Below are positions 1 through 64,000 of a DNA stretch of 64,000 nucleotides, piece after piece (position 1 is the stretch's first letter; each line of letters starts with the position of its first letter). Source of the DNA: Albimonas marina (GTDB lineage: Bacteria; Pseudomonadota; Alphaproteobacteria; Rhodobacterales; Rhodobacteraceae). A program made the translations under genes and the position numbers. The notes under the pieces were generated by a model. The model made no database searches, was not told the DNA's origin, and worked only from the letters and a program-made list of their open reading frames with translations. Location of the stretch: contig NZ_JARHUC010000007.1 in NCBI RefSeq assembly GCF_029223255.1, forward strand, positions 186,001 through 250,000. Direction: 5' to 3'.

Positions 1-122
1 AGGCCGACCGCGAGCGCGGCCCAGGCCCAGGCGCCCTCGAGCGTGATGTAGGCCAGCGCCAGCAGGAACACGCTCAGGATGAAGCGGATCGTGCGGTCGA
101 GCGGTCCGACGTTGCAGGTCAT
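1..122 (-). CDS. DUF2892 (YgaP-like) membrane protein, partial
   Basis: The first 40 codons are inside the window; the 3' end lies beyond position 1. The N-terminus reads MTCNVGPLDRTIRFILSVFL and continues into a hydrophobic stretch. That is the hallmark start of the DUF2892 family, small inner-membrane proteins that occur alone or fused to rhodanese domains. A good ribosome-binding site (AGAGGAG, 8 nt spacer) precedes the ATG at 122. The gene lies downstream of pncB on the same strand with a 122-bp gap. That gap holds an FNR-type palindrome (194-207), so expression under low oxygen is likely. The function of the family is not established; a role in sulfur or redox handling is only inferred from YgaP. 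Confidence 0.7.
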   Translation of the reverse strand, partial: MTCNVGPLDRTIRFILSVFLLALAYITLEGAWAWAALAVG

Positions 123-193
123 CAGGCGATCTCCTCTTCGGGGCCCGCCGCGCGGACCCGGAGATCTCATGCGCCCTCCGCGGAGACCGCGCC

Positions 194-207
194 TTGACGT
201 GCGTCAA
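194..207. promoter_or_regulatory. FNR/CRP-type operator TTGAC-N4-GTCAA
   Basis: A perfect inverted repeat TTGAC-gtgc-GTCAA matches the FNR/FnrL/DNR class of oxygen- or NO-responsive regulators. It is centred 78 nt upstream of the DUF2892 start codon in the gap after pncB. The placement suits activation of the minus-strand DUF2892 gene. Regulator identity is inferred. Confidence 0.6.
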
Positions 208-244
208 CCCGACGCGAACCCGCGGCCGGCGAAGGAGCCGCGCG

Positions 245-1540
245 TCAGACCATCACCGGCCGCGCCGCCTGCTCGCCCACGCCGAAGACGCGCTTGTAGC
301 GGGCGATCTCCTCGGCCGGGCCCGTCGCCTTGACCGGGTTGTCCGAGAGCTTCACGCAGGGCCGCCCGTTCGCCGACACCGCCTTGCACACCAGGCTGAA
401 GGGCGCGAGCCCGTCGCGCGGCGCCAGCCCGCGGAAGTCGTTGGTCAGCAGCGTGCCCCAGCCGTAGCTGACCTTCGTGCGGTCCGCGAACCGGGCGTGC
501 AGATCCTCGATCACGTCGATGTCGAGCCCGTCGGAGAAGATGATCCGCTTCTCGCGCGGGTCCTCGCCGTGGCGCTTCCAGAAGGCGATGGCGGTCTCGG
601 CGCCCTCGGCCGGGTCGCCCGAGTCGATGCGCGCGCCGGTCCAGCGGGCGATCCACTCCGGCGCATGGGCGAAGAAGCCTTTCGAGCCGATGGTGTCGGG
701 CAGCACGATGCGCAGGTTGCCCTCGTAGTCCTTCTGCCAGTCCTCGAGCACCTTGTAGGGCGCGCTCGCCAGCGCCGCGTCGTCGTCGCCCGCCAGCGCG
801 CAGTAGACCATCGGCAGCTCGTGGGCGTTGGTGCCGATCGCCTCGATGTCGCGCCGCATCGCGATCAGGCAGTTCGAGGTGCCGGTGAAGCGCGGGCCCA
901 GCCCCTCGATCATCGCCTGCACGCACCAGTCCTGCCACAGGAACGAGTGCCGCCGCCGCGCCCCGAAATCCGAGATGGTCAGGCCGGGCAGGGCCTGCAG
1001 CCGCTCGATCTTCTCCCAGATGCGGGTCATGGCGCGGGCGTAGAGGACCTGGAGCTCGAACTTGCCCATGCCGCGCAGGACCGCGCGGGTGCGCAGCTCC
1101 ATCAGGATGGCGAGGGCGGGGATCTCCCACATCATCGCCTCGATCCAGGGGCCCTCGAAGGTCAGCTCGTACTGGTCGCCGCGGCGCTCCAGCCGGTATT
1201 CGGGGAAGCGGAAGTTCTCCAGCCATTCCATGAAGGCGGGCTCGAACATCCAGCGCTTGCCGTAGAAGGTGTTGCCGCGCAGCCAGGTGCTCTCGCCCCG
1301 GGTCAGCTTCAGGGTGCGGACGTGGTCGAGCTGCTCGCGCAGCTCCGCCTCGTCGATCAGGCGCGCCAGCGGCACGTCGTCGGAGCGGTTGATCAGGCTG
1401 AACGTCACCCGCACGTCGGGGTGGTTGTGGAACACCGTCTGCGCCATCAGCAGCTTGTAGAAGTCGGTGTCGATGACCGAGCGGACGATCGGGTCGATCT
1501 TCCACTGGTGGTCGTAGACGCGCTTGGCGATGTCGTTCAT
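245..1540 (-). CDS. pncB: Nicotinate phosphoribosyltransferase
   Basis: Joins nicotinate to PRPP, giving nicotinate mononucleotide in the Preiss-Handler NAD salvage pathway; cytosolic. The 431-residue length is normal for the PncB family. Family motifs include [10 protein letters not shown] near residue 25, FGARRRHSF near 192, GTSN near 219, an IDSGDP loop near 284 and IIFSDGLD near 312. It starts 58 nt after the stop of the MarR gene on the same strand, so the two may be cotranscribed. Its position beside Mo-hydroxylases and a 6-hydroxynicotinate-reductase homologue hints that nicotinate metabolism is a theme here, but PncB itself is a housekeeping salvage enzyme. Confidence 0.95.
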
Positions 1541-1598
1541 CGAGCCGGCTCCGAAGGGCGCTGGGAACGGGAAGGGGGGCGGAGGGCGCGCGCGTCCG

Positions 1599-2057
1599 TC
1601 AGGAGATCCGGTCGAGCAGGGCGACGAGGACGCGCCGCTCCTCCGGGTCGAGCGGGGCGAGCGTCTCCTGCGTGATCTCCAGCGCCACGGGGGCGACCTG
1701 GGCGAAGAGGGCGGCGCCCTCCTCGGTCAGCGAGACGATCAGGCGGCGGCGGTCCTCGAGGCTGGGCTCGGTCCGCACCAGGGCGCGCTTCGCGAGCCGG
1801 TCGATCACGCCCTTGATCGTCGCCGCGTCCATCGAGGTGGCGCGCCCCAGCTGGTTCTGGGAGGCGGGGCCTTCCTCGTGCAGCTTGGCGAGCGCGGCGA
1901 ACTGGCGAGGCGTCAGCTCGGGCATGCGGGCGGCGAAGATGGCCAGGTGGCGCTGGTTGGCCCGGCGCAGCAGGTGCCCCGCCTGCGAGGTCAGGCGGTA
2001 GGCGCCCGCCGCATCGGCCGGTTCCTCGCCCGTCGTCGCTGTGGTCGCCGCGGTCAC
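1599..2057 (-). CDS. MarR-family transcriptional regulator
   Basis: A 152-residue winged-helix regulator. The GTG at 2057 is chosen because GGGGGAGGAG sits just upstream; the open frame runs further 5' but into GC-rich non-conserved sequence. The helix-turn-helix covers roughly residues 62-90 ([20 protein letters not shown]) and the wing carries the family DRRR motif near residue 100. MarR proteins usually bind small aromatic or carboxylate ligands and repress divergent genes. Here it diverges from a molybdenum hydroxylase operon with a palindrome in the shared gap, so it probably controls that operon and itself. Confidence 0.88.
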
Positions 2058-2206
2058 TTGCTCTCCTCCCCCGCTTGCTGCGGTTTCCCTCTCCCCTAGC
2101 GCAGGTTCGAGGGAAAGGACAGGCCTGCCGACCGAGCGGCAAGCGAACGGCGGCAAGTTGGCAGGGGGCGGAGGCGCGCGTGGCGCGCCGCGCCGCGACT
2201 GGGCGA

Positions 2207-2256
2207 TTGACAGGGCGGGGCGGTCGGGCGCAGGCTTTCGTTGGCATGCAAACGAA
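2207..2256 (+). promoter_or_regulatory. Candidate promoter and MarR operator
   Basis: A consensus -35 hexamer TTGACA (2207-2212) is followed, at the spacing of a weak -10, by the 20-bp near-palindrome TTCGTTGGCATGCAAACGAA (2237-2256). Its arms TTCGTT/AACGAA are perfect and the core GCATGC is itself palindromic. It lies between the divergent MarR gene and the Mo-hydroxylase FAD subunit, so a bound dimer would cover the start site. The MarR assignment is an inference from position. Confidence 0.5.
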
Positions 2257-2305
2257 CCCCGCGCGCCGCGTTCCGCGCGCGCGGGGACCAGCCCCCGAGG
2301 GTCCC

Positions 2306-3157
2306 ATGAGCTACGAGCGCCCCGTCGACCTCGCCCGCGCCCTGGCGCTGCGCGCCGAGGGCGGGCGCACGGTGCTGGCCGGGGGCACCGACCTGTTGGC
2401 CGCGACCGAGGCGCGCGAGCTGCGCGGCCCGGTGCTGGACGTCACCGCGGTGGCCGAGATGCAGGGCGTGACGCTCTCCGACGCGGGCCTGCGGCTGGGC
2501 GGCGCGGCGAGCTGGACCGCGGTCGCGAAGGCGCCCCTGCCGGCGGCCTGCGCCGGGCTGCAGGCGGCGGCGCGGGTGGTGGGCTCGGCCCAGATCCAGA
2601 ACCGCGGCACCGTGGCGGGGAACCTGTGCAACGCCTCGCCGGCCGCGGATTCGGTCCCGCCGCTGCTGACGCTGGACGCGGAGGTGGAGCTCGCCTCCCT
2701 GCGCGGGAGCCGGCGCCTGCCGCTGTCGGCGTTCCTGAAAGGCCCCCGCCGCACGGCGCTGGCGGCGGACGAGCTGCTGGTGGCGGTCCATGTCCCCGCC
2801 GCCGCGCTGGCGGGGCAGGGGGCGTTCGAGAAGCTGGGCGCCCGGGCGCACCTGGTGATCTCGATCGGCATGGCGGCCGCGCGGGTGGTGGTCGCGCAGG
2901 GGCGCGTCGTCTCGGTCGCGCTCGCGGTCGGGTCGTGCTCCCCCGTCGCCGTTCGGCTGGGGGCGGCGGAGGCGGCCCTCGTCGACCTCGCCCCCGAGGC
3001 GCTTCCCGCGGCGCTGGAGGCGGAGCTGGTGGCCGCCGCCCTCGCGCCCATCGACGACGTGCGCGCCGACGCCGGCTACCGCCGCGCCGCGGCGCCGGAG
3101 CTTGCGCGCCGCGCGCTCGCCGCCGCCTGCCGGCCCCTGATGGAGACCGCCGCATGA
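2306..3157 (+). CDS. Xanthine dehydrogenase/CODH-family FAD-binding subunit
   Basis: This 283-residue protein is the medium (flavin) subunit of a molybdenum hydroxylase; it passes electrons from the Fe-S centres to FAD. The two FAD pyrophosphate-binding signatures are visible: LAGGTDLLA near residues 25-33 and GTVAGNLCNASPAAD near 103-117. The ATG at 2306 (MSYERP) fits the family start; the frame open upstream of it is non-conserved. Its stop overlaps the next start (ATGA at 3154), so translation is coupled to the Fe-S/Mo subunit. Substrate cannot be read from sequence. Confidence 0.9.
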   Translation: MSYERPVDLARALALRAEGGRTVLAGGTDLLAATEARELRGPVLDVTAVAEMQGVTLSDAGLRLGGAASWTAVAKAPLPAACAGLQAAARVVGSAQIQNRGTVAGNLCNASPAADSVPPLLTLDAEVELASLRGSRRLPLSAFLKGPRRTALAADELLVAVHVPAAALAGQGAFEKLGARAHLVISIGMAAARVVVAQGRVVSVALAVGSCSPVAVRLGAAEAALVDLAPEALPAALEAELVAAALAPIDDVRADAGYRRAAAPELARRALAAACRPLMETAA

Positions 3158-5901
3158 GCCTCGACGCCGCCGCGCCCGGCCTGTCGCTGACCCTCAACGG
3201 GCAGGCCGTCTCGCTTCCCGTATCGCCCGGGCGGCGCCTGTCGGACGCGCTGCGCGCGACGGGGACGCTGGGGGTGAAGTCGGGTTGCGACGCGGGCGAC
3301 TGCGGGGCCTGCACGGTGCTGCTCGACGGCGCGCCGGTCTGCGCCTGCCTGACCACCGCCGCCCAGGCGGAGGGGCGCGAGGTGCGCACGGTCGAAGGCT
3401 TGGGCGGCCCCGACGTCGACGCGCTCCAGCGCAGCTTCCTGCGCCACGGCGCGGCGCAGTGCGGGATCTGCACGCCGGGCATGCTGATGACCGCGACCGC
3501 CCTGCTGGCCGAGACCCCGCGCCCCACCCGCGCCGAGGCCGAGGCGGCGCTGGGCGGCGTGCTCTGCCGCTGCACCGGCTACGCCAAGATCATCGACGCG
3601 GTCTGCGAAGCCTGGCGCGAGACCCCCGGCGCCGCCCCCGCGCCCGCGCCCGCCGGCGCCCCCGTCGGCGCGCGGATCGAGCGGCTGGACGGCGCCCCGA
3701 AAGTCACGGGCGAGGAGCGCTTCGGCGCCGACGCCGCGCCGGAAGGGGCGCTGCTGGTGCGGGTGATCCGCTCCCCCCATCACCACGCCGGTTTCGCGTT
3801 CGGGGACCTGGCGGCCTGGGCCGAGGCGCAGGGCGTCGCGGCGGTGCTGACCGCCGCCGACGTGAAGGGCTCCAACCGCTTCGGCGTGATTCCGCCCTTC
3901 GCCGACCAGCCCGCGCTCGCCCCCTCTCCCGCCCGCTTCCGGGGCGAGGCGGTGGCGCTGGTGGTGGGCGAGGCGGAGGCGCTGGCCGCCCTCGACCTCT
4001 CGACCTTCCCGGTGACCTGGACCGAGCGGCCCCACGCCCTCGACCCCGAGACCGCGAAGACGGCCGCGCCCCTGCATCCCGACCGGCCGGGCAACCTGAT
4101 GACCGCGGGCTTCGTGGCGCAGGGCGACGCGGCCGCGGGCCTCGCCGCCGCCGCCGTCACCGCGACCGCCACAATCGAGACCGCCCATGTCGAGCACGCC
4201 TACATCGAGCCCGAGGCCGGCTGCGCCTGGCTCGACGGCGAGACGCTGGTGATCCAGGCCTGCACCCAGGCCCCGGTGATGGACCAGGAGGACACGGCGC
4301 AGACCCTGGGCCTCGACCCCGCCAAGGTGCGCATCATCCCCACCGCGGCAGGGGGCGGCTTCGGCTCGAAGCTCGACCTCTCGGTGCAGCCGCTGCTGGG
4401 CTTGGCCGTGCTGGCCACCGGCCGGCCCTGCCGGCTGGAGTTCACGCGGCGCGAGTCGCTCGCCTCGACCACCAAGCGGCACCCCGCCCGGATGACCGCC
4501 ACCCTCGGCGCGGACGCCGAGGGGCGGATCTGCGGCATGCATTTCGATGCCGACTTCAACACCGGCGCCTACGCCTCCTGGGGGCCGACGGTGGCGAACC
4601 GGGTGCCGGTGCACGCCTCCGGCCCCTACCGCACGCCCAACTACCGGGCCGAGGCGCGGGCGATCCACACCCATGTCACCCCCTCGGGCGCCTTCCGCGG
4701 CTTCGGCGTCCCCCAGGCGGCGCTGGTGCAGGAGCGGCTCTACGACGACCTCGCCGAGCAGCTCGGCCTCGACCGGCTGGAGTTCCGCATCCTCAACGCC
4801 CTGCGCGACGACGAGCCGACGGTCTGCGGCCAGCGCTTGAAGGGCGTGGGCATCGGCCCCTGCCTCGAGGCGCTGCGCGAGGACTGGGCGGAGGCGAAGA
4901 CCCGCGCGGTGGAGTGGACGCTGGCCCACCCCGAGCGCCCCCGCGGCGTCGGGGTCGCCGGGTGCTGGTACGGCTGCGGCAACACCTCGCTGCCCAACCC
5001 CTCCACCATGCGGGTGGGGGTGACGCCCGATGGCCGGCTGCGCCTGCACCAGGGGGCCACGGACATCGGCCAGGGCTCGAACACCGTCATCCCGCAGATC
5101 TGCGCCCAGGCGCTGGGCGTGGCGCCGGAGACGTTCGAGCTGGTCGGCCCCGACACCGCCCTGACCCCCGACTGCGGCAAGACCTCCGCCTCCCGCCAGA
5201 CGTTCGTCAGCGGCAACGCCGCCCGGCTGGCCGGCGAGGCCCTGCGCGGCGCGATCCTGCGCCTGGCGAACATGGGCGACGCCGCCGCGATCCGCCTGGG
5301 CGCCGGCGAGATCGTCGTCGAGGAGGCCGGCCAGACCCACCGCAGCGACCTCTCGCGCCTGCCCGTCGACGCCCACGGCTACGCCCTCTCGGCCGAAGAG
5401 ACCTACGACCCCCCCACCCTGCCGCTGGACGCGAACGGGCAGGGCGCCCCCTACGCCGTCTACGGCTGGGGCGCGCAGATGGCGGAGGTCGAGGTGGACC
5501 TCGCGCTCGGCACGGTGAAGGTGATCGCGATGACCGCCGCCCATGACCTCGGCCGCGTCATCAACCCGATGCTCGCCGAAGGGCAGATCGAGGGCGGGAT
5601 CGCCCAGGGCCTCGGCATGGCGCTGATGGAGGAGTTCATCCCCGGCCGGACCGAGAACCTGCACGACTACCTGATCCCCACCACCTCCGACATGCCATCG
5701 ATCCGCACGATCCTGCTCGAGGTGCCGGACCCCGAAGGCCCCTACGGCGCCAAGGGCCTGGGCGAGCACGCCCTGATCCCCACCGCGCCCGCGATCCTCA
5801 ACGCGGTCCGCCACGCCTGCGGGGCCGAGATCGACCGCCTGCCGGCCCTGCCGCACCGGGTGAAGGCCGCCATCGACGCCGCGAAGGGGGCCCGGCGATG
5901 A
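3154..5901 (+). CDS. Fused [2Fe-2S]/molybdopterin subunit, xanthine dehydrogenase family
   Basis: A 915-residue fusion of the small and large subunits of a molybdenum hydroxylase. Residues 1-165 carry two [2Fe-2S] sites: the plant-type set in GCDAGDCGACTVLLDG (about 45-60) and the helical set in CGICTPGM and LCRCTGY (about 107-145). From about residue 175 the Mo-cofactor domain shows GGGFGSK, GAFRGFG and GATDIGQGS, and GAKGLGEHAL with the catalytic glutamate near the C-terminus. GAFRGFG resembles xanthine oxidoreductases rather than CO dehydrogenase (AYxCSFR). FAD is supplied by the coupled upstream gene. Likely role: hydroxylation of an N-heterocycle or aldehyde with water as oxygen donor. 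No XdhC-type chaperone lies nearby. Confidence 0.9.
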   Translation: MSLDAAAPGLSLTLNGQAVSLPVSPGRRLSDALRATGTLGVKSGCDAGDCGACTVLLDGAPVCACLTTAAQAEGREVRTVEGLGGPDVDALQRSFLRHGAAQCGICTPGMLMTATALLAETPRPTRAEAEAALGGVLCRCTGYAKIIDAVCEAWRETPGAAPAPAPAGAPVGARIERLDGAPKVTGEERFGADAAPEGALLVRVIRSPHHHAGFAFGDLAAWAEAQGVAAVLTAADVKGSNRFGVIPPFADQPALAPSPARFRGEAVALVVGEAEALAALDLSTFPVTWTERPHALDPETAKTAAPLHPDRPGNLMTAGFVAQGDAAAGLAAAAVTATATIETAHVEHAYIEPEAGCAWLDGETLVIQACTQAPVMDQEDTAQTLGLDPAKVRIIPTAAGGGFGSKLDLSVQPLLGLAVLATGRPCRLEFTRRESLASTTKRHPARMTATLGADAEGRICGMHFDADFNTGAYASWGPTVANRVPVHASGPYRTPNYRAEARAIHTHVTPSGAFRGFGVPQAALVQERLYDDLAEQLGLDRLEFRILNALRDDEPTVCGQRLKGVGIGPCLEALREDWAEAKTRAVEWTLAHPERPRGVGVAGCWYGCGNTSLPNPSTMRVGVTPDGRLRLHQGATDIGQGSNTVIPQICAQALGVAPETFELVGPDTALTPDCGKTSASRQTFVSGNAARLAGEALRGAILRLANMGDAAAIRLGAGEIVVEEAGQTHRSDLSRLPVDAHGYALSAEETYDPPTLPLDANGQGAPYAVYGWGAQMAEVEVDLALGTVKVIAMTAAHDLGRVINPMLAEGQIEGGIAQGLGMALMEEFIPGRTENLHDYLIPTTSDMPSIRTILLEVPDPEGPYGAKGLGEHALIPTAPAILNAVRHACGAEIDRLPALPHRVKAAIDAAKGARR

Positions 5902-5922
5902 TCCCCGCCGCCCGCCTGCGCG

Positions 5923-6007
5923 AGGCCCCGGGCCAGGCCCGGGGCGCCGCGCGCCGGCCGCGCGCGCCGGCGCGCCCCCCGCGCGTCCCGGGCCCGACCC
6001 GGGACCT
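5923..6007. repeat. Two facing copies of an 18-bp intergenic motif
   Basis: The 148-bp gap between the Mo-hydroxylase and the Fe-S protein holds a minus-oriented copy (5923-5940) and a plus-oriented copy (5990-6007) of GGGCYYGACCCGGGRCCT, each with one mismatch. Four other plus-oriented copies lie in gaps at 29336, 41792, 43131 and 54384. The motif is rich in self-complementary CCCGGG and may fold in RNA. No gene was found in this gap. Confidence 0.5.
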
Positions 6008-6049
6008 CCCGCGGCCCGCCGCCCCGACCCCCGCCGGGAGCAAGGAGCC

Positions 6050-7543
6050 ATGATGGACGCCTCCGACCCCGCCCCCGAGACGCGCCGCAAGGTCGAGAAG
6101 ATCCGCTGCGACGCCTGCCCGGTGATGTGCTACGTGGCCGAGGGCAAGACCGGCGCCTGCGACCGCTACGCCAACCTGGGCGGCAAGATCGTGCGCTGCG
6201 ACCCGCTGACGGTGCTCGACCGCCGGATCGCGGCCGGCGACAGCGTGGTCCCCTTCCTCGCCGCCGACTGGAACGGCGAGATCGTCCTCGACGCCGACCG
6301 CTTCGTCACCGCCATCGGCGCCGGCACCACCTACCCCGACTACAAGCCCGCCCCGTTCATCGTGAGCCGCGAGGTCGAGGGCGCCGACCTCGTCACCGTC
6401 GTCACCGAGGCGATCTTCTCCTACTGCGGCGTGAAGGTGAAGATCGACACCGACCGCCACCTGGGCGCCGAGACCGCGACGGTCCGCGCGAAGGGCGAGC
6501 CGGTGGGGCATGTCACCACCGCCGAATACGGCTCCCAGATGCTGAGCCTCGGCGGCGTGCGCCACCTCACCGGCGGCGAGAAGGCCGAGGGCCGGGTGAC
6601 CTGCGAGACTCTGCTGGCGCTGTGCAACGGCGAGGCGGTGGAGCTGACCATCGACGACGGCGAGACCGTCGTCGTCCAGTCCGGCCAGGCCCCCATCGTC
6701 AATGGCGTGCGTGAAACCCGCATGCGGGTCGGCTGCGGCTCGGCCACCATCGGCATGTTCGCGACCCAGTGGCAGGGGCTGGTGGACGAGGTGGTGGTGG
6801 TCGACGACCACATCACCGGCGTCGTCTCCGAGCACCAGGCGGGCAAGGAGATCGGCTGGCCCGACACCGGCATCAAGATTCTGGGACGGCGCTCCACCCC
6901 CGGCCGCTACTTCCGCGTGGCCGAGCCCGGCACCGGCTGGGGCGGCACCAACGTCGACGATCCGCTGAAGATCCTGGGGCCCTGGAACCCGAAGAAAGGC
7001 GCCCGTCCGGGGCTGACCTTGCTGATGGTCTCTACCACCGGCGAGCAACACGCCTATTTCGTCCTCGACGACGACCTCGTCCCCCGTCCCGCGCCTCTGC
7101 CCGAGGCGCTGCGCGAGCCGGTCGAGATCATCGCCGAGAACTGCGAGCCGGCGCTGTGCACCGTGTTGTTCATGGGGGGCGCCGGCGGCTCGTTGCGCGC
7201 CGGCGTCACCCGCAACCCGGTGCGGCTGACGCGCTCGGTCCAGGGGACCGAGACCACGCTGACCTGCGGCGGCGCGCCCGTCTACGTCTGGCCGGGAGGA
7301 GGCATCACGATGATGGTCGACGTCTCGACCCTGCCCGAGCGCAGCTTCGGCTACGTGCCGACGCCGGCGCTGGTGGCGCCGCTGGAATTCACCTTGCCCC
7401 GCGAGGCCTACGCCCGCATGGGCGGGCACGAGGGCGCGATCCGCCCGGTCGAGGACGTGCTGGCGCGCGGCGGCGAGTATGGCGACGCCTCGCGATCCCT
7501 CGGCGCGAAGGGCGGCCCGGCGTGGCCGCCGCGGGGGAAATGA
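6050..7543 (+). CDS. 6-hydroxynicotinate reductase-like Fe-S protein
   Basis: A 497-residue protein matching what databases call 6-hydroxynicotinate reductase, the enzyme that reduces 6-hydroxynicotinate to 1,4,5,6-tetrahydro-6-oxonicotinate. A cysteine cluster C20-x2-C23-x3-C27-x9-C37 near the N-terminus is a plausible [4Fe-4S] site. The start has AAGGAG six nucleotides upstream; two ATG codons are adjacent (6050, 6053). Its stop overlaps the UPF0280 start (ATGA at 7540). Neighbouring Mo-hydroxylase genes would supply the hydroxylated ring that such a reductase uses. The family name rests on few characterised members, so the exact substrate is open. Confidence 0.72.
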   Translation: MMDASDPAPETRRKVEKIRCDACPVMCYVAEGKTGACDRYANLGGKIVRCDPLTVLDRRIAAGDSVVPFLAADWNGEIVLDADRFVTAIGAGTTYPDYKPAPFIVSREVEGADLVTVVTEAIFSYCGVKVKIDTDRHLGAETATVRAKGEPVGHVTTAEYGSQMLSLGGVRHLTGGEKAEGRVTCETLLALCNGEAVELTIDDGETVVVQSGQAPIVNGVRETRMRVGCGSATIGMFATQWQGLVDEVVVVDDHITGVVSEHQAGKEIGWPDTGIKILGRRSTPGRYFRVAEPGTGWGGTNVDDPLKILGPWNPKKGARPGLTLLMVSTTGEQHAYFVLDDDLVPRPAPLPEALREPVEIIAENCEPALCTVLFMGGAGGSLRAGVTRNPVRLTRSVQGTETTLTCGGAPVYVWPGGGITMMVDVSTLPERSFGYVPTPALVAPLEFTLPREAYARMGGHEGAIRPVEDVLARGGEYGDASRSLGAKGGPAWPPRGK

Positions 7544-8457
7544 GCGGCCCGGTCGGGGACGAGGCCCAGCCCCACGTCCCCCGCGGCTTCGGCACGCAGA
7601 CCTCCGGCCCCCAGGGCCGGATGCTGCCCGACGGCCGCCGCCTGCACCTGCATCACGGCCCCATCGACCTGGTGATCGAGGCCGACGGCGACGACGCCGA
7701 GGCCGAGGCGGCCCTGCTGCAGGCCGCCCGCCGCTTCGACGGTTTGCTCGAGGAACTGGTGGCCGAGCTGCCGCTCCTGCGCGCGCCGCTGGACCCCGCG
7801 GCGCCGCCCCCGCTCGAGGGCGCGGTGGCGCGGCGGATGCTGGCCGCCACGCTGCCCTTCGCCACCGGGTTCGTCACCCCCATGGCCGCCGTCGCCGGCG
7901 CCGTGGCCGACGAGGTGCTCGCTGCGATGACCCGCGGCCGCACGCTGCGCAAGGCCTACGTCAACGACGGCGGCGACGTCGCCCTGCACGTCGCGCCGGG
8001 CGAGGAGCTGGTGGCCGCGCTGGCGGTGGGCGAGCGGGCGAGGAACGCCGGCTCCGCCGTGGTGCGCCACGGCGATCCTACGCGGGGCATCGCCACCTCC
8101 GGCCGGGGCGGGCGCAGCCTGTCGATGGGCGTGGCCGAGGCGGTGACCGTCCTCGCCCCCAACGCGGCCCTCGCCGACGCCGCCGCCACCCTGATCGCCA
8201 ACGCCGTCGACCTGCCGGGCCACCCCGCCGTGCGCCGCGGCCCCGCCTGCGACGAGGACCCCGACAGCGACCTGGGCGAGCGGCTGGTGACGCTGGCCGT
8301 GGGCGAGCTGCCGCCCGAGGACGCGGCCCGCGCGCTCGACGCCGGCCTCGCCGTCGCCGAGGGCTTCCGCGCCCGCGGCCTGATCCAGGCCGCCGCCCTG
8401 TTCCTGCAGGACGAGACCCGGGTCTGCGGCCCGCTCTCGTCCGCCGAGATCGATTGA
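7540..8457 (+). CDS. UPF0280 family protein
   Basis: A 305-residue member of UPF0280, a family related to the ApbE flavin-transferase fold but of unproven activity. The start overlaps the previous stop (ATGA), so the two are translationally coupled. Visible family blocks are GRMLPDGRRLHLHHGPIDLVI near residue 25, a KAYVNDGGDVALH stretch near 145 and the SGRGGRSLSMGVAEAVTV block near 188. It is repeatedly found beside 6-hydroxynicotinate-reductase-like and DUF1185 genes in proteobacteria (from memory), as here. A role in maturing the Fe-S or flavin enzyme of this locus is speculation. Confidence 0.75.
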   Translation: MSGPVGDEAQPHVPRGFGTQTSGPQGRMLPDGRRLHLHHGPIDLVIEADGDDAEAEAALLQAARRFDGLLEELVAELPLLRAPLDPAAPPPLEGAVARRMLAATLPFATGFVTPMAAVAGAVADEVLAAMTRGRTLRKAYVNDGGDVALHVAPGEELVAALAVGERARNAGSAVVRHGDPTRGIATSGRGGRSLSMGVAEAVTVLAPNAALADAAATLIANAVDLPGHPAVRRGPACDEDPDSDLGERLVTLAVGELPPEDAARALDAGLAVAEGFRARGLIQAAALFLQDETRVCGPLSSAEID

Positions 8458-8483
8458 AGAACCCGAGGGGAGAAACCGAGAGA

Positions 8484-9065
8484 ATGGCCGAGTTCCGCAT
8501 CCGCCGCACCGCGCTGACGGTGGAGGAGATCTTCCACGAAGGCGGCCCCGCCCCCGAGACCCCGCGCCGCCGCGCGGCGATGCTGGCCATCGTCTCGAAC
8601 CCCTTCGCGGGCCGCTGGGTCGAGGACATCCAGGGCGCGATGGAGGACCTCAAGCCCCTGGGCGCGATGATGTCCGAGCGGCTGGTCGAGGCGATGGGCG
8701 GCCCCGACAAGGTCGACGCCTACGGCAAGGGCGCCATCGTCGGCGAGGGCGGCGAGATCGAGCACGGCGCCCTGTGGCACGTGCCCGGCGGCTACGCGAT
8801 GCGCGGGCTGGTCAGCCCCTCGAAGGCGATCGTGCCCTCGGCGATGAAGGTGGGCGGGCTGGGCGCGCGGCTCGACGTGCCGCTGGGCCACGTGAACGCG
8901 GCCTACGTCCGCTCCCATTTCGACGCGATGGAGGTGGGCCTGCCCGACGGTCCCCGCGCCGGAGAAATCCTGTTCGCGTTGGTCATGGCGCAGGGCGGGC
9001 GCGTCCACAGCCGCATGGGCGGGCTCGAGGCCTGGGACGTGACCGGCGAGGACGGGCTGCGCTGA
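8484..9065 (+). CDS. DUF1185 / amino acid synthesis family protein
   Basis: A 193-residue protein of the family annotated AA_synth (DUF1185). The start is set by AGGGGAG about ten nucleotides before the ATG. Features include AIVSNPFAGRW near residue 35, HVPGGYAMRGLVSPSKAIVPS near 98 and a conserved HVNAAYVRSHFD near 137. The family has no proven biochemical role. It follows UPF0280 by 26 nt and closes this part of the run before a strong hairpin at 9102. Co-occurrence with the reductase and UPF0280 suggests a shared pathway. Confidence 0.75.
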   Translation: MAEFRIRRTALTVEEIFHEGGPAPETPRRRAAMLAIVSNPFAGRWVEDIQGAMEDLKPLGAMMSERLVEAMGGPDKVDAYGKGAIVGEGGEIEHGALWHVPGGYAMRGLVSPSKAIVPSAMKVGGLGARLDVPLGHVNAAYVRSHFDAMEVGLPDGPRAGEILFALVMAQGGRVHSRMGGLEAWDVTGEDGLR

Positions 9066-9546
9066 TCCGGCCCGCGCCGCCCCCCGACGCGGGCGGCGGA
9101 CAGGCCCCGGACGGAGGGGCGGCCCTCCGGCGTCCGGGGCCTCGGGCCGGTTCCCCGCGCCTCCCCGCGGGGTCGTCCCGGGGGCGGCTCGCGTTCGGCC
9201 GCGCCCCACGGCCCGGCGGCGCGTCGCCGACCGGGGCCGTGCGGAGACGTTGGCGACCGGCAACCGTCGCGCCACTACAAGGTTTCAAATCAATACGAAA
9301 ATCGATCCGACGGCCGTCCGCCGCGCGGCGCCGCGCGATCCCGCGCGCCCGCCGTCTGACGCAGCGTTTTCAGAGCACTGTTCGCCAACCTTATCATCGC
9401 GCGACGAAATTCCGCGATCCCCTCCCGGGGAGGGGCGAGTTTGAAACCGCTGTTTGATCCTTGTTGACTGGCCGGCAGGACGATGGTCTGAATGTCGCAA
9501 AGCGCCGTGCAGGCAACGGGACGCGGCGCGATACTGGGAGGACATC
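9066..9546. other. 481-bp gap before the TRAP genes
   Basis: No credible gene. It holds the hairpin at 9102-9142 and then a drop in GC from about 9280 to 9470, the only AT-richer stretch for several kb. This fits a promoter region for the TRAP genes. A TTGACT at 9464-9469 could be a -35, but the matching -10 is poor. Confidence 0.6.
9102..9142 (+). terminator. Strong hairpin, possible terminator
   Basis: A 12-bp perfect outer stem (9102-9113 with 9131-9142) encloses a 5-bp inner stem (GAGGG/CCCTC) with a GCGG tetraloop. It lies 36 bp after the DUF1185 stop. No T-run follows, so it may pause or protect RNA rather than terminate. Confidence 0.45.
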
Positions 9547-10590
9547 ATGACCAACGAATCGCGCGGCGTCAGCCGTCGCGGGATGCTGGGCGGCGCGGCC
9601 GCCATCGGCGTCGCCGCCCCCGCCTTCATCGGCAAGGCCATCGCCCAGGGTCAGGTGACCTGGCGGGTCCAGTCGCACTGGCCCAAGGCGTCCGTGTCGT
9701 TCAACGACAGCCTGGTGAAGCTGGCCTCGATCCTCGAGGACAAGACCGACGGCGCCTTCAAGATGGAGCTCTTCGGCGCCGGCGAGTTCGCCAAGGGCCC
9801 CGAGATCTTCGCCATCACCCAGCGCGGCATCGTGCAGATGGGCACGGGCTCGGCCTCCTACTACGAGAACGAGGGCACCTGCTCGGGCTTCGCCTACGGC
9901 ATCCCCGGCACGCTGCGCAACGCGCTCGAGCAGATGCACTACATCAAGAACATGGGCGTCGAGGAGCTGTTCGCCTCCGAGCTCGCCGAGAAGGGCATCA
10001 TCTACAAGGCCGAGAAGGCCTACCCGACCGAGCTGGTCGTGTCGAAGAAGGTGAACTCGGTCGAGGACTTCCAGGGTCTGAAGCTGCGCTCCTCGGGCAC
10101 CATGCTCGACTACCTGACCGCCGCCGGCGCCTCGGCGAGCTACATCGCGGGCTCCGAGCTCTACCAGGCGCTCTCCTCCGGCGTGGTCGACGGCGCCCAC
10201 TGGGGCGCGGCCCAGGGCGCCCAGTCGATGTCGCTGTGGGAGGTGTGCAAGCATCACTACCGCCCGCCGCTCGGCTTCACCGACGACGCGTGGATCTTCA
10301 ACGCCGACGCGGTCGAGGCGCTGCCCGACGACATCCGCACCATCTTCGACGCGGCGATCGAGACGCGCTACTTCCTGCGCTCGGCCGAGTACATGCACCT
10401 CGAGGCGAAGGCGCTGTCGGAGGGCGTGGCGAACGAGGGCATCACCGTCGAGGAGTTCCCCGACGACGTGCTGGAGCTGTTCACCAAGGCCTCGAGCGAC
10501 ATCATCGAGAAAGAGGCCGCGAAGTCCGAGAAGGCCGCCACCTGCGCGGACAACCTGCGGACCCTGATGAAGGACCTCGGCTACACCTGA
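9547..10590 (+). CDS. TRAP transporter solute-binding protein (DctP family), copy 1
   Basis: A 347-residue periplasmic receptor of a tripartite ATP-independent transporter. The N-terminus has a twin-arginine-like signal (SRRGMLGGAA, cleavage expected after AIAQG near residue 36). DctP motifs are clear: GAGEFAKGPEIF near residue 78 and SELYQALSSGVVDGAHWGAA near 205, the region that binds the carboxylate ligand through arginine. The ATG follows GGGAGGAC. It is a close paralogue of the next gene. TRAP receptors usually bind organic acids; the adjacent Mo-hydroxylases suggest a heteroaromatic or related carboxylate. Confidence 0.92.
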   Translation: MTNESRGVSRRGMLGGAAAIGVAAPAFIGKAIAQGQVTWRVQSHWPKASVSFNDSLVKLASILEDKTDGAFKMELFGAGEFAKGPEIFAITQRGIVQMGTGSASYYENEGTCSGFAYGIPGTLRNALEQMHYIKNMGVEELFASELAEKGIIYKAEKAYPTELVVSKKVNSVEDFQGLKLRSSGTMLDYLTAAGASASYIAGSELYQALSSGVVDGAHWGAAQGAQSMSLWEVCKHHYRPPLGFTDDAWIFNADAVEALPDDIRTIFDAAIETRYFLRSAEYMHLEAKALSEGVANEGITVEEFPDDVLELFTKASSDIIEKEAAKSEKAATCADNLRTLMKDLGYT

Positions 10591-10608
10591 GGCGCGCCGA
10601 CGTGATCG

Positions 10609-10667
10609 CCGCCCCGCCGCAGCGCGGGGCGGACCAGGCGCGGCTCCGCCCGGCGACGGGCGGAGCC
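10609..10667 (+). other. Two hairpins between the TRAP receptor genes
   Basis: Two perfect stem-loops occur in tandem: CCGCCCCGC/GCGGGGCGG (10609-10632) and an 11-bp stem GGCTCCGCCCG/CGGGCGGAGCC with a GCGA tetraloop (10642-10667). They have no T-run. Such structures between a receptor gene and its downstream genes often stabilise upstream mRNA, giving more binding protein than permease. Confidence 0.55.
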
Positions 10668-10717
10668 TGCGTCATGCGCAACCGGCGCGAAGACCGGTTC
10701 GCCAGGGGAGGAGACCC

Positions 10718-11788
10718 ATGACCCAGAACACGACCCCCGGGCCCCGCTCGGCCACCCGCCGCGCATGGCTGAAGGGCGCCGCCGGCGCCGGGGCCGTCAC
10801 GCTCGCCGCCCCGGCCCTGATCGGCCCCGCCATCGCGGCCGGCGAGGTGGAATGGCGCGTCCAGGCCGTCTGGCCCAAGGCCTCGTCGTCCTTCGACGGC
10901 TCGCTCGGCAAGCTCGCCTCGATGCTCGAGGAACGCACCGACGGCCGCTTCCGCTGGCAGCTGTTCGGCGCGGGAGAGCTGGCCAAGGGGCCGGAGATCT
11001 TCAACATCGTCTCGCGCGGCGTGGCGCAGGCGGGGACGTCCTCGGCCTCCTACATGGCCGACGTCTCCTCGGTCTCGGCCTTCGCTTACGGCATTCCGGG
11101 CACGCTCCAGGACTACTGGCAGCAGAGCCATCTGCAGAAGAACCTCGGCATCGAGGCGATGATGAGCGCCGAGACCGAGAAGCACGGCGTCATCTACAAG
11201 GCCGAGAAGTCCTACCCGACCGAGCTGATCCTGAAGGCGCCGATCGAGAACGCCGAGGATTTCTCGCGGCTCAAGCTGCGGGCCTCGGGCGCGCTTCTGG
11301 ATTACCTCGCGGCCGCGGGCGCCTCGCCCAGCTTCGTGCCGACCTCCGAGCTCTACCAGGCGCTGTCCACGGGCGTGGTCGACGGGGCCCATTACGGCGC
11401 GGCGGTGGGGGCCAAGACCCTCTCGCTGTGGGAGGTGTGCAAGTATCACATGAAGCCGGCGCTCGCCTTCAGCTCCGACGCCTGGGTGTTCAACGCCGAC
11501 GCGATGGAGGCGCTGCCCGACGACCTGCGCCTGCACCTGACCGCCCTGCTGGAGGAGCGCTATTACGCGCGCACCACCGAGTACCAGCTCCTCGAGACCC
11601 TCGCCATCAAGGACGGGGTCGAGAACCAGGGCGTGACGGTGATGCAGTTCCCCGACGACGTGCAGGAGCGCATGGCCAAGGCCTCGGCCGAGATCCTTGC
11701 GCGGGAGGCCGAGCGTTCGGAGGCCGCCGCCACCGCCGCGGACCGGCTGAACGAGTTCATGTCCCAGCTCGGCATCGAGCGCGGCTGA
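10718..11788 (+). CDS. TRAP transporter solute-binding protein (DctP family), copy 2
   Basis: A 356-residue paralogue of the preceding receptor. It shares GAGELAKGPEIF near residue 85, SASYMADVSS near 108 and SELYQALSTGVVDGAHYGAA near 208. The signal region has a twin arginine (ATRRAWLKGAAGAG) with cleavage expected near AIAAG. The ATG at 10718 follows AGGGGAGGAG. Two receptors for one DctQM permease suggest two related ligands or dosage by duplication; the proteins differ enough to be an old duplication. Binding residues cannot be assigned to a substrate by eye. Confidence 0.92.
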   Translation: MTQNTTPGPRSATRRAWLKGAAGAGAVTLAAPALIGPAIAAGEVEWRVQAVWPKASSSFDGSLGKLASMLEERTDGRFRWQLFGAGELAKGPEIFNIVSRGVAQAGTSSASYMADVSSVSAFAYGIPGTLQDYWQQSHLQKNLGIEAMMSAETEKHGVIYKAEKSYPTELILKAPIENAEDFSRLKLRASGALLDYLAAAGASPSFVPTSELYQALSTGVVDGAHYGAAVGAKTLSLWEVCKYHMKPALAFSSDAWVFNADAMEALPDDLRLHLTALLEERYYARTTEYQLLETLAIKDGVENQGVTVMQFPDDVQERMAKASAEILAREAERSEAAATAADRLNEFMSQLGIERG

Positions 11789-11943
11789 GCCGCGCCCCAA
11801 GCGGCCCGCGCGCCGCGGCCCGAGGCGTCCGGTCCCCAGGGGCGCCTCCGAAGATCCGCCGCCCGTTCCCCCCGGGGCGCGGGCGGTCCCCCCCGCCGAC
11901 CCGGTTCCGGCCCCGCGCCGGACCGTGCAGTTCCCGAGGTCCC

Positions 11944-12507
11944 ATGTTCGCCTCCTTCGCCCGAGCGATCACCTCGCTCAACCGATGGATCGGACGGATC
12001 GCCGCCTGGGTGGTGATCCCGCTGTTCCTGCTGCTGTTGTGCGACGTGGTCATGCGTTATTTCGCCGGCCGCCCGCTGATCTGGACGTCCGAGACCGCGC
12101 AGCTGGTCTTCGCCGTCTACGGCACCATCGCCGGCGGCTGGCTGCTGGCCGAGCGCGGCCACGTCAACGTCGACATCTTTTACGGAAACTTCAGCCCGAA
12201 GCGGAAGGCGCTGGCGGACCTGTCCACCTGCTTCCTGTTCCTGCTGTTCGTGGGCGTGCTGCTGTGGCAGGGCCTCGACCTCGCGATCGAGAGCTACGAG
12301 AAGCTCGAGCGCTCGAACTCGGCCTGGAAGCCGCAGATCTGGTTCGTGAAGTTCTTCATTCCCGTCTCCGCGCTGCTGCTGTTCCTCCAGGGGATCGTGC
12401 GCATCGTCGCGGACGTGCGGGTGCTGATGGGCCTGCCCATCCCTGACGACATCTACGGCGCCCCCGCGACCAAGGGTCCGGCCCACGGCGAGGAGGGCGA
12501 GGCATGA
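11944..12507 (+). CDS. TRAP transporter small permease (DctQ)
   Basis: A 187-residue inner-membrane protein with four hydrophobic segments (about residues 17-37, 50-72, 88-110 and 130-150). The DctQ signature DVVMRYFAGRPLIWTSETA follows the first. It pairs with DctM to form the sodium-coupled permease. The ATG at 11944 is taken because the upstream frame is not conserved; the Shine-Dalgarno (GAGGT) is weak. It overlaps the dctM start by four bases (ATGA at 12504), the usual arrangement for stoichiometric synthesis. Confidence 0.92.
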   Translation: MFASFARAITSLNRWIGRIAAWVVIPLFLLLLCDVVMRYFAGRPLIWTSETAQLVFAVYGTIAGGWLLAERGHVNVDIFYGNFSPKRKALADLSTCFLFLLFVGVLLWQGLDLAIESYEKLERSNSAWKPQIWFVKFFIPVSALLLFLQGIVRIVADVRVLMGLPIPDDIYGAPATKGPAHGEEGEA

Positions 12508-13820
12508 GCGTCGAACTGATGACCCTGATCTTCTTCGGGGCGCTGCTGTTCTTCCTGTTCCTGGGAACCCCGCTGACCTTCGTGCTCGGCGGCCTGTCCT
12601 CGATCTTCCTGTGGTGGAAGTGGGGGGACATGGCGTTCTACCTGATCGCCTCGAAGCTCTGGGACTCGATGTCGAGCTTCACGCTCGTGGCCATCCCCCT
12701 GTTCGTCTTCATGGCGATGATGCTCGAACGATCAGGCGTGGCGCATGATCTATACCGCATGATGCACGTGTGGTGGGGCGGCATCCGGGGCGGTCTCGCC
12801 ATCGGCACCGTGGCGATCTGCGCGATCTTCGCGGCCATGTGCGGCATCTCCGGCGCGGCCGTGGTCACCATGGGCACCATCGCCCTGCCGCGGATGCTCG
12901 AGCGGGGCTACGACTCCAAGATGGCGCTGGGCGCGATCAACGCCGGCGGCGGCTGGGGGATCCTGATCCCGCCCTCGATCCTGATGGTGCTCTATGCCCT
13001 TCAGACCGAGGTTTCGGTCGGCCGGCTCTTCGCGGCGGGCATCGGGCCGGGGCTGCTGCTGTTCGTGCTGGTCTCGATCTACATCGCCGTGCGCTGCTGG
13101 CTTCAGCCCTCGATGGGCCCGGCCCTGCCGCCGGAGGAGCGCGCGGGCTGGGACGTGAAGCTGAAGTCGCTGGCCGCGGTGATCCTGCCGCTGTTCATCG
13201 TCTTCATCGTGCTCGGCTCGATCTTCGGCGGCTTCGCGACGCCGACCGAGGCCGCGGCCATCGGCGTCTTCGGCGCCATGGTGGCGGCGGCGGTGAACCG
13301 GCAGCTGACCTTCAAGAACATCTCGGACTCGGCCAAGGCGACGCTGAAGCTGACCACGATGATCATGTGGATCCTGTTCGCCGCGCACGCCTTCTCGGCG
13401 GCCTACACCGCGCTGGGCGCCCAGGCGCTGATCTCGGACGTGGTCGAGCTGATCCCGGGCGGCAAGTACGGCGGTCTCGCCTTCATGATGGCGGTGCTGT
13501 TCTTCCTGGGCATGGTGCTCGATCCCGTGGGCATCATGCTGATCACGCTGCCGGTGTTCCTGCCGATCATCGCGGCCAACGGCTTCGACCCGATCTGGTT
13601 CGGCATCCTGTTCGTGATCATGATGGAGGTCGGCTACATGACCCCGCCCTTCGGCTTCAACCTCTTCTACCTGAAGGGCGTTGCGCCTCCGGGCATCGGC
13701 ATGGGCGAGATCTACGCCTCGGTCATCCCCTACGTGCTGGTCACGCTGCTGGGGCTGGCGCTGATCGTGATCTTCCCCTCGATCGCGCTCTACCTGCCCG
13801 AGCTGTTCTTCTCCCGCTAG
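12504..13820 (+). CDS. TRAP transporter large permease (DctM)
   Basis: A 438-residue polytopic membrane protein of about 12 helices and the catalytic channel of the TRAP system. Typical DctM stretches are LFVFMAMMLERSGVAHDLY near residue 68, GILIPPSILMVLYALQTEVS near 151 and GYMTPPFGFNLFYLKGV near 377. It is translationally coupled to dctQ. A good terminator-like hairpin follows at 13843, separating it from the stand-alone Mo-hydroxylase gene downstream. Confidence 0.95.
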   Translation: MSVELMTLIFFGALLFFLFLGTPLTFVLGGLSSIFLWWKWGDMAFYLIASKLWDSMSSFTLVAIPLFVFMAMMLERSGVAHDLYRMMHVWWGGIRGGLAIGTVAICAIFAAMCGISGAAVVTMGTIALPRMLERGYDSKMALGAINAGGGWGILIPPSILMVLYALQTEVSVGRLFAAGIGPGLLLFVLVSIYIAVRCWLQPSMGPALPPEERAGWDVKLKSLAAVILPLFIVFIVLGSIFGGFATPTEAAAIGVFGAMVAAAVNRQLTFKNISDSAKATLKLTTMIMWILFAAHAFSAAYTALGAQALISDVVELIPGGKYGGLAFMMAVLFFLGMVLDPVGIMLITLPVFLPIIAANGFDPIWFGILFVIMMEVGYMTPPFGFNLFYLKGVAPPGIGMGEIYASVIPYVLVTLLGLALIVIFPSIALYLPELFFSR

Positions 13821-13842
13821 GGAAGGACGCCCGGACCTGACG

Positions 13843-13880
13843 GGGGGCGGCGAAGGCTCTGGCCATCGCCGCCCCCTTGT
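13843..13880 (+). terminator. Terminator-like hairpin after dctM
   Basis: An 11-bp perfect stem GGGGGCGGCGA/TCGCCGCCCCC (13843-13853 with 13866-13876) with a 12-nt loop, followed by TTGT. It lies 22 bp after the dctM stop. The T-tract is short, so termination may be partial. Confidence 0.55.
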
Positions 13881-14012
13881 GCCTTCATGCCCCCGGATCC
13901 GCCCGGCGGCCGCCCCCCGCGACCTTCGCCGACCGGACGGCTCCCGCGCCCGCGCCCTGCGGGCCCGCGCCTCCCATTCGCCGACGGTCCCCCGATCGAA
14001 GGAGCCTCCCCG

Positions 14013-16325
14013 ATGACCGACCAGCGCCGCGGACGCCGCGAGGACGTCCGATTCACCTCCGGCCGGGGCCGCTATTCCGACGACGTGAAGGTGGAGGGCG
14101 CGCTGCACGTGGCCTTCGCCCGCGCCCCCCAGGCCAGCGGCGCGCTGCGCGACCTCGACGTCTCCGCCGCGCTGGAGATCCCGGGCGTCGTCGCGGCGCT
14201 GACCGCGGCCGACCTCGCCGCCGACGGGATCGACCCGTTCTCGGTCCCCGCCAAGGTGAAGGGCGTCGAGCCCGACGGGACCGGGGAGCGGCTGTGGACC
14301 CAGACGCCGCGCCCGTTTCTCGTCGCCGACCGCCTGCGCCATGCCGCCGAGCCGGTGGCGATGATCCTGGCCGAGACCGCCCACGCCGCCGCCGACGGGG
14401 CCGAGGCCGTGAGCTTCGACGTCGACGAGACGCCCGCCGTCCTGACCCTCGACGACGCCCGGGCCGAGGGCGCGCCGCTGGTCTGGGACGACCACCCCGG
14501 CAACATCGCCTACGTCTGGGCCAAGGGCGACTGGGCCGCGGCGGGCGAGGCGCTGGCCGCCTCCGCCCACGTGACCCGCCTGCGCAGCCACGTCAGCCGC
14601 GTCGCCGCCGCCACGATGGAGCCGCGCGCCTGCGTCGCCTCCCCCGGCGCGGACGGGCGGCTGACGGTCTGGGCCTCGATCCAGAACGCGCCCTCGATGC
14701 GCGGCGCGCTGGCCGCGATCCTCAAGCGCCCGGCCGAGGAGTTCCGCGTGATCGCCCCCGACGTGGGCGGCAGCTTCGGCATGAAGTCCGGCCCCCTGCG
14801 CGAGGAGATCCTCTGCGCCTGGGCCGCCCTGCGCCTGGGCCGCCCCGTGCGCTGGACCGCCACCCGCTCCGAGGCGCTGCTCTCGGACGAGCCGGGGCGC
14901 GACATGCTGGCGGAGGCGGAGCTGGGCCTCGACGCAGAGGGCCGCTTCACCGCACTGCGCGCGCGCCTGACGCCCAACGTGGGCGCCTACGTCTCCGGCC
15001 GCTCGCTGGTGGCGATCGGGAACTTCGGCGGCGTCTCGGGCACCTACCGGCTGCCGGTCACGGCGGGGCAGGTGGTGGGCGTCTTCTCCAACGCCACGCC
15101 CTCCGCCCCCTACCGCGGCGCCGGTCGGCCGGAGGCGACCTACCTCGTCGAGATGGCCATCGACCAGGCGGCGCGGGAGCTCGGCCTCGACCGGGTCGAG
15201 CTGCGCCGGCGCAACCTGGTCCCGCCCGAGGCGATGCCCTGGGACACCGGCTTCATCTTCTCCTACGACAGCGGCGACTTTCCCGCGGTGATGGAGCAGG
15301 CGGCGCAGGCGGCCGACCTCGCGGGCTTCCCTGCGCGGCGCGCGGAGTCGGAGGCCAAGGGCCTGCTGCGGGGCCTGGGCGTGGCCAACTGCATCGAGGT
15401 CGCGGGCGGCCCCTTCGGCGTCGTCTCCCCCGACCATTCCGAGGCGACGATCGGGACCGACGGCCGCATCCGGCTCGCGGTCGGGGTGATGTCGGCGGGG
15501 CAGGGGCTCGAGACCGCGATGGTCGGGCTGGCGGCCGCGCAGCTCGGCGTCTCCGAGGAGCTGATCGACTACGTGCAGGCCGACACCGATGCGCTGGAGG
15601 TGGGCAAGGGCATGGGCGGCTCGGCCGCCATGACCACCGGCGCCCCCGCGGTGCGCGAGGCGGTGGCGAAGGTGATCGAGGCCGCGAAGGAACGCGCGGC
15701 CGAGGCGATGGAGGTCGCGATCGCCGATCTCGAATACGCCGACGGCGCGGTGCGCATCGCCGGCACCGACCGCGCCATGACGCTGGCCGAGATTGCCCGC
15801 GCGGCGGAGGCGCGCGACATGGCGCTGACCGCGCGCGGCTCCTTCAAGCCGTCGGACTGCACCTATCCCAACGGCTGCCATGTCTGCGAGGTGGAGATCG
15901 ACCCCGAGACGGGCGCCTGCCGCATCGCCGCCTACACGGGCGTCGAGGACATCGGCCACGTGATCTATCCGCAGATGGCCGAGGGGCAGGTGCAGGGCGG
16001 CGTGGTGCAGGCGCTGGGCCAGGTGCTGTTCGAGCAGGTGGTCGCCGATCCCGACGGCCAGGTCCTGTCGGCGAGCTTCATGGACTACGCCATGCCCCGC
16101 GCCGCGGACCTGCCCCCCATCGCCTGCGCCTTCGCCGAGGGCATGCCGACCGCGATCAATCCGCTGGGCGCCAAGGGCGTGGGGGAGGCGGGCTCGGTCG
16201 GGGCGCTGTCGGCGGGAATGTCGGCGGTGCGCGACGCGCTGGCCTGCGCCGGGGTCGAGAACTTCGACATGCCCGCGACGCCCGTTCGGGTGTGGAGCGC
16301 GCTCCAAACCGCGCGCGGGAGCTGA
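14013..16325 (+). CDS. Stand-alone molybdenum hydroxylase large subunit
   Basis: A 770-residue molybdopterin-binding large subunit of the CO dehydrogenase/xanthine dehydrogenase superfamily. Motifs in order: RFTSGRGRYSDD near residue 12, GGSFGMKSG near 252, APYRGAGRPEA near 368, SAGQGLETA near 493 and GAKGVGEAGS near 720 with the catalytic glutamate. YRGAGR matches form II CoxL-type enzymes, whose substrates are mostly unknown, not true CO dehydrogenase. The ATG follows GAAGGAG. No Fe-S or FAD subunit accompanies it, so it may share those of the first hydroxylase (2306-5901) or partners elsewhere. Confidence 0.9.
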   Translation: MTDQRRGRREDVRFTSGRGRYSDDVKVEGALHVAFARAPQASGALRDLDVSAALEIPGVVAALTAADLAADGIDPFSVPAKVKGVEPDGTGERLWTQTPRPFLVADRLRHAAEPVAMILAETAHAAADGAEAVSFDVDETPAVLTLDDARAEGAPLVWDDHPGNIAYVWAKGDWAAAGEALAASAHVTRLRSHVSRVAAATMEPRACVASPGADGRLTVWASIQNAPSMRGALAAILKRPAEEFRVIAPDVGGSFGMKSGPLREEILCAWAALRLGRPVRWTATRSEALLSDEPGRDMLAEAELGLDAEGRFTALRARLTPNVGAYVSGRSLVAIGNFGGVSGTYRLPVTAGQVVGVFSNATPSAPYRGAGRPEATYLVEMAIDQAARELGLDRVELRRRNLVPPEAMPWDTGFIFSYDSGDFPAVMEQAAQAADLAGFPARRAESEAKGLLRGLGVANCIEVAGGPFGVVSPDHSEATIGTDGRIRLAVGVMSAGQGLETAMVGLAAAQLGVSEELIDYVQADTDALEVGKGMGGSAAMTTGAPAVREAVAKVIEAAKERAAEAMEVAIADLEYADGAVRIAGTDRAMTLAEIARAAEARDMALTARGSFKPSDCTYPNGCHVCEVEIDPETGACRIAAYTGVEDIGHVIYPQMAEGQVQGGVVQALGQVLFEQVVADPDGQVLSASFMDYAMPRAADLPPIACAFAEGMPTAINPLGAKGVGEAGSVGALSAGMSAVRDALACAGVENFDMPATPVRVWSALQTARGS

Positions 16326-16872
16326 TTCGAGCCGCTGCAGAGCGATTCGTCGCCGACTCGCGTTTTTCCGCCCGGACGCCCCCGAACGGCGCGGCGCCGA
16401 CGTGACGCGCGTGTGAGAAACCAGACGTTTGACCCGGCGGGCGTGCAAAACCGCTTGCCGGAAACGCCGACCTGTGAGAATTCGGAAGCAGGCGCTGCGG
16501 GCTCAGGGACCCCTCCGAAGCCCGCGCCCCTCGTCCGATCGCACCGCCGCAAGAGCGGGAGGCCGGGCGTAGCGCCGGCCCGGGGGAGGCGTCCGCAAGG
16601 CCGCCCCGGAACCCCGGTCGAAGAACCGCGTCGGTGCGCGCGGCACGCCAACCTGTCGCCGGCAGGCCCGAGGGCCGCCGCCGCGACGAACGAAAGACCC
16701 CCTTGCAGATTTTCGCGGCCCCCGGCCTCGCCGAGATCGTTCCCGCGCCCGTCCAGGGCCCCGGACGCATTCCGGCCTCGCCAAGCTCCCCAGCGGCGGG
16801 GCCGTTCTGGATTCGTCGTCGCGGCCTGGTCGGCGCGGCGCGGATGGGCGCCCGGTAGAAGGAGACATCACC
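16326..16872. other. 547-bp gap upstream of the cold-shock gene
   Basis: No convincing protein gene; open frames here have random-looking proline/arginine-rich translations. A less GC-rich patch at about 16405-16490 is the likeliest promoter area. If so, the cold-shock mRNA has a long structured leader of several hundred bases, as known for cspA-type genes whose leaders act as temperature-sensitive switches. Confidence 0.5.
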
Positions 16873-17082
16873 ATGATGACGGGTACGGTTAAGTGGTTCA
16901 ACGGAACCAAGGGCTACGGCTTCATCGAGCCTGAGGACGGCGGCAAGGACGTGTTCGTCCACATCTCGGCCGTCGAGCGCTCGGGCCTGAAGGGCCTGAA
17001 CGAGGGCCAGAAGATCGGCTTCGAGATCGAGGTCGACAAGCGCCGCGGCAAGTCCTCGGCGGTCAACCTGCAGGCGCTCTGA
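16873..17082 (+). CDS. cspA: Cold-shock protein, CspA family
   Basis: A 69-residue single cold-shock domain that binds single-stranded RNA/DNA and acts as an RNA chaperone. The RNA-binding motifs are KGYGFIEP (about 14-21) and VFVHIS (about 29-34). AAGGAGA lies just upstream; two ATG codons are adjacent (16873, 16876). The long untranslated leader and the two strong hairpins downstream show a monocistronic unit. Alphaproteobacteria carry several paralogues, so cold induction of this copy is not certain. Confidence 0.96.
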
Positions 17083-17090
17083 CGCGCCGA

Positions 17091-17153
17091 ACGGACCGGG
17101 CCAGCCCGGGTCGGGGTGCCCCACGCCCCCGACCCTCCCGGCCCGGACCGTTT
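17091..17153 (+). terminator. First hairpin after cspA
   Basis: A 9-bp perfect stem GGGTCGGGG/CCCCGACCC is extended outwards by a nearly perfect CGGACCGGGCC/GGCCCGGACCG arm and ends in TTT at 17151-17153. It starts 9 bp after the cspA stop codon. Confidence 0.55.
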
Positions 17154-17184
17154 CCCCGACCGGAGCGCGCTCTGGCTGGGCCCG

Positions 17185-17225
17185 CGGGCGGGCGAGGCGC
17201 AGGCCTCGCCCGCCCGTGGTCTTTT
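17185..17225 (+). terminator. Rho-independent terminator, second hairpin after cspA
   Basis: A 13-bp perfect stem CGGGCGGGCGAGG/CCTCGCCCGCCCG (17185-17197 with 17204-17216) with a 6-nt loop, followed by TGGTCTTTT. The T-run is on the plus-strand side, so it serves cspA rather than the convergent cupin gene. Confidence 0.75.
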
Positions 17226-17288
17226 CAGGGGGCGCTGCTGCGCCCCGGCGGCCAGGCGAGCGCCCCCTGCGTTTCGGCGGTCAGGCGC

Positions 17289-17885
17289 TCAGGCCCCGAC
17301 GCGCTCGGGCGCCTTCGGGAAGGCCGGGGCGCGATGGCTGCGCGGATCGACGGGCGACCAGCCCTTGGGCGTCAGCCGCTCGCCCGGGAAGACCAGGCCG
17401 AAGCGCTCGCACAGGCCGGGGACCGAGGCGAAGTCCATCTCCAGCCCGTAGCGCGCCGACAGGGCCGCGACCTCGGCCGGATCCGCCCCGGTCACCCCGC
17501 CCATGTCCGACAGCGCCTTGAAGAACTGCTCGAACCCGGCGGGGGCGATGATCTCGAGGATCCGCGCCGGGGCGTCGCCGGCGTTCCAGAACGTGTGCCA
17601 CTGGCCCCGCGGCTTGAACACCAGGTCGCCCGGCGTCGCCACCCGCACCGCGTCCCCCAGCAGCGCGCCCACGCGGCCCTCGAGCACGAAGCTGTACTCG
17701 TCCTCGTTCACGTGCCGGTGCAGGGGGGCCGCCAGCGCGCGCGGCGACATCGGGTGCTCGACCAGGCTGAACCCGCCGCCGGTGTCCGCGCCCGAGGCCA
17801 GGAACCGCACGCCGATGGTGCCCAGGAAGCCCAGCTCCCCGTCCTGCGGGCCGATCACCCGCGGGGCCTTCGCGTCGTCTTCCAT
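17289..17885 (-). CDS. Cupin-domain protein
   Basis: A 198-residue protein with one cupin barrel. The metal-binding motif is seen as PLHRHVNEDEYSFVLEGRVGALLGD (H-x-H-x-E-type, near residues 56-80). The second motif PGDLVFKPRGQWHTFWNAGD lies near 85-104. It resembles quercetinase-like or unassigned cupins; the C-terminal 80 residues are outside the barrel. AGGAGAG precedes the ATG at 17885. It diverges from a TetR regulator 83 bp away, which probably represses it. Substrate unknown. Confidence 0.82.
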   Translation of the reverse strand: MEDDAKAPRVIGPQDGELGFLGTIGVRFLASGADTGGGFSLVEHPMSPRALAAPLHRHVNEDEYSFVLEGRVGALLGDAVRVATPGDLVFKPRGQWHTFWNAGDAPARILEIIAPAGFEQFFKALSDMGGVTGADPAEVAALSARYGLEMDFASVPGLCERFGLVFPGERLTPKGWSPVDPRSHRAPAFPKAPERVGA

Positions 17886-17948
17886 CGCCCTCTCCTTTCG
17901 AGGTACAGTGGTGTCTATCGAAATCCTTGGCCCTCGCGGGGGCGCCTG

Positions 17949-17958
17949 TCAATATTGA
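17949..17958. promoter_or_regulatory. Palindrome TCAATATTGA between cupin and TetR genes
   Basis: A perfect 10-bp palindrome in the 83-bp divergent gap, 10 nt before the TetR start codon. The GC-poor core stands out from its surroundings. It is a reasonable TetR operator half or core, assigned by position only. Confidence 0.4.
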
Positions 17959-17968
17959 TCGAACACGC

Positions 17969-18574
17969 ATGTCCGATGAAACTCGCCCCTACCGCAAACG
18001 CCTCCGCGCCGAGCAGGAGGCCGAGACGCGCCGCCGGATCGCCGAAAGCGCCATGATCCTGCACGGCACGCTGGGGCCGGCGCGCACCTCGATCAGCGCC
18101 GTGGCCGAACATGCGGGGGTGCGCCGGGCGACGGTCTATCGCCACTATCCCGACGACGAGGCGCTGTTCGCCGCCTGCTCCTCGTTGTGGGCCGAGCTGA
18201 ACCCGATGCCCGACCTCGCGCCGCTCTCCGGCGTCGCCGACCCCGACGCGCGGCGCGAGGCGGGCTTCGCCGCGCTCTACGGCTTCTACCGGGCCAACAC
18301 GGCGATGATCGCGAACGTGCTGCGCGACGCCCCCGCGGTCCCGGCGATGGCCGAGGCGGTGGCCGGGTTCCAGGCGCGGATGGAGGCGCTCTCCACTCTG
18401 CTGGCGCCGGACCTGCCCGAGGCGCCGGAGCCCCGCCGGAGGATGGCCGCGGCGCTGGCGCTGGCGCTCTCCTTCCCCGGCTGGCAGGCGCTGACCGGGG
18501 GCGAGGCGGCGCTGGACGACGCCGAGGCGGCGGCGCTCGCCCGCGACATCGTGCGCGCGGCCCGCGCCGGCTGA
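17969..18574 (+). CDS. TetR-family transcriptional regulator
   Basis: A 201-residue regulator. The N-terminal helix-turn-helix is clear: RIAESAMILHGTLGPARTSISAVAEHAGVRRATVYRHYPDDEALFAA over about residues 22-68, with the typical TVYRHYPDDEALF recognition helix. The C-terminal part is a helical ligand-binding domain without recognisable family. The ATG at 17969 (MSDETRPYRK) is preferred to an in-frame TTG upstream, because that would place the palindrome in coding sequence; no strong Shine-Dalgarno is present. Divergent from the cupin gene, its likely target. Confidence 0.88.
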   Translation: MSDETRPYRKRLRAEQEAETRRRIAESAMILHGTLGPARTSISAVAEHAGVRRATVYRHYPDDEALFAACSSLWAELNPMPDLAPLSGVADPDARREAGFAALYGFYRANTAMIANVLRDAPAVPAMAEAVAGFQARMEALSTLLAPDLPEAPEPRRRMAAALALALSFPGWQALTGGEAALDDAEAAALARDIVRAARAG

Positions 18575-18649
18575 AGACCCCGCTTGCGCGCCGGTAGGGA
18601 AGGCCCGATAGCACGCGCCGGGGGGATTTCTCGGCAAGGATTCGGGAAG

Positions 18650-19753
18650 ATGGCCAGACGGCCGAATGGGGCGCCGCGCATCGAGATCGACGCGCAGGCC
18701 GGCATCGTGACGGTTTCGGGCCGGGCGACATGGGAGCGTGCCGAAGGCCGCCTCGACCCGGTCCGCGCCAGGACCGCCTATGAGATCAGCTTCGCGATCG
18801 AGGGCACGCCCTTCGACCCGGGCTTCACGCCCCCGAAGCTCGGCCGGCTCGACAAACTGGGCCGCGACGGCGCCCTCGCCTTCGGCGACCCGCTGGCCCG
18901 CGAGGGCGTCGAGAGCGGCGAGGACCTGCGCACCGGCGTCTACCAGTTCCGCGGCCAAAACCTGCCCGAGAACGTCGATCCGGCGGCCGTCGCGGTGAAG
19001 GGCCCGACCGGCGAGCTCTCGATCCGGGGGCTGGAGGGGACGTTCAAGTCGGCGGCGGCGGTCGGCTTCAACCAGAAGTTGAAAGCTGTCAACTCGGTGA
19101 TGATCGCCGTCTCCGCCCGGCTCGAGGATGCGGACGGCGACGTGGTGCGCGCCCGTCTGCTGGGGCTCGACACGTGGAAGGGCGAGCTGAAGCTCTCCGG
19201 AATCGGGGGCGTCGAGGGCGCCGCTGGGGGCTCGGCCGCGGGCCCGGCCGGAGGCGGGGCGGGCGCGGACGTCGGCGGCGCGGGCGCGGGGGTCGGCGTC
19301 TCGTCGGCGGCCGTCCGGGCGCCGCAGGAAGCCGGCGCCGGCACGCCCGGCGACGACCGGCTGCGCGGCGACGCGGGCGAGGACGCGCTGCGCGGGCGGG
19401 CGGGCGACGACCGGCTGCTCGGCGGGCGAGGCAACGACGACCTGCGCGGCGGGCGCGGCGACGACCGGCTGACGGACGGCGCGGGCGAGGACCGGCTGAC
19501 CGGCGGGCAGGGCGCGGACGTGTTCGTGCTCGCGGCCGACGGCGCCCGCGACGCGATCGAGGATTTCGAGCCCGGCCGCGACCGCATCGACCTGCGCGCC
19601 TTCGGCCCCGGCCTCGACGTCGAGGCGCTGGAGCTTCACCGCCGAGGCGACGCGCTGATCCTGCGCGTGGACGGCGAGACGCTGGAGATCCACGGGGCGG
19701 AGGGCGCGCTCGCGCCGAGCGACCTCGACGCCGCCGACTTCCTGCTGGCCTGA
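18650..19753 (+). CDS. RTX-type calcium-binding secreted protein
   Basis: A 367-residue protein. Residues 1-185 form an unassigned domain (contains EISFAIEGTPFDPGF and GVYQFRGQNLPENVDP). Residues about 186-225 are a Gly/Ala linker. Residues about 232-290 are six to seven RTX nonapeptide repeats (GDDRLRGDA, GDDRLLGGR, GNDDLRGGR and similar) that bind calcium in a beta-roll. The C-terminal ADVFVLAADG...IEDFEPGRDRIDL region is the usual tail of type I secretion substrates. No type I transporter genes are in the window. The start at 18650 has GGGAAG immediately upstream; an ATG at 18584 is possible. Confidence 0.75.
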   Translation: MARRPNGAPRIEIDAQAGIVTVSGRATWERAEGRLDPVRARTAYEISFAIEGTPFDPGFTPPKLGRLDKLGRDGALAFGDPLAREGVESGEDLRTGVYQFRGQNLPENVDPAAVAVKGPTGELSIRGLEGTFKSAAAVGFNQKLKAVNSVMIAVSARLEDADGDVVRARLLGLDTWKGELKLSGIGGVEGAAGGSAAGPAGGGAGADVGGAGAGVGVSSAAVRAPQEAGAGTPGDDRLRGDAGEDALRGRAGDDRLLGGRGNDDLRGGRGDDRLTDGAGEDRLTGGQGADVFVLAADGARDAIEDFEPGRDRIDLRAFGPGLDVEALELHRRGDALILRVDGETLEIHGAEGALAPSDLDAADFLLA

Positions 19754-19772
19754 GGCCGGCGGAACGCAAGAA

Positions 19773-19796
19773 GGGGGCGCGGTCGCCCGCGCCCCC
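19773..19796 (-). terminator. Terminator after the thiolase gene
   Basis: A 10-bp perfect stem GGGGGCGCGG/CCGCGCCCCC with a TCGC loop lies between the convergent RTX and thiolase genes. On the minus strand it is followed by TTCTTGCGTT, so it best serves the thiolase transcript and may act on both. Confidence 0.6.
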
Positions 19797-19820
19797 CTCG
19801 AAACGTGGTCCCGGATGGGT

Positions 19821-21023
19821 TCAGGCGACCTCGAACAGGCCCGCCGCCCCCATGCCGCCGCCCACGCACATGGTGCAGACCACGTACTTGGCGCCGCGGC
19901 GCTTGCCCTCGATCAGGGCGTGGCCGACCATGCGCGCGCCCGACATGCCGTAGGGATGGCCGATCGAGATCGCGCCGCCGTTCACGTTCAGCAGCTCGTC
20001 GGGGATGCCCAGCTTGTCCTTGGAGTAGAGGACCTGCACGGCGAAAGCCTCGTTGAGCTCCCACAGGCCGATGTCGTCCACCTTCAGGCCGTGACGCTCC
20101 AGCAGGCGGGGCACGGCGTAGACCGGGCCGATGCCCATCTCGTCGGGGTTCAGGCCCGCGACCGCGATGCCGCGGTAGTAGCCCAGCGGCTGCAGGCCGC
20201 GCTTCTCGGCCTCCTTGGCCTCCATCAGCACCGAGGCCGACGCGCCGTCCGAGAGCTGGCTGGCGTTGCCCGCGGTGATGTGCTTGCCCTCGGCGATCTT
20301 CTGGCCGTTCTTGAACACCGGCGCGAGGCCCTGGAGGCTCTCGAGCGTGGTGGAGGGACGGTTGCCCTCGTCCTTCTCGAGCGTGACCTCCTTGTAGGAG
20401 ACCTCCTTGGTCTCCTTGTCCACGACCGCCATGGTCGAGGTCAGGGGCACGATCTCGTCGTCGAAGGCGCCGCGCTGCTGGGCGGCGGCGGTGCGCTGCT
20501 GGGAGCGCAGCGCGTATTCGTCCTGGTAGTCGCGGGAGACGTTGTAGCGCTCGCCCACGATCTCCGCCGTCTCCAGCATCGACATGTAGAGGGCGGGGAC
20601 ATGCTCCTTGATCCAGGGATCGGCGGCGCGGAAGCCGTTGCGATGCTCGTTCTGGCACAGCGAGATGGACTCGACCCCGCCGCCCACCGCGATGGTCATG
20701 CCGTCGTCGATGATCTGCTTGGCGGCGGTGGCGATGGCCATCATGCCGGACGCGCACTGGCGGTCCATCGACATGCCGGCGATCGAGTCGGGCAGGCCCG
20801 CCCGGATCACCGCCTGGCGGCCGATGTTGAGGCCCTGGGCGCCCTGCTGGATGGCGGCGCCGATCACGCAGTCCTCGATCTCGGAGGGATCGACCTTCGA
20901 GCGTTCGACCGCGTGCTTCACGGCATGGCCGATCAGCTCCTGGCTCTGGGTGTTGTTGAAGGCGCCGCGATAGGCCTTGCCGATCGGCGTGCGGGCGGTG
21001 GAGACGATGACGGCTTCACGCAT
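19821..21023 (-). CDS. Acetyl-CoA acyltransferase (thiolase)
   Basis: A 400-residue thiolase that cleaves 3-ketoacyl-CoA with CoA, or condenses two acetyl-CoA. The acylated cysteine is C90 in DRQCASG; H356 in [10 protein letters not shown] and C386 in [10 protein letters not shown] complete the site, and NEAFA is present. It heads towards the terminator at 19773 and lies 16 bp downstream of an SDR gene on the same strand. With the facing hydratase/dehydrogenase operon this makes a nearly complete beta-oxidation set. Degradative use is favoured over PHA synthesis because of the neighbouring acyl-CoA dehydrogenases. Confidence 0.93.
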
Positions 21024-21039
21024 TTTGGTGCTCCCTGTC

Positions 21040-21798
21040 TTAGAAGATGGTCTCGCCGCCGTCGGCGACGATCAGCTGGCCGGTGACGTAGGCGGAGGCG
21101 TCGGCGGCCAGGAAGTGGGCGACCCCGGCGATGTCGTCGGGCTGGCCGATGCGGCGCAGCGGGGTCTTGTTCTCGATCCGCTCCAGCCGCTCGGGGTCCT
21201 CCCACAGCGCCTTGGCGAAGTCGGTCTTCACGAGGCCGGGCAGGATCGCGTTCACGCGGATGCCCTTGGGGCCCCAGTGCAGCGCCAGGTTCTTGGCCAG
21301 ATGCGCCTCGGAGGCCTTGGAGATCGAGTAGAAGCTCAGCGTCTCGGAGGCCCGGAGCGCGGCGATCGACGAGATCATGATGATCGAGCCGCCGCCCTGC
21401 TTGGCCATGATCGGGGCCACGATGTTGTTCGCCAGGATGTACGGCGATTTCACGTTGTTATCCATGACCTTGTCCCAGGCCGCCTCGGGCAGCTCCGAGA
21501 TGGGCCCGTAGACCGGGTTCGAGGCGGCGTTGCAGACCAGGATGTCGACGCGGCCCCATTTCTCGACGGTCTTGGCGACGAGGTTCTCCAGCTGCTCCCG
21601 CTCGCCGATGTGGCAGGGGATGGCGATGGCCTCGAAGCCGGCGTCGGCGATCTCGTCGCGGACCTTCTGGCAGGCGTCGGCCTTGCGGGACGAGATCACC
21701 ACCTTCGCGCCGGAGCGCGCGAATTGCCAGGCGATGGCCAGGCCGATGCCCTTGGTCGAGCCGGTGACGATGGCCACCTTGCCCTTGATGTCGAACAC
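21040..21798 (-). CDS. SDR-family oxidoreductase
   Basis: A 252-residue classical short-chain dehydrogenase/reductase. The nucleotide-binding motif is TGSTKGIG near residues 12-19, NAASNP near 92 replaces NNAG, and the catalytic Y-x3-K is YSISK after a conserved SSIAA. The GTG at 21798 (VFDIKGK) is chosen because AGGGAGGAGAG lies right upstream; the longer frame is not conserved. It lies between the thiolase and thioesterase genes and may act as a 3-hydroxyacyl-CoA or alcohol dehydrogenase of the same pathway. Confidence 0.9.
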
Positions 21799-21820
21799 GT
21801 CTCTCTCCTCCCTGGGGTCG

Positions 21821-22261
21821 TCAGGCGCCGCCCGCGGCCGGCTCGGCCGGCGGGGCGGAGTAGCGGAAGCTGCCGAGCGCATGGGCCAGGATCGTCCCGT
21901 CGGGGGCGGTGGCTTGGGCCTCGGCGGTGAAGCTGCGCGAGGTGCGCTGCACCAGGCGGGAGCGGAGCGCCACGCGCCCCTCGCTGGCCCGGCCGGTGAA
22001 GTTGACCGTCATCGAGACGGTGACCGCCGGGCGCCGGCGCGCCGCGCCGTCGGCGTAGGTCCCCGCCGAGGTCATGATCGCGTCGAGCATGGTGGCGTAG
22101 ACGCCCCCGTGCACGATCCCCTGGCGGTTGAGGTGATCGGGGGTGATGTCGAAATGGCCGAACATCTCGGGCCCGCGCTTCTCGACCACCACCAGCCCGT
22201 GGCGGTCCTGGTAGCCCAGGCTCGGGGGGGCGGGAATCGGCTCGGCGACGGGGTCGGGCAT
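21821..22261 (-). CDS. PaaI-type hotdog thioesterase
   Basis: A 146-residue hotdog-fold protein. The motif HLNRQGIVHGGVYATMLDAI (about residues 43-62) is the PaaI/YbgC-like acyl-CoA thioesterase signature with HGG. Such enzymes release fatty or phenylacetyl acids from CoA and keep free CoA available. The ATG at 22261 is used; a GTG four codons upstream is equally possible as neither has a clear Shine-Dalgarno. It is the promoter-proximal gene of the thioesterase-SDR-thiolase unit. Confidence 0.85.
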   Translation of the reverse strand: MPDPVAEPIPAPPSLGYQDRHGLVVVEKRGPEMFGHFDITPDHLNRQGIVHGGVYATMLDAIMTSAGTYADGAARRRPAVTVSMTVNFTGRASEGRVALRSRLVQRTSRSFTAEAQATAPDGTILAHALGSFRYSAPPAEPAAGGA

Positions 22262-22464
22262 GTCGGCGCTCACGGGCGGGTCCGCCGGGTCGGGGCAGGG
22301 CGGGGGGCGCGTGTGGAAACGGGGCGGGAAACAGGGCGGCAAACGGGGCGCGCAGCGACGCGCGCCGCGCCGTTCGGCGGCTCGTGGGTCATCCGGTCTC
22401 GCCTCCCTTCGTCCGTCGCGCCGCGCGGGGTCCGCCCATATCTTGTGCGGGCGGCGCAATCCGG

Positions 22465-22493
22465 TTGACTTGGAATTCAGCACTTCCTAGCCT
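22465..22493 (+). promoter_or_regulatory. Candidate promoter of the beta-oxidation operon
   Basis: TTGACT (22465-22470) and TAGCCT (22488-22493) are separated by 17 bp. The -10 is weak, but the site lies in the only AT-rich stretch before the operon. Confidence 0.35.
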
Positions 22494-22516
22494 TCGCGTC
22501 AAACTGCAAAATTAAA

Positions 22517-22531
22517 TTCTGCAATGCAGAA
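22517..22531. promoter_or_regulatory. Palindrome TTCTGCA-A-TGCAGAA, PhaR-like box
   Basis: A perfect 7-bp inverted repeat around one base. Its core CTGC-AAT-GCAG equals the CTGC-N3-GCAG form described for the PHA regulator PhaR of Paracoccus and Rhodobacter. It sits about 42-56 nt before the GTG start of the hydratase/dehydrogenase gene, downstream of the candidate promoter, where binding would block transcription. Confidence 0.5.
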
Positions 22532-22572
22532 ATCGCATGCAGGATGCCTTCATGAGCCGGGAGGAGAAGCTC

Positions 22573-24663
22573 GTGTCCGACCCCATTTCGTCGACCCGCA
22601 TGGTGGGTCGCGTCCTCGTCGTGGAATCCGACAACCCGCCGGTGAACGCGCTGGGCCACGCGGTGCGCAAGGGCCTGCATGACGCGGCGCTCAAGGCCGC
22701 CTCGGACGACGTCGACGCGGTCGTCATCGCCTGCAAGGGCCGCACCTTCCACGCCGGCGCCGACATCCGCGAGTTCGGCAAGCCCCCGCAGGCCCCGGGC
22801 CTGGGCGAGGTGATCGACGCGTTCGAGGCGCTGCAGAAGCCCGTCGTCGCCGCGATCCATGGCACCGCGCTGGGCGGCGGCCTCGAGGTGGCGCTGGGCT
22901 GCGACTACCGCGTCGCCGCGCCGACCGCGAAGATCGGCCTGCCGGAAGTGAAGCTGGGCCTGCTGCCCGGCGCCGGCGGCACCCAGCGCCTGCCGCGCCT
23001 GATCGGCGCCGTCGCGGCCCTGGGCCCCATCGTCACCGGCGACCCGATCCCGGCCAAGAAGGCGCGTGAGATGGGCGCCATCGACGCGATCATCGAGGGC
23101 GACCTGGTCGAGGGCGCCGTCGCCTTCGCCCAGAAGCTGGTCGATGAGAAGGCCCCGCTGCGCCCGCTGTCGAAGATGGACGCGCCCGAGACCGACATGG
23201 CCGCCTTCGACGAGGCCGCCGCCAAGCTCCTGCGCCGCTCGCGCGGGCTGAAGGCGCCCTCCGTGAACGCGCAGGCGGTGAAGAACGCCGTCACGCTGCC
23301 CTTCGCCGAGGGCATGAAGAAGGAGCGGGAGTACTTCCTCGACCTCGTCTCCGGCGACGAATCCAAGGCCCAGCGCCACGCCTTCTTCGCCGAGCGCGAG
23401 GCCGCCAAGGTCCCCGGCGTCACCAAGGACGTGAAGGCCCGGCCCGTGAACAAGATGGCGGTGCTCGGCGCCGGCACCATGGGCGGCGGCATCACCATGT
23501 CCTTCGCCTCGGCGGGCATCCCCGTCACGATCATCGACCTCAACCCCGAGGCGCTCGATCGCGGCATGAAGATCATCGAGAAGAACTACCGCGCCACCCA
23601 GGCCCGCGGCGGCCTGACCGAGGCGCAGGTGGACGCGGCGCTGGCCAACATCACGCCCTCCTCGAACTTCGACGACGTGGCCGATGCGGACATGGTCATC
23701 GAGGCCGTGTTCGAGAACATGGACCTGAAGAAGAAGATCTTCAAAGACCTCGACGCCAAGTGCAAGCCGGGCTGCGTGCTGGCCTCGAACACCTCGACCC
23801 TCGACGTGGACGAGATCGCGGCGGTCACCTCGCGGCCCCAGGACGTCCTGGGCATGCACTTCTTCTCGCCCGCCAACGTGATGCGCCTGCTCGAGATCGT
23901 GCGGGGCGAAAAGACCGCGCCGGACGTGCTGAAGACGGCCATGGACGTGGGCAAGAAGGGCGGCAAGGTGCCGGTGGTCGTGGGCGTGTGCTACGGCTTC
24001 GTGGGCAACCGGATGCTGCACGCCCGCGGCGCGCAGGTGCGCCAGCTGCTGCTCGAGGGCGCCTCGCCGCAGGAGGTCGACGGCGCGCTGACCAAGTTCG
24101 GCATGGCGATGGGCCCGCTGCAGATGTCCGACATGGCCGGCCTCGACGTCGGCTGGCGCATCCGCCAGGAGACGGGCGCCAAGGACCCGGTCGGCGACGC
24201 GCTGCACGAGATGGGCCGCCACGGGCAGAAGACCAAGGCGGGCTACTACCTCTACGAGGAAGGCTCCCGCACGCCGATCCCGGACCCCGAGGTCGACGCG
24301 CTGATCGCCAAGGTCGCCAAGGAGCAGGGCATCAAGCGCCGCGAGATCGACGAGAAGGAGGTGTTCGAGCGCCTGATGTTCTCGATGATCAACGAGGCCG
24401 CCAAGATCCTCGACGAGGGGATCGCGCTGCGTCCCTCCGACATCGACGTGATCTACCTGTTCGGCTACGGCTTCCCGATGGGCAAGGGCGGGCCGATGTT
24501 CTACGCCGACGCCGTGGGCCCCGCCTACATCGCCGAGCGGCTGAACGTCTACGCCGACAACACCGGCGACGAGGAGCTGCGCCCGTGCCCCTACCTGGCC
24601 CGGCTGGCGGAGGAGAACACCACCTTCGCCGCCGACGCGGCCGCGCGCGCGAAGGCGGCGTGA
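22573..24663 (+). CDS. fadJ: 3-hydroxyacyl-CoA dehydrogenase / enoyl-CoA hydratase, bifunctional
   Basis: A 696-residue bifunctional beta-oxidation enzyme. Residues 1-190 are the enoyl-CoA hydratase/isomerase domain (AGADIREF, then GGGLEVALGCDYRV and LPEVKLGLLPGAGGTQR). From about residue 290 comes the NAD-binding dehydrogenase (VLGAGTMGGGITMSFASAG), then ASNTSTLDVDEIA, HFFSPANVM and the C-terminal helical domain. The GTG at 22573 is preferred because GGGAGGAGAA precedes it at ideal spacing; ATGs at 22537 and 22552 would put the palindrome next to the start. Its TGA overlaps the ligase ATG (TGATG). Confidence 0.92.
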   Translation: MSDPISSTRMVGRVLVVESDNPPVNALGHAVRKGLHDAALKAASDDVDAVVIACKGRTFHAGADIREFGKPPQAPGLGEVIDAFEALQKPVVAAIHGTALGGGLEVALGCDYRVAAPTAKIGLPEVKLGLLPGAGGTQRLPRLIGAVAALGPIVTGDPIPAKKAREMGAIDAIIEGDLVEGAVAFAQKLVDEKAPLRPLSKMDAPETDMAAFDEAAAKLLRRSRGLKAPSVNAQAVKNAVTLPFAEGMKKEREYFLDLVSGDESKAQRHAFFAEREAAKVPGVTKDVKARPVNKMAVLGAGTMGGGITMSFASAGIPVTIIDLNPEALDRGMKIIEKNYRATQARGGLTEAQVDAALANITPSSNFDDVADADMVIEAVFENMDLKKKIFKDLDAKCKPGCVLASNTSTLDVDEIAAVTSRPQDVLGMHFFSPANVMRLLEIVRGEKTAPDVLKTAMDVGKKGGKVPVVVGVCYGFVGNRMLHARGAQVRQLLLEGASPQEVDGALTKFGMAMGPLQMSDMAGLDVGWRIRQETGAKDPVGDALHEMGRHGQKTKAGYYLYEEGSRTPIPDPEVDALIAKVAKEQGIKRREIDEKEVFERLMFSMINEAAKILDEGIALRPSDIDVIYLFGYGFPMGKGGPMFYADAVGPAYIAERLNVYADNTGDEELRPCPYLARLAEENTTFAADAAARAKAA

Positions 24664-26321
24664 TGGGGGCGCCCGCTTCCCTGTCGAAGTGGTACGCCGA
24701 GGGGGTCGACCCGGACTATGCGCCGGCGTCGACCACCCTCAACGACCTGTTCGCGGAATACACGGCCCGCTACGCCGGCCGGACCGCGATCGACTACAAC
24801 GACCGGGAGCTGAGCTACGAAGGCCTCGCGCGCGAAAGCGCGCGGGTCGCCGCCGGGCTGCGGCGGATCGGGATCGGCAAGGGCGACGTGGTCGCGCTCT
24901 ACCTGCCCAACACCGTCCTGCACCCGATCTTCTTCTTCGGCATCCTGCAGGCCGGGGCGGCCGTCACCCACCTCAGCCCGCTGGATGCCGTGCGCGAGCT
25001 GGAGCACAAGCTGCGCGACTCGGGCGCCCGGCTGCTGGTCTCGCTGACCCAGGCGCCCTTCGCCCAGCGAACGCTGGAGCTGCTGGCGGCCGGCGTGCTG
25101 CCGCGGGCGGTGCTGGCCGACGACGCCGCCTGGGGCGGGACCGGCGGCCCGGTCCCCGCCGACGACCGGGTGCTGTCGTGGGACGCGCTGGTGCAGGGGG
25201 CCGACGCCACCCTGCCGCCGGTGCCCGTCGCGCCCTCGGACCCCGCGTTGCTGCAATACACCGGCGGCACCACCGGCCTGCCCAAGGCCGCGGTGCTGAC
25301 GCACGAGGCGCTGGCCGCCGCCGCCCAGCTCTACCGCTACGCCTGGGAGCACGATCCCGAGCGGGTGGAGGAGGGGGAGCGCGGCCTTTCGATCAGCCCG
25401 CTGTTCCACATCATGGGCCTGTCGGCGATCATGATCCGGCGCATCGCGACCGGGGGCGTCCTGATCCTCCACCAGCGGTTCGAGCTGGAGAAGTTCGTGG
25501 ACGCGATCGAGCGCAAGCGCCCGCATTCCACCGGCGGGGTCCCGACGCTGTGGATCGCGGTCGCCAACATGCCCGGGGTGGAGACGCGCGACTTCTCCTC
25601 GCTGCGCACCATCGGGGCGGGGGGCGCGCCGCTCGCGGTCGAGACCTGGCGGCGGATCAAGGCGCTGACCGGCCTGGGCCTTCGCGGCGGCTGGGGGATG
25701 ACCGAGATCGGCGCCGCCGGCACCATGGTTCCCGCCGGCACGCCCGACGCCAAGATGGGCACGATCGGCCTGCCGATCCCCGGCATCCGCATCGAGATCG
25801 TCTCGGTCGACGACCCGCGGAAGGTCCTCCCCGCGGGCGAGACCGGCGAGATGCGCATCAAGTCGCCCACGCTGATGAGCGGCTATCACAACAACCCGCA
25901 GGAGACGGCGGACAGCTTCGTCGACGGCTGGTTCCTGACCGGGGACATCGGCTACGCGGACGAGGACGGGTTCCTCTACCTGGTGGACCGCAAGAAGGAC
26001 CTGATCCTCTCGGGCGGCTACAACGTATACCCGCTGGCGGTCGAGCACGCGGTGCTGGAGCATCCCGACGTGGTCGAGGCGATGGTCATCGGCCTGCCCG
26101 ACGACTACCGCGGCGAGAGCGCCTGGGCCTACGTGGTCCTGCGCGAGGGCGCGGCCCCGCTGACGATCGAGGCGCTCCGGGCCTTCCTCGACACGCGCTT
26201 GGGCCGTCACGAGCTGCCGCAGGGCGTCGAGATCCGCAAGGAGCTGCCCCGCACGGCGGTCGGAAAATACTCCCGCAAGACCCTGCGGGACGAGGTGCTG
26301 AACGCGCGGGCGGCGGGCTGA
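24663..26321 (+). CDS. AMP-binding acyl-CoA ligase
   Basis: A 552-residue ANL-superfamily enzyme that activates a carboxylic acid with ATP and CoA. Motifs: YTGGTTGLPKAAVLTH near residue 198 (phosphate-binding loop), GGWGMTE near 340, DGWFLTGDIGY near 420, DRKKDLILSGGYNVYP near 437 and the catalytic lysine in RTAVGKYSRK near 536. It overlaps the upstream gene by one base, so it is translationally coupled. It would feed the acyl-CoA dehydrogenases that follow. Chain length or ring substrate cannot be told from sequence. Confidence 0.92.
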   Translation: MGAPASLSKWYAEGVDPDYAPASTTLNDLFAEYTARYAGRTAIDYNDRELSYEGLARESARVAAGLRRIGIGKGDVVALYLPNTVLHPIFFFGILQAGAAVTHLSPLDAVRELEHKLRDSGARLLVSLTQAPFAQRTLELLAAGVLPRAVLADDAAWGGTGGPVPADDRVLSWDALVQGADATLPPVPVAPSDPALLQYTGGTTGLPKAAVLTHEALAAAAQLYRYAWEHDPERVEEGERGLSISPLFHIMGLSAIMIRRIATGGVLILHQRFELEKFVDAIERKRPHSTGGVPTLWIAVANMPGVETRDFSSLRTIGAGGAPLAVETWRRIKALTGLGLRGGWGMTEIGAAGTMVPAGTPDAKMGTIGLPIPGIRIEIVSVDDPRKVLPAGETGEMRIKSPTLMSGYHNNPQETADSFVDGWFLTGDIGYADEDGFLYLVDRKKDLILSGGYNVYPLAVEHAVLEHPDVVEAMVIGLPDDYRGESAWAYVVLREGAAPLTIEALRAFLDTRLGRHELPQGVEIRKELPRTAVGKYSRKTLRDEVLNARAAG

Positions 26322-26358
26322 ACGCCGCCTCCGCGACAGACAGGGAAAGGAAACCCCC

Positions 26359-27558
26359 GTGGAACTCGAGTTCACAGCCGAGGAGAAGGCCTTCCGCAAG
26401 GAAGTGCGGTCCTTCATCCAGGAGAACCTGCCCGCCGAAACCCGCGAGCGGGTGAAGGAAGGCCGCGGCACCAGCCGCGAGATGATGGTGGAGTGGATGA
26501 AGATCCTCGCCGCCAAGGGCTGGTCCGCGCCGCGCTGGCCGGCCGAGTACGGCGGCCCGGGCTGGACCCCGATCCAGCAGTACATCTTCCTCGAGGAGCT
26601 GCAGTTCAACCACGCGCCCGAGCCGCAGGGCTTCAACATCTCGATGGTCGGGCCGGTGATCTACACCTTCGGCAACGAGGAGCAGAAGAAGCACTTCCTG
26701 CCGAAGCTCCTGGATTGCGAATACTGGTTCTGCCAGGGCTTCTCCGAGCCGGGCGCGGGCTCGGACCTCGCCTCGCTGAAGACCAAGGCGGTGCGCGACG
26801 GGGATGACTACATCATCAACGGCCAGAAGACCTGGACCACCTACGCCCAGCACGCGAACTGGATGTTCGCCCTGGTGCGCACCGATCCGGACGCGCCCAA
26901 GAAGCAGATGGGCATCTCCTACATCGTGTTCCCGATGGACCTGCCGGGCATCACCGTGCGCCCGATCCAGACCATCGACGGCGGCGTCGAGGTGAACGAG
27001 GTCTTCTTCGACGACGTGCGCGTGCCGGTGTCGAACCTGATCGGCGAGGAGAACAAGGGCTGGGACTACGCCAAGTTCCTGCTGGGCAACGAGCGCATCG
27101 GCATCGCCCGCGTCGGCGCCTCGAAGGCCAAGATCCAGCGGATCAAGGAGCTGGCGGCCTCGATGCCGGTCGGCGAAGGCTCGCTGATGGACGACCCGCG
27201 CTTCCGCCAGAAGGTCCTGGAGACCGAGGTGAAGCTCAAGGCGCTGGAGATGACGCAGCTGCGCGTGCTGTCCGACATCGCGGTGCGCGGCGGCAAGAAG
27301 CCCCATCCGGCGTCCTCGGTGCTGAAGCTCGTGGGCTCCGAGATCCAGCAGACCTGCACCCATCTTCTGATGGACGTGGTCGGCCCCTACGCGATCCCCA
27401 AGTCCACCGGGGGCGAAGGCTCGAACGAGCCCTCCGTCGGGCCCGAGTGGGCGGACGCGATCGCGCCGGGCTACTTCAACTACCGCAAGGTGACGATCTA
27501 CGGCGGCTCCTCCGAGGTGCAGCGCGGGATCATCGCCAAGGCCATTCTGGGACTGTGA
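26359..27558 (+). CDS. Acyl-CoA dehydrogenase, first of a pair
   Basis: A 399-residue FAD enzyme introducing the alpha-beta double bond into acyl-CoA. Visible stretches: WPAEYGGPGWTPIQQYIFLEE near residue 60, CQGFSEPGAGSDLASLKTKA near 127 (the ACAD signature) and TIYGGSSEVQRGIIAKAILG at the C-terminus. The start is GTG at 26359 after GGAAAGGAAA. Only seven bases separate it from the next dehydrogenase gene. Adjacent pairs of this kind often form heteromers with one catalytic subunit; this copy has the more canonical motifs. Confidence 0.92.
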   Translation: MELEFTAEEKAFRKEVRSFIQENLPAETRERVKEGRGTSREMMVEWMKILAAKGWSAPRWPAEYGGPGWTPIQQYIFLEELQFNHAPEPQGFNISMVGPVIYTFGNEEQKKHFLPKLLDCEYWFCQGFSEPGAGSDLASLKTKAVRDGDDYIINGQKTWTTYAQHANWMFALVRTDPDAPKKQMGISYIVFPMDLPGITVRPIQTIDGGVEVNEVFFDDVRVPVSNLIGEENKGWDYAKFLLGNERIGIARVGASKAKIQRIKELAASMPVGEGSLMDDPRFRQKVLETEVKLKALEMTQLRVLSDIAVRGGKKPHPASSVLKLVGSEIQQTCTHLLMDVVGPYAIPKSTGGEGSNEPSVGPEWADAIAPGYFNYRKVTIYGGSSEVQRGIIAKAILGL

Positions 27559-27565
27559 GGGGCGG

Positions 27566-28705
27566 ATGGACTTCGAACTGAGCGAGGAGCAGCAGCTCCT
27601 GAAAGACATGGTCGCCCGCTTCATGGCCGACCGCTACGACTTCGAGACCCGCGGCAAGTACATGAAGGAGCCGCTGGGCTTCGACCCCGCGATCTGGGAG
27701 GCCTATGCCGAGCAGGGGCTGCTGGCGCTGCCCTTCGCCGAGGAGGACGGCGGCATCGGCGGCGGCGGCGTCGAGGTGATGATCGTGATGGAGGAGATGG
27801 GCCGCGCGCTCTGCCTCGAGCCGTGGATGGCGACCGCCGTCATCGGCGCCTCTATCCTGCGCAACGGCGCCACCGACGCCCAGCGCCAGGCGCTGGCCGA
27901 GGAGATCATCGGCGGCGCCTGCAAGCTGGCCTTCGCGCATTCCGAGACGGCGGCGCGCTATGACCTCGCCCATGTCGGGACCAAGGCCGAGAAGGCCGGC
28001 GACGGCTGGACGATCTCGGGCGCCAAGACGCTGGTGATGTGGGGGGGCGCGGCCGACAAGCTGATCGTCTCGGCCCGCGTCTCGGGCGGGGTGCGCGACG
28101 AGGACGGCGTGGCCCTGTTCCTGGTCGATCCCAAGGCCGAGGGCGTCTCGCTGCAGGTCTACGACACCCAGGACGGCCTGAAGGCCGCCGAGGTGACGCT
28201 GGACGGCGCCGCGGGCGAGCTTCTGGGCGATGCGCCCGGGACCGGCATGGCGGTGATCCGCCAGGCCGCCGACGAGGCGATCGCGGCGCTCTGCGCCGAG
28301 GCCGTGGGCGCGATGGAGAAGGCGCTGAACCTCACCGTCGACTACATCAAGCAGCGCGAGCAGTTCGGCCGCGCCATCGGCAGCTTCCAGGGCCTGCAGT
28401 TCCAGGCCTCGGACATGTTCGTCGAGCTGGAGCTGGCCAAGTCGATGGCGATGTACGCCTCGATGTGCGCCCGCGACCCGGACCCGGTCGAGCGCTCGCG
28501 CGCCTGCTCGGCGGCCAAGGCCCAGGTCGGCCGGTCGCTGAAGGCGCTGGGCGAGCGGTCGATCCAGCTGCACGGCGGCGTGGGCATGACGATGGAGTAT
28601 TCCATCGGCCACTACTTCAAGCGCCTGTCGATCATCGACCGCATGTTCGGCGACGTCGACTTCCACCTGCAGAAGCTGGACGAGGTCGGCGGCCTGGCCG
28701 CCTGA
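27566..28705 (+). CDS. Acyl-CoA dehydrogenase, second of a pair
   Basis: A 379-residue acyl-CoA dehydrogenase homologue. The N-terminal MDFELSEEQQLLKDMVARFM and C-terminal GGVGMTMEYSIGHYFKRLSIID are typical of the shorter, divergent partner type. The central signature is degenerate compared with its neighbour (AFAHSETAARYDLAHV), and the C-terminal region lacks the GxSE-type end. It is tightly linked to the upstream copy and closes the operon before a strong terminator at 28735. Likely the second subunit of a heteromeric dehydrogenase; this is inference. Confidence 0.88.
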   Translation: MDFELSEEQQLLKDMVARFMADRYDFETRGKYMKEPLGFDPAIWEAYAEQGLLALPFAEEDGGIGGGGVEVMIVMEEMGRALCLEPWMATAVIGASILRNGATDAQRQALAEEIIGGACKLAFAHSETAARYDLAHVGTKAEKAGDGWTISGAKTLVMWGGAADKLIVSARVSGGVRDEDGVALFLVDPKAEGVSLQVYDTQDGLKAAEVTLDGAAGELLGDAPGTGMAVIRQAADEAIAALCAEAVGAMEKALNLTVDYIKQREQFGRAIGSFQGLQFQASDMFVELELAKSMAMYASMCARDPDPVERSRACSAAKAQVGRSLKALGERSIQLHGGVGMTMEYSIGHYFKRLSIIDRMFGDVDFHLQKLDEVGGLAA

Positions 28706-28734
28706 TCGCCCCGAGAGCGCTGAGAGACTCCAAG

Positions 28735-28761
28735 GGGGCGCGGTTCCGACCGCGCCCCTTT
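28735..28761 (+). terminator. Rho-independent terminator of the beta-oxidation operon
   Basis: A 10-bp perfect stem GGGGCGCGGT/ACCGCGCCCC with a TCCG loop, followed by TTT. It lies 30 bp after the last operon stop and next to the convergent membrane-protein gene. Confidence 0.8.
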
Positions 28762-28772
28762 CCGCATCCGGC

Positions 28773-29210
28773 TCAGCCCGCCCCGCGAAGCTGACGGACG
28801 CCTGCGCGAACGCCCCGCGCCAGCCCGCGGATCCCCGCCCAGGCGAGCGCGGCCATCGGCGCCACGATCGCGACCGCGGCCAGCACCAGGCCCGCCGCGA
28901 CCGCCAGACCGTGCAGGTCGGCGGGGGTCATGGCCGCCTCGAGCAGCGCGAAGGGCGCGAACATCGGCACGTAGATCGCCAACAGCGGCAGGTTGTACAC
29001 CGTCTCCCAGATGGCCCCGCCCGGCACGTCGGCGCCGCAGGTCACCCCCGGAACCAGCGCGTCGGTCCAGTAGCAGGCCTCCGTGCGCGGTCCCTCGACC
29101 GCGAAGAACCCGGGCAGGTCGGCGGAGAGGGTCACGGCCGTCGCCGCGAGCCAGATCGTCAGCTCCAGAGCCCCGATCCACGGCAGGACCTTCCTCAGCC
29201 TGGCCCACAT
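28773..29210 (-). CDS. Small membrane protein of unknown function
   Basis: A 145-residue protein. It has three hydrophobic segments (about residues 9-30, 72-95 and 100-125). Between the first two lies a soluble loop with two cysteines (TEACYWTDALVPGVTCGAD, about 42-61) that may form a periplasmic disulfide. The ATG at 29210 (MWARLRKVLPW) is chosen as the start of membrane-protein-like sequence, with AAGGGA upstream. The longer frame is arginine/proline noise. I do not recognise the family. It diverges from the mprF-type gene across a 437-bp gap and may be independent. Confidence 0.55.
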   Translation of the reverse strand: MWARLRKVLPWIGALELTIWLAATAVTLSADLPGFFAVEGPRTEACYWTDALVPGVTCGADVPGGAIWETVYNLPLLAIYVPMFAPFALLEAAMTPADLHGLAVAAGLVLAAVAIVAPMAALAWAGIRGLARGVRAGVRQLRGAG

Positions 29211-29647
29211 TTTCGCGCGTCCCTTGGCTCCGCTCGAAAGGAGCACGTCCGCCCGCCACGAGCAACCTGACGGTCCGGCCTCGCGCCCTCCCCACCGAGT
29301 CGCCCGCCAGCCGCCCGTGGCCACGGGCGCGCCACGGGCTTGACCCGAGGCCTCTCGCCGTCGGCCGGTCCAGCGTCCGGCGTCAAGCGCCTGGGGCGGC
29401 CTGCGCGACGCTCGCCCCTCCGGCGCCGGCGCTCTCGCAGGGTTCCGGCGCCGGGCGCGAGGCCGCGTCGCGGCGCGTCGCGCGGCCGCCGGCAGGCGGG
29501 GCGCCGGGCCGCTTTCGCGCGCGCTCGACGCCATCCACGCCGTCGTTCCGGCGGCCGATGTGGACGGTTCCTTCATTTTTACCTGCGATGCCGTCGCCCG
29601 TGGGTGGGGCCTCGACGGTCCCCGGTGGACGACGATCGAGGTGGATC
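29211..29647. other. 437-bp divergent gap with one intergenic motif copy
   Basis: No credible gene. It holds one plus-oriented copy of the 18-bp motif (29336-29353, one mismatch) and a short AT-richer patch near 29570-29585 (CATTTTTACC) that could be part of the mprF promoter. Confidence 0.5.
29336..29353 (+). repeat. Intergenic 18-bp motif copy
   Basis: GGGCTTGACCCGAGGCCT, one mismatch to the consensus, in the divergent gap before the mprF-like gene. Confidence 0.45.
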
Positions 29648-32305
29648 ATGGGCGAGCGCTTCCAGGCGTCGCCGCGCGCGGACGCGGGCGACGGGACGAC
29701 CTCCGGCATTTCGGATCGCATCGCGGGGCTTCGCGCCGCGCTGAAAGCCAACCGGCGGCGGATCGCGGTCGCGACCGTCCTCGCCATCGTGGCGCTGGCC
29801 TTCGTCGGCGTCGCCCGCATCGCCGAGGGCGTGGACCGCGCCCAGCTCCTCCACGCCATCGAGGCGACCCCCGGCTGGCGGCTGGCCGCCGCGCTGGGCG
29901 CGACCGCGCTCAGCTTCCTGGCCCTGACCTTCTACGACTGGACCGGCTTCGCGGCGATGGGCCGGCCGCGCCCCTGGCGCAAGGTGGCCCCGGGCGCCGC
30001 GGCCGCTTTCGCGATCGCCCAGACCGCCGGCCTCGGCCCCGTCACCGGCGCCGCGGTGCGCTGGCGCTTCTACGCCCCGATGGGGGTCGGCGCGGGAGAG
30101 ATCCTGCGGCTCGTCGCCTTGTGCACCCTCTCCTTCGGCATGGGCCTCGCGCTGACCGCCTCGGCCGCCGTCCTGTGGTCGCCCGCCCCCGCCGCCGCCA
30201 TGCTGGGCATCGGCGCGCCGGCCGCCTCGCTTCTTGCGCTGAGCGTGATCGGCGCGACCCTCGGCGCGCTCGCCACCTGCGGCCGCTGGGGCGCGCGTCT
30301 CGCCGCCGGCCCCTCGGACGCGCCCGCCGACAAGACCTCCGCAAGGCCCGAGGATCAGGCCGCCGCCCAGGCCGACGCCGAGACCGCGCCCTTCCCCGCG
30401 GCCCGTCCCGCCGCCCGCTTCCGGCTGGCCATGGCCCGACAGCTGGTCGTCACCGTGGCCGAGGCGGTGGCCGCGGCCGCGGTCCTGTGGGCGCTGCTGC
30501 CCGCGGGCGCGATCGACTTCGCGGGCTTCCTGCCGCTCTTCGCCCTGGCGCTGGCGCTGGGGGTGATGTCCCACGCCCCCGGCGGCATCGGCGTCTTCGA
30601 GATCGTGATCCTCGCGGGCCTCTCGTCCTCCACCGACCCGGCCGAGGCCGCCGCCGCCCTCGTCCTCTACCGCCTGATCTACCACGTCCTGCCGCTGAGC
30701 CTGGCCCTCGTCGCGATGGGGGTGGGCGAGGCGCGCCGCCTCGCGCGGCTCGCCCCCGTCGCCGCCGCCCTGCGCCTGGCGGGCGAGGCCTCGCCGCGGG
30801 GCCTCGCGGCCCTGGCGCTCGTCCTGGGCCTCGTCTCGGTCTTCGCCCGCGCGCCCTCCGCCGAGCAGGCGGGCGCCTTCGCCGTGGCGGGTCTCGCGGG
30901 GGCGGCGCTGGTCGCCTGCGCGCAGGGGCTCGCGCGCGGGCTCGACCTCTCCTGGCGGATCGCGGTGGCCGCGGCCCTCGCCGCCGCGCTGGCGCTGGGG
31001 GCGCAGCGCGCGGCCCCGGGCCTCGCGCTCGCGCATCTCGCGCTGGCGGGCGCGCTCCTGCTCGCCCGTGCGCGCTTCCGCCGCCCGAGCCGGCTGCGCC
31101 TGCCGCCGCTCGCCTCCCGCCGCGCCCGCGCGGTCGCCTCGCTGCTGGCGCTGACCGCGCTGGGGGCGCTCAGCTGGCGGCTCTCGGGGGTCGAGGCGCA
31201 GGCCCAGACCCTGATCGCGGCGGCCGAGGCGCACCAGGGGCTGAGCGTCGGCGCCCGCGCCGGCGTCGCCTCGGCCTTCGCGCTGCTGGGCTTCCTGCCC
31301 GCGCCCCGCGCCCCCCTCTGCGGCGCCCCGGACGCCGAGGCGCTGGCCCGCGCGCGGGAGATCGTGGCCGCCCAGCCCGTCGCCGCCGCGAAGCTCGCCC
31401 TCTCCGGCGACAAGCGCCTGCACTTCTCCCAGGACGGCGAGGGCTTCGTCATGTACGCGCCCCGCGGCATGACCTGGCTCGCCCTCTACGATCCCGTGGG
31501 GCCCGAGGCGCTGTGGCCCGAGCTGATCTGGTCCTTCATCGAGGCCGCCCGCGCCGCCGGCGCCACCCCCGCCTTCTACCAGGTGGGCCCCGAGCGCCTG
31601 TCCCTCTACGCCGAGGCCGGCCTGGGCTTCTGGAAGATGGGGGAGCAGGCGCGCGTCGACCTCGCCGCCTTCACCCTCGAGGGATCGAAGCGCCAGGCCC
31701 ACCGCCGCGTCCTCAGCCTCGGCCAGCGCGACGGCCTGAGCGCCGAGATCCTGTCGCCGGACCAGGCCGCGCGGGAGATCGACCGCCTCGAGACCGTCTC
31801 CGGCGCCTGGCTCGCCGCCCGCGGCGCCGCCGAGAAGGGGTTTTCGCTGGGCGCCTTCTCGCGGGACTGGGTCCTCTCGGGCCGCGTCGCGGTGGTGCGT
31901 CGCGCGGGCGAGATCGTCGCCTTCGTCACGCTGATGGAGACGGAGGCGGGCCACGAGGCCGCCATCGACCTGATGCGCCACCTCGACGACGTGCCGACCA
32001 AGTGCATGGAGTTCCTGTTCCTGCGCCTGTGCCAGGACCTGCAGGCGGAGGGCGTCGCCTGGCTCGACCTCGCCATGGCCCCGCTTTCCGGCCTCAGCCC
32101 CCGCGCCGGCGCCCCCGCCTGGCAGAAGCTCGCCCACGCGCTCTACGAACATGGCGCCAGGACCTACAGCTTCACCGGCCTGCGCCGCTTCAAGGACGGC
32201 CTGAAGCCCGAGTGGCGCCCCCGCTTCCTCGCCGCGGCCCCCGGCGCCGCCCCTGCGCGCGCCCTTCTCGCCGCCAACCGCCTGATCAACCGCCCCGACG
32301 CCTGA
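29648..32305 (+). CDS. mprF: Bifunctional lysylphosphatidylglycerol synthetase/flippase (MprF-like)
   Basis: An 885-residue inner-membrane protein. The N-terminal two thirds is hydrophobic with about a dozen membrane segments, including the flippase-type stretch VMSHAPGGIGVFEIVILAGL near residue 300. From about residue 557 the soluble DUF2156 domain carries LHFSQDGEGFVMYAPRGMTWLALYDPVG and GFWKMGEQARVDLAAF, the aminoacyl-tRNA-dependent synthase part. Such proteins add lysine or another amino acid to phosphatidylglycerol and flip it, lowering surface charge and giving resistance to cationic peptides. The ATG at 29648 has GAGGTG upstream. Which amino acid is used is not visible. Confidence 0.9.
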   Translation: MGERFQASPRADAGDGTTSGISDRIAGLRAALKANRRRIAVATVLAIVALAFVGVARIAEGVDRAQLLHAIEATPGWRLAAALGATALSFLALTFYDWTGFAAMGRPRPWRKVAPGAAAAFAIAQTAGLGPVTGAAVRWRFYAPMGVGAGEILRLVALCTLSFGMGLALTASAAVLWSPAPAAAMLGIGAPAASLLALSVIGATLGALATCGRWGARLAAGPSDAPADKTSARPEDQAAAQADAETAPFPAARPAARFRLAMARQLVVTVAEAVAAAAVLWALLPAGAIDFAGFLPLFALALALGVMSHAPGGIGVFEIVILAGLSSSTDPAEAAAALVLYRLIYHVLPLSLALVAMGVGEARRLARLAPVAAALRLAGEASPRGLAALALVLGLVSVFARAPSAEQAGAFAVAGLAGAALVACAQGLARGLDLSWRIAVAAALAAALALGAQRAAPGLALAHLALAGALLLARARFRRPSRLRLPPLASRRARAVASLLALTALGALSWRLSGVEAQAQTLIAAAEAHQGLSVGARAGVASAFALLGFLPAPRAPLCGAPDAEALARAREIVAAQPVAAAKLALSGDKRLHFSQDGEGFVMYAPRGMTWLALYDPVGPEALWPELIWSFIEAARAAGATPAFYQVGPERLSLYAEAGLGFWKMGEQARVDLAAFTLEGSKRQAHRRVLSLGQRDGLSAEILSPDQAAREIDRLETVSGAWLAARGAAEKGFSLGAFSRDWVLSGRVAVVRRAGEIVAFVTLMETEAGHEAAIDLMRHLDDVPTKCMEFLFLRLCQDLQAEGVAWLDLAMAPLSGLSPRAGAPAWQKLAHALYEHGARTYSFTGLRRFKDGLKPEWRPRFLAAAPGAAPARALLAANRLINRPDA

Positions 32306-32466
32306 CGATCCAGGCGCCCCGGCGCGACGCCGGCTGCCCTCGCAAAGCGCCTGTTCTTTGGTGAGTCAGGAGCGTCCTCCCCCCTTCCCCCACCAGGCGC
32401 CCGCGCGCAGCGCCCCCCGAGACGAGCCCCGCCTCGGCGAGGCTCCCCCCCGGCGGCCGCGCGCCT

Positions 32467-33198
32467 TCACGGCATGTAGGCCCCGCCGTTGACCCACAGC
32501 ACCTGACCGGTCATGAACCCGCTGTCCGGCCCCAGCAGGAAGCGGATCGGTCCCGCCACGTCCTCGGGCTGGGCGACGCGGCCCAGGGGCGTGACGCGCC
32601 GGTGGAAGTCGAGATCCACGATCGAGTCGGCCTTCTCATCCGAGCGTCCCGCGCCGCCGCGGATGAAGCCGGTGTCGACCACCGCCGGCCCGACCGCGTT
32701 CACCCTCAGCTTCGGCGCGCACTCCAGCGCCAGCGTCTTGGTCAGCGCGATCACGCCGGCCTTGGACATGGCGTAGGGTCCGAAGCCGGGGCGGATGAAC
32801 TGGCCGAGGCCGGAGGTGATCAGCACGATCGACCCCCCGTCCTTCATCAGCGGCAGGATCGCCTTCGCCGCCACCCACTGGCCGCGCAGGTTGCCCTCGA
32901 TCACCTCGTCGAAATGCGCCGTGGGGATCTCGGAGACCGGCTGGATCACCGCGTTCCAGCCGGCGAGGTTCACGAACCCGTCCACGCCCTCGGGCCAGAT
33001 CCGGGCGACCTCGGCCATGGCGTCGGCGACCGCGGCCTCCGAGGTCACGTCGACGTCGATGCCGGGACAGTCCTGGGGATGCGCCTCCAGCGAGGCGGGC
33101 AGGTCCAGCACCAGCACCTCGTCGCCCTTCGCCAGCAGCGAGGCGACCAGCGCGCGGCCGATGCCGCCGGCGCCGCCCAGCACCGCGACGCGGCTCAA
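32467..33198 (-). CDS. SDR-family oxidoreductase
   Basis: A 243-residue short-chain dehydrogenase. Cofactor motif GGAGGIG (residues 8-14), NLAGWN near 97, and the catalytic YAMSK after SGLGQFIRPGFGP. An acidic residue after the second strand (VLVLDLP) suggests NAD preference. It is the last gene of a three-gene minus-strand set (deacetylase-like, MBL-fold, SDR), 52 bp after the MBL gene. Substrate unknown; it may oxidise an alcohol released in the same pathway. Confidence 0.9.
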   Translation of the reverse strand: MSRVAVLGGAGGIGRALVASLLAKGDEVLVLDLPASLEAHPQDCPGIDVDVTSEAAVADAMAEVARIWPEGVDGFVNLAGWNAVIQPVSEIPTAHFDEVIEGNLRGQWVAAKAILPLMKDGGSIVLITSGLGQFIRPGFGPYAMSKAGVIALTKTLALECAPKLRVNAVGPAVVDTGFIRGGAGRSDEKADSIVDLDFHRRVTPLGRVAQPEDVAGPIRFLLGPDSGFMTGQVLWVNGGAYMP

Positions 33199-33250
33199 GA
33201 CGGGGATCCTTCGGGGCGGGAGGGGAGGGTCATGGGGGCTCCTTTCGGGG

Positions 33251-34123
33251 TCAGACGTAGACGGGGCGCCAGTGGTCGCCGGTCCGCTCGGGGCGGAAGC
33301 CGATGGCGCCGCGCAGGTGCACGGGCAGGATCATGCCGCCGGCGCCCTCGGCGCGTTCCAGCATCGCGCGGCGGGTGAGGGCGGCCTGCGCGGGATCGGT
33401 GCAGAAGGCCGAGGACCAGTCGGGCTTGCGCAGCTGGACCGGCGAATGCAGGGCGTCGCCGCAGAAGATCGCGGTGCCGCCGGGATGCGCCAGCTCCAGC
33501 CCCATCTGGCCAGGCGTGTGGCCGGGCAGCGCGCAGAGCGTCAGGCCCGCGGTCAGCTCGAACCCCTCCTCGACCGGCTCGGCGAGGCCGGCCTCGACCA
33601 CCGGCTTCACGGAATCGGCGAAGAGGCCGTGGTTCGCCTCGCCCGGCGCGCGGGCCTCCTCGGCGGTCCAGTGGTCGAGCTCGGCGCGGCCCATCACGTA
33701 GCGGGCGTTGGGGAAGGTGGGGACCCAGCGGCCGTTCTCGAGCCGCGTGTTCCAGCCGGCGTGGTCGGCGTGGAGGTGGGTGCACATCACCACGTCCACC
33801 TCCTCGGGCCGCACGCCCGCAGCGGCGAGGCGGTCGAGATAGCCGGTGTCGCGCCGGTCATGCCAGTCGGGGCGTTTCGGGCGCGGCTTGCACTCGCCCA
33901 CGCAGGTGTCGACCAGGATGGTCAGGCCGCCGATGCGCAGCAGGTGGCTCTGCACCCCCAGCAGCACCTGGCCGGTCGCGAAATCCAGCGAGTGCGGCTC
34001 CAGCCACTCCCGCGCGTCCTCCAGCTCGGACAGGACGGCGTCGGGAAAGATCTGGGTCAGGCCGAAGCGGAAGGGGTCCATGTCCACGATCCGCTCGATG
34101 GTGGCGGCGCCGAGGGTGAGCAT
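33251..34123 (-). CDS. MBL-fold metallo-hydrolase
   Basis: A 290-residue metallo-beta-lactamase-fold protein. The dinuclear metal motif is complete: H116-x-H118-x-D120-H121 (THLHADHAGW), then LPGHTPGQMGLEL and FCGDALHS further on, and a final histidine in LPVHLRG. The arrangement resembles lactonases and other small-ester hydrolases of the AHL-lactonase class. It starts 57 bp after the deacetylase gene. In this context a lactone or amide intermediate may be the substrate, but quorum-signal cleavage cannot be excluded. Confidence 0.88.
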   Translation of the reverse strand: MLTLGAATIERIVDMDPFRFGLTQIFPDAVLSELEDAREWLEPHSLDFATGQVLLGVQSHLLRIGGLTILVDTCVGECKPRPKRPDWHDRRDTGYLDRLAAAGVRPEEVDVVMCTHLHADHAGWNTRLENGRWVPTFPNARYVMGRAELDHWTAEEARAPGEANHGLFADSVKPVVEAGLAEPVEEGFELTAGLTLCALPGHTPGQMGLELAHPGGTAIFCGDALHSPVQLRKPDWSSAFCTDPAQAALTRRAMLERAEGAGGMILPVHLRGAIGFRPERTGDHWRPVYV

Positions 34124-34180
34124 TCGGGGAAACTCCTTCCGCGAGAGGGGCCCGGCGCGTCGCCGCGCCGGGCGACGGTC

Positions 34181-35092
34181 TCAGGCCGTGGGGATGTGGC
34201 TTTCGTGGTTCTCCAGATACCACGTCGCGATCTCCTCGCGGGTGGCGAACCACACGTCGTCGAACTGCTTGGCGTAGCGGATGAAGTCGCGCAGCGCCCG
34301 GATCCGGAACGGCTGGCCGATCACGTGGGGGTGCAGGCCGATGTTGAGGAAGCGGCCGGAGTGCTCGGACTCGGCGTAGAGCCAGTCGAACGCCTCCTTG
34401 AACACGTGGAAGCCGCCGTCGCAGGTCTGGCCCTGGCGCATGAACACCGTGAAGTCGTTGACCTCGGAGGTGTAGGAGACCGAGACCAGCGGCTTCCCGG
34501 ACTTCGTGTGGATCAGGTAGGGCTGGTCGTCGTTCAGGAGGTCGGTGAAGTAGAGCATCCCCTCCTCCGCCAGCAGGTCCGCCGTGTTGGGCGTGGACCG
34601 CAGGGACGAGGACAGCCACCCCTTGGGCCGTTTTCCGGTGGTCTCCTCGCAAATACGAAGAGTCTCGCGGATGACCTCGCGCTCGCGCTCGGGGTCCTTG
34701 TGGAAGTCGGTCAGCAGGTCGGTCTGCACGTAGTTGTGGGCCACGATCTCCCATCCGCGCTCGACGGCGGCGTCGACCACGGCCTTCCGCTCCAGCCCCA
34801 TCTTGGCGTTCATGGTGCACGACGAGGGCACGCCCTCGGCGTCGAAGACGTCGAACATGCGCCACACGCCGACGCGCTGGCCGTACTCGCGCCAGGTCCA
34901 GTTGGGGTTGTCGTAGACGTCGCCCGCCAGCTCCCCGCCCACGATGCCGGGGCCGCCGGGATAGAAGGGCTTGGGATCCTCGCGCGCGGGGTCCCAGTAT
35001 TCGAAGTTGGTGGTCAGGATGATCGCCAGGCGCTTGCCGTTCGGCCACTTCAGCGGCTTGCGGTGGGCGATGGGCACGAAATCGTAGCGCAC
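34181..35092 (-). CDS. Polysaccharide deacetylase-family hydrolase (PuuE-like)
   Basis: A 303-residue NodB-homology protein without a signal peptide. The first metal motif is modified to TTNFEYWDP (about 27-35) in place of TFDDG, and EIVAHNYVQTDLL (near 116) carries the histidine motif. This is the pattern of the PuuE allantoinase and related cyclic-ureide hydrolases rather than chitin deacetylases. It is the first gene of a minus-strand operon divergent from an ABC importer, and the window also has a hydantoin operon. Cleavage of an allantoin- or hydantoin-like ring is therefore a fair guess. Confidence 0.8.
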   Translation of the reverse strand: MRYDFVPIAHRKPLKWPNGKRLAIILTTNFEYWDPAREDPKPFYPGGPGIVGGELAGDVYDNPNWTWREYGQRVGVWRMFDVFDAEGVPSSCTMNAKMGLERKAVVDAAVERGWEIVAHNYVQTDLLTDFHKDPEREREVIRETLRICEETTGKRPKGWLSSSLRSTPNTADLLAEEGMLYFTDLLNDDQPYLIHTKSGKPLVSVSYTSEVNDFTVFMRQGQTCDGGFHVFKEAFDWLYAESEHSGRFLNIGLHPHVIGQPFRIRALRDFIRYAKQFDDVWFATREEIATWYLENHESHIPTA

Positions 35093-35191
35093 GGGGCGGG
35101 CTCCTTCCCAGGAGGCAGGCGCCCGCGCGGGAGGCGCCGGGCCGCTGACTGCCGAATGTTTCGCTTGACTCCAATGGGGTCGGTTCGCACC

Positions 35192-35230
35192 GTGTACAAG
35201 TTGTCAGGACATTTCAACTGCGCTTGTCAG
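35192..35230. promoter_or_regulatory. TGTACA palindrome and TTGTCAG repeats
   Basis: Read on the minus strand the first element is CTTGTACAC, close to the TTGTATACA found 290 bp away on the plus strand. With two TTGTCAG repeats alongside, this is a candidate operator cluster. GntR-type regulators bind such TTGTAnACA sites; no regulator gene is adjacent. Confidence 0.35.
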
Positions 35231-35481
35231 CGAATGTCCGGCGTTTCGCAGCGCACACCTCCGCCGCCCCGTGGCGCGGGCGTGGGCCCGGCGAAGGCTC
35301 CGGACGACGGTGCAGGAGCCGGGAAAACCCCGGCGGAAAGGGCGAAACGGTGCGGATGAGGCCGAAATCAGGGTCGGAAGCGATGCGGGCCGAGGGCGGG
35401 CGCCGGCGCATGCGCGCGTGCTGCGCCGCAACGGAACGGCGAGGCGCGGCCGCGGCGGCGACCCGGCGCGAGGTCTCGGGT

Positions 35482-35490
35482 TTGTATACA
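35482..35490 (+). promoter_or_regulatory. TTGTATACA palindromic site before the ABC operon
   Basis: A perfect TGTATACA palindrome, extended by a leading T, in otherwise GC-rich sequence 132 bp before the permease start. It could be a GntR-family operator or contain a -10-like TATACA. Confidence 0.4.
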
Positions 35491-35621
35491 CCGACGCCGA
35501 CGACTGCGACGGGCCGACGCGCACCGGCGGGCGAGTCGCCGAGGCGCGCGACCTCCGCACAGGCGACCTGCGGCGCGGCTTCGCGGGCGCGCGCGGCGGG
35601 GAACGAGGGGGCGCGGGCCTG

Positions 35622-36539
35622 ATGCTTCTTTTGCAGCAGATCGCCAACGGGCTGATGCTGGGCTCGGTCTACGTGACCGTGGCGGTGGCTTTCACGCTGA
35701 CCATCTCGATCCTCAACTTCCTGAACTTCACCATCCCCACGCTGTTCATGCTGGCGGGCATGGTGGGCTGGTCGCTGGCCTACTGGGGGCTGCCCTTCGG
35801 GATCTCGGGCCCGCTGCCCTGGCCGCTGGCGCTGGCGGGGGGGATCGCGGCCTCGATCGTCGCCTCGCTGATCGTCGAGCGCTTCACCTTCCGCTACCTC
35901 AAGACCCGCTACGGCGATTCGACCGAGCATGCGATCCCGCTGGTCTCCTCGCTCGGCTTCCTGCTGATCCTCGAGAACCTGGTGCGGATCGAGCATGGCT
36001 CGGACGCGCAGCGCTTTCCGGGGCCGTCGGCCGACCTGACGCTCAGCCTCGCGGGGATCCACCTGCGGGTGCCGCAGGTGGTGTCGCTGATCGTGGTGGT
36101 GCTGCTGGTGCTGGCGCTGGCGTGGATGATGAAATCCTCCCGCGTCGGCCGGATGCTGCGCGCGATCGCCGAGAACCCGGACGCGGCCGGCATCCTGGGC
36201 ATCGAGACGCGGCGCGTGGTGCCGGTGGTGTTCATGCTGACGGGGATGCTCTGCGGCCTCGCCGGGGCGCTCTTCGCGGTGAACTACGGCGAGGTCAGCC
36301 CGCAGATGGGCGAGGACATCGGCTCGAAGGCCATCGCGGGGATGGTGGTCGGAGGCCTCGGCAGCCTCTGGGGCGCCGTCGCGGGCGGCGTCATCATCGG
36401 GCTGATCGAGATGATGACGATCCACTGGGCCGGCGCCGACACGGTGCAGGCGACCGTCTGGGGGGCGCTTCTGATCACGCTGCTGATCCGACCGCAGGGC
36501 CTGTTCGGCCATCACGCGATCGGCAAGGGGAAGCTGTGA
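35622..36539 (+). CDS. livH: ABC transporter permease, LivH type
   Basis: A 305-residue inner-membrane permease of the branched-chain amino acid/urea/amide ABC class. Family sequence: LLQQIANGLMLGSVYVTVAVAFTLTISILNFLNF at the N-terminus, RAIAENPDAAGILGIETRRV near 180 (the coupling loop to the ATPase) and GGLGSLWGAVAGGVIIGLIE near 245. The ATG at 35622 fits the family start; the longer frame is noise. It overlaps the next permease gene (TGATG). First gene of a complete importer operon to 40203. Confidence 0.92.
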   Translation: MLLLQQIANGLMLGSVYVTVAVAFTLTISILNFLNFTIPTLFMLAGMVGWSLAYWGLPFGISGPLPWPLALAGGIAASIVASLIVERFTFRYLKTRYGDSTEHAIPLVSSLGFLLILENLVRIEHGSDAQRFPGPSADLTLSLAGIHLRVPQVVSLIVVVLLVLALAWMMKSSRVGRMLRAIAENPDAAGILGIETRRVVPVVFMLTGMLCGLAGALFAVNYGEVSPQMGEDIGSKAIAGMVVGGLGSLWGAVAGGVIIGLIEMMTIHWAGADTVQATVWGALLITLLIRPQGLFGHHAIGKGKL

Positions 36540-37468
36540 TGAGCGGCTACTGGATCGGCCTGATCACCATCCTCGCGATCAACGTGATCTTCGCCTACGG
36601 CATCTTCCTCGCCGTGGCGACGGGCCAGCTGAACCTGGGCGGCGCGGGCTTCCAGGCGCTGGGCGCCTACGCGGCCGCCTACCTGGCGATGGAGCTCGAC
36701 CAGCCCCTGTTCGTGACCATCTCGGCCGGCGTGATCATCGCCGGGATCATCGGGTTCCTGATCTCCTTCCCGATCCTCCGGCTCAAGGGGGTCTACCTGG
36801 TGTTGGGCACATTCGCCTTCGCCGAGGTGGTGGCGGGCCTGATCCTGAACTCCGAGATGCTGGGCGGCGCCACCGGCCTGCCGGTGCCCACCTTCATCGA
36901 CTGGGAGGTGCCCGCCGCCGCCGCCGTGATCGTGGCCCTGCTGGTGTTCTGGCTGATGTCCACGCGCTTCGGCCTGGTGGTCCGCTCGGTCCACGACGAC
37001 GAGGTGGTGGCCGACCTGATGGGCGTGAACGTGCGCATGGTGCGCGTCACCGCCTTCGCGCTGGGCGCCGCGCTCGCGGGCCTGTCTGGGGCGCTCTACG
37101 CCCACGCCTACAGCTTCGTCGAGATCCAGGTCTTCAACGCCTCGCTCTCGATCTACGTGCTGCTCTACGTCCTGCTGGGGGGCGCGCAGACGGCCTGGGG
37201 GCCGCTGGTCGGCGCCGCCTTCTTCACCCTCCTGCCCGAGGCGCTGCGCGACAGCCTGCCCGCGATCAAGGAGACGGTGTTCGGGGTGCTGGGGCTGGAG
37301 GGCGCGGCGACGCCGCCCGACGAATCCTGGCGCTACGTGATCCTGGGCGTCGCCACGGTTCTGATGATGATCTTCCGCCCCGAGGGGCTGGTCACGCGCA
37401 CCACGCTCGAGCGGATCTCCCACCCCGGGCGCGCCCGCGCCCAGGCCGCGCCGGAGGCCGCCGAATGA
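36539..37468 (+). CDS. livM: ABC transporter permease, LivM type
   Basis: A 309-residue second permease. The motif GQLNLGGAGFQALGAYAAAYLAM near residue 30, FPILRLKGVYLVLGTFAFAEVV near 77 and RSVHDDEVVADLMGVNVRMVRVTAF near 152 are typical of LivM. The arginine/proline-rich C-terminal tail is cytoplasmic. The start overlaps the livH stop and its own stop overlaps the ATPase start (ATGA at 37465). Confidence 0.92.
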   Translation: MSGYWIGLITILAINVIFAYGIFLAVATGQLNLGGAGFQALGAYAAAYLAMELDQPLFVTISAGVIIAGIIGFLISFPILRLKGVYLVLGTFAFAEVVAGLILNSEMLGGATGLPVPTFIDWEVPAAAAVIVALLVFWLMSTRFGLVVRSVHDDEVVADLMGVNVRMVRVTAFALGAALAGLSGALYAHAYSFVEIQVFNASLSIYVLLYVLLGGAQTAWGPLVGAAFFTLLPEALRDSLPAIKETVFGVLGLEGAATPPDESWRYVILGVATVLMMIFRPEGLVTRTTLERISHPGRARAQAAPEAAE

Positions 37469-38250
37469 CCGCGCCGCTTCTGAAGGTCGAGAACGTCTCC
37501 AAGAGCTTCGGGGGCCTCGCCGTGATCTCGGAGGTCTCGTTCGAGGTGCCGAAGGGAGGCCGCGTCGCCCTGATCGGGCCGAACGGGGCGGGCAAGACCA
37601 CGATGTTCAACCTCCTGACCGGGGTCTACCGGCAGGACGTGGGCACGGTCACGCTGGACGGCGAGGCGATCGACGCCTACCCCTCGCGCTCCCGGATCGG
37701 GCTGGGCATGGCGCGCAGCTTCCAGAACATCCGCCTGATGCCGCACCTGTCGGTGGTCGAGAACGTGATGCTGGGCCAGCAGTCCCGCAAGCGCGGCTGG
37801 GGGGAGTTCCTGACCCCCGTCTCGACCTTCGGCCGCTCCGCCGCCTATCGCGAGGCCGAGGACCTGCTCGCCTCGATGAACATCGAGACGCGGCCGGGCG
37901 AGGTGGTGGCGACGCTGCCCTACGGCATCCGCAAGAAGATCGAGGTGGTGCGCGCGCTGGCCGCGAAGCCGAAGCTGCTGCTGCTGGACGAGCCCGCCGC
38001 GGGGCTCAACGCCTCCGAGACCGCGTCCCTGCGCGACTTCCTGCTGGAGATCTCCGCCACCGGCGTGACCCTGCTGGTGGTCGAGCATGACATGAGCCTG
38101 GTGCGCAGCCTGTGCACCTCGGCCGTTGTGCTGAACTTCGGGCGCAAGATCTACGACGGCCCGACCGCCACCGTGAACCAGGACCCGCAGGTGCTGGAGG
38201 CCTACCTCGGCCCCCGCCACGCCGGCGAGAAGGAGGCCGCCCATGCCTGA
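37465..38250 (+). CDS. livG: ABC transporter ATP-binding protein, LivG type
   Basis: A 261-residue ATPase. Walker A is GPNGAGKTT (about residues 37-45), Walker B is LLLLDEP (near 171) and the switch histidine is in VVEHDM (near 205). The signature loop reads LPYGIRKKIEVVRALA instead of the common LSYGQQR, a mild departure seen in some members. It overlaps livF by eight bases. Cytoplasmic face of the importer. Confidence 0.93.
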   Translation: MTAPLLKVENVSKSFGGLAVISEVSFEVPKGGRVALIGPNGAGKTTMFNLLTGVYRQDVGTVTLDGEAIDAYPSRSRIGLGMARSFQNIRLMPHLSVVENVMLGQQSRKRGWGEFLTPVSTFGRSAAYREAEDLLASMNIETRPGEVVATLPYGIRKKIEVVRALAAKPKLLLLDEPAAGLNASETASLRDFLLEISATGVTLLVVEHDMSLVRSLCTSAVVLNFGRKIYDGPTATVNQDPQVLEAYLGPRHAGEKEAAHA

Positions 38251-38965
38251 CGCCTGGCTGGAAACCGAGGCGCTCGACGTCACCTACGGCCGCACCCGCG
38301 CCGTGCAGGCCCTGGACCTGACGGTCGGCGAGGGCGAGATCGTCGCCGTGCTGGGCGCCAACGGGGCGGGCAAGACCAGCCTGCTGCGCGCGCTGCAGGG
38401 GGCGGTGAAGCCCTCGGGCGGCCGCATCCGCTTCAGGGGCCGCGACCTGACCAACGCGGGCTCGGCCGACCGGGTGCGGGCGGGGATGATGCTGGTGCCC
38501 GAGGGGCGGCAGATCTTCGTCTCGATGACCGTGCACGAGAACCTGCTGATGGGCGGCCACCTCCGCCGCGACAACGGCGTGGAGAAGGACATCGAGGCGG
38601 TCTACGAGCGCTTCCCCAACCTCGCCGAGCGTCGCGACATGAAGGCGACCGTCCTTTCGGGCGGCGAGCAGCAGATGCTGGCCGTCGGCCGCGCCCTGAT
38701 CGGGCGGCCGAAGCTGATGATGCTCGACGAGCCGTCGCTCGGCCTCTCCCCCCTCTTCGTCGAAAAGCTGTTCTCCCTGATCCAGGAGCTGAACGCCGAG
38801 GGGCTCTCGATCCTGCTGGTCGAGCAGAACACCCACATGGCGCTCGAGATCGCCTCGCGCGCCTATGTCCTCGAGCTTGGCCGGGTGACCCTTCAGGGGT
38901 CCGCGGCCGAGCTCGCCGCCGACGCCGCGCTGGCGGAGGCCTACCTGGGCGCAGAGCCCGCATAA
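38243..38965 (+). CDS. livF: ABC transporter ATP-binding protein, LivF type
   Basis: A 240-residue ATPase. Walker A GANGAGKTS (about 37-45), signature LSGGEQQMLAVGRAL (near 137), Walker B LMMLDEP (near 159) and LLVEQNTHMALEIASRAYVLELGR (near 192, the LivF hallmark). It forms a heterodimer with the LivG-type ATPase. It lies 44 bp before the binding-protein gene. Confidence 0.93.
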   Translation: MPDAWLETEALDVTYGRTRAVQALDLTVGEGEIVAVLGANGAGKTSLLRALQGAVKPSGGRIRFRGRDLTNAGSADRVRAGMMLVPEGRQIFVSMTVHENLLMGGHLRRDNGVEKDIEAVYERFPNLAERRDMKATVLSGGEQQMLAVGRALIGRPKLMMLDEPSLGLSPLFVEKLFSLIQELNAEGLSILLVEQNTHMALEIASRAYVLELGRVTLQGSAAELAADAALAEAYLGAEPA

Positions 38966-39009
38966 GCAAGCAAGACCAAGACGAACCGCACAACAGGGGA
39001 ACCCACGCC

Positions 39010-40203
39010 ATGACGCTTCGCGCCAAGACATTCGCGGCGGCCGCCGGCCTCGCCGCCCTGACGCTGGGGGCGCTGCCGGCCCTCGCGCAGGACACGATCA
39101 AGATCGGCAACATCGTCGTCACCACCGGCTTCCTGAAGGGCCCGGGCGAGCCCGCCGTGCACGCCTTCGACATCGCGGTCGAGGAGATCAACGCCGCCGG
39201 CGGCATCAACGGCAAGCCGATCGAGATCGTGCGCTTCGACACCGGCTCCGACGCCAAGCAGGCCGCGGTGGGCGTGCGCACGCTGGTGCAGGACGAGAAC
39301 GTGCTGGCGATCCTGGGCCCGTTCTCCTCGGGCGAGACGCGCGTGGCGCTGACCATGGCGGACCGCTTCGGGGTTCTGATGATCCCCACCGCCGCCTCCG
39401 CCCCCGACCTGGTGGCCGAGAGCAAGTGGGGCTGGCGCCTGACCGAGGACGAGGCCAAGCAGTTCTCCCGCCTGCTGGGCGCGATGAAGGATGCGGGCCT
39501 CCCGATGGAGACGGCCGAGATCGTCTACGTCTCGGACGAGGTCGTCTCGGCGACCGCGGGCACCAAGCTCTATCCCGCGCTGATGGAGAAGGCGGGCATC
39601 AAGGTCGGCGAGCCGATCGCGGTGCAGTACAAGTCCTTCGACATGTCCGGCCAGGCCGCGAAGATCATGGAATCGAAGCCCGACCTGGTGGCCGTCGCGG
39701 GCCTGCCGGACTCGGCCTCCAAGGTCATCAAGGAGCTGCGTCGCCAGGGCTACGAGGGCCGCATCATCGGCTCCCAGATCTTCGCCGATCCGCTGATCGT
39801 CGAGCTCTTCGGCCCCGAGGGCAACGGCACCATGGTGGTGGCGGGCTTCTGGAAGGGCCGGACCGAGCGCTCGCAGGCTTTCGACGACAACCTGATGGCG
39901 CGGCTGAACGAGAACGGCATCCACAAGCTGGGCGCCCACCACTCGGACGCGCAGGCCTATGACGGGGTCTACCTGCTCAAGCAGCTGATGGAGACCGCGG
40001 GCGTCACCGGCGACCCGGCGAAGCTGGAGGAGGAGCGCGCCGCGATCCTCGCCGCCATGGACGGCGTCGTGTTCAACGGCATCGTGGGCGACAACGTGTG
40101 CTTCGACTCCAAGCACGACGCCGAGCTGCCGGGCTACGTCATCGAGATCAAGGACGGCGCCTGGACCAAGTTCGCCGAGGTCCCCGCCGACCCCTGCGAG
40201 TGA
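39010..40203 (+). CDS. ABC transporter substrate-binding protein, LivJ/amide type
   Basis: A 397-residue periplasmic binding protein with a Sec signal peptide (MTLRAKTFAAAAGLAALTLG, cleavage after ALA near residue 26). The mature start DTIKIGNIVVTTGFLKGPGE and LAILGPFSSGETRVALTMADRFGV are typical of type I periplasmic folds (Peripla_BP_6). The ligand is not evident; the neighbouring ureide and hydantoin enzymes suggest a cyclic amide, urea-like compound or amino acid. The gene ends the operon at a strong terminator. Confidence 0.92.
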   Translation: MTLRAKTFAAAAGLAALTLGALPALAQDTIKIGNIVVTTGFLKGPGEPAVHAFDIAVEEINAAGGINGKPIEIVRFDTGSDAKQAAVGVRTLVQDENVLAILGPFSSGETRVALTMADRFGVLMIPTAASAPDLVAESKWGWRLTEDEAKQFSRLLGAMKDAGLPMETAEIVYVSDEVVSATAGTKLYPALMEKAGIKVGEPIAVQYKSFDMSGQAAKIMESKPDLVAVAGLPDSASKVIKELRRQGYEGRIIGSQIFADPLIVELFGPEGNGTMVVAGFWKGRTERSQAFDDNLMARLNENGIHKLGAHHSDAQAYDGVYLLKQLMETAGVTGDPAKLEEERAAILAAMDGVVFNGIVGDNVCFDSKHDAELPGYVIEIKDGAWTKFAEVPADPCE

Positions 40204-40254
40204 GCTGACCGCGGCGGGCCCCGCGCCCGCCGCGCCGGATCCGACAGGATCGAC

Positions 40255-40288
40255 CCGCCGGCCGCCCCAAGCGGCCGGCGGTTTCGTT
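40255..40288 (+). terminator. Rho-independent terminator of the ABC operon
   Basis: An 11-bp perfect stem CCGCCGGCCGC/GCGGCCGGCGG with a CCCAA loop, followed by TTTCGTT. It lies 52 bp after the binding-protein stop and is the clearest terminator in the window. Confidence 0.85.
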
Positions 40289-40491
40289 CGCGGGGGCGCG
40301 CGACTGCCATGCGGGGCAGGGCGGCTCCGCGCCGGGCGGACGCGGCCGGCGCCCGCCCCGGGCGCCTCGATTCGGGGCGGAGGGGCGGCGGGCGCCGAAA
40401 ATGGCGGCGGCCGCGCCCGCCCCGCGCCCCGCCTGCGCCCAAACGGCGCGCGCGCTCCCGCCGTCTGGCGGGGAGGGGGCGCGGACGGCGA

Positions 40492-41463
40492 ATGATTGCG
40501 CTGTCATTCCCCACCGCCGGACCGCCCCCGCCCGTGCTCGAGATCATCTGGATCACCCTTCCGCTCTACCTGCTGATCCTCTCCGGCTACGCCGCGTTCC
40601 GCTGGCGCTACCTGGTCACCGACGGGCTGGGCGCGCTGGGGGCCTTCGTGGTGCGGGTCAGCCTGCCGGCGCTGATCTTCCAGGCCATCGCCACCCCGCG
40701 CGAGGGCGTGGGGTTCGAGTGGAGCTTCCTGCTGGGCTACCTCGGCGCCTCCTTCGCGGGGATGCTGATCGGGCGGGCGATCATGCGGCGCGCCTTCGAC
40801 CAGCCGCCCGCGATCTCCTGGGTGTTCGGGCTGGGCATGTCCTCGTCCAACACCGGCTTCATGGGCTTCGCCATCACCAGCCTGGTCTTCGGCCCCGAGG
40901 CCGCGGCCGCCTTCGCCATGATCATCATCGTCGAGAGCGCGATCATGGTGCCCTTCGCCATGGTCGCGGCCAACGTCGCCGCCTCGCCCCAGGCGGACTG
41001 GAAGGCGCTGGCCGTGCGCTCGCTGTCGAACGCGGCGCGCAATCCGCTGCTGCTGGCGGTGGCGCTGGCGGTCGCCGCGCGGCTGGTCGAGTTCACGCCG
41101 CCCGAGCCGCTGGAGCGGGCGATCTCGATGATGGCGGCCGTCGCGGCGCCGGTGGCGCTGTTCGCGGTGGGGGGCACGGTGGCGCGGTTCCCGATCAGCG
41201 GGGCCTGGCGACGCTCGATCGCGATCTCGGCCTTCAAGCTGCTGGCGCACCCGGCGCTGACCGCGCTCGCCTTCTGGGCGCTGCCGGGGGTGTCGCCGGG
41301 GCTCGCGGCCATTGGCATCGCCAACGCGGCCATGCCGATGCTGTCGCTGTTCCCGCTGCTGGGCCAGCCGCACGGGGGCGAGCAGGTCTGCGCCACCTCC
41401 CTGATCCTGTCGACCGCCGCCAGCTTCCTGACCATCAGCCTGTTGGTGGGATATCTGGCCTGA
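40492..41463 (+). CDS. AEC-family auxin efflux carrier-like transporter
   Basis: A 323-residue membrane protein of the AEC (auxin efflux carrier/MdcF) family with about ten helices. Characteristic parts are LGAFVVRVSLPALIFQAIATP near residue 55, GMSSSNTGFMGFAITSLVFG near 119 and IGIANAAMPMLSLFPLLGQ near 276. Family members move malonate, malate or similar anions in bacteria. The ATG at 40492 follows a GGGAGGGGG tract; a GTG 14 codons in is an alternative. It has no close functional partner here. Confidence 0.88.
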   Translation: MIALSFPTAGPPPPVLEIIWITLPLYLLILSGYAAFRWRYLVTDGLGALGAFVVRVSLPALIFQAIATPREGVGFEWSFLLGYLGASFAGMLIGRAIMRRAFDQPPAISWVFGLGMSSSNTGFMGFAITSLVFGPEAAAAFAMIIIVESAIMVPFAMVAANVAASPQADWKALAVRSLSNAARNPLLLAVALAVAARLVEFTPPEPLERAISMMAAVAAPVALFAVGGTVARFPISGAWRRSIAISAFKLLAHPALTALAFWALPGVSPGLAAIGIANAAMPMLSLFPLLGQPHGGEQVCATSLILSTAASFLTISLLVGYLA

Positions 41464-41506
41464 GGGCGTCCGGCGCCCTACCTTCAGGGGCAAGGAGGAT
41501 GCGGCG

Positions 41507-41776
41507 ATGGCAGGCGGCTGGGCGCGCGACGGCGCGGTGAACGAACAGATCGAGGCCTCGATCGAGGACGAACTCATGCGGCTGCGCGCGGCGGGCAAGC
41601 CCAAGGGCGAGAGCCTGACCCATTGCGCCGAGTGCGAGGAGCCGATCCCCGAGGCGCGTCGTCAGGCGATCCCCGGCGTGCGCCTGTGCATCGAGTGCCA
41701 GTCCGAGCGCGACCGCGCCCCGGTGAACCGCGGCGGCATCAACCGCCGGGGTTCGAAGGACAGCCAGCTGAAGTGA
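41507..41776 (+). CDS. DksA/TraR-family C4 zinc-finger protein
   Basis: An 89-residue protein with a C40-x2-C43-x17-C61-x2-C64 zinc finger (THCAECEEPIPEARRQAIPG...CIECQ), as in DksA/TraR proteins of the YbiI type. Such proteins bind RNA polymerase through its secondary channel and can act with ppGpp; short forms lack the full coiled coil. CAAGGAGG precedes the ATG. It is convergent with the BaiN-like flavoprotein gene. Confidence 0.9.
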   Translation: MAGGWARDGAVNEQIEASIEDELMRLRAAGKPKGESLTHCAECEEPIPEARRQAIPGVRLCIECQSERDRAPVNRGGINRRGSKDSQLK

Positions 41777-41791
41777 CGCGGCGCGCCTCCC

Positions 41792-41809
41792 GGGCCTGAC
41801 CCGGGGCCT
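41792..41809 (+). repeat. Intergenic 18-bp motif copy
   Basis: GGGCCTGACCCGGGGCCT, an exact match to the consensus, in the 62-bp convergent gap between the zinc-finger and flavoprotein genes. Confidence 0.5.
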
Positions 41810-41838
41810 GCCGCGCGACGCGTGCGGGGCGGGCGCTC

Positions 41839-43014
41839 TCAGCCCTGCGCCGCCGCCTCGGCGATGGCCTTGCCCGCGGCGACGCCCGAGGCCCAGGCCC
41901 ACTGGAAGTTGTAGCCCCCCAGCCAGCCGGTCACGTCCACCGCCTCGCCGATGGCGTAGAGGCCGGGGACGGCCGTCGCCTCCATCGTCTTCGAGGACAG
42001 GCCGGCCGTGTCGATGCCGCCCGCGGTGACCTCGGCCTTGGCGTAGCCCTCGGTGCCGGTGGGGTGGAATTCCATGTCCTCGAGCGTGGCCCCCAGCGCG
42101 TCGAGCGCGGCGTCGGAGGCGTTGCCCAGCTCCTGCGGCAGGGCGAGGCGGGCGGCGAGCGCGTCGGCGAGGCGGCGGGGCAGATGCTCGGCCAGCGCGG
42201 CCTTGAGGTGGGCGCGCGGCGCGCGCCGCTTGGCCTCGCGCAGCTTCGCCGCCGCGTCGGGGAGGAGGCGCAGATGCACCGGTTCGCCTGGCGACCAGTA
42301 GGAGGAGACCTGGAGGATCGCGGGGCCGGACAGGCCGCGATGGGTGAACAGGGCGGCTTCCTCGAAGGCCATCCCGCCCGCCCGCGCGACGGCGGGGAAG
42401 GCGACGCCGGAGATGGCCCGCAGGTCCGCGTCCGCCTCGCCCAGCGTGAAGGGGACCAGCGCCGGGCGCGGCTGCACGACCTTCAGCCCGAAGCGGCGGG
42501 CGATGTCGTAGGCGACGCCGGTGGCGCCCATCTTGGGGATCGAGGGGCCGCCGGTCGCGATCACCAGCCGCCGCGCCGAGGCGCCGGCGACCCGGAAGCG
42601 TCCGTCGGCATGCCCGATCTCGCCGATCGCGGTCTCCAGCCGGACCTCGACGCCCCCGCGGGCGCATTCGTCGAGCAGCATCGCCACGATCTGGCGGGCG
42701 GAGCCGTCGCAGAACAGCTGCCCCAGCGTCTTCTCATGCCAGGCGATGCCGTGGCGCTGCACGAGGTCGAGGAAGTCCCACTGCGTGTAGCGGCTGAGCG
42801 CGGATTTCGCGAAATGCGGGTTCTGCGAGAGGTAGCAGCCCGGCTCGATCCCGAGATTGGTGAAGTTGCAGCGCCCGCCGCCGGAGATCAGGATCTTCTT
42901 GCCGGCCTTCTCGGCGTGGTCGAGCACCAGCACCCGCGCCCCCGCCTGGCCGGCGGTCAGCGCCGCCATCAGCCCCGCGCCGCCGGCGCCCAGCACGATC
43001 GCGTCGTAATCCAT
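41839..43014 (-). CDS. NAD(P)/FAD-dependent oxidoreductase, BaiN/HI0933 family
   Basis: A 391-residue flavoprotein. The N-terminal Rossmann motif VLGAGGAGLMAALTAGQAG (about 7-25) binds FAD; SGGGRCNFTN (near 45) and the C-terminal GEAVDVTGWLGGYNFQWAWASG (about 356-377) are hallmarks of the HI0933-like family. Members include the bile-acid reductase BaiN, but most have no known substrate. It stands alone, 177 bp downstream of the rlmJ gene on the same strand. Confidence 0.9.
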   Translation of the reverse strand: MDYDAIVLGAGGAGLMAALTAGQAGARVLVLDHAEKAGKKILISGGGRCNFTNLGIEPGCYLSQNPHFAKSALSRYTQWDFLDLVQRHGIAWHEKTLGQLFCDGSARQIVAMLLDECARGGVEVRLETAIGEIGHADGRFRVAGASARRLVIATGGPSIPKMGATGVAYDIARRFGLKVVQPRPALVPFTLGEADADLRAISGVAFPAVARAGGMAFEEAALFTHRGLSGPAILQVSSYWSPGEPVHLRLLPDAAAKLREAKRRAPRAHLKAALAEHLPRRLADALAARLALPQELGNASDAALDALGATLEDMEFHPTGTEGYAKAEVTAGGIDTAGLSSKTMEATAVPGLYAIGEAVDVTGWLGGYNFQWAWASGVAAGKAIAEAAAQG

Positions 43015-43130
43015 GGCGGCTCTCGGGCGGCTCTCGATCGAGGGGGCGGGGCAGGGCGGATCGCGCCCCCTCTATCCCCTCGCCCCGCGGCCTGCAATCC
43101 GGGGGCGGCGATGCGCAGGGCCGGCGCGCC

Positions 43131-43148
43131 GGGCTCGACCCGGGGCCT
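43131..43148 (+). repeat. Intergenic 18-bp motif copy
   Basis: GGGCTCGACCCGGGGCCT, an exact match to the consensus, in the gap between the rlmJ and flavoprotein genes. Confidence 0.5.
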
Positions 43149-43191
43149 CCTGCGTCTGCGCTTGCGGCCCGCGCGCGGATCGCGCCCCCGC

Positions 43192-43971
43192 TCAGCCCTT
43201 CAGGGCGGCGAAGCGCTTGGCGAGGTCGCGGGCGGCCTCCTCCCACCCCCAGGGCGGGTTGGCGAGCCAGAGGCCGGAGCCGATCATCCGGTGCCCCTCC
43301 CGCGCGGGGGGGAAGCGGACCTCGGAGCGGGCCACGCCCTCGGTCCCCATCGCGTCGAGCTTCGCCGTCAGCTCGCGATGCGCGCCCGAGGCGAGGATCG
43401 GGTACCACAGCATCAGCACCCCCACCGGCCACTTGCGCCGGATCCGGGCCAGGAACTCGGGCGTCGCCGACCACTCCGACTTCACCTCGTAGGAGGGGTC
43501 GATCAGCAGCACGCCGCGGCGCGGCTCGGGCGGGGTCAGCGACATCGCGAGCGAGGGGCCGTCGGCGTCGTGGATCTCGGCGGTGGGCAGCGCGTCGCGC
43601 AGGGCCTCGACCTCCTGCGGATGGCGCTCGGCCAGCACGATGCGGTCGTCGCCGCGCAGCAGGGTGCGCGCGATCAGGGGCGAGCCGGGATAGGCGTCGG
43701 GGCCGCCCAGCCGGCGCGCCTCGGCCAGCGCCTTCGCATAGGGATGATCGGGGGCGAACCACCGCTCCATCCGCGCGACGCCGGCCGCGGCCTCGCCGGT
43801 CTTGCGCGCCTCGGGGCCGGAGAGGTCGTAGAGCGCGCGGCCCGCGTGCGTCTCGAAATAGGTCAGGGGCTTGGGCTTGCGCGCCAGGTACTCCAGCGCC
43901 AGCGCCAGCAGGGCGTGCTTGTGCACGTCGGCGGCGTTTCCGGCGTGGTAGGCGTGCTGGTAGGACAGCAT
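43192..43971 (-). CDS. rlmJ: 23S rRNA (adenine(2030)-N6)-methyltransferase RlmJ
   Basis: A 259-residue SAM-dependent methyltransferase acting on A2030 of 23S rRNA. The N-terminus MLSYQHAYHAGNAADVHKH is diagnostic of RlmJ. The catalytic loop reads LIDPSYE (a DPPY-type motif) near residue 155, and IGSGLWLANPPWG lies near the C-terminus. It lies 30 bp downstream of the phosphatidylcholine synthase gene, so the two may share a transcript without functional link. Confidence 0.94.
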   Translation of the reverse strand: MLSYQHAYHAGNAADVHKHALLALALEYLARKPKPLTYFETHAGRALYDLSGPEARKTGEAAAGVARMERWFAPDHPYAKALAEARRLGGPDAYPGSPLIARTLLRGDDRIVLAERHPQEVEALRDALPTAEIHDADGPSLAMSLTPPEPRRGVLLIDPSYEVKSEWSATPEFLARIRRKWPVGVLMLWYPILASGAHRELTAKLDAMGTEGVARSEVRFPPAREGHRMIGSGLWLANPPWGWEEAARDLAKRFAALKG

Positions 43972-44001
43972 TCTGGGAACGCTCGCAGGTCTGGGCGCGC
44001 C

Positions 44002-44700
44002 TCAGCGGCGCAGGGCCTCGGTGATCTGCTGGGCCATGCCGGCGCCGAGCAGGTAGAGGCTGGTGACCACGATCCCGGTCTGCACGAACAGGCCCGGATC
44101 GAAATGCGCCAGCGCCGCCCAGCAGCCGAACACGGTCCACAGGATCGCCATCGGCAGCGAGACCTTGCGCCAGCGCACGGTGCGCACCGGGTGGATGAAC
44201 TTCAGCGGCGCGAACATCGCCGCCGCCAGCACCGTGATCACCGCCATGATCACCCCGGTCGAGGGGGTCAGCGCGAACAGCACCAGCACCACCATGTTCC
44301 AGCAGCCGGGGAAGCCCAGGAAGCTCTTGTCCCCGGTCTTCATCCAGCTTCCCGCGAAGTAGAGGCCTGACGAAAAGGTGATCCCGATCAGCGCCACCCA
44401 GGCCCAGACGCCGGGCAGGATCCCGCTCTGGAACAGGGCGTAGGCCGGGATGAAGACGTAGGTCAGGTAGTCGATGATCAGGTCGAGCACCACGCCGTCG
44501 ATGTGCGGGGCGTGGGTGCGCACGTCGTACTTGCGCGCCAGCGGCCCGTCGATTCCGTCGACGGCGAAGGCCACCACCAGCCACAGGAACATCTGGTTCC
44601 AGTTCTCGTCGACCGCCGCCAGCAGGGCCAGCATGGCGAACACCGCCCCGGTGGCGGTGAGAAGGTGGACGGACAGGGCGCGAAGCGAAGACGTGGTCAT
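44002..44700 (-). CDS. pcs: Phosphatidylcholine synthase
   Basis: A 232-residue CDP-alcohol phosphatidyltransferase that condenses choline with CDP-diacylglycerol. The family catalytic motif is D51-G-x2-A-R56...D68-G-x3-D73-x3-D77, with eight predicted membrane helices. Length and WNQMFLWLVVAFAVDGIDGPLAR match Pcs of rhizobia and rhodobacteria. The ATG at 44700 follows AGTAGGG and a promoter with a near-consensus -10 (44707-44712). Phosphatidylcholine is a common membrane lipid in host-associated and marine alphaproteobacteria. Confidence 0.93.
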   Translation of the reverse strand: MTTSSLRALSVHLLTATGAVFAMLALLAAVDENWNQMFLWLVVAFAVDGIDGPLARKYDVRTHAPHIDGVVLDLIIDYLTYVFIPAYALFQSGILPGVWAWVALIGITFSSGLYFAGSWMKTGDKSFLGFPGCWNMVVLVLFALTPSTGVIMAVITVLAAAMFAPLKFIHPVRTVRWRKVSLPMAILWTVFGCWAALAHFDPGLFVQTGIVVTSLYLLGAGMAQQITEALRR

Positions 44701-44706
44701 CCCTAC

Positions 44707-44734
44707 TCTATACTGCACCGAGCGCGATTTGTAA
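44707..44734 (-). promoter_or_regulatory. Promoter of pcs, possibly leaderless
   Basis: On the minus strand TTACAA (44734-44729) and TATAGA (44712-44707) are 16 bp apart. The -10 ends only six bases before the pcs ATG, so transcription would begin at or next to the start codon unless the promoter lies elsewhere. Confidence 0.5.
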
Positions 44735-44969
44735 GGCGCGGCCTTCGTCAGGGAAGCTTCGGGATGTGGGATGCGGGCCCATTCTCCGGCGCCGCGCCCG
44801 GCGCACGGCCCGCGGCGTTCGGACCGTCGACCTGCCGCCCGGCTGTGGCTAGGGTCTTGTCCAGACCATTCCACACCGGGAGCCCCCCGCCCGGCCGCGC
44901 CGCCGCCGTCCCACGCCGCCGCCGCCGCCGCCCGCCGGGCGAAGGCCCCCGCTCCAGCGGAGGGGACGC

Positions 44970-45896
44970 ATGCGCGTCATCAAGATCGGCGGCGCCCAGA
45001 TGGGCCCGATCCAGTTGGCCGACGACCGTGCCGCGGTGGTGGCGCGGATGATCGCGCTGCTCGACCAGGCGGCGGCCGAGGGCTGCGGGCTGGTGGTGTT
45101 CCCCGAACTGTGCCTGACCACCTTCTTCCCCCGCTGGAAGGAGCATGAGGCCGACATCCCCTCGTTCTACGAGGACGCGATGCCCAACGCCGCGACGCAG
45201 CCGCTGTTCGACCGCGCCAGGGCCCACGGGATCGCGATCAGCTTCGGCTACGCCGAGCGCACGCCCGAGGGGCGGCGCTTCAACACCTCGATCCTGACGA
45301 ACCGCGCGGGCGAGATCGTCGGAAAATACCGCAAGGTCCACCTGCCGGGGCATGTCGAGTACGACGACGCCCGCAGCCACCAGCACCTCGAGAAACGCTA
45401 TTTCGAGCCGGGCGACCTCGGCTTTCCCGTCTGGCGCAACGAGGGCGCGGTGATGGGCATGTGCATCTGCAACGACCGCCGCTGGCCCGAGACCTGGCGG
45501 GTGATGGGCCTGCAGGGGGTCGAGCTGGTCGTGCTGGGCTACAACACCCCCTCGGTGAACGCCGAGATGGCGGGGGAGGGGCTGGAGAAGCGCCTCTATC
45601 ACTCCGAGCTCTCGATCGCCTCGGGCGCCTACCAGAACGCCTGCTGGGCGGTCGCGGTCGCCAAGGCGGGGGACGAGGACGGGCACCCGCTGATGGGCGG
45701 CTCGATCATCGTCGATCCCGACGGCTTCGTGGTGGCCCGCGCGCGGACCGAGGGCGACGAGCTGATCACGGCCGAGGCCGACATGGACGCCTGCGCCTTC
45801 GGCAAGTCCACGATCTTCGACTTCGCCCGCCACCGGCGGATCGAGCACTACGGCCGGATCACCGCCCAGACCGGCGCCACCCCGCCCGAGGGCTGA
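44970..45896 (+). CDS. N-carbamoyl-D-amino acid hydrolase
   Basis: A 308-residue nitrilase-superfamily enzyme that splits N-carbamoyl-D-amino acids to amino acid, CO2 and ammonia. The catalytic triad is E46 (FPELCLTTFF), K122 (RKVHLPGH) and C167 (CICNDRRWPE); the last motif is specific to carbamoylases. Length fits the 304-residue Agrobacterium enzyme. GGAGGGG precedes the ATG. It is the first gene of the hydantoin operon, acting after the hydantoinase encoded at 47509. Confidence 0.92.
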   Translation: MRVIKIGGAQMGPIQLADDRAAVVARMIALLDQAAAEGCGLVVFPELCLTTFFPRWKEHEADIPSFYEDAMPNAATQPLFDRARAHGIAISFGYAERTPEGRRFNTSILTNRAGEIVGKYRKVHLPGHVEYDDARSHQHLEKRYFEPGDLGFPVWRNEGAVMGMCICNDRRWPETWRVMGLQGVELVVLGYNTPSVNAEMAGEGLEKRLYHSELSIASGAYQNACWAVAVAKAGDEDGHPLMGGSIIVDPDGFVVARARTEGDELITAEADMDACAFGKSTIFDFARHRRIEHYGRITAQTGATPPEG

Positions 45897-45932
45897 ACCC
45901 TCCCGCCGCCCCCCAAACCGCCTGAGGCCCCC

Positions 45933-46544
45933 ATGCTGATCGACTTCGACGGGCTCGACCCCAAGCTGCGCTACAAGCTGATGTGCGGCGCGGTGATCCC
46001 GCGCCCCGTGGCCTGGATCACCACCCAGGGCCGGGACGGCACCGTCAACGCCGCCCCCTATTCCTTCTTCAACATCTTCGGCGAGGATCCGGCCCTGGTG
46101 GTCGTGGGCCTGGGCCACAAGGCGAACGAGCCCAAGGACACCACCCGCAACATCCTCGAGACCGGGGAGTTCGTGGTGAACATCCCCTCGCTGAGCCAGA
46201 TCGACGACATGGTCGACAGCGCCGCCGTCTATCCCGCCCATCGCGGCGAGCCGGACGTGCTGGACCTCGCGCTCGCGCCCTCGGCCAAGGTGGCGCCGCC
46301 CCGGCTCGCCGACTGTCCGGTGGCGCTGGAGTGCCGCAAGATCACCGGCCTGACCTTCGGCCCCACGCGCGAGCTGCTGATCGGCGAGGCGGTGGCGCTG
46401 CAGGCCCGCGACGGGCTGGTCGACCCCGAGACGCTGCGCTTCGACTGGCAGGGCGACTTCCCCATCGCGCGCCTCTTCGCGGACCGCTACGGTCGCATCG
46501 AGGAGATCGAGCCGCGCCCGATCCCCAAGCCGAAGCCCGAATGA
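45933..46544 (+). CDS. Flavin reductase-family (FMN-binding split-barrel) protein
   Basis: A 203-residue FMN-binding split-barrel protein. The family stretch is MCGAVIPRPVAWITTQGRDGTVNAAPYSFFNIFGEDPALVVVG (about 17-59), followed by KDTTRNILETGEFVVNI. Such proteins supply reduced flavin to monooxygenases or act as flavin-linked oxidases. No two-component monooxygenase is adjacent. It lies 36 bp after the carbamoylase gene and 20 bp before the DapA-family gene, clearly inside the operon. Confidence 0.88.
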   Translation: MLIDFDGLDPKLRYKLMCGAVIPRPVAWITTQGRDGTVNAAPYSFFNIFGEDPALVVVGLGHKANEPKDTTRNILETGEFVVNIPSLSQIDDMVDSAAVYPAHRGEPDVLDLALAPSAKVAPPRLADCPVALECRKITGLTFGPTRELLIGEAVALQARDGLVDPETLRFDWQGDFPIARLFADRYGRIEEIEPRPIPKPKPE

Positions 46545-46564
46545 GGCCGCCAGGGAGAACCGAC

Positions 46565-47512
46565 ATGCCCGCCATCGACCGCCGCACCGCCGGCGTCTAC
46601 GTGATCGCCGCCACGCCCTTCGACGACGATGGATCGCTGGACCTGGGCAGCGTCGACAGCCTGGTGGACAGCTACGTCTCCGCAGGCTGCGACGGCATGA
46701 CCATCCTGGGCGTGATGGGCGAGGCGATGAAGCTCTCGGCCGACGAGAGCCGGGAGGTGATGCGCCGCTTCCTCGCCCGCGCGCCAGAGGGCTTCGGGAC
46801 CATCGTCGGCGTCTCGGCCCCCGGTCTCGACAACCTCGCGCGCCTGGGGAAGGAGGCGATGGACGCCGGCGCCGCGGGCGTGATGATCGCCCCGATCCCC
46901 AGCCTCGCCACCGAGGAATCGGTCCTGAACTACTACGCCCAGGCCTGCGCCATGCTGGGCGAGGACGTGCCGGTCTGCTTCCAGGACTATCCGCAGCTGA
47001 CGGGGGTGAAGGTCTCGGCCGACACGATCCTCGAGCTGACCCGCCGCCACCCGCAGATCGTGATGCTCAAGCACGAGGACTGCCCGGGGCTGAACAAGCT
47101 GACCCGCGTGCGGGAGGGGTCGGGGACCGAATCCACCCCGCGCCTGTCGATCCTGTGCGGCAACGGCGGCCTGCACCTGTGCCAGGAGATGGCCCGCGGC
47201 GCCGACGGCGCGATGACCGGCTTCGCCTTCCCCGAGATGATGGTCGACGTCGTGCGCCTGTTCGCCGAGGGCAAGCCGGACGCCGCCGAGGACCTGTTCG
47301 ACGCCTGGCTGCCGCTGGTGCGCCACGAGGTGCAGCCCGGCCTCGGCCTCGCGCTGCGCAAGGAGACGCTGCGCCGGCGCGGCGCCATCAAGTCCGCCAA
47401 GGTCCGCGCGCCGGGCCCGAAGCTGACCGCCGCCGACCTCGCCGAACTCGACCGCCTGATCGCCCGCGCCGAGGCGCGGGTCCCCGCCGCCGGAGGAAGA
47501 CTAGCCGCATGA
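46565..47512 (+). CDS. Dihydrodipicolinate synthase-family lyase
   Basis: A 315-residue class I aldolase of the DapA/NanA superfamily. The TIM-barrel motifs are TILGVMGEAMKLSADE near residue 46 (GxxGE), the tyrosine in CFQDYPQLTGV near 140 and the Schiff-base lysine in VMLKHEDCPG near 168. It differs from true DapA (GTTGE, YNVPGRT), so it likely acts on another 2-keto acid or hydantoin-derived aldehyde. AGGGAGAA precedes the ATG at 46565. Its stop overlaps the hydantoinase start (ATGA). Confidence 0.88.
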   Translation: MPAIDRRTAGVYVIAATPFDDDGSLDLGSVDSLVDSYVSAGCDGMTILGVMGEAMKLSADESREVMRRFLARAPEGFGTIVGVSAPGLDNLARLGKEAMDAGAAGVMIAPIPSLATEESVLNYYAQACAMLGEDVPVCFQDYPQLTGVKVSADTILELTRRHPQIVMLKHEDCPGLNKLTRVREGSGTESTPRLSILCGNGGLHLCQEMARGADGAMTGFAFPEMMVDVVRLFAEGKPDAAEDLFDAWLPLVRHEVQPGLGLALRKETLRRRGAIKSAKVRAPGPKLTAADLAELDRLIARAEARVPAAGGRLAA

Positions 47513-48969
47513 CCCTGGACCTCGTCATCAAGGGGGGGACGGTCGCCACCGCCTCCGACGTGTTCGCCGCAGACGTCGGCGTGAAGGACGGGCGCATCGT
47601 GGCGATGGCCGAGAGCCTGGAGGCGCCCGACGTCATCGACGCCTCGGGCAAACTGGTGCTGCCGGGCGGGATCGAGGCCCACTGCCACATCGCGCAGGAG
47701 AGCGCCGCGGGGATCATGACCGCGGACGACTACTACACCGGCTCGGTCTCGGCGGCCTTCGGGGGGAACAGCTCCTTCGTCCCCTTCGCCGCCCAGCACC
47801 GCGGCATGGGCGTGACGCAGACGCTGGACCTCTACGACGGCCGCGCCGCGCCGAACTCGGTGATCGACTACGGCTACCACCTGATCGTCGCCGACCCGAC
47901 CGAGAAGGTCCTGACCGAGGAGCTGCCGGCGGCGTTCGAGCGCGGCGTGACCTCCTTCAAGGTCTTCATCACCTACCCGCTGATGAAGATCGAGGACCGC
48001 CAGTTCCTCGACATCCTCGCCGTCGCCAAGGCCCACGGCGCGATCACCATGGTCCATGCCGAGAACAACGGCATGATCGAGTGGATGGGCGAGCGGCTGA
48101 TGGCGGCCGGCCACACCAACCCGCGCTTCCACGCGCCCTCGCACCCCGCGCTGGCGGAAGAGGAGGCGATCCACCGCGCGATCTGCCTCGCCAAGCTGGT
48201 CGACGCGCCGCTGGTGATCGTGCACGTCTCCACCCCCGAGGGCGCCGAGATCGTGCGCCGCGCCCGCGCCGACGGCGCCAAGGTCTGGGCGGAGACCTGC
48301 CCGCAGTACCTCTTCCTCGACAAGTCGGACCTCGACCGGCCGGGGATGGAGGGGGCGAAGTTCATGTGCTCCCCGCCCGTGCGCGACGCCCGCACCCGCG
48401 AGGCGCTGTGGAAGCACCTGCAGACCGGCACCTTCACGCTCTGGTCGTCGGACCACGCGCCCTATCGCTTCGACGAGACCGGCAAGCTCTCGAACGGGCC
48501 GGAGGCGCCGTTCAAGAAGATCGCCAACGGCATGCCCGGCATCGCGCTGCGCCTGCCGCTGCTGTTCTCGGAAGGCGTGAACGCCGGGCGGATCTCCTTG
48601 CAGGACTTCGTGGCGCTGTCCTCGACCAACGCCGCGCGCCTCTACGGGATGCACCCGAAGAAGGGCGCGATCTGCATCGGGGCGGACGCCGACATCGCCA
48701 TCTGGGACCCGAAGCTGACCCGCACCGTCACCGCCGCCGACCAGCACGACGCGATGGACTACACCCCCTTCGAGGGGATGAGCCTGACCGGCTGGCCCGT
48801 CACGGTGCTGAGCCGCGGCCGCCGCATCGTGGAGGGCGGGGAGCTGAAGGCCGAGCGCGGCTCGGGCGCCTACATCTCCCGCGGGCTGCCCGAGATGACA
48901 GGGCGGCCCGGCTACAAGGCCCCGGAACTCGACCCGGCCCACAACTTCGGCGCGGAGATCGCCCCATGA
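47509..48969 (+). CDS. D-hydantoinase/dihydropyrimidinase
   Basis: A 486-residue amidohydrolase that opens 5-substituted hydantoins or dihydropyrimidines to N-carbamoyl amino acids. The dinuclear zinc site is intact: H58-x-H60 (EAHCHI), carboxylated lysine K151 (SFKVFITY), H183 (VHAENN), H239 (VIVHVS) and D315 (WSSDHAPY). It overlaps both neighbours (ATGA at 47509; start of racemase at 48966). The carbamoylase and racemase alongside identify it as a D-hydantoinase more than a pyrimidine-pathway enzyme. Confidence 0.93.
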   Translation: MTLDLVIKGGTVATASDVFAADVGVKDGRIVAMAESLEAPDVIDASGKLVLPGGIEAHCHIAQESAAGIMTADDYYTGSVSAAFGGNSSFVPFAAQHRGMGVTQTLDLYDGRAAPNSVIDYGYHLIVADPTEKVLTEELPAAFERGVTSFKVFITYPLMKIEDRQFLDILAVAKAHGAITMVHAENNGMIEWMGERLMAAGHTNPRFHAPSHPALAEEEAIHRAICLAKLVDAPLVIVHVSTPEGAEIVRRARADGAKVWAETCPQYLFLDKSDLDRPGMEGAKFMCSPPVRDARTREALWKHLQTGTFTLWSSDHAPYRFDETGKLSNGPEAPFKKIANGMPGIALRLPLLFSEGVNAGRISLQDFVALSSTNAARLYGMHPKKGAICIGADADIAIWDPKLTRTVTAADQHDAMDYTPFEGMSLTGWPVTVLSRGRRIVEGGELKAERGSGAYISRGLPEMTGRPGYKAPELDPAHNFGAEIAP

Positions 48970-49619
48970 GCCGCACTTTCGGCCCCATCGTCGTCGTGAA
49001 CCCCAACTCCAACGAGGAGGTGACCGAGGGCATGCGCGAGGCGCTGGCCGGCTTCGCGCTGCCCGGCGGCCCGGCCATCGAATGCGTGACCCTGACCGAG
49101 GGCCCCTTCGGCGTGGAGACGCAGGAGGACTCGGACAGCGTGGTCATGCCGCTCGCCCGCATGGCGAAGGAGCGGACCGACGCCTCGGGCTTCGTCATCG
49201 CCTGCTACTCCGACCCGGGGCTCGAGGTCTGCCGCTCGGTCGCCTCCTGCCCGGTGTTCGGGATCCAGGAATCGGCGGTGCTGACGGCGATGTCGCGGGC
49301 GGACCTGTTCGGCTCGATCGCGCTGTCGCCCAAGTCGATCCTGCGCCACCGCCCCTACATGCGCCGCATGGGGGTGCTGGGGCGGCTGGCGAACATCCGC
49401 CCCCTGAACATGTCGGTGGCCGAGAGCCACGCGCCCGAATCCTTCCCCCGCATCGTCGAGGTCGGCGAGGCGCTGAAGGCCGACGGCGCCGGCGCGATCC
49501 TGCTGGGCTGCGCGGGCATGGCCGGCCACCGCGCCGCGCTGGAGGCGGCGCTGGGCGTGCCGGTGATCGACCCGGTGCAGGCCGCGACCGGCATGGCGCT
49601 CGCCCAGGCCCTCGTCTGA
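48966..49619 (+). CDS. Asp/Glu/hydantoin racemase
   Basis: A 217-residue racemase. The two catalytic cysteines of the hydantoin racemase family are present: C80 (VIACYSDPG) and C182 (LLGCAGMAG). It would racemise 5-substituted hydantoins so that the D-specific hydantoinase can use both enantiomers. The start overlaps the hydantoinase stop by four bases. It ends the operon; no clear terminator follows. Confidence 0.92.
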   Translation: MSRTFGPIVVVNPNSNEEVTEGMREALAGFALPGGPAIECVTLTEGPFGVETQEDSDSVVMPLARMAKERTDASGFVIACYSDPGLEVCRSVASCPVFGIQESAVLTAMSRADLFGSIALSPKSILRHRPYMRRMGVLGRLANIRPLNMSVAESHAPESFPRIVEVGEALKADGAGAILLGCAGMAGHRAALEAALGVPVIDPVQAATGMALAQALV

Positions 49620-49751
49620 GGGCGGGGCGCGTCACGGCTTGGAAATCACGGCGGCCGCAGCGCTATTCCCATTGCCGCGGCCGCGCGCGCCCGTGTAGCT
49701 GAAGGGCAAGGGGGAGGGCGTCGCCGGCGCCCCGGACGCGTAGGGGGTCCC

Positions 49752-50705
49752 ATGTTTGCAGGTCTCAAGTCGCTCGCGGTCGCGGCGGGTCTCGCGGTTG
49801 CGGCCGGTCCGGCCGCGGCCATCGTCATCAACGATCCGGCCGGCGAGGCCCGGATGCTGGAGCTCGCGGCCGAGCACACCTCGGTCGTGCGCCTGACGGT
49901 GGACGACGGGCTGCAATGCTCGGGCTCGCTGATCTCCTCGACCACGGTGCTGACGGCGAAGCACTGCGTGGACAACGGCGGCGGCGGCGTGATCGCGGCC
50001 ACGCGGTTCGACGTCGACTTCGTGCTGGGCGACGGCACGCTGGGCGACACCCGGACGGTGGACGCGATCTCGATCCTCGGCTCGCTGCCCTTCGGCTTGA
50101 TCGACGGAACCGACCTCGCGCTGCTGACGCTGACGACGCCGATCCTGGACTTCGCGCCGCTGCGCCTGTTCGGCGAGGATCCGACGGACCTGGTCGCGAC
50201 CATGGTCGGCTATGGCGACCACGGGGTGGGGAGCGCCGGGCGCCTGAACGATTACGACGGCAAGCGCCGGGCCGCGACCAACGTCGTCGACCTCTACGGC
50301 GAGGCCGCGGGCACGGGCGGCGCCGGCGCGAACATCGTCAACACCGACTTCGACGACCCGCTGGGCACGTCGAACACCCTGTCGGCCTGGGGCAGCTCGT
50401 CCGACATGCAGACCGACGAGGGCACCACGGCCCCCGCCGACAGCGGCGGGCCGCTGCTGGTCGCGATGGGGTCGGAGTGGCTGATCGCCGGCGTGCTGTC
50501 GGGCGGCACCACCGCGAACAGCGTCTACGGCGACATCTCGTGGTGGACGGGCGTGATCTCCGACCAGGCGCGCAGCTTCATCGAGGGCGGGGGCGGCGTC
50601 TTCGCCGTCGCCACGGCCGTGCCGCTGCCGGCGGGCGGTCTGCTGATGCTCGCCGGCCTCGCGGCGCTGGGCATGGTCGGGCGGCGGGGGGCGCGACCGG
50701 CCTGA
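49752..50705 (+). CDS. Trypsin-like serine protease with VPLPA-CTERM tail
   Basis: A 317-residue exported S1-family protease. Signal peptide MFAGLKSLAVAAGLAVAAGP with cleavage near residue 23. The catalytic triad is H71 (TAKHC), D121 (DGTDLALL) and S231 (ADSGGPLL). The last 29 residues (AVPLPAGGLLMLAGLAALGM, then RRGARPA) form a VPLPA-type sorting signal: motif, hydrophobic helix, basic end. In Rhodobacterales such tails are recognised by an exosortase, none of which lies in the window. The ATG at 49752 follows AGGGGG. Confidence 0.9.
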   Translation: MFAGLKSLAVAAGLAVAAGPAAAIVINDPAGEARMLELAAEHTSVVRLTVDDGLQCSGSLISSTTVLTAKHCVDNGGGGVIAATRFDVDFVLGDGTLGDTRTVDAISILGSLPFGLIDGTDLALLTLTTPILDFAPLRLFGEDPTDLVATMVGYGDHGVGSAGRLNDYDGKRRAATNVVDLYGEAAGTGGAGANIVNTDFDDPLGTSNTLSAWGSSSDMQTDEGTTAPADSGGPLLVAMGSEWLIAGVLSGGTTANSVYGDISWWTGVISDQARSFIEGGGGVFAVATAVPLPAGGLLMLAGLAALGMVGRRGARPA

Positions 50706-50746
50706 GCCGCCGCCCGGCCCTCATCCCCCGACCCTTGCGCCCCGGC

Positions 50747-51181
50747 TCAGGCCGGGGACAGCGCGCCGGCCCAGTCCACGATCTTCGCCGCGGGCTGCGC
50801 GCCGGCCTGGCGCTTGGCCTCGCGTCCGCGGTGGAAGGCGATCAGCAGCGGGATGCCGCGGATGCCGTAGCGGGCGCCCGCCTGGGGAAAGGCCTCGGTG
50901 TCCAGCTTGGCGAAGCGCGCCCGACCCTTGAGCGCCTGGGCGGCCTTGGCGAACTCGGGCGCCATCATCCGGCAGGGGCCGCACCAGGCGGCCCAGAAGT
51001 CCACCACCAGCGGCAGCTCGTCGGTGCGCGCCGCCTTCTCCAGCACCTCGAAGGAGACGTCGACCGGCGCCCCCGAGACGAGGCCCGCGCCGCAGACGCC
51101 GCATTTCGGGCCCGCGCCCAGCTTCTCCTCCGGCACGCGGTTGGCCTGCCCGCAGGCGAGGCACGTCAGCTTGATCCCCAT
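50747..51181 (-). CDS. trxC: Thioredoxin 2 with N-terminal zinc ribbon
   Basis: A 144-residue cytosolic disulfide reductase. An N-terminal zinc ribbon has C7-x2-C10 and C27-x2-C30, followed by a thioredoxin fold with the active site WC67GPC70 and the cis-proline loop GIRGIPLL. This layout defines TrxC, usually induced by oxidative stress. GGAGAG precedes the start. The upstream region has two ATGCAT boxes 18 bp apart. Confidence 0.95.
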   Translation of the reverse strand: MGIKLTCLACGQANRVPEEKLGAGPKCGVCGAGLVSGAPVDVSFEVLEKAARTDELPLVVDFWAAWCGPCRMMAPEFAKAAQALKGRARFAKLDTEAFPQAGARYGIRGIPLLIAFHRGREAKRQAGAQPAAKIVDWAGALSPA

Positions 51182-51192
51182 CGCCGCTCTCC

Positions 51193-51216
51193 ATGCATTC
51201 GAAATCCGTGATGCAT
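51193..51216. promoter_or_regulatory. Paired ATGCAT boxes upstream of trxC
   Basis: Two ATGCAT palindromes (51193-51198 and 51211-51216) repeat with an 18-bp period in the only AT-richer stretch before trxC. They may be a regulator site or frame the promoter. The binding protein is unknown. Confidence 0.3.
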
Positions 51217-51295
51217 TTAGGAAGCCCGCGCCCCCGCCCCAAGCGTCCGGGGTCGGGGCGGGGCGGATTTTTTAGCGCGGCGCGCGCGGCGCCGC

Positions 51296-51625
51296 TCAGG
51301 CCGGCAGCTCGGCCGGCTCGCCGTCCACGCGCACTTCGCCCGCGACGTTGTCCACCACCACGTGGCAGTCGTAGATCGTCAGCGTCGGGCGGGTTCCGAA
51401 GCGGCTCTCCATCCAGGCGGGCCACTCGTCGTTGAACCAGGCCTCGGCGTTCTCCTTGGTGTCGAACATGTAGACCCCGCCGCCCCCGGCCTCGCCGTTG
51501 AGATAGTGCTTCGAGATCAGGCCCTTCACCTCCCGGTAGATGGGGGCGGACTTCAGCCCGCCGGCGATGGCGGCCTCCCTGGGGGACTTGGGGCTGCGCG
51601 GGATCTGCACGAGCGCGATGATCAT
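51296..51625 (-). CDS. YdhR-like putative monooxygenase-fold protein
   Basis: A 109-residue dimeric ferredoxin-like fold protein resembling the YdhR family (PREAAIAGGLKSAPIYREVKGLISKHYLNGEAGGGGVYMFDTKENAEAWFND). Members were named monooxygenases from fold similarity; activity is unproven. The ATG at 51625 is fixed by GGAGGAGACGACC upstream; the longer frame is noise. It diverges from the cyclase-family gene. Confidence 0.82.
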   Translation of the reverse strand: MIIALVQIPRSPKSPREAAIAGGLKSAPIYREVKGLISKHYLNGEAGGGGVYMFDTKENAEAWFNDEWPAWMESRFGTRPTLTIYDCHVVVDNVAGEVRVDGEPAELPA

Positions 51626-51797
51626 GGTCGTCTCCTCCGGCTGTCGCCCGGGCGCACGGGCGGCGCCCGTCATGCGACGGTTGATGCGCGGCCATGGGCC
51701 GGGCATGGTGACCGTCCGGCAGGTTGGATCAACAAGACGGCGTCCGCAACGCCCGCGTCCTCCGCCGGGGAGGAAGACCGCCAGGGAAGGAGCGCCC

Positions 51798-52700
51798 GTG
51801 ACCGCCTGCGTTCACGATCATTCGTCATGGCCCGCCGCCGACGCGCTGGGCGCGTGCCGCCTGCTGACCCCGCAGGTGACGCTCGCCGCGTTGTCGCTGG
51901 TGGTCGAGGGCCGGGTGCTGGATCTCGGCCAGGAGACGATGGCCGACGCGCCGCGCATCCCGCCGAACCAGACGCCCTACGTGATGTCGATGTCGGCCCG
52001 CTCCGCCTCGACCCTGCGGGCGCGCCGGGCGATGGGGGTGGAGAACGAGGTCGGCTCGAACCTCGAGCGGGTGGGCATGACCATGCACGTGGGCACCCAT
52101 ATCGACGCGCTGGGCCATTTCACCATCGGCGACCGCATGTTCGGCGGCCGCAGCGCCGAGGAGGTCGTGGCCGACCGCGGCCTGACCGAGCTGGGCGTCG
52201 AGCAGATCCCCCCCATCGTCACCCGCGCCCTGGTCCTCGACCTCGCCGGCCTCGACGGGGGCGAGTTCCTGGAAGCCGGCCGCCCGATCAAAGCGGCGGA
52301 CCTCGAGGCGTGGAGCGCGCGCGCCGGCCTCGCCCCCCGCGACGGCGACGCCGTGCTGATCCGCACCGGCTGGGGGCGCTTCTACATGACCGACAATCCC
52401 CGCTACGTGGCCGGCGAGCCCGGGATCGACCTCGGCGCCGCGCGCTGGCTGACCGAGCGCGGCGTGGTCGCCATCGGGGCCGACACCATGGCGGTCGAGG
52501 TCCTGCCGGGGACCGAGCATCCGCGCATCCTGATGCCCGTCCACCAGCACTGCCTGGTCGAGGCGGGCGTGCACCTGATCGAGAACATGGCGCTCGACGG
52601 GCTGGCGGCGGAGGGGGCGGGCGAGGTCTGCTTCATCGCCGCCGCGCCGAAGTTCACCGGCGCCACCGGCGCGCCCCTGCGCCCGCTGGCGCTGGTCTGA
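51798..52700 (+). CDS. Cyclase-family metal-dependent hydrolase
   Basis: A 300-residue member of the cyclase/kynurenine-formamidase-like family. The metal motif is H97-V-G-T-H101-I-D103-x3-H107 and a second conserved block lies in PVHQHCLVEAGVHLIENM near residue 252. Family members hydrolyse amides such as N-formylkynurenine or isatin. The start is GTG at 51798 after GGAAGGAG; the upstream frame is not conserved. It precedes the GMC oxidoreductase by about 90 bp and may share its transcript. A ring-opening amidase role fits the window. Confidence 0.88.
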   Translation: MTACVHDHSSWPAADALGACRLLTPQVTLAALSLVVEGRVLDLGQETMADAPRIPPNQTPYVMSMSARSASTLRARRAMGVENEVGSNLERVGMTMHVGTHIDALGHFTIGDRMFGGRSAEEVVADRGLTELGVEQIPPIVTRALVLDLAGLDGGEFLEAGRPIKAADLEAWSARAGLAPRDGDAVLIRTGWGRFYMTDNPRYVAGEPGIDLGAARWLTERGVVAIGADTMAVEVLPGTEHPRILMPVHQHCLVEAGVHLIENMALDGLAAEGAGEVCFIAAAPKFTGATGAPLRPLALV

Positions 52701-52759
52701 GACGTCGCCGCGCCCCCGCGTGCGCGACGCGCGGCCGCCGAACCGGAAGGAATCCCTCC

Positions 52760-52795
52760 ATGACCACCCTCCACCGCCCCGAGGCCCCGAGATGA
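52760..52795 (+). CDS. 11-residue leader ORF before the GMC gene
   Basis: MTTLHRPEAPR encoded with its own strong Shine-Dalgarno (GGAAGG, seven bases before ATG). Its TGA overlaps the GMC start codon as ATGA (52792-52795). The GMC gene has no Shine-Dalgarno of its own that competes, so the leader may drive its translation by coupling. The peptide itself shows no run of one amino acid, which argues against attenuation. Confidence 0.4.
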   Translation: MTTLHRPEAPR

Positions 52796-54300
52796 GCGAG
52801 CCGATCTGGGACGTCGTCGTCATCGGCAGCGGCTTCGGCGGCTCGATCACCGCGGCCCGCCTGACCGAGGCCGGCGCCCGCGTCCTGCTGCTGGAGCGGG
52901 GGCCCTGGTGGGACACGGTCCCGACCCGCTCGATGGGCATCAAGTCGCGCGCGCCGTTCCCGCGGGGCCTGGGCATGCTGCGCCGCGCCGTGCGCACGGT
53001 GAACGGCGACCGGGTGCCGACGGGCCGCCTGACCTTCAACAAGCGCGGGATGCTGGAGTTCTTCTGGTCGCCGGGGATGGAGGTGATCTGCTCCTCGGGC
53101 GTGGGCGGGGGCAGCCATGTCTACTCCGCCGTCCACCGCCGCCCGGCCGCGCCCGACTACTGGGACGGCCATGTCGAGGAGATCTCCGAGGAGAGCATGG
53201 CGCCCCACAACGCCGCCTTCCTCGCGCGCATCCAGTCGACCAAGCCCGGCGAGAACAACCGTCCCCCCGGCACCTCGCGCGAGCGCTTCCACAACCATCC
53301 CGGCGTCGAGCCGGTGATCCCCAAGGTCGAGGTGCGCACCGGCTTCCTGCTGCCGGAGGATCCGGCGAACCCGAAGAAGATCGTGGACGAGAACGGGGTG
53401 GAGCGGTGGGAATCGGACTACTGGTCCAACGACAACGGCTTCCTCGGCTCGCCCTCGGGCGCGAAGTCCTCGCTCGACATCCGCTATCTCGCGCCGGCGC
53501 TGAAGAAGGGGCTGGAGGTGCGCGACCTGGTCGAGGCGCGCACGATCCGCGCCACCGGCGAGGGCGACGCGCGCTACGCGGTCGTCGCGCGCGACCTGCG
53601 CACGGGCCGGACGCTGCGGCCGCGGGCGCGCACGGTGATCGTGGCGGCGGGGACGATGAACACCCTGCGCCTGCTGCTGACGAGCGTGGCGGCGGGCGAC
53701 CTGCCGCCGATCCCCGGCCTGGGGCGGCGCTTCTCGGGCAACGGCGACATGCGCGGGTTCTGGGACGTGAACGAGCCCGGCTCGGACCTCACCCTCGGCC
53801 TGCCCTCCAAGGGCGGGATCTGGCTGCGCGGGGCCGAGGAGCCGCGGGTGGCGATCGGGCTCAACAACCTGCCCAGCCTCGACCACTGGCCGATCCCGCG
53901 GAAATGGCGCGAGCGGCTCAAGCGCGGCTCCGTCGCCTCGGCGATGGGGGTGGACGCGGCCGACGGGGTGGTGCGGCTGGAGGGGGGGAAGCTGAAGATC
54001 GACTTCGACCCCTCGAACAGCCCGATCTACGCGCGCGTCTACGAGACGATGCAGCAGCTGGCGCGGGAGGCCGGGGGCACGATGCGGATGGGCAAGCGCC
54101 CCTCCAGCGTCCACCCGATGGGCGGCGCCTGCCTGGGCGCGCCCGAGGCGGGGGGCGTGGTGGACGCGGCCGGGCAGGTCCACGGCCTGCCGGGCCTGCA
54201 CGTCGCCGACGCCGCCGCCCTGCCGGCCCCCACCGCCGCGCCGCCCACCCAGTCCATCGCCGCCTGGGCCGAGAACGTGGCCGCCCGCCTGACCGCCTAG
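52792..54300 (+). CDS. GMC-type FAD oxidoreductase
   Basis: A 502-residue flavoprotein of the glucose-methanol-choline/cholesterol-oxidase-like group. The FAD-binding fold is at the N-terminus (VVVIGSGFGGSITAARLTEAGARVLLLERG, about 7-36), SSGVGGGSHVYSAVHRRP lies near 102, and GGACLGAPEAGGVVDAAGQVHGLPGLHVADAAALP near 443-478 is the family C-terminal motif. No signal peptide is seen. It likely oxidises an alcohol or sterol-like substrate. The start overlaps an 11-codon leader ORF. Confidence 0.9.
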   Translation: MSEPIWDVVVIGSGFGGSITAARLTEAGARVLLLERGPWWDTVPTRSMGIKSRAPFPRGLGMLRRAVRTVNGDRVPTGRLTFNKRGMLEFFWSPGMEVICSSGVGGGSHVYSAVHRRPAAPDYWDGHVEEISEESMAPHNAAFLARIQSTKPGENNRPPGTSRERFHNHPGVEPVIPKVEVRTGFLLPEDPANPKKIVDENGVERWESDYWSNDNGFLGSPSGAKSSLDIRYLAPALKKGLEVRDLVEARTIRATGEGDARYAVVARDLRTGRTLRPRARTVIVAAGTMNTLRLLLTSVAAGDLPPIPGLGRRFSGNGDMRGFWDVNEPGSDLTLGLPSKGGIWLRGAEEPRVAIGLNNLPSLDHWPIPRKWRERLKRGSVASAMGVDAADGVVRLEGGKLKIDFDPSNSPIYARVYETMQQLAREAGGTMRMGKRPSSVHPMGGACLGAPEAGGVVDAAGQVHGLPGLHVADAAALPAPTAAPPTQSIAAWAENVAARLTA

Positions 54301-54602
54301 CGGCGAGCCGCGGGCTTGTCGCGGGGGGCGGACACTTGCGTCTGCCGCCCGGGCGCCGCTTTCGCTCAAGGAGGGGGCGACCCGGGCTTGACCCGGGGCC
54401 TACGTCGCCCGTCTGCGGACGGTGCGGCGCGGCCCGACGCGACGACCGCCCGCGTCCGGCGCGGCGACGCTCCCTCCTGCGCCCGGGGTCGGGGGCAGGG
54501 AAGAGGCCCCGGCTCAGGGCCGGGGCGCCCGTGGGGCGGGCGAGGGCGCGGGATCCCTCGGGGCGCCGGCGCGGGACCCGAAGGCCCGCGGCGCGGCGCG
54601 CC
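54301..54602. other. 302-bp GC-rich gap with a motif copy and hairpin
   Basis: Between the convergent GMC and amidase genes. It contains the plus-oriented intergenic motif at 54384-54401 and an imperfect palindrome CCCCGGCTCAGGGCCGGGG near 54507 that could act as a terminator. No gene was found. Confidence 0.5.
54384..54401 (+). repeat. Intergenic 18-bp motif copy
   Basis: GGGCTTGACCCGGGGCCT, an exact match to the consensus, in the convergent gap between the GMC and amidase genes. Confidence 0.5.
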
Positions 54603-56081
54603 TCAGCCGGCGGTGGTCACGTGCACCGCGGGCTTCGCGCCGCCGTGCCAGTCGCCGCCCATCGACCGCTCCACCTGCGCCGCCAGCTGCAACAGCAGAC
54701 CGTCGTTCCCCTGCGCCGCCTGCAGGTGCATGCCCAGCGGCAGGCCGTTGGCGTGGCGCGCCATCGGGATCGACAGGCCCGGCGTCCCGCACAGGTTGTT
54801 CAGCGGCGTGTAGGCGAAGAAGCCCCACAGGTTCTGGAACCACGCCAGCGGCGAGGGCTCGTCGGTCGTGGTCAGGTACTCGGTCGTGCCGATCGGCGGC
54901 GTCTCGCGCGCGGTGATCGGGGTCAGGATCACGTCCCAGTCCAGGAAGAACTCCCCGAAGGCGCGGGAGGTGTCGTTGAACGCGTACTGCATGTCCGAGC
55001 GCTCGGTGAAGGAGGCGTCCTTGCCCTCCTCCCAGATGCGGATGTTCATCGGCTCGATCAGGTCCGCGGGGGGCTTCTCCAGGCCGCGGGCGCGGAGCAG
55101 GTTGTTCACCGTCTGCGCGAACTGGGTGATGTAGCAGGTGGTCTGCGCGGCGTAGGCCTTGTCGAAGTCCACCGTGGGCACGACGAATTCGACATGGTGG
55201 CCGAGGTCCGCGAAGACCTTCGCCACGCGCTCCAGCTCGGCGACGATGTGGGGGGAGGCGCTGTAGGGCCCCCACTCATGGCTCACCGCGATCTTCAGGG
55301 GCCTGGGGTCCTGCTCGATCATCTTCAGGAACGGGGTCTCGGGCGTCCAGTAGGGCATGTACTCGCCCGGCGCCCCGCCGCGACAGGCGTCCACGAAGGC
55401 GGCCGTGTCGCGCACCGTGCGGCTGAGGCAGCCCTGCGTGGACACCGGCGCCGCGTAGTCCGAGGCATAGGGCGCGACCGAGAAGGTCCCGCGGGAGCTT
55501 TTCAGCCCCACCAGCCCGCAGACGCCCGAGGGGATGCGGATCGAGCCGCCCCCGTCGGTGCCGTGCCCCATCGGGAACACCCCCGCCGCGACCGAGGCCG
55601 CGGTTCCCGCCGACGACCCGCAGGAGGTGAAGTCCGTGTTCCACGGGTTGCGGGTGACGTAGACGGCCGGGTTCTCGGCCGAGGAGCAGCAGCCGAACTC
55701 GGGCGTGGTGGTGCGCGCCATGATGTTCAGGCCCGCGCCCTTGATCTTCGTGGTCAGGAACGCGTCCGCGGTCGGCCGGTTGCCCTTCATGAAGAGCGAG
55801 CCCTGCTCCTGCAGGCGCCCCGCCACGGTGGGGCCGAGGTCCTTCATCGGGAAGGGGACGCCGGCGAAGACGCCGTCGAGGTTCGTGCCGCCCGAGGCCG
55901 CGTCGGCCACCGCGTCGTCGAAGCACTCGATCACCGCGCTGATCTGCGGGTTCACCCGGGCCGCGCCCTCGGCAGCCTGCGCGGCCAGCTCCTCGGGCTT
56001 CACCTCGCCGGCGCGCACCAGCTCCGCCAGTCCCAACCCGTCGCGCGCGGACCATTCGTCCCAGCTCAGCACCGTGCTCAC
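54603..56081 (-). CDS. Amidase (amidase signature family)
   Basis: A 492-residue serine amidase. The Ser-cisSer-Lys triad is K80 (VPFPMKDLG), S156 (SCGSSAGTAAS) and S180 (GTDGGGSIRIP). It hydrolyses a carboxamide or cyclic amide to acid and ammonia; no targeting signal is seen, so it is cytosolic. The GTG at 56081 has TGGAG upstream; the longer frame is noise. It has no same-strand neighbour, but amide hydrolysis matches the hydantoin, carbamoylase and cyclase genes of the window. Confidence 0.92.
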   Translation of the reverse strand: MSTVLSWDEWSARDGLGLAELVRAGEVKPEELAAQAAEGAARVNPQISAVIECFDDAVADAASGGTNLDGVFAGVPFPMKDLGPTVAGRLQEQGSLFMKGNRPTADAFLTTKIKGAGLNIMARTTTPEFGCCSSAENPAVYVTRNPWNTDFTSCGSSAGTAASVAAGVFPMGHGTDGGGSIRIPSGVCGLVGLKSSRGTFSVAPYASDYAAPVSTQGCLSRTVRDTAAFVDACRGGAPGEYMPYWTPETPFLKMIEQDPRPLKIAVSHEWGPYSASPHIVAELERVAKVFADLGHHVEFVVPTVDFDKAYAAQTTCYITQFAQTVNNLLRARGLEKPPADLIEPMNIRIWEEGKDASFTERSDMQYAFNDTSRAFGEFFLDWDVILTPITARETPPIGTTEYLTTTDEPSPLAWFQNLWGFFAYTPLNNLCGTPGLSIPMARHANGLPLGMHLQAAQGNDGLLLQLAAQVERSMGGDWHGGAKPAVHVTTAG

Positions 56082-56290
56082 GTCGTCTCCAGTCGTCGCT
56101 TGGAGGCGGCCGGGGCCCGGCCGCCGGTAGATTGAACCCGTCCGCATGATGCGGCGGCGCGGCGCGGGACGAAAGCCCGGTCCCCTGCGCTCAATTCGCC
56201 CGTATCGCGAGGGTTCCGCAGCGTCGCCCGCCGCGCGGAACGATGCTAGGCTTCCCCCTTGCGGGATGCGAGCGAAAGGGGGGGCGCGGG

Positions 56291-57931
56291 ATGCGCAGGT
56301 ACGATCTGGGAACCTACGGCCGGCCGGGCGCCTCGGCCGACGACGAGGCGCAGGCCTGGTTCGACCAGGGGTTGGTCTGGACCTACGCCTACAATCACGA
56401 GGAGGCGGTGGCCTGCTTCGGCGCCGCGCTCGACCGCGATCCGGGCTGCGCGCTGGCGCACTGGGGCGTCGCCTATGCGCTGGGCCCCAACTACAACAAG
56501 CCGTGGGAGGCGTTCGAGCCCGACGAGAAGCCCGACTGCCTCGCCCAGGCCCGCGCCGCGATCGAGGCGGGGCTCGCCTGCGCGAAGACGGACGTGGAGC
56601 GCGCGCTGCTGGGCGCGCTCGCCGCCCGCTACCCCGAGGATGCGGGGATCGAGAGCTTCGAGCCCTGGAACGACGCCTTCGCCGCGGCGATGCGCAAGGT
56701 CCACCAGGCGCATCCCACGGACCTGGACGTGACGGCGGTCTTCGCCGAGTCGATCATGAACCGCACGCCCTGGCAGCTGTGGGACCTCGGGACCGGCAAG
56801 CCCGCCGAGGGCGCCGACACCGCCGAGGCCATCGCCGTGCTCGACCGCGCGTTCGAGAGCCTGCCCGGCGCCTGGGCGCACCCGGGCCTTCTGCACATGT
56901 ACATCCACCTGATGGAGATGTCCCCGCACCCCGAGCGGGCGCTGCGCCACGGCGACGCGCTGGTGGGGCTGGTGCCCGACGCGGGCCACCTGGTGCACAT
57001 GGCGACCCATATCGACGTGCTGTGCGGCGACTACCTCAACGTGGTGGTCCGCAACCAGGCGGCGGTTGCGGTGGACCGCAAGTATCTGGCGCACCGGGGG
57101 GCCGAGAACTTCTATTCCGTCTACCGCTGCCACAATCATCATTTCGTGGTCTACGGCGCCCTGTTCCTGGGCCAGCCGGCGCCCGCGCTCGCGGCCGCCG
57201 ACGAGCTGATCGCCTCGCTGCCCGCCGCCACCCTGCGCCCCATGGCCGACTGGTTCGAGGGCTTCGTGCCGATGCGCCAGCACGTGCTGGTGCGCTTCGG
57301 CATGTGGGAGGAGATCCTGGCGCAGGAGCTGCCGGAGGACGCGGAGCTGTTCTGCGTCACCGCCGCGATGATGCGCTACGCCCGGACGCTGGCGCTCGCG
57401 AACCTCGGCCGGGCGGCGGAGGCGGAGGCCGAGCTCGCCGCCTTCCAGGCCGCCCGCGCCGCGGTGCCGGAGAGCCGGATGCTGTTCAACAACACCTGCC
57501 GGGACATCCTGGCCGTCGCCGACCGCATGGCCCATGGCGAGGTCGCCTATCACGCCGGGCGCCATGACGAGGCCTTCGCGTTGCTGCGCGAGGCCATCGC
57601 GCTCGACGACGGGCTGCCCTACGACGAGCCCTGGGGCTGGATGCAGCCGGTGCGCCACGCGCTGGGCGCGCTGCTGCTGGAGCAGGGCCGGACGGAGGAG
57701 GCCGAGGCCGTCTACCGCGCCGACCTCGGCATGGACCCGACCCTCGCCCGCGCCTGCCAGCACCGCGACAACCTGTGGAGCCTGCACGGGCTGGTGGAAT
57801 GCCTCGAGCGTCGGGGCGCCGACGGGACCGGCGAGGGCGTGCTGCTGCGCCACAAGCTGGAGCAGGCGGTGGCGCGCGCCTCGGTCCCCGTGCGCGCCTC
57901 CTGCTTCTGCCGGGGGCGCCGGGCGGCCTGA
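56291..57931 (+). CDS. Histidine-rich TPR protein of unknown function
   Basis: A 546-residue soluble protein with degenerate tetratricopeptide repeats (for example NHEEAVACFGAALDRDPGCALAHWGVAYALGPNYN at about 36-69, and HDEAFALLREAIALDD and RTEEAEAVYRADLGMDP near the end). Three histidine clusters stand out: HMYIH (202-206), HLVHMATH (233-240) and CHNHH (280-284). Two cysteines sit in the C-terminal SCFCRGRR. No signal peptide. The clusters could bind a metal, or be structural in a superhelix. The ATG at 56291 is used, with AAAGGGGGG upstream; one at 56243 is possible. No operon partner. Confidence 0.72.
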   Translation: MRRYDLGTYGRPGASADDEAQAWFDQGLVWTYAYNHEEAVACFGAALDRDPGCALAHWGVAYALGPNYNKPWEAFEPDEKPDCLAQARAAIEAGLACAKTDVERALLGALAARYPEDAGIESFEPWNDAFAAAMRKVHQAHPTDLDVTAVFAESIMNRTPWQLWDLGTGKPAEGADTAEAIAVLDRAFESLPGAWAHPGLLHMYIHLMEMSPHPERALRHGDALVGLVPDAGHLVHMATHIDVLCGDYLNVVVRNQAAVAVDRKYLAHRGAENFYSVYRCHNHHFVVYGALFLGQPAPALAAADELIASLPAATLRPMADWFEGFVPMRQHVLVRFGMWEEILAQELPEDAELFCVTAAMMRYARTLALANLGRAAEAEAELAAFQAARAAVPESRMLFNNTCRDILAVADRMAHGEVAYHAGRHDEAFALLREAIALDDGLPYDEPWGWMQPVRHALGALLLEQGRTEEAEAVYRADLGMDPTLARACQHRDNLWSLHGLVECLERRGADGTGEGVLLRHKLEQAVARASVPVRASCFCRGRRAA

Positions 57932-57950
57932 GCCTTCGGCTGCAGACGAC

Positions 57951-57974
57951 GAGGGCGGCCGACGGGCCGCCCTC
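57951..57974. terminator. Hairpin in the convergent gap
   Basis: A perfect 10-bp stem GAGGGCGGCC/GGCCGCCCTC with a GACG loop lies between the convergent TPR and giant-protein genes. No T-run follows on either strand, so its strength as a terminator is uncertain. Confidence 0.45.
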
Positions 57975-58030
57975 GGGGTCGCTGTTCGCGAATGAACCGG
58001 GCAGGGCGGCGTCGCGCCCCCCGCCTCAAA

Positions 58031-60520
58031 TCACAGCCAGGCCGTGCCGGTGAGCACCGCCTCGTCGGCGATGGCGAACAGCGAGGCGGGGTCCGTGGTG
58101 TGGCCGGTCTCGGCGTCGGCCGAGGTCTCCTCCATCACCCGCAGGTCGACGCCCTCCGCGCTCAGGCCCCGGCTGCGCAGGCTGGAGGGGTCGATCCCGT
58201 CCATCCCGGCCAGCGCGGCCAGCATCACCGGCGCCGAGGCGAAGTCCGAGGCGAAGGCGAAGGTCTGGAAGGCGTGGGTCAGCGTGTCGGGCAGGCTCGT
58301 CGCCTCGAAGGCGAAGCCGTCCCAGTCGCCCGCGCCCTCCTCGAACGCCATCCAGCCCAGCGTCTCGACGCCGTGGGTCCCGCCGTTGGTCGCCTCCTCC
58401 TCCTGCATGTTCATCTCGAAGCCGGAGGAGGTGGCGCGGGTCTGGCGGGTGGTGACCCAGGCGGGGTCGGCGTCGGTCTGCACCTGGCTGAACACCACCG
58501 GCGCATCGTCGAAGGCCTTGCCGAAGGTCACGCTCTCGGTGCCCGCGCTGCTGAGCACGTCGCTGTCGTAGGTCCCGACCTGCACGCGCGTTCCGTCCGA
58601 CAGCCGCCAGGCGCCGGCCTCGATCACCATCCAGCCGACCTGTTCGAACCCGTGGCGCCCATCCTCGTTCGACGGCTCCTGAAGGCGGGCGGTGAAGCCG
58701 GTCGCGTCAACGTCCGAGATCCGCACCACCACCGGGGCGGGGCCGTTCTGGGTGGGGGCCAGCGCGAACACCACCGGGTCGATGAAGGCCTGGTCGAAGT
58801 CGATCCGCTGCTCGTTGACGTTGAGCGAGGCCCGGCCGACCTGCGCGATCGTGGGGATCGCGGCCGCGCCCCCCAGCCGCCCGTCGCCCTCGAGCGCGAG
58901 GTAGTCGACCGTGTCGGGGGCGCGCGCCGTCTCGGCGTCCTTCGAGACGTCCTCCTGCGCGAAGACCGTGAAGCCGAACGCGTCGACCGCGGTCGCCCGC
59001 GCCTCGGCCGGATCGCGGCCCGTGTAGCTCGACAGGTCCGCGAGCAGGGTGGGCGCGTCGTCGAAGCCGGTGTTGAAGAGCCCGGCCGCCGGCGTCTCCC
59101 GCACGCCGCTCAGCCGGCCCGCGTCGAAGACGTCGCCGCCCGCCGCGCCCGGCCCGAACTCGAAGGCGAGCCAGCCCAGGGTCTCGGCCCCGTGGGGCGT
59201 GCCCAGGTTGATCTCGTCCTCCTGGATCATCAGCTGGAACCCGTCGGCGTCGGCGCCCTGCTGGCGGGTCGTCGCCCAGTCGGGATCGACGTTGGTCTGC
59301 ACGTGGCTGAGGATCGTCGGCGTCTGGGAGAACAGCGGCGCCGAGAAGTCGACCTGCGCCGGGCCGCCCAGCGCGAGGCCCGCGCTGGAGATCTCGCCCG
59401 CCTCCAGGATCGTGCCGTCGGCGAGCCGCCAGGCGCCTTCCTCGACCGCGATCCAGCTCACCGTCTCGAAGCCGTGCGCGCCGTCCTCGCCCGCGGGCTC
59501 CTGCAGCTTCATGCGGAAGCCGTCCGCGCCCACCTCGTCGATGCGCACGGTCACCGGGGCGGGGCCGTCGCGCGAGTTCACCGTGGCGATGACGACCGCG
59601 TTCTCGAAGGCGGCGTCGAAGTCGACCTGCACCCAGTTCGCGTTGACCCGCGTGGTCCCGTATTCGGCGACCGTGGGCAGGGGGACGTCGCCGGTCAGCG
59701 TGCCGGAGCCGCCGATGGCGAACCAGTCGATCGTCTCGGTCCCGTGGTCGGTCTCGGCGTCCTTGGTGGTGTCCTCCTGCACGCGGGAGACGAGGCCGTC
59801 GCCGTCCAGCTCCACCACCCGGGCCGTGGCGGGATCGGCGCCGTCGAAGCTGCCGATGCTGGTCAGGATCTCGGGCGCCGCGCCGAAGCCGGTCGGGAAT
59901 ATCTGGCCGAAGGGCGAATGGGTGACCACGTCGGCGGTCGAGCCGGCGGCGAACTGCAGGCCGTCCCAGCGTCCCGCGCCGGGATCGATGGCGAACCAGC
60001 CGAGGGTCTCGCGCGCGTGGCCCGAATCGTTGAGGAGCTCCTCCTCCTGCATCGTCACCTGGAAGCCCGCGGCGTCGGCCCCGCGCTGGCGGGCCACCAC
60101 GTAGTCGCCGCCGTTGAAGGTCTGCACCTGGGTCTGGATGGCGGGCGCCTCGCCGAACTGGCCGGCGGTGAAGCCGACCTGCTCGAACCCGGAGGGGCTG
60201 AGCTTGCCGCTCTGCAAGGTCCCCGCCGACAGGCGCGTGCCGTCGGCGAGCTCCCAGTCGCCGGCCTCGATCACCATGTAGTGGACCTGCTCGTAGCCGT
60301 GGACGCCGTCGTCGGCGTTGGGCTCCTGCAGCATCAGGGTGAAGCGGTCGCCGCTCACGTCCGACAGGCGCACGGTCGCCACGTCGGGGTCGTTGGAGGA
60401 GGCGATCTTGGCGATCACCACCGGGTTCTCGAAGCTGTGGTCGAGCACGATGGTGCGGGGCGTCTCGTTCAGCAGCAGGTGGCCGACCTCGGCGATGGTC
60501 CGTCCGCCCGTCGCCACGGG
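58031..60520 (-). repeat. Threefold A-B-C module array in the giant protein
   Basis: Three supermodules of about 275 residues (825 nt) begin near 60520 (TIAEVGHLLLN), 59685 (TVAEYGTTRVN) and 58860 (TIAQVGRASLN). Each has module A (ends QEP...HGFEQVGWMVIE), module B (F...AP...VQT...TTRQ...GF...QEEE...HG.ETLGW.AF) and module C (APEILTS...QED..KDAETDHGTETIDWFAI). The shared core resembles H-type lectin domains. Confidence 0.75.
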
Positions 60521-63500
60521 GGCCTCCACCACGTCGATGAAGATGTTGTCGCCGGTGTCGCCGGTGGTGTTGTCCGCGAAGCTCGTCTCGTCCTGGTCGC
60601 CGTCGAAGTTGACGATGGCGCCCAGATGCAGGGACCCGGCGTCGAGCGACGCCGGCAGCGTCACGGCGGCCAGGATCTCGACGCTCGCGCCCGCGGCCAG
60701 CGGACCGAACCCGAGCAGCCCCAGCCCTTCGTCGGTGGGCGAGACGTCCGCGTCGGGCGACAGCACGATCGCCACGTCGTCGGCGGCCGCGGCGGAGGGG
60801 CCGGTGTTGGTCACCACCACCCGGACCGTGATGGTCTCGCCGGGCCGCAGATGCGCGGCCGAGGTCTCGAAGGCCTCGATGGTCAGGTTGGGCAGGCCGG
60901 GCAGGACGATCTGGGTCGAGGCGACGTTGTCGTCCTCGTCCGTCTCCGTCGCGACGTCGAGGTCGTCGGCGACGGCGAAGATCCAGAACGGGGTCTCGGC
61001 CTCGAGCGAGGGCAGGCCCGAGCCCAGCGGCCCGCCGAGGGCGATGGTCCGCGACCCGAACCCCGCGATCGGCGCCTCCGAGCTCGAGCCCAGGCGGATG
61101 TCGCCGGCATCCAGCGCGTCGTCGAACGACAGGTAGTAGGCCAGCGTTGTGGCGGGCAGCTCGGTGGGGCCGGCGTTGACCAGCGTGATCGAGCCTTCGA
61201 ACAGGTTCTCGGGCGCGCCCTGGAAGACGCTGGCGGTCGGCTCCAGCGTGAAGGCCGTGATCTCGAGGTTCATGTCCGGCAGGATCGTCAGCGCGACCTC
61301 GTTCGTGGTGTTGTTGTGCTCGTTCTGCTCGATCACGTCGCCGCCGCCGTCGACGATGGCGCGCAGGAGGTAGCCGCCCGGCGCCAGGATGCCGGTGTTC
61401 AGCGAGGGCATGTCGTCGACGGTCGCGCCGACCCCCAGCGGGCCGAGGTCGAAGCGGCCGAGGAAAATCTCGGACGCCGCGGCGCCCGTCGTCGGCGTGG
61501 CGTAGTAGTCCACCGCGAAGCCGCCGCCCGTGGGCTGGACGCCGATGTTCTCGATGTCGATCTCGACCGTGACGTCGGTCCCCTCCAGCACGCTCGAGGG
61601 GCCGGTCAGAGCCAGGTTCACGGGGCGCAGGTCCGGCAGGTCGGGCACGACCTGCACGGTGTAGTCGCCCCTGTAGGCGTCGTTGAAGGCGGCCGCCTCG
61701 ATGAAGAACCAGCCGGCGTTGGCCGGGTTGAAGACGACCTCCGAATCCAGGCCGACGGCGTCGTCGTTGCCCGCCACCTGCACGCCCGAGGCGTTGTAGA
61801 CCCGCAGGAACGGGTCGAAGAGCCCGGTCTCCGTCCCGGTTCCCGCCAGGGAGATCGTGTGGTCCACGCCCGACAGCATCCAGATCCTGAACCAGTCGCG
61901 ATCGCCCGGCGCCTCCAGCGTGCCGGCGATCAGCCCGTCGTCGGGCATCTCGCCATGGTCGCCCAGGCTTTCGCCGAAGTCGTCCGCGTAGACGAACACC
62001 TCGATCGGCGGGAGGGTGTTGGAGGAGGAGTTGTCGGCCTCGTCCTGTTCGGTCACCGCGCCGAGCACGTCCGCCACCGCGCCGATGAACCAGGTCCCCT
62101 CGGCGAGGGAGACGGTGTAGGCGTTGGAGCGGGTCGAGGACGCGCCGGCCGCGATCCCGCTCGGGTCGTAGGCGCCCCCCAGCTGCAGGTCGCCCTGGTC
62201 GACCGTGGCGTCGGTCGAGGCGAACAGCCGCGTCAGCTGGGGCCCCGCGTCCAGCAGGCCGGTGTTCGACGTCGTGAAGTCGATCCCGACCTGCGTCCCG
62301 ATCTCCCAGTAGAGCGTGTCGACCGTGAGGTCGGAGATCACCAGGTTCGGCAGGTTCTTCTGGATCGTCAGCTCGTAGCCGCCCTCCTCGGTCGAGCCCA
62401 GCGGCCCGGCGTCGAGGTGGTAGGTGCCCGAGCCCGAGGCCGTGAAGACGAGGCGGGAATCGAGCCCCGCCCCGCCGTCGTCGTTGGCCATGAGCATGGC
62501 CCCGGAGGCGTCGCGCAGGATCAGGAACGGGTCGCTCAGCGGTTTGCCGCCGACGAGGTCCACCTGGTACTCGACCCCGTCCTCGAGCGTCACCGCGTAC
62601 CAGTCGCGGTCGCCGGCGTAGTCGATGCTCTCGGCCACCGTCTCGCCCATCGCGATGGCGCCGGCGGTGGCGACGGTGTCGCCCTGCGGGTCGTGGATGA
62701 CGGTGGTCGAGAAGGTGAAGGTGTTGTCGTCCTCGAGCTGCTCGGCCACGTCGCCGTCGGAGTCGACGGTGAAGGTGATGTCGTAGTCGCCGGGCGCGAG
62801 GTCGACGAAGTAGTTGGTCGACAGGCTGTTGCTCTGCCCCGCGTTCAGCGGCGCGTATCCGATCGCGGCCAGCTGCGTGACCGCGCCCGAGGCGTCGGTC
62901 GCGGTGATGTTGGACAGGAAGGCGCCGTCGCCGGTCGGCGCCAGGCCGTCGTTGGCGAAGGTGATGCGCATGAAATAGGTGCGGCCGCCGTAGAGGATCG
63001 CCTCGTCGCCCTCGACCGAGGTGATCGCGAGGTTCGGCAGGAACGCGGTCGAGGTCAGCCGGTAGCCGCCGACGTCGTCCTCGCCCGAGTCGCTGACGTC
63101 GAGGTAATACGTGCCGCCGACCGTGGGCGTGTAGGTGATGCGGGGCGCGTTCACGCCGGGCCCGCCGTTGTCGTTGGCGCTGATGTAGGCGCCCGTGCCG
63201 TCGCGCAGGGTCATGAACAGGTTCGGCTCGGGGCGCGAGCCGTTCACCGCCTCCCCCTCGACGTCGAAGCGATACTGCACGCCCGCCGTCAGCTGGACCG
63301 CGAAGAAGTCGTGGTCGCCGACGTACTCCAGCTCGCCCGTCACGTCGCCGTGCGGGGCCACGACGCCCGAGGTGGTGATGTCGTTGCGCTGGTCGTCGGG
63401 CAGGACGTTGACCTGGACGACCCGGTTCGACGGGGTGAAGTTGTTGAGTTCGTTGGCCTCTTCCACGTCGAGCCCGGCGTCCGCGCCCAGTCCGACGTAC

Positions 63501-64000
63501 CAGACCCCGACCGGCAGATCGACGATGTAGGAGGCGAGCGCCGAGCGAATCTCCCCCGGGGACATCGCGGCCGTGGCGATGGTCGCGATCAGCGTGTCGG
63601 ACGCCGAGAGGTCGGGGTCGGACGAGGCGTAGATGCCCAGCAGGCTCGGGCCCGCCGCGATGTTGCCGCCGTTGTAGAGTTCGTGGGCGATCTCGACCGC
63701 GGCGCCCTGGCGCCACGTGCCGCTCGTGAACACCGCGGTGGGGGCGAGGTCGGCCTTCGCCTCGATCACCTCCAGCTCCCAGGCGCCGGCGTTGGCGTCG
63801 TGGAGGTCCTCGACCTCGAAATAGTGGAGGCCGCCGCTGCTGGCGAAATAGGTGAAGGAGACAAGCCCGTCGGCGTTGCCGTCGGTCTGCGACGACCGCT
63901 GCCGGCCGGTCTCGTCGTAGATGTCCACGCGCGGGTTGATGCGCGCGCCGAGCGCGTCCTCGATCCCCGTCAGCTTGACCTCGTAGACCACCCCCTCGGT
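58031..64000 (-). CDS. Giant secreted repeat protein with PPC, CARDB and lectin-like modules, partial 5'
   Basis: The frame is open at 64000, so the N-terminus lies outside; 1,989 residues are seen. In order from the window edge: a partial PPC domain (63780-64000), then PPC domains near 63060-63390, 62350-62690 and 61640-61980 (each with the GDRDWYAV or GDHDFFAV core), alternating with CARDB domains. Two or three more CARDB domains follow to about 60540. From 60520 to 58040 lie nine lectin-like modules of about 90 residues in three A-B-C sets. The composition is acidic, cysteine-free in what was read, and typical of a surface or released adhesin or an exported protease appendage. The end (AVLTGTAWL) lacks a sorting tail. 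Confidence 0.85.
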   Translation of the reverse strand, partial: TEGVVYEVKLTGIEDALGARINPRVDIYDETGRQRSSQTDGNADGLVSFTYFASSGGLHYFEVEDLHDANAGAWELEVIEAKADLAPTAVFTSGTWRQGAAVEIAHELYNGGNIAAGPSLLGIYASSDPDLSASDTLIATIATAAMSPGEIRSALASYIVDLPVGVWYVGLGADAGLDVEEANELNNFTPSNRVVQVNVLPDDQRNDITTSGVVAPHGDVTGELEYVGDHDFFAVQLTAGVQYRFDVEGEAVNGSRPEPNLFMTLRDGTGAYISANDNGGPGVNAPRITYTPTVGGTYYLDVSDSGEDDVGGYRLTSTAFLPNLAITSVEGDEAILYGGRTYFMRITFANDGLAPTGDGAFLSNITATDASGAVTQLAAIGYAPLNAGQSNSLSTNYFVDLAPGDYDITFTVDSDGDVAEQLEDDNTFTFSTTVIHDPQGDTVATAGAIAMGETVAESIDYAGDRDWYAVTLEDGVEYQVDLVGGKPLSDPFLILRDASGAMLMANDDGGAGLDSRLVFTASGSGTYHLDAGPLGSTEEGGYELTIQKNLPNLVISDLTVDTLYWEIGTQVGIDFTTSNTGLLDAGPQLTRLFASTDATVDQGDLQLGGAYDPSGIAAGASSTRSNAYTVSLAEGTWFIGAVADVLGAVTEQDEADNSSSNTLPPIEVFVYADDFGESLGDHGEMPDDGLIAGTLEAPGDRDWFRIWMLSGVDHTISLAGTGTETGLFDPFLRVYNASGVQVAGNDDAVGLDSEVVFNPANAGWFFIEAAAFNDAYRGDYTVQVVPDLPDLRPVNLALTGPSSVLEGTDVTVEIDIENIGVQPTGGGFAVDYYATPTTGAAASEIFLGRFDLGPLGVGATVDDMPSLNTGILAPGGYLLRAIVDGGGDVIEQNEHNNTTNEVALTILPDMNLEITAFTLEPTASVFQGAPENLFEGSITLVNAGPTELPATTLAYYLSFDDALDAGDIRLGSSSEAPIAGFGSRTIALGGPLGSGLPSLEAETPFWIFAVADDLDVATETDEDDNVASTQIVLPGLPNLTIEAFETSAAHLRPGETITVRVVVTNTGPSAAAADDVAIVLSPDADVSPTDEGLGLLGFGPLAAGASVEILAAVTLPASLDAGSLHLGAIVNFDGDQDETSFADNTTGDTGDNIFIDVVEAPVATGGRTIAEVGHLLLNETPRTIVLDHSFENPVVIAKIASSNDPDVATVRLSDVSGDRFTLMLQEPNADDGVHGYEQVHYMVIEAGDWELADGTRLSAGTLQSGKLSPSGFEQVGFTAGQFGEAPAIQTQVQTFNGGDYVVARQRGADAAGFQVTMQEEELLNDSGHARETLGWFAIDPGAGRWDGLQFAAGSTADVVTHSPFGQIFPTGFGAAPEILTSIGSFDGADPATARVVELDGDGLVSRVQEDTTKDAETDHGTETIDWFAIGGSGTLTGDVPLPTVAEYGTTRVNANWVQVDFDAAFENAVVIATVNSRDGPAPVTVRIDEVGADGFRMKLQEPAGEDGAHGFETVSWIAVEEGAWRLADGTILEAGEISSAGLALGGPAQVDFSAPLFSQTPTILSHVQTNVDPDWATTRQQGADADGFQLMIQEDEINLGTPHGAETLGWLAFEFGPGAAGGDVFDAGRLSGVRETPAAGLFNTGFDDAPTLLADLSSYTGRDPAEARATAVDAFGFTVFAQEDVSKDAETARAPDTVDYLALEGDGRLGGAAAIPTIAQVGRASLNVNEQRIDFDQAFIDPVVFALAPTQNGPAPVVVRISDVDATGFTARLQEPSNEDGRHGFEQVGWMVIEAGAWRLSDGTRVQVGTYDSDVLSSAGTESVTFGKAFDDAPVVFSQVQTDADPAWVTTRQTRATSSGFEMNMQEEEATNGGTHGVETLGWMAFEEGAGDWDGFAFEATSLPDTLTHAFQTFAFASDFASAPVMLAALAGMDGIDPSSLRSRGLSAEGVDLRVMEETSADAETGHTTDPASLFAIADEAVLTGTAWL

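Follow-up and report, generated by a model that had tools for sequence, protein, structure and literature searches.

A putative reductive nicotinate catabolic operon in Albimonas marina in which HyuAB seems to stand in for enamidase

The window analysed here is a 64,000-nucleotide stretch of the Albimonas marina genome. Open frames were confirmed for every gene of the original prediction, and these frames together with domain HMMs showed that the genes and their order are real, with a core and a TRAP part lying on the plus strand from 2306 to 16325. The core starts with a Mo-hydroxylase, consisting of an FAD subunit (2306..3157; PF00941 (FAD_binding_5) and PF03450) and a fused 2Fe-2S and Mo-cofactor subunit, a candidate nicotinate 6-hydroxylase (3154..5901; PF00111/PF01799/PF01315/PF02738/PF20256, i.e. 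Fer2/Fer2_2/MoCoBD). Then come the 6-hydroxynicotinate-reductase family protein HnrL (6050..7543), UPF0280 (COG2122; 7540..8457; NF003322, 366 bits over 290), whose start overlaps the hnrL stop, and DUF1185 of clade a (8484..9065; PF06684, 226 bits over a cut-off of 27). The TRAP part, of the DctP type, comprises two receptors (9547..10590 and 10718..11788; PF03480 in both; 57% identical), a small permease (11944..12507), a large permease (12504..13820) and MoL2, a lone Mo-hydroxylase catalytic subunit resembling CoxL and glyceraldehyde dehydrogenase (14013..16325; PF02738, PF20256). The two permeases were named without an HMM, from sequence and position, and have 62% and 79% identical relatives, respectively, in stretch L220.

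On the minus strand, a MarR-family regulator (1599..2156; PF01047) diverges from the core and would control its expression; its relatives occur at 86 of the 110 other Hnr loci. Beside it lies pncB for nicotinate phosphoribosyltransferase (245..1540; NF003704, 490.7 bits over 379; TIGR01514, 280.8 over 269.55), an NAD salvage branch that would turn part of the nicotinate into NAD. A locus start at 2306 was not borne out: the locus extends upstream beyond the window's edge, where the same genome carries a nicotinamidase (PncA; NF008623, 207.7 bits over 174), an ABC importer (livKHMGF) and hyuA/hyuB (C20:180985-184766). By the thresholds used, no ferredoxin reductase was found in the 38 kb around the window core.

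Of the two expected Mo-hydroxylases, the first is encoded by two genes and the second consists of a single Mo subunit: across the entire window, nothing else resembling the FAD or 2Fe-2S subunits of the first enzyme turned up at E <= 0.001. The fused subunit of the first enzyme carries a GAKGLGE motif at residue 865 and is closest to aldehyde oxidoreductase (1dgj), with nicotinate dehydrogenase (3hrd) also matched. MoL2 scored 510.8 bits against NF041018, below the cut-off of 790.

Neither Pfam nor NCBIfam models matched HnrL at E <= 0.001, and the protein was named from its homologues, which are annotated "6-hydroxynicotinate reductase"; it is 58-75% identical to plasmid proteins that mostly carry the Hnr annotation. 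Nine cysteines (Cys 20, 23, 27, 37, 126, 185, 192, 229 and 365) are invariant in an alignment of 31 sequences. The AF2 model built with 31 close homologues was of low confidence (pLDDT 68.7, pTM 0.64) and had no Foldseek match at E <= 0.001; therefore, the fold supports no claim. As a side observation, the HnrL family gave a weak GCV_T_C signal at a lax limit (21 of 31 members, best E 5.1e-4), the window HnrL scoring 17.5 bits, below the cut-off of 25.9.

HnrL, UPF0280 and DUF1185 occur together at 99 of the 110 other Hnr loci, where the trio order is also seen, and a grouping that recurs so often is more than chance. Consistent with the original prediction, a Mo-hydroxylase lies alongside in 89 of these 99 loci, and the trio is accompanied by the same type of Mo enzyme plus FAD subunit in 76 of the 110. 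Across 299 Pseudomonadota genomes, in which the first 5 Hnr, 8 UPF0280, 4 HyuB and up to 6 enamidase candidates per genome were scored, Hnr was present in 21; two genera supply 14 of these 21, and the co-occurrence counts ignore kinship.

The predicted link of the trio to TRAP genes, by comparison, did not hold. With the thresholds applied, TRAP receptors and MoL2 were found at none of the 110 other loci, 94 of which extended 5 kb or more past Hnr on its downstream side, and the order receptor, small permease, large permease and MoL2 is kept in one genome that has no Hnr match (L220; G491); because of both results, the TRAP genes and MoL2 are probably a separate module. The core is separated from this half by a gap of 481 bases, which contains a promoter-like site (9369-9397). 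Among the structures closest to receptor 1 are a protein labelled sorbitol/mannitol transporter and a keto-acid binder, and 2hzk is one of its solved relatives. Together with the missing receptors elsewhere and the Liv-type ABC importer upstream, these relatives speak against a TRAP importer of nicotinate. That all of 2306-16325 forms one system, with TRAP importing a ring compound and MoL2 performing a second hydroxylation, would suit the single strand and uninterrupted gene order, and since this arrangement was seen nowhere but in the window there is room for a recent gain of function; given the distribution, the gap and the receptor relatives, we regard it as highly improbable.

For ring opening, the best enamidase match in the window's own genome had an E value of 8.4e-4 and covered query residues 23-106 only; the place of the missing enzyme seems to be taken by a caprolactamase-like HyuAB. 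Within NCBIfam, HyuA and HyuB match the caprolactamase subunits best (NF050156/NF050157), and the best PDB match of HyuB is 6yra, caprolactamase CapAB, although the scores (492.6 and 303.9 bits) fall far below the caprolactamase cut-offs of 1000 and the proposed substrate differs. CapAB opens its lactam in an ATP-dependent manner. The HyuB family is broad, as the window genome alone has 12 matches. HyuB orthologues (66-100% identity) were found in 13 and enamidase orthologues (61-76%) in 10 of the 299 genomes, all Hnr-positive, and among the candidates scored neither reached that identity in any of the 278 Hnr-less genomes. Together they cover all 21 Hnr genomes, 11 with HyuB only, 8 with enamidase only and 2 with both. 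At the locus level the two share no site (HyuB at 25 and enamidase at 8 of 111 loci, with limited flanks), and of the 13 survey genomes with HyuB only 6 have it within 15 kb of Hnr. The enamidase of a sister Hnr cluster matches 2vun over residues 1-385 (E 1.8e-105). On the Hnr tree, the ring-opener type changed at least 3 times, as forced by supported branches. No description of the HyuAB variant was found in the mainly open-access literature covered; a paper linking 6-hydroxynicotinate with oxoprolinase deals with a fungus and its glutathione metabolism.

Taken together, the core is likely an operon for nicotinate catabolism of the reductive type, running through 1,4,5,6-tetrahydro-6-oxonicotinate (THON), with opening by HyuAB and with UPF0280 and DUF1185 as helpers. 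The genes, their order and homology, their co-occurrence and the swapping are observed; every reaction, the substrate and both helper roles are inferred. Nicotinate would enter via the Liv-type ABC transporter or arise from nicotinamide by PncA, and the Mo-hydroxylase (2306-5901) would convert it to 6-hydroxynicotinate, which HnrL would reduce to THON. HyuAB, as an ATP-dependent lactamase, would then open the THON lactam to yield 2-formylglutarate after ammonia loss. The analysis favours the predicted Mo-dependent hydroxylation followed by ring reduction, and the nicotinamidase and pncB flanking the locus support nicotinate as the likely substrate. Points against this reading are the closer resemblance of the Mo enzyme to aldehyde oxidoreductase than to nicotinate dehydrogenase, the low caprolactamase scores of HyuA and HyuB, the breadth of the HyuB family and the distance of HyuB from Hnr in many genomes.

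A core of this kind is not the undescribed system once suspected, since it belongs to the known reductive type of Azorhizobium and Bradyrhizobiaceae (as excerpted from PMC3511419). According to excerpts of that paper, the cluster of Azorhizobium caulinodans, Bradyrhizobiaceae and strain SG-6C shares the Hnr homologue, the first three steps and the ABC importer, and includes two conserved unknown proteins, unnamed there, which we read as UPF0280 and DUF1185. In contrast to the cluster in these excerpts (PMC3511419), the window genome has HyuAB and no enamidase that we could find, pncA and pncB in the locus, and a TRAP/MoL2 neighbour. Its Mo enzyme is Xdh-like, whereas the enamidase-type survey genomes are mostly of the NicAB type (8 of 11). 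Eubacterium barkeri has in common with the proposed pathway the conversion of 6-hydroxynicotinate to THON and hydrolytic opening to 2-formylglutarate; its nicotinate fermentation, attributed to Alhapel 2006, reportedly involves enamidase. Unlike the Albimonas marina locus, with its fused Fe-S/Mo subunit and HyuAB, E. barkeri has enamidase and a nicotinate dehydrogenase with split Mo subunits (the 3hrd chains); its fermentation is outlined in PMC9304392.

The same chemistry might instead serve another substrate, be it some other pyridine carboxylate or a relative bearing an N-methyl group (trigonelline, picolinate), the specificity of HnrL and HyuAB having shifted with the Mo enzyme. Indeed, the Mo enzyme at Hnr loci is of either the Xdh or the NicAB type, with 4 changes on the Hnr tree (40 rows), three marine plasmid clusters also carry a Rieske-type oxygenase and a ferredoxin reductase, and DUF1185 also occurs in clusters resembling trigonelline degradation. 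Against this stand nicotinamidase at 47 and pncB at 4 of 111 loci within the stretch around Hnr (window included; pncB at 3 of the 110 others), the enamidase orthologues in sister clusters, and the excerpted report that SG-6C, which has an Hnr cluster, uses nicotinate and 6-hydroxynicotinate as sole carbon source (PMC3511419). We therefore consider another substrate unlikely; for homarine, the literature offered no useful support.

What seems new is the HyuAB-for-enamidase swap, the tie between UPF0280 and Hnr, and two DUF1185 clades that track the ring opener. In marine and soil bacteria, genes that bear no more than the labels "hydantoinase", "amino acid synthesis family" and "UPF0280" can now be placed in a likely pathway. 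The proposal also adds a second mode of ring opening for reduced nicotinate, one that depends on ATP, and makes the roles of UPF0280 and DUF1185 directly testable.

UPF0280, whose NF003322 model is titled "hypothetical protein" and whose RefSeq relatives are called "UPF0280 family protein", adjoins Hnr by coordinates in all 21 Hnr genomes of the survey, with one marginal match among the candidates scored in the 278 Hnr-less genomes; this tie makes the Pseudomonadota a simple non-methanogen system for COG2122 function. Its AF2 model (pLDDT 91) retrieved 2o34 (DVU1097, COG2122) first in Foldseek and then flavin transferases: 2o34 aside, ranks 3-41 were ApbE/Ftp/FmnB flavin proteins, just one such chain reaching E <= 0.001, and 3pnd_A matched with E 4.1e-4, probability 1.00 and TM 0.42. 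An ApbE flavin-transferase fold is thus predicted from the model. With ApbE/Ftp/FmnB and the COG2122 proteins DVU1097 and MA1715, UPF0280 shares this fold and NxGGD, ATSG and the ApbE-aligned D213/T217, all invariant in UPF0280. It differs from ApbE/Ftp/FmnB in the H[IL][IL]DP stretch, which holds the catalytic His of ApbE and was found in 0 of 27 UPF0280 sequences, and its profile gave no significant alignment with the genome's own ApbE (p 0.081). ApbE acts on the acceptor motif D..[ST]GA[ST], whose strict form occurs in 0 of 31 HnrL and whose [ST]GA[ST] part in 1 of 31. A loose form, [ST]G[AVS][ST], present in 18 of 31, is too loose to tell much.

UPF0280 is a plausible candidate maturation factor for HnrL, which it would serve most likely through flavin or sulfur. 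Delivery of sulfur or Fe-S to HnrL, as has been proposed for methanogen COG2122, is a genuine contender that we place somewhat below an even chance: the missing H[IL][IL]DP stretch, the nine invariant HnrL cysteines and the lack of a strict acceptor motif fit it, whereas the flavin-protein neighbours, the invariant NxGGD, ATSG and D213/T217, and the covalent flavin that E. barkeri Hnr reportedly carries (Alhapel 2006) do not. In excerpts of PMC5764234, homocysteine synthesis needs COG2122 together with DUF39 and NIL/ferredoxin proteins, and COG2122 homology is said not to seem to extend to the ApbE flavin-binding region; an excerpt of PMC12068725 terms MA1715 (COG2122) a sulfur trafficking protein. 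A bolder joint reading, which we hold only tentatively and think rather doubtful, makes UPF0280/COG2122 a dedicated flavinylation enzyme that combines the ApbE fold with an altered active-site loop and places flavin covalently onto HnrL, its kin doing likewise for the DUF39 proteins that form homocysteine in methanogens and sulfate reducers, and HyuAB an ATP-driven enamidase substitute.

DUF1185, which matches 3byq (E 3e-55), would act at ring opening or later in the proposed nicotinate pathway. It is neither exclusive to nicotinate loci, being present in 21 of the 278 Hnr-negative genomes, nor essential, as one Hnr genome (G139) has none. TgnF of trigonelline degradation and HcdD of 7-hydroxycoumarin degradation are DUF1185 proteins according to excerpts of PMC7913881, and so belong to the same Pfam family (PF06684) as the window protein. 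However, in a tree built without TgnF and HcdD themselves, whose two clades track the ring-opener type, 11 of 13 DUF1185 copies from Hnr-less stretches fell outside the Hnr-linked side.

The genes named in the original prediction of an N-heterocycle catabolic locus were all found on the + strand at 2306-16325 of the window, with the domains ascribed to them. Of its two Mo-hydroxylases, the first consists of a FAD subunit and a fused 2Fe-2S/Mo subunit; only a Mo subunit (MoL2) represents the second, and no further FAD or 2Fe-2S subunit resembling that of the first enzyme was found elsewhere in the window. The 6-hydroxynicotinate-reductase (Hnr) family protein, HnrL (6050-7543, + strand), is named from homologues annotated as 6-hydroxynicotinate reductase and has no match in Pfam or NCBIfam (E <= 0.001). 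The window edge cuts the locus, the remaining genes of which lie in the adjacent upstream DNA of the same contig (C20, of which the window spans 186001-250000; fetched as L167). There, pncA (C20:173362-173970, - strand; nicotinamidase equivalog, 207.7 against a cut-off of 174) is followed by a conserved protein, membrane-like by eye (C20:174329-175879, L167 6329-7879; no family match in Pfam or NCBIfam), livK, livH, livM, livG and livF (C20:175977-180783; LivK is a Peripla_BP_6 protein), hyuA (C20:180985-183024; Hydantoinase_A), hyuB (C20:183021-184766; Hydantoinase_B), a MarC-type gene (C20:185265-185906) and pncB. The best NCBIfam match of both hyuA and hyuB was a caprolactamase subunit, below cut-off. 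Relatives of the membrane-like protein lie near livK in other fetched stretches (L089 16897-18270, L091 8161-9570 and L095 6737-8200). RTX-like glycine-aspartate repeats were seen by eye in frames flanking the locus on both sides (window 18584-19753, L167 1128-3131), and the 5.8 Mb genome as a whole holds 13 Mo-hydroxylase large-subunit and 12 Hydantoinase_B matches.

The locus had been put forward as a candidate for an undescribed system. PMC3511419, however, already describes reductive clusters of this type from Azorhizobium and Bradyrhizobiaceae, including an Hnr that shares 42% identity with the E. barkeri enzyme, and states that strain SG-6C uses nicotinate and 6-hydroxynicotinate; the window thus holds a variant of a described type. 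Unlike that type, it has HyuAB for the ring-opening enamidase, with NAD-salvage genes alongside, and no description of the HyuAB variant was found in the literature searched. In the Sulfitobacter mediterraneus cluster, the enamidase aligns with the solved enamidase 2vun along residues 1-385; a search of the window genome for an enamidase gave at best E 8.4e-4, over a short stretch.

In a survey of 299 Pseudomonadota genomes, Hnr was present in 21, from nine genera, two of which account for 14 of the 21. HyuB orthologues (66-100% identity; limit E 1e-150, first four candidates per genome scored, a 44% match in G280 set aside) occurred in 13 of the 299 genomes and enamidase orthologues (61-76% identity; limit E 1e-40, up to six candidates per genome scored, 41-42% matches in the Hnr-lacking G238 and G289 set aside) in 10, every one of them Hnr-positive. 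Together they cover all 21 Hnr genomes: 11 with HyuB only, eight with enamidase only and two (G123 and G194) with both, the enamidase and Hnr of these two lying on different contigs. With ancestry ignored, Fisher's test gave 1e-17 for co-occurrence of HyuB with Hnr, 3e-13 for enamidase with Hnr (2e-11 if the two weaker matches are counted in) and 2e-4 for mutual avoidance of the two ring-openers within Hnr genomes. The distance to Hnr was at most 15 kb for HyuB in 6 of 13 genomes, and at most about 16 kb for enamidase in 8 of 10.

A wider set of 111 Hnr loci comprised 80 from GTDB genomes, 10 from plasmids (of 26 plasmid matches), 20 from the survey genomes (the 21st Hnr genome being the window's own) and the window. 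The GTDB relatives of HnrL, 71-78% identical, are a close sample, namely the 80 top matches among at least 590. An Hnr tree was built from the 44 loci with a nameable ring-opener and a long unbroken HnrL match (33 Hyu, 11 enamidase). Eight Hyu rows, including G123 and G194 with their enamidase elsewhere in the genome, and three enamidase rows were labelled from the genome survey instead of the fetched stretch. Ring-opener type needs three changes on this tree, three being forced by well supported branches, and Mo-enzyme type needs four over 40 callable rows. The simplest reading of these sequence comparisons is that HyuAB would perform the job of the enamidase. The tree omits the split Hnr of G016 (G016:C1:2969808-2971234; L116, L117, L181), which consists of two frames with a 4-base overlap near profile position 243 and may be a broken gene or a form encoded by two genes.

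Gene presence in the 111 loci was scored by tblastn with fixed thresholds. UPF0280 was found in 108 loci; of the three others, L016 and L057 end within 260 bases past HnrL and L013 continues for about 1.5 kb. DUF1185 was found in 100, Mo-hydroxylase in 101 and MarR in 87 (window included). Among the ten loci lacking a Mo match, four (L021, L035, L044 and L070) have a partial match that runs off the end of the contig, and the other six gave no match within the fetched stretch. The proposed neighbourhood survey bore out the trio: HnrL, UPF0280 and DUF1185 occur together in 99 of the 110 other loci, 89 of these 99 with a Mo-hydroxylase, 76 with the window's type of Mo enzyme and its FAD subunit, and 67 with MarR too. 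LivK was found in 51 loci, nicotinamidase in 47 and pncB in four, the window among them, and neither HyuB nor enamidase was found in 43 of the 54 GTDB loci of at least 21 kb; since many loci are short contigs or have at most about 10 kb of flank, absence of distant genes is weak evidence.

UPF0280 (COG2122) adjoins Hnr by coordinates, on the same strand, in all 21 Hnr genomes. Outside them, a single marginal match (18.8 bits, G293) was obtained with a profile made from Hnr-linked rows, which distant members might escape. Its predicted structure (pLDDT 91) has as PDB neighbours two chains of 2o34, a COG2122 protein, and then solely ApbE/Ftp/FmnB proteins to rank 41; E <= 0.001 is attained by three chains, including one of ApbE. 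NxGGD, ATSG, D213 and T217 are conserved without exception across the 27 sequences, and the ApbE stretch H[IL][IL]DP occurs in 0 of 27. The Hnr of E. barkeri reportedly contains covalent flavin. A flavin role for UPF0280 is thus an appealing but unproven prediction, to which a sulfur role is a serious rival.

DUF1185 (PF06684) is less confined: 20 of the 21 genomes with Hnr have it, and so do 21 of the 278 without Hnr. A tree of 46 rows, made by a quick method and with long branches flagged, gave two Hnr-linked clades, a (window copy) and b. By best match to references, and with ancestry ignored, clade b was found in 11/11 enamidase loci versus 4/34 Hyu loci (Fisher 1e-7), and clade a in 5/11 versus 32/34 (Fisher 1e-3); neither clade was scored in two Hyu loci, L183 (G139) and L039, the latter having a match too short to count. 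Both clades adjoin the enamidase in L186, a contig without Hnr, and other DUF1185 genes adjoin enamidase-like genes in G238 (L176) and G289, genomes without Hnr. Also away from Hnr, DUF1185 lies beside an alpha/beta hydrolase, flavin reductase, luciferase-like monooxygenase and aldehyde dehydrogenase in L169 (7801-13568), and beside an alpha/beta hydrolase and aldehyde dehydrogenase in L177 (9010-11935), neighbourhoods that resemble trigonelline (Tgn) degradation; in L170-L175, the run of gene lengths, and lengths only, is partly similar. According to PMC7913881, TgnF of A. baylyi, a DUF1185 homologue, stimulates TgnE-dependent succinic semialdehyde oxidation, and every attempt to detect such stimulation by HcdD (DUF1185) failed. 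We infer that the step served by DUF1185 is more likely ring opening or a later one than the HnrL reaction. PMC2954203 instead suggested amino-acid metabolism from genome context. The window genome has a second DUF1185 gene (G000:C19:102334-102852, L168 4254-4874) between frames that by eye are acyltransferase-like and CTP synthase-like, on a different contig from its only Hnr match.

The TRAP importer, originally counted as part of the locus, probably does not belong to it: at the tblastn thresholds, its receptors and MoL2 were found in 0 of the 110 other Hnr loci, of which 94 extend 5 kb or more beyond Hnr on the downstream side. The two receptors share 57% identity; a keto-acid-binding protein and 2hzk, which is labelled sorbitol/mannitol, are the solved structures nearest to receptor 1. 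In G491, which has no Hnr match, MoL2 comes directly after a TRAP receptor and the two permeases, in the window's order. Among 244 genomes of the order (four candidates scored per genome), G423 was the one further genome with a MoL2 relative above 50% (53%); no TRAP match was found within the 19 kb taken around this gene, and the Hnr of G423 is on another contig. The only promoter-like site found in 1500-16700 (9369-9397; shuffles expect a mean of 0.3) is situated a short way upstream of the TRAP genes, in keeping with a transcript of their own. We treat the TRAP genes and MoL2 as a neighbouring module.

Three marine plasmid Hnr clusters carry a Rieske-type ring-hydroxylating oxygenase (L092 17535-18605, L205 17574-18644, L207 18082-19149), accompanied in each by a ferredoxin reductase; the oxygenase might remove the N-methyl group of an N-methylated pyridine carboxylate.
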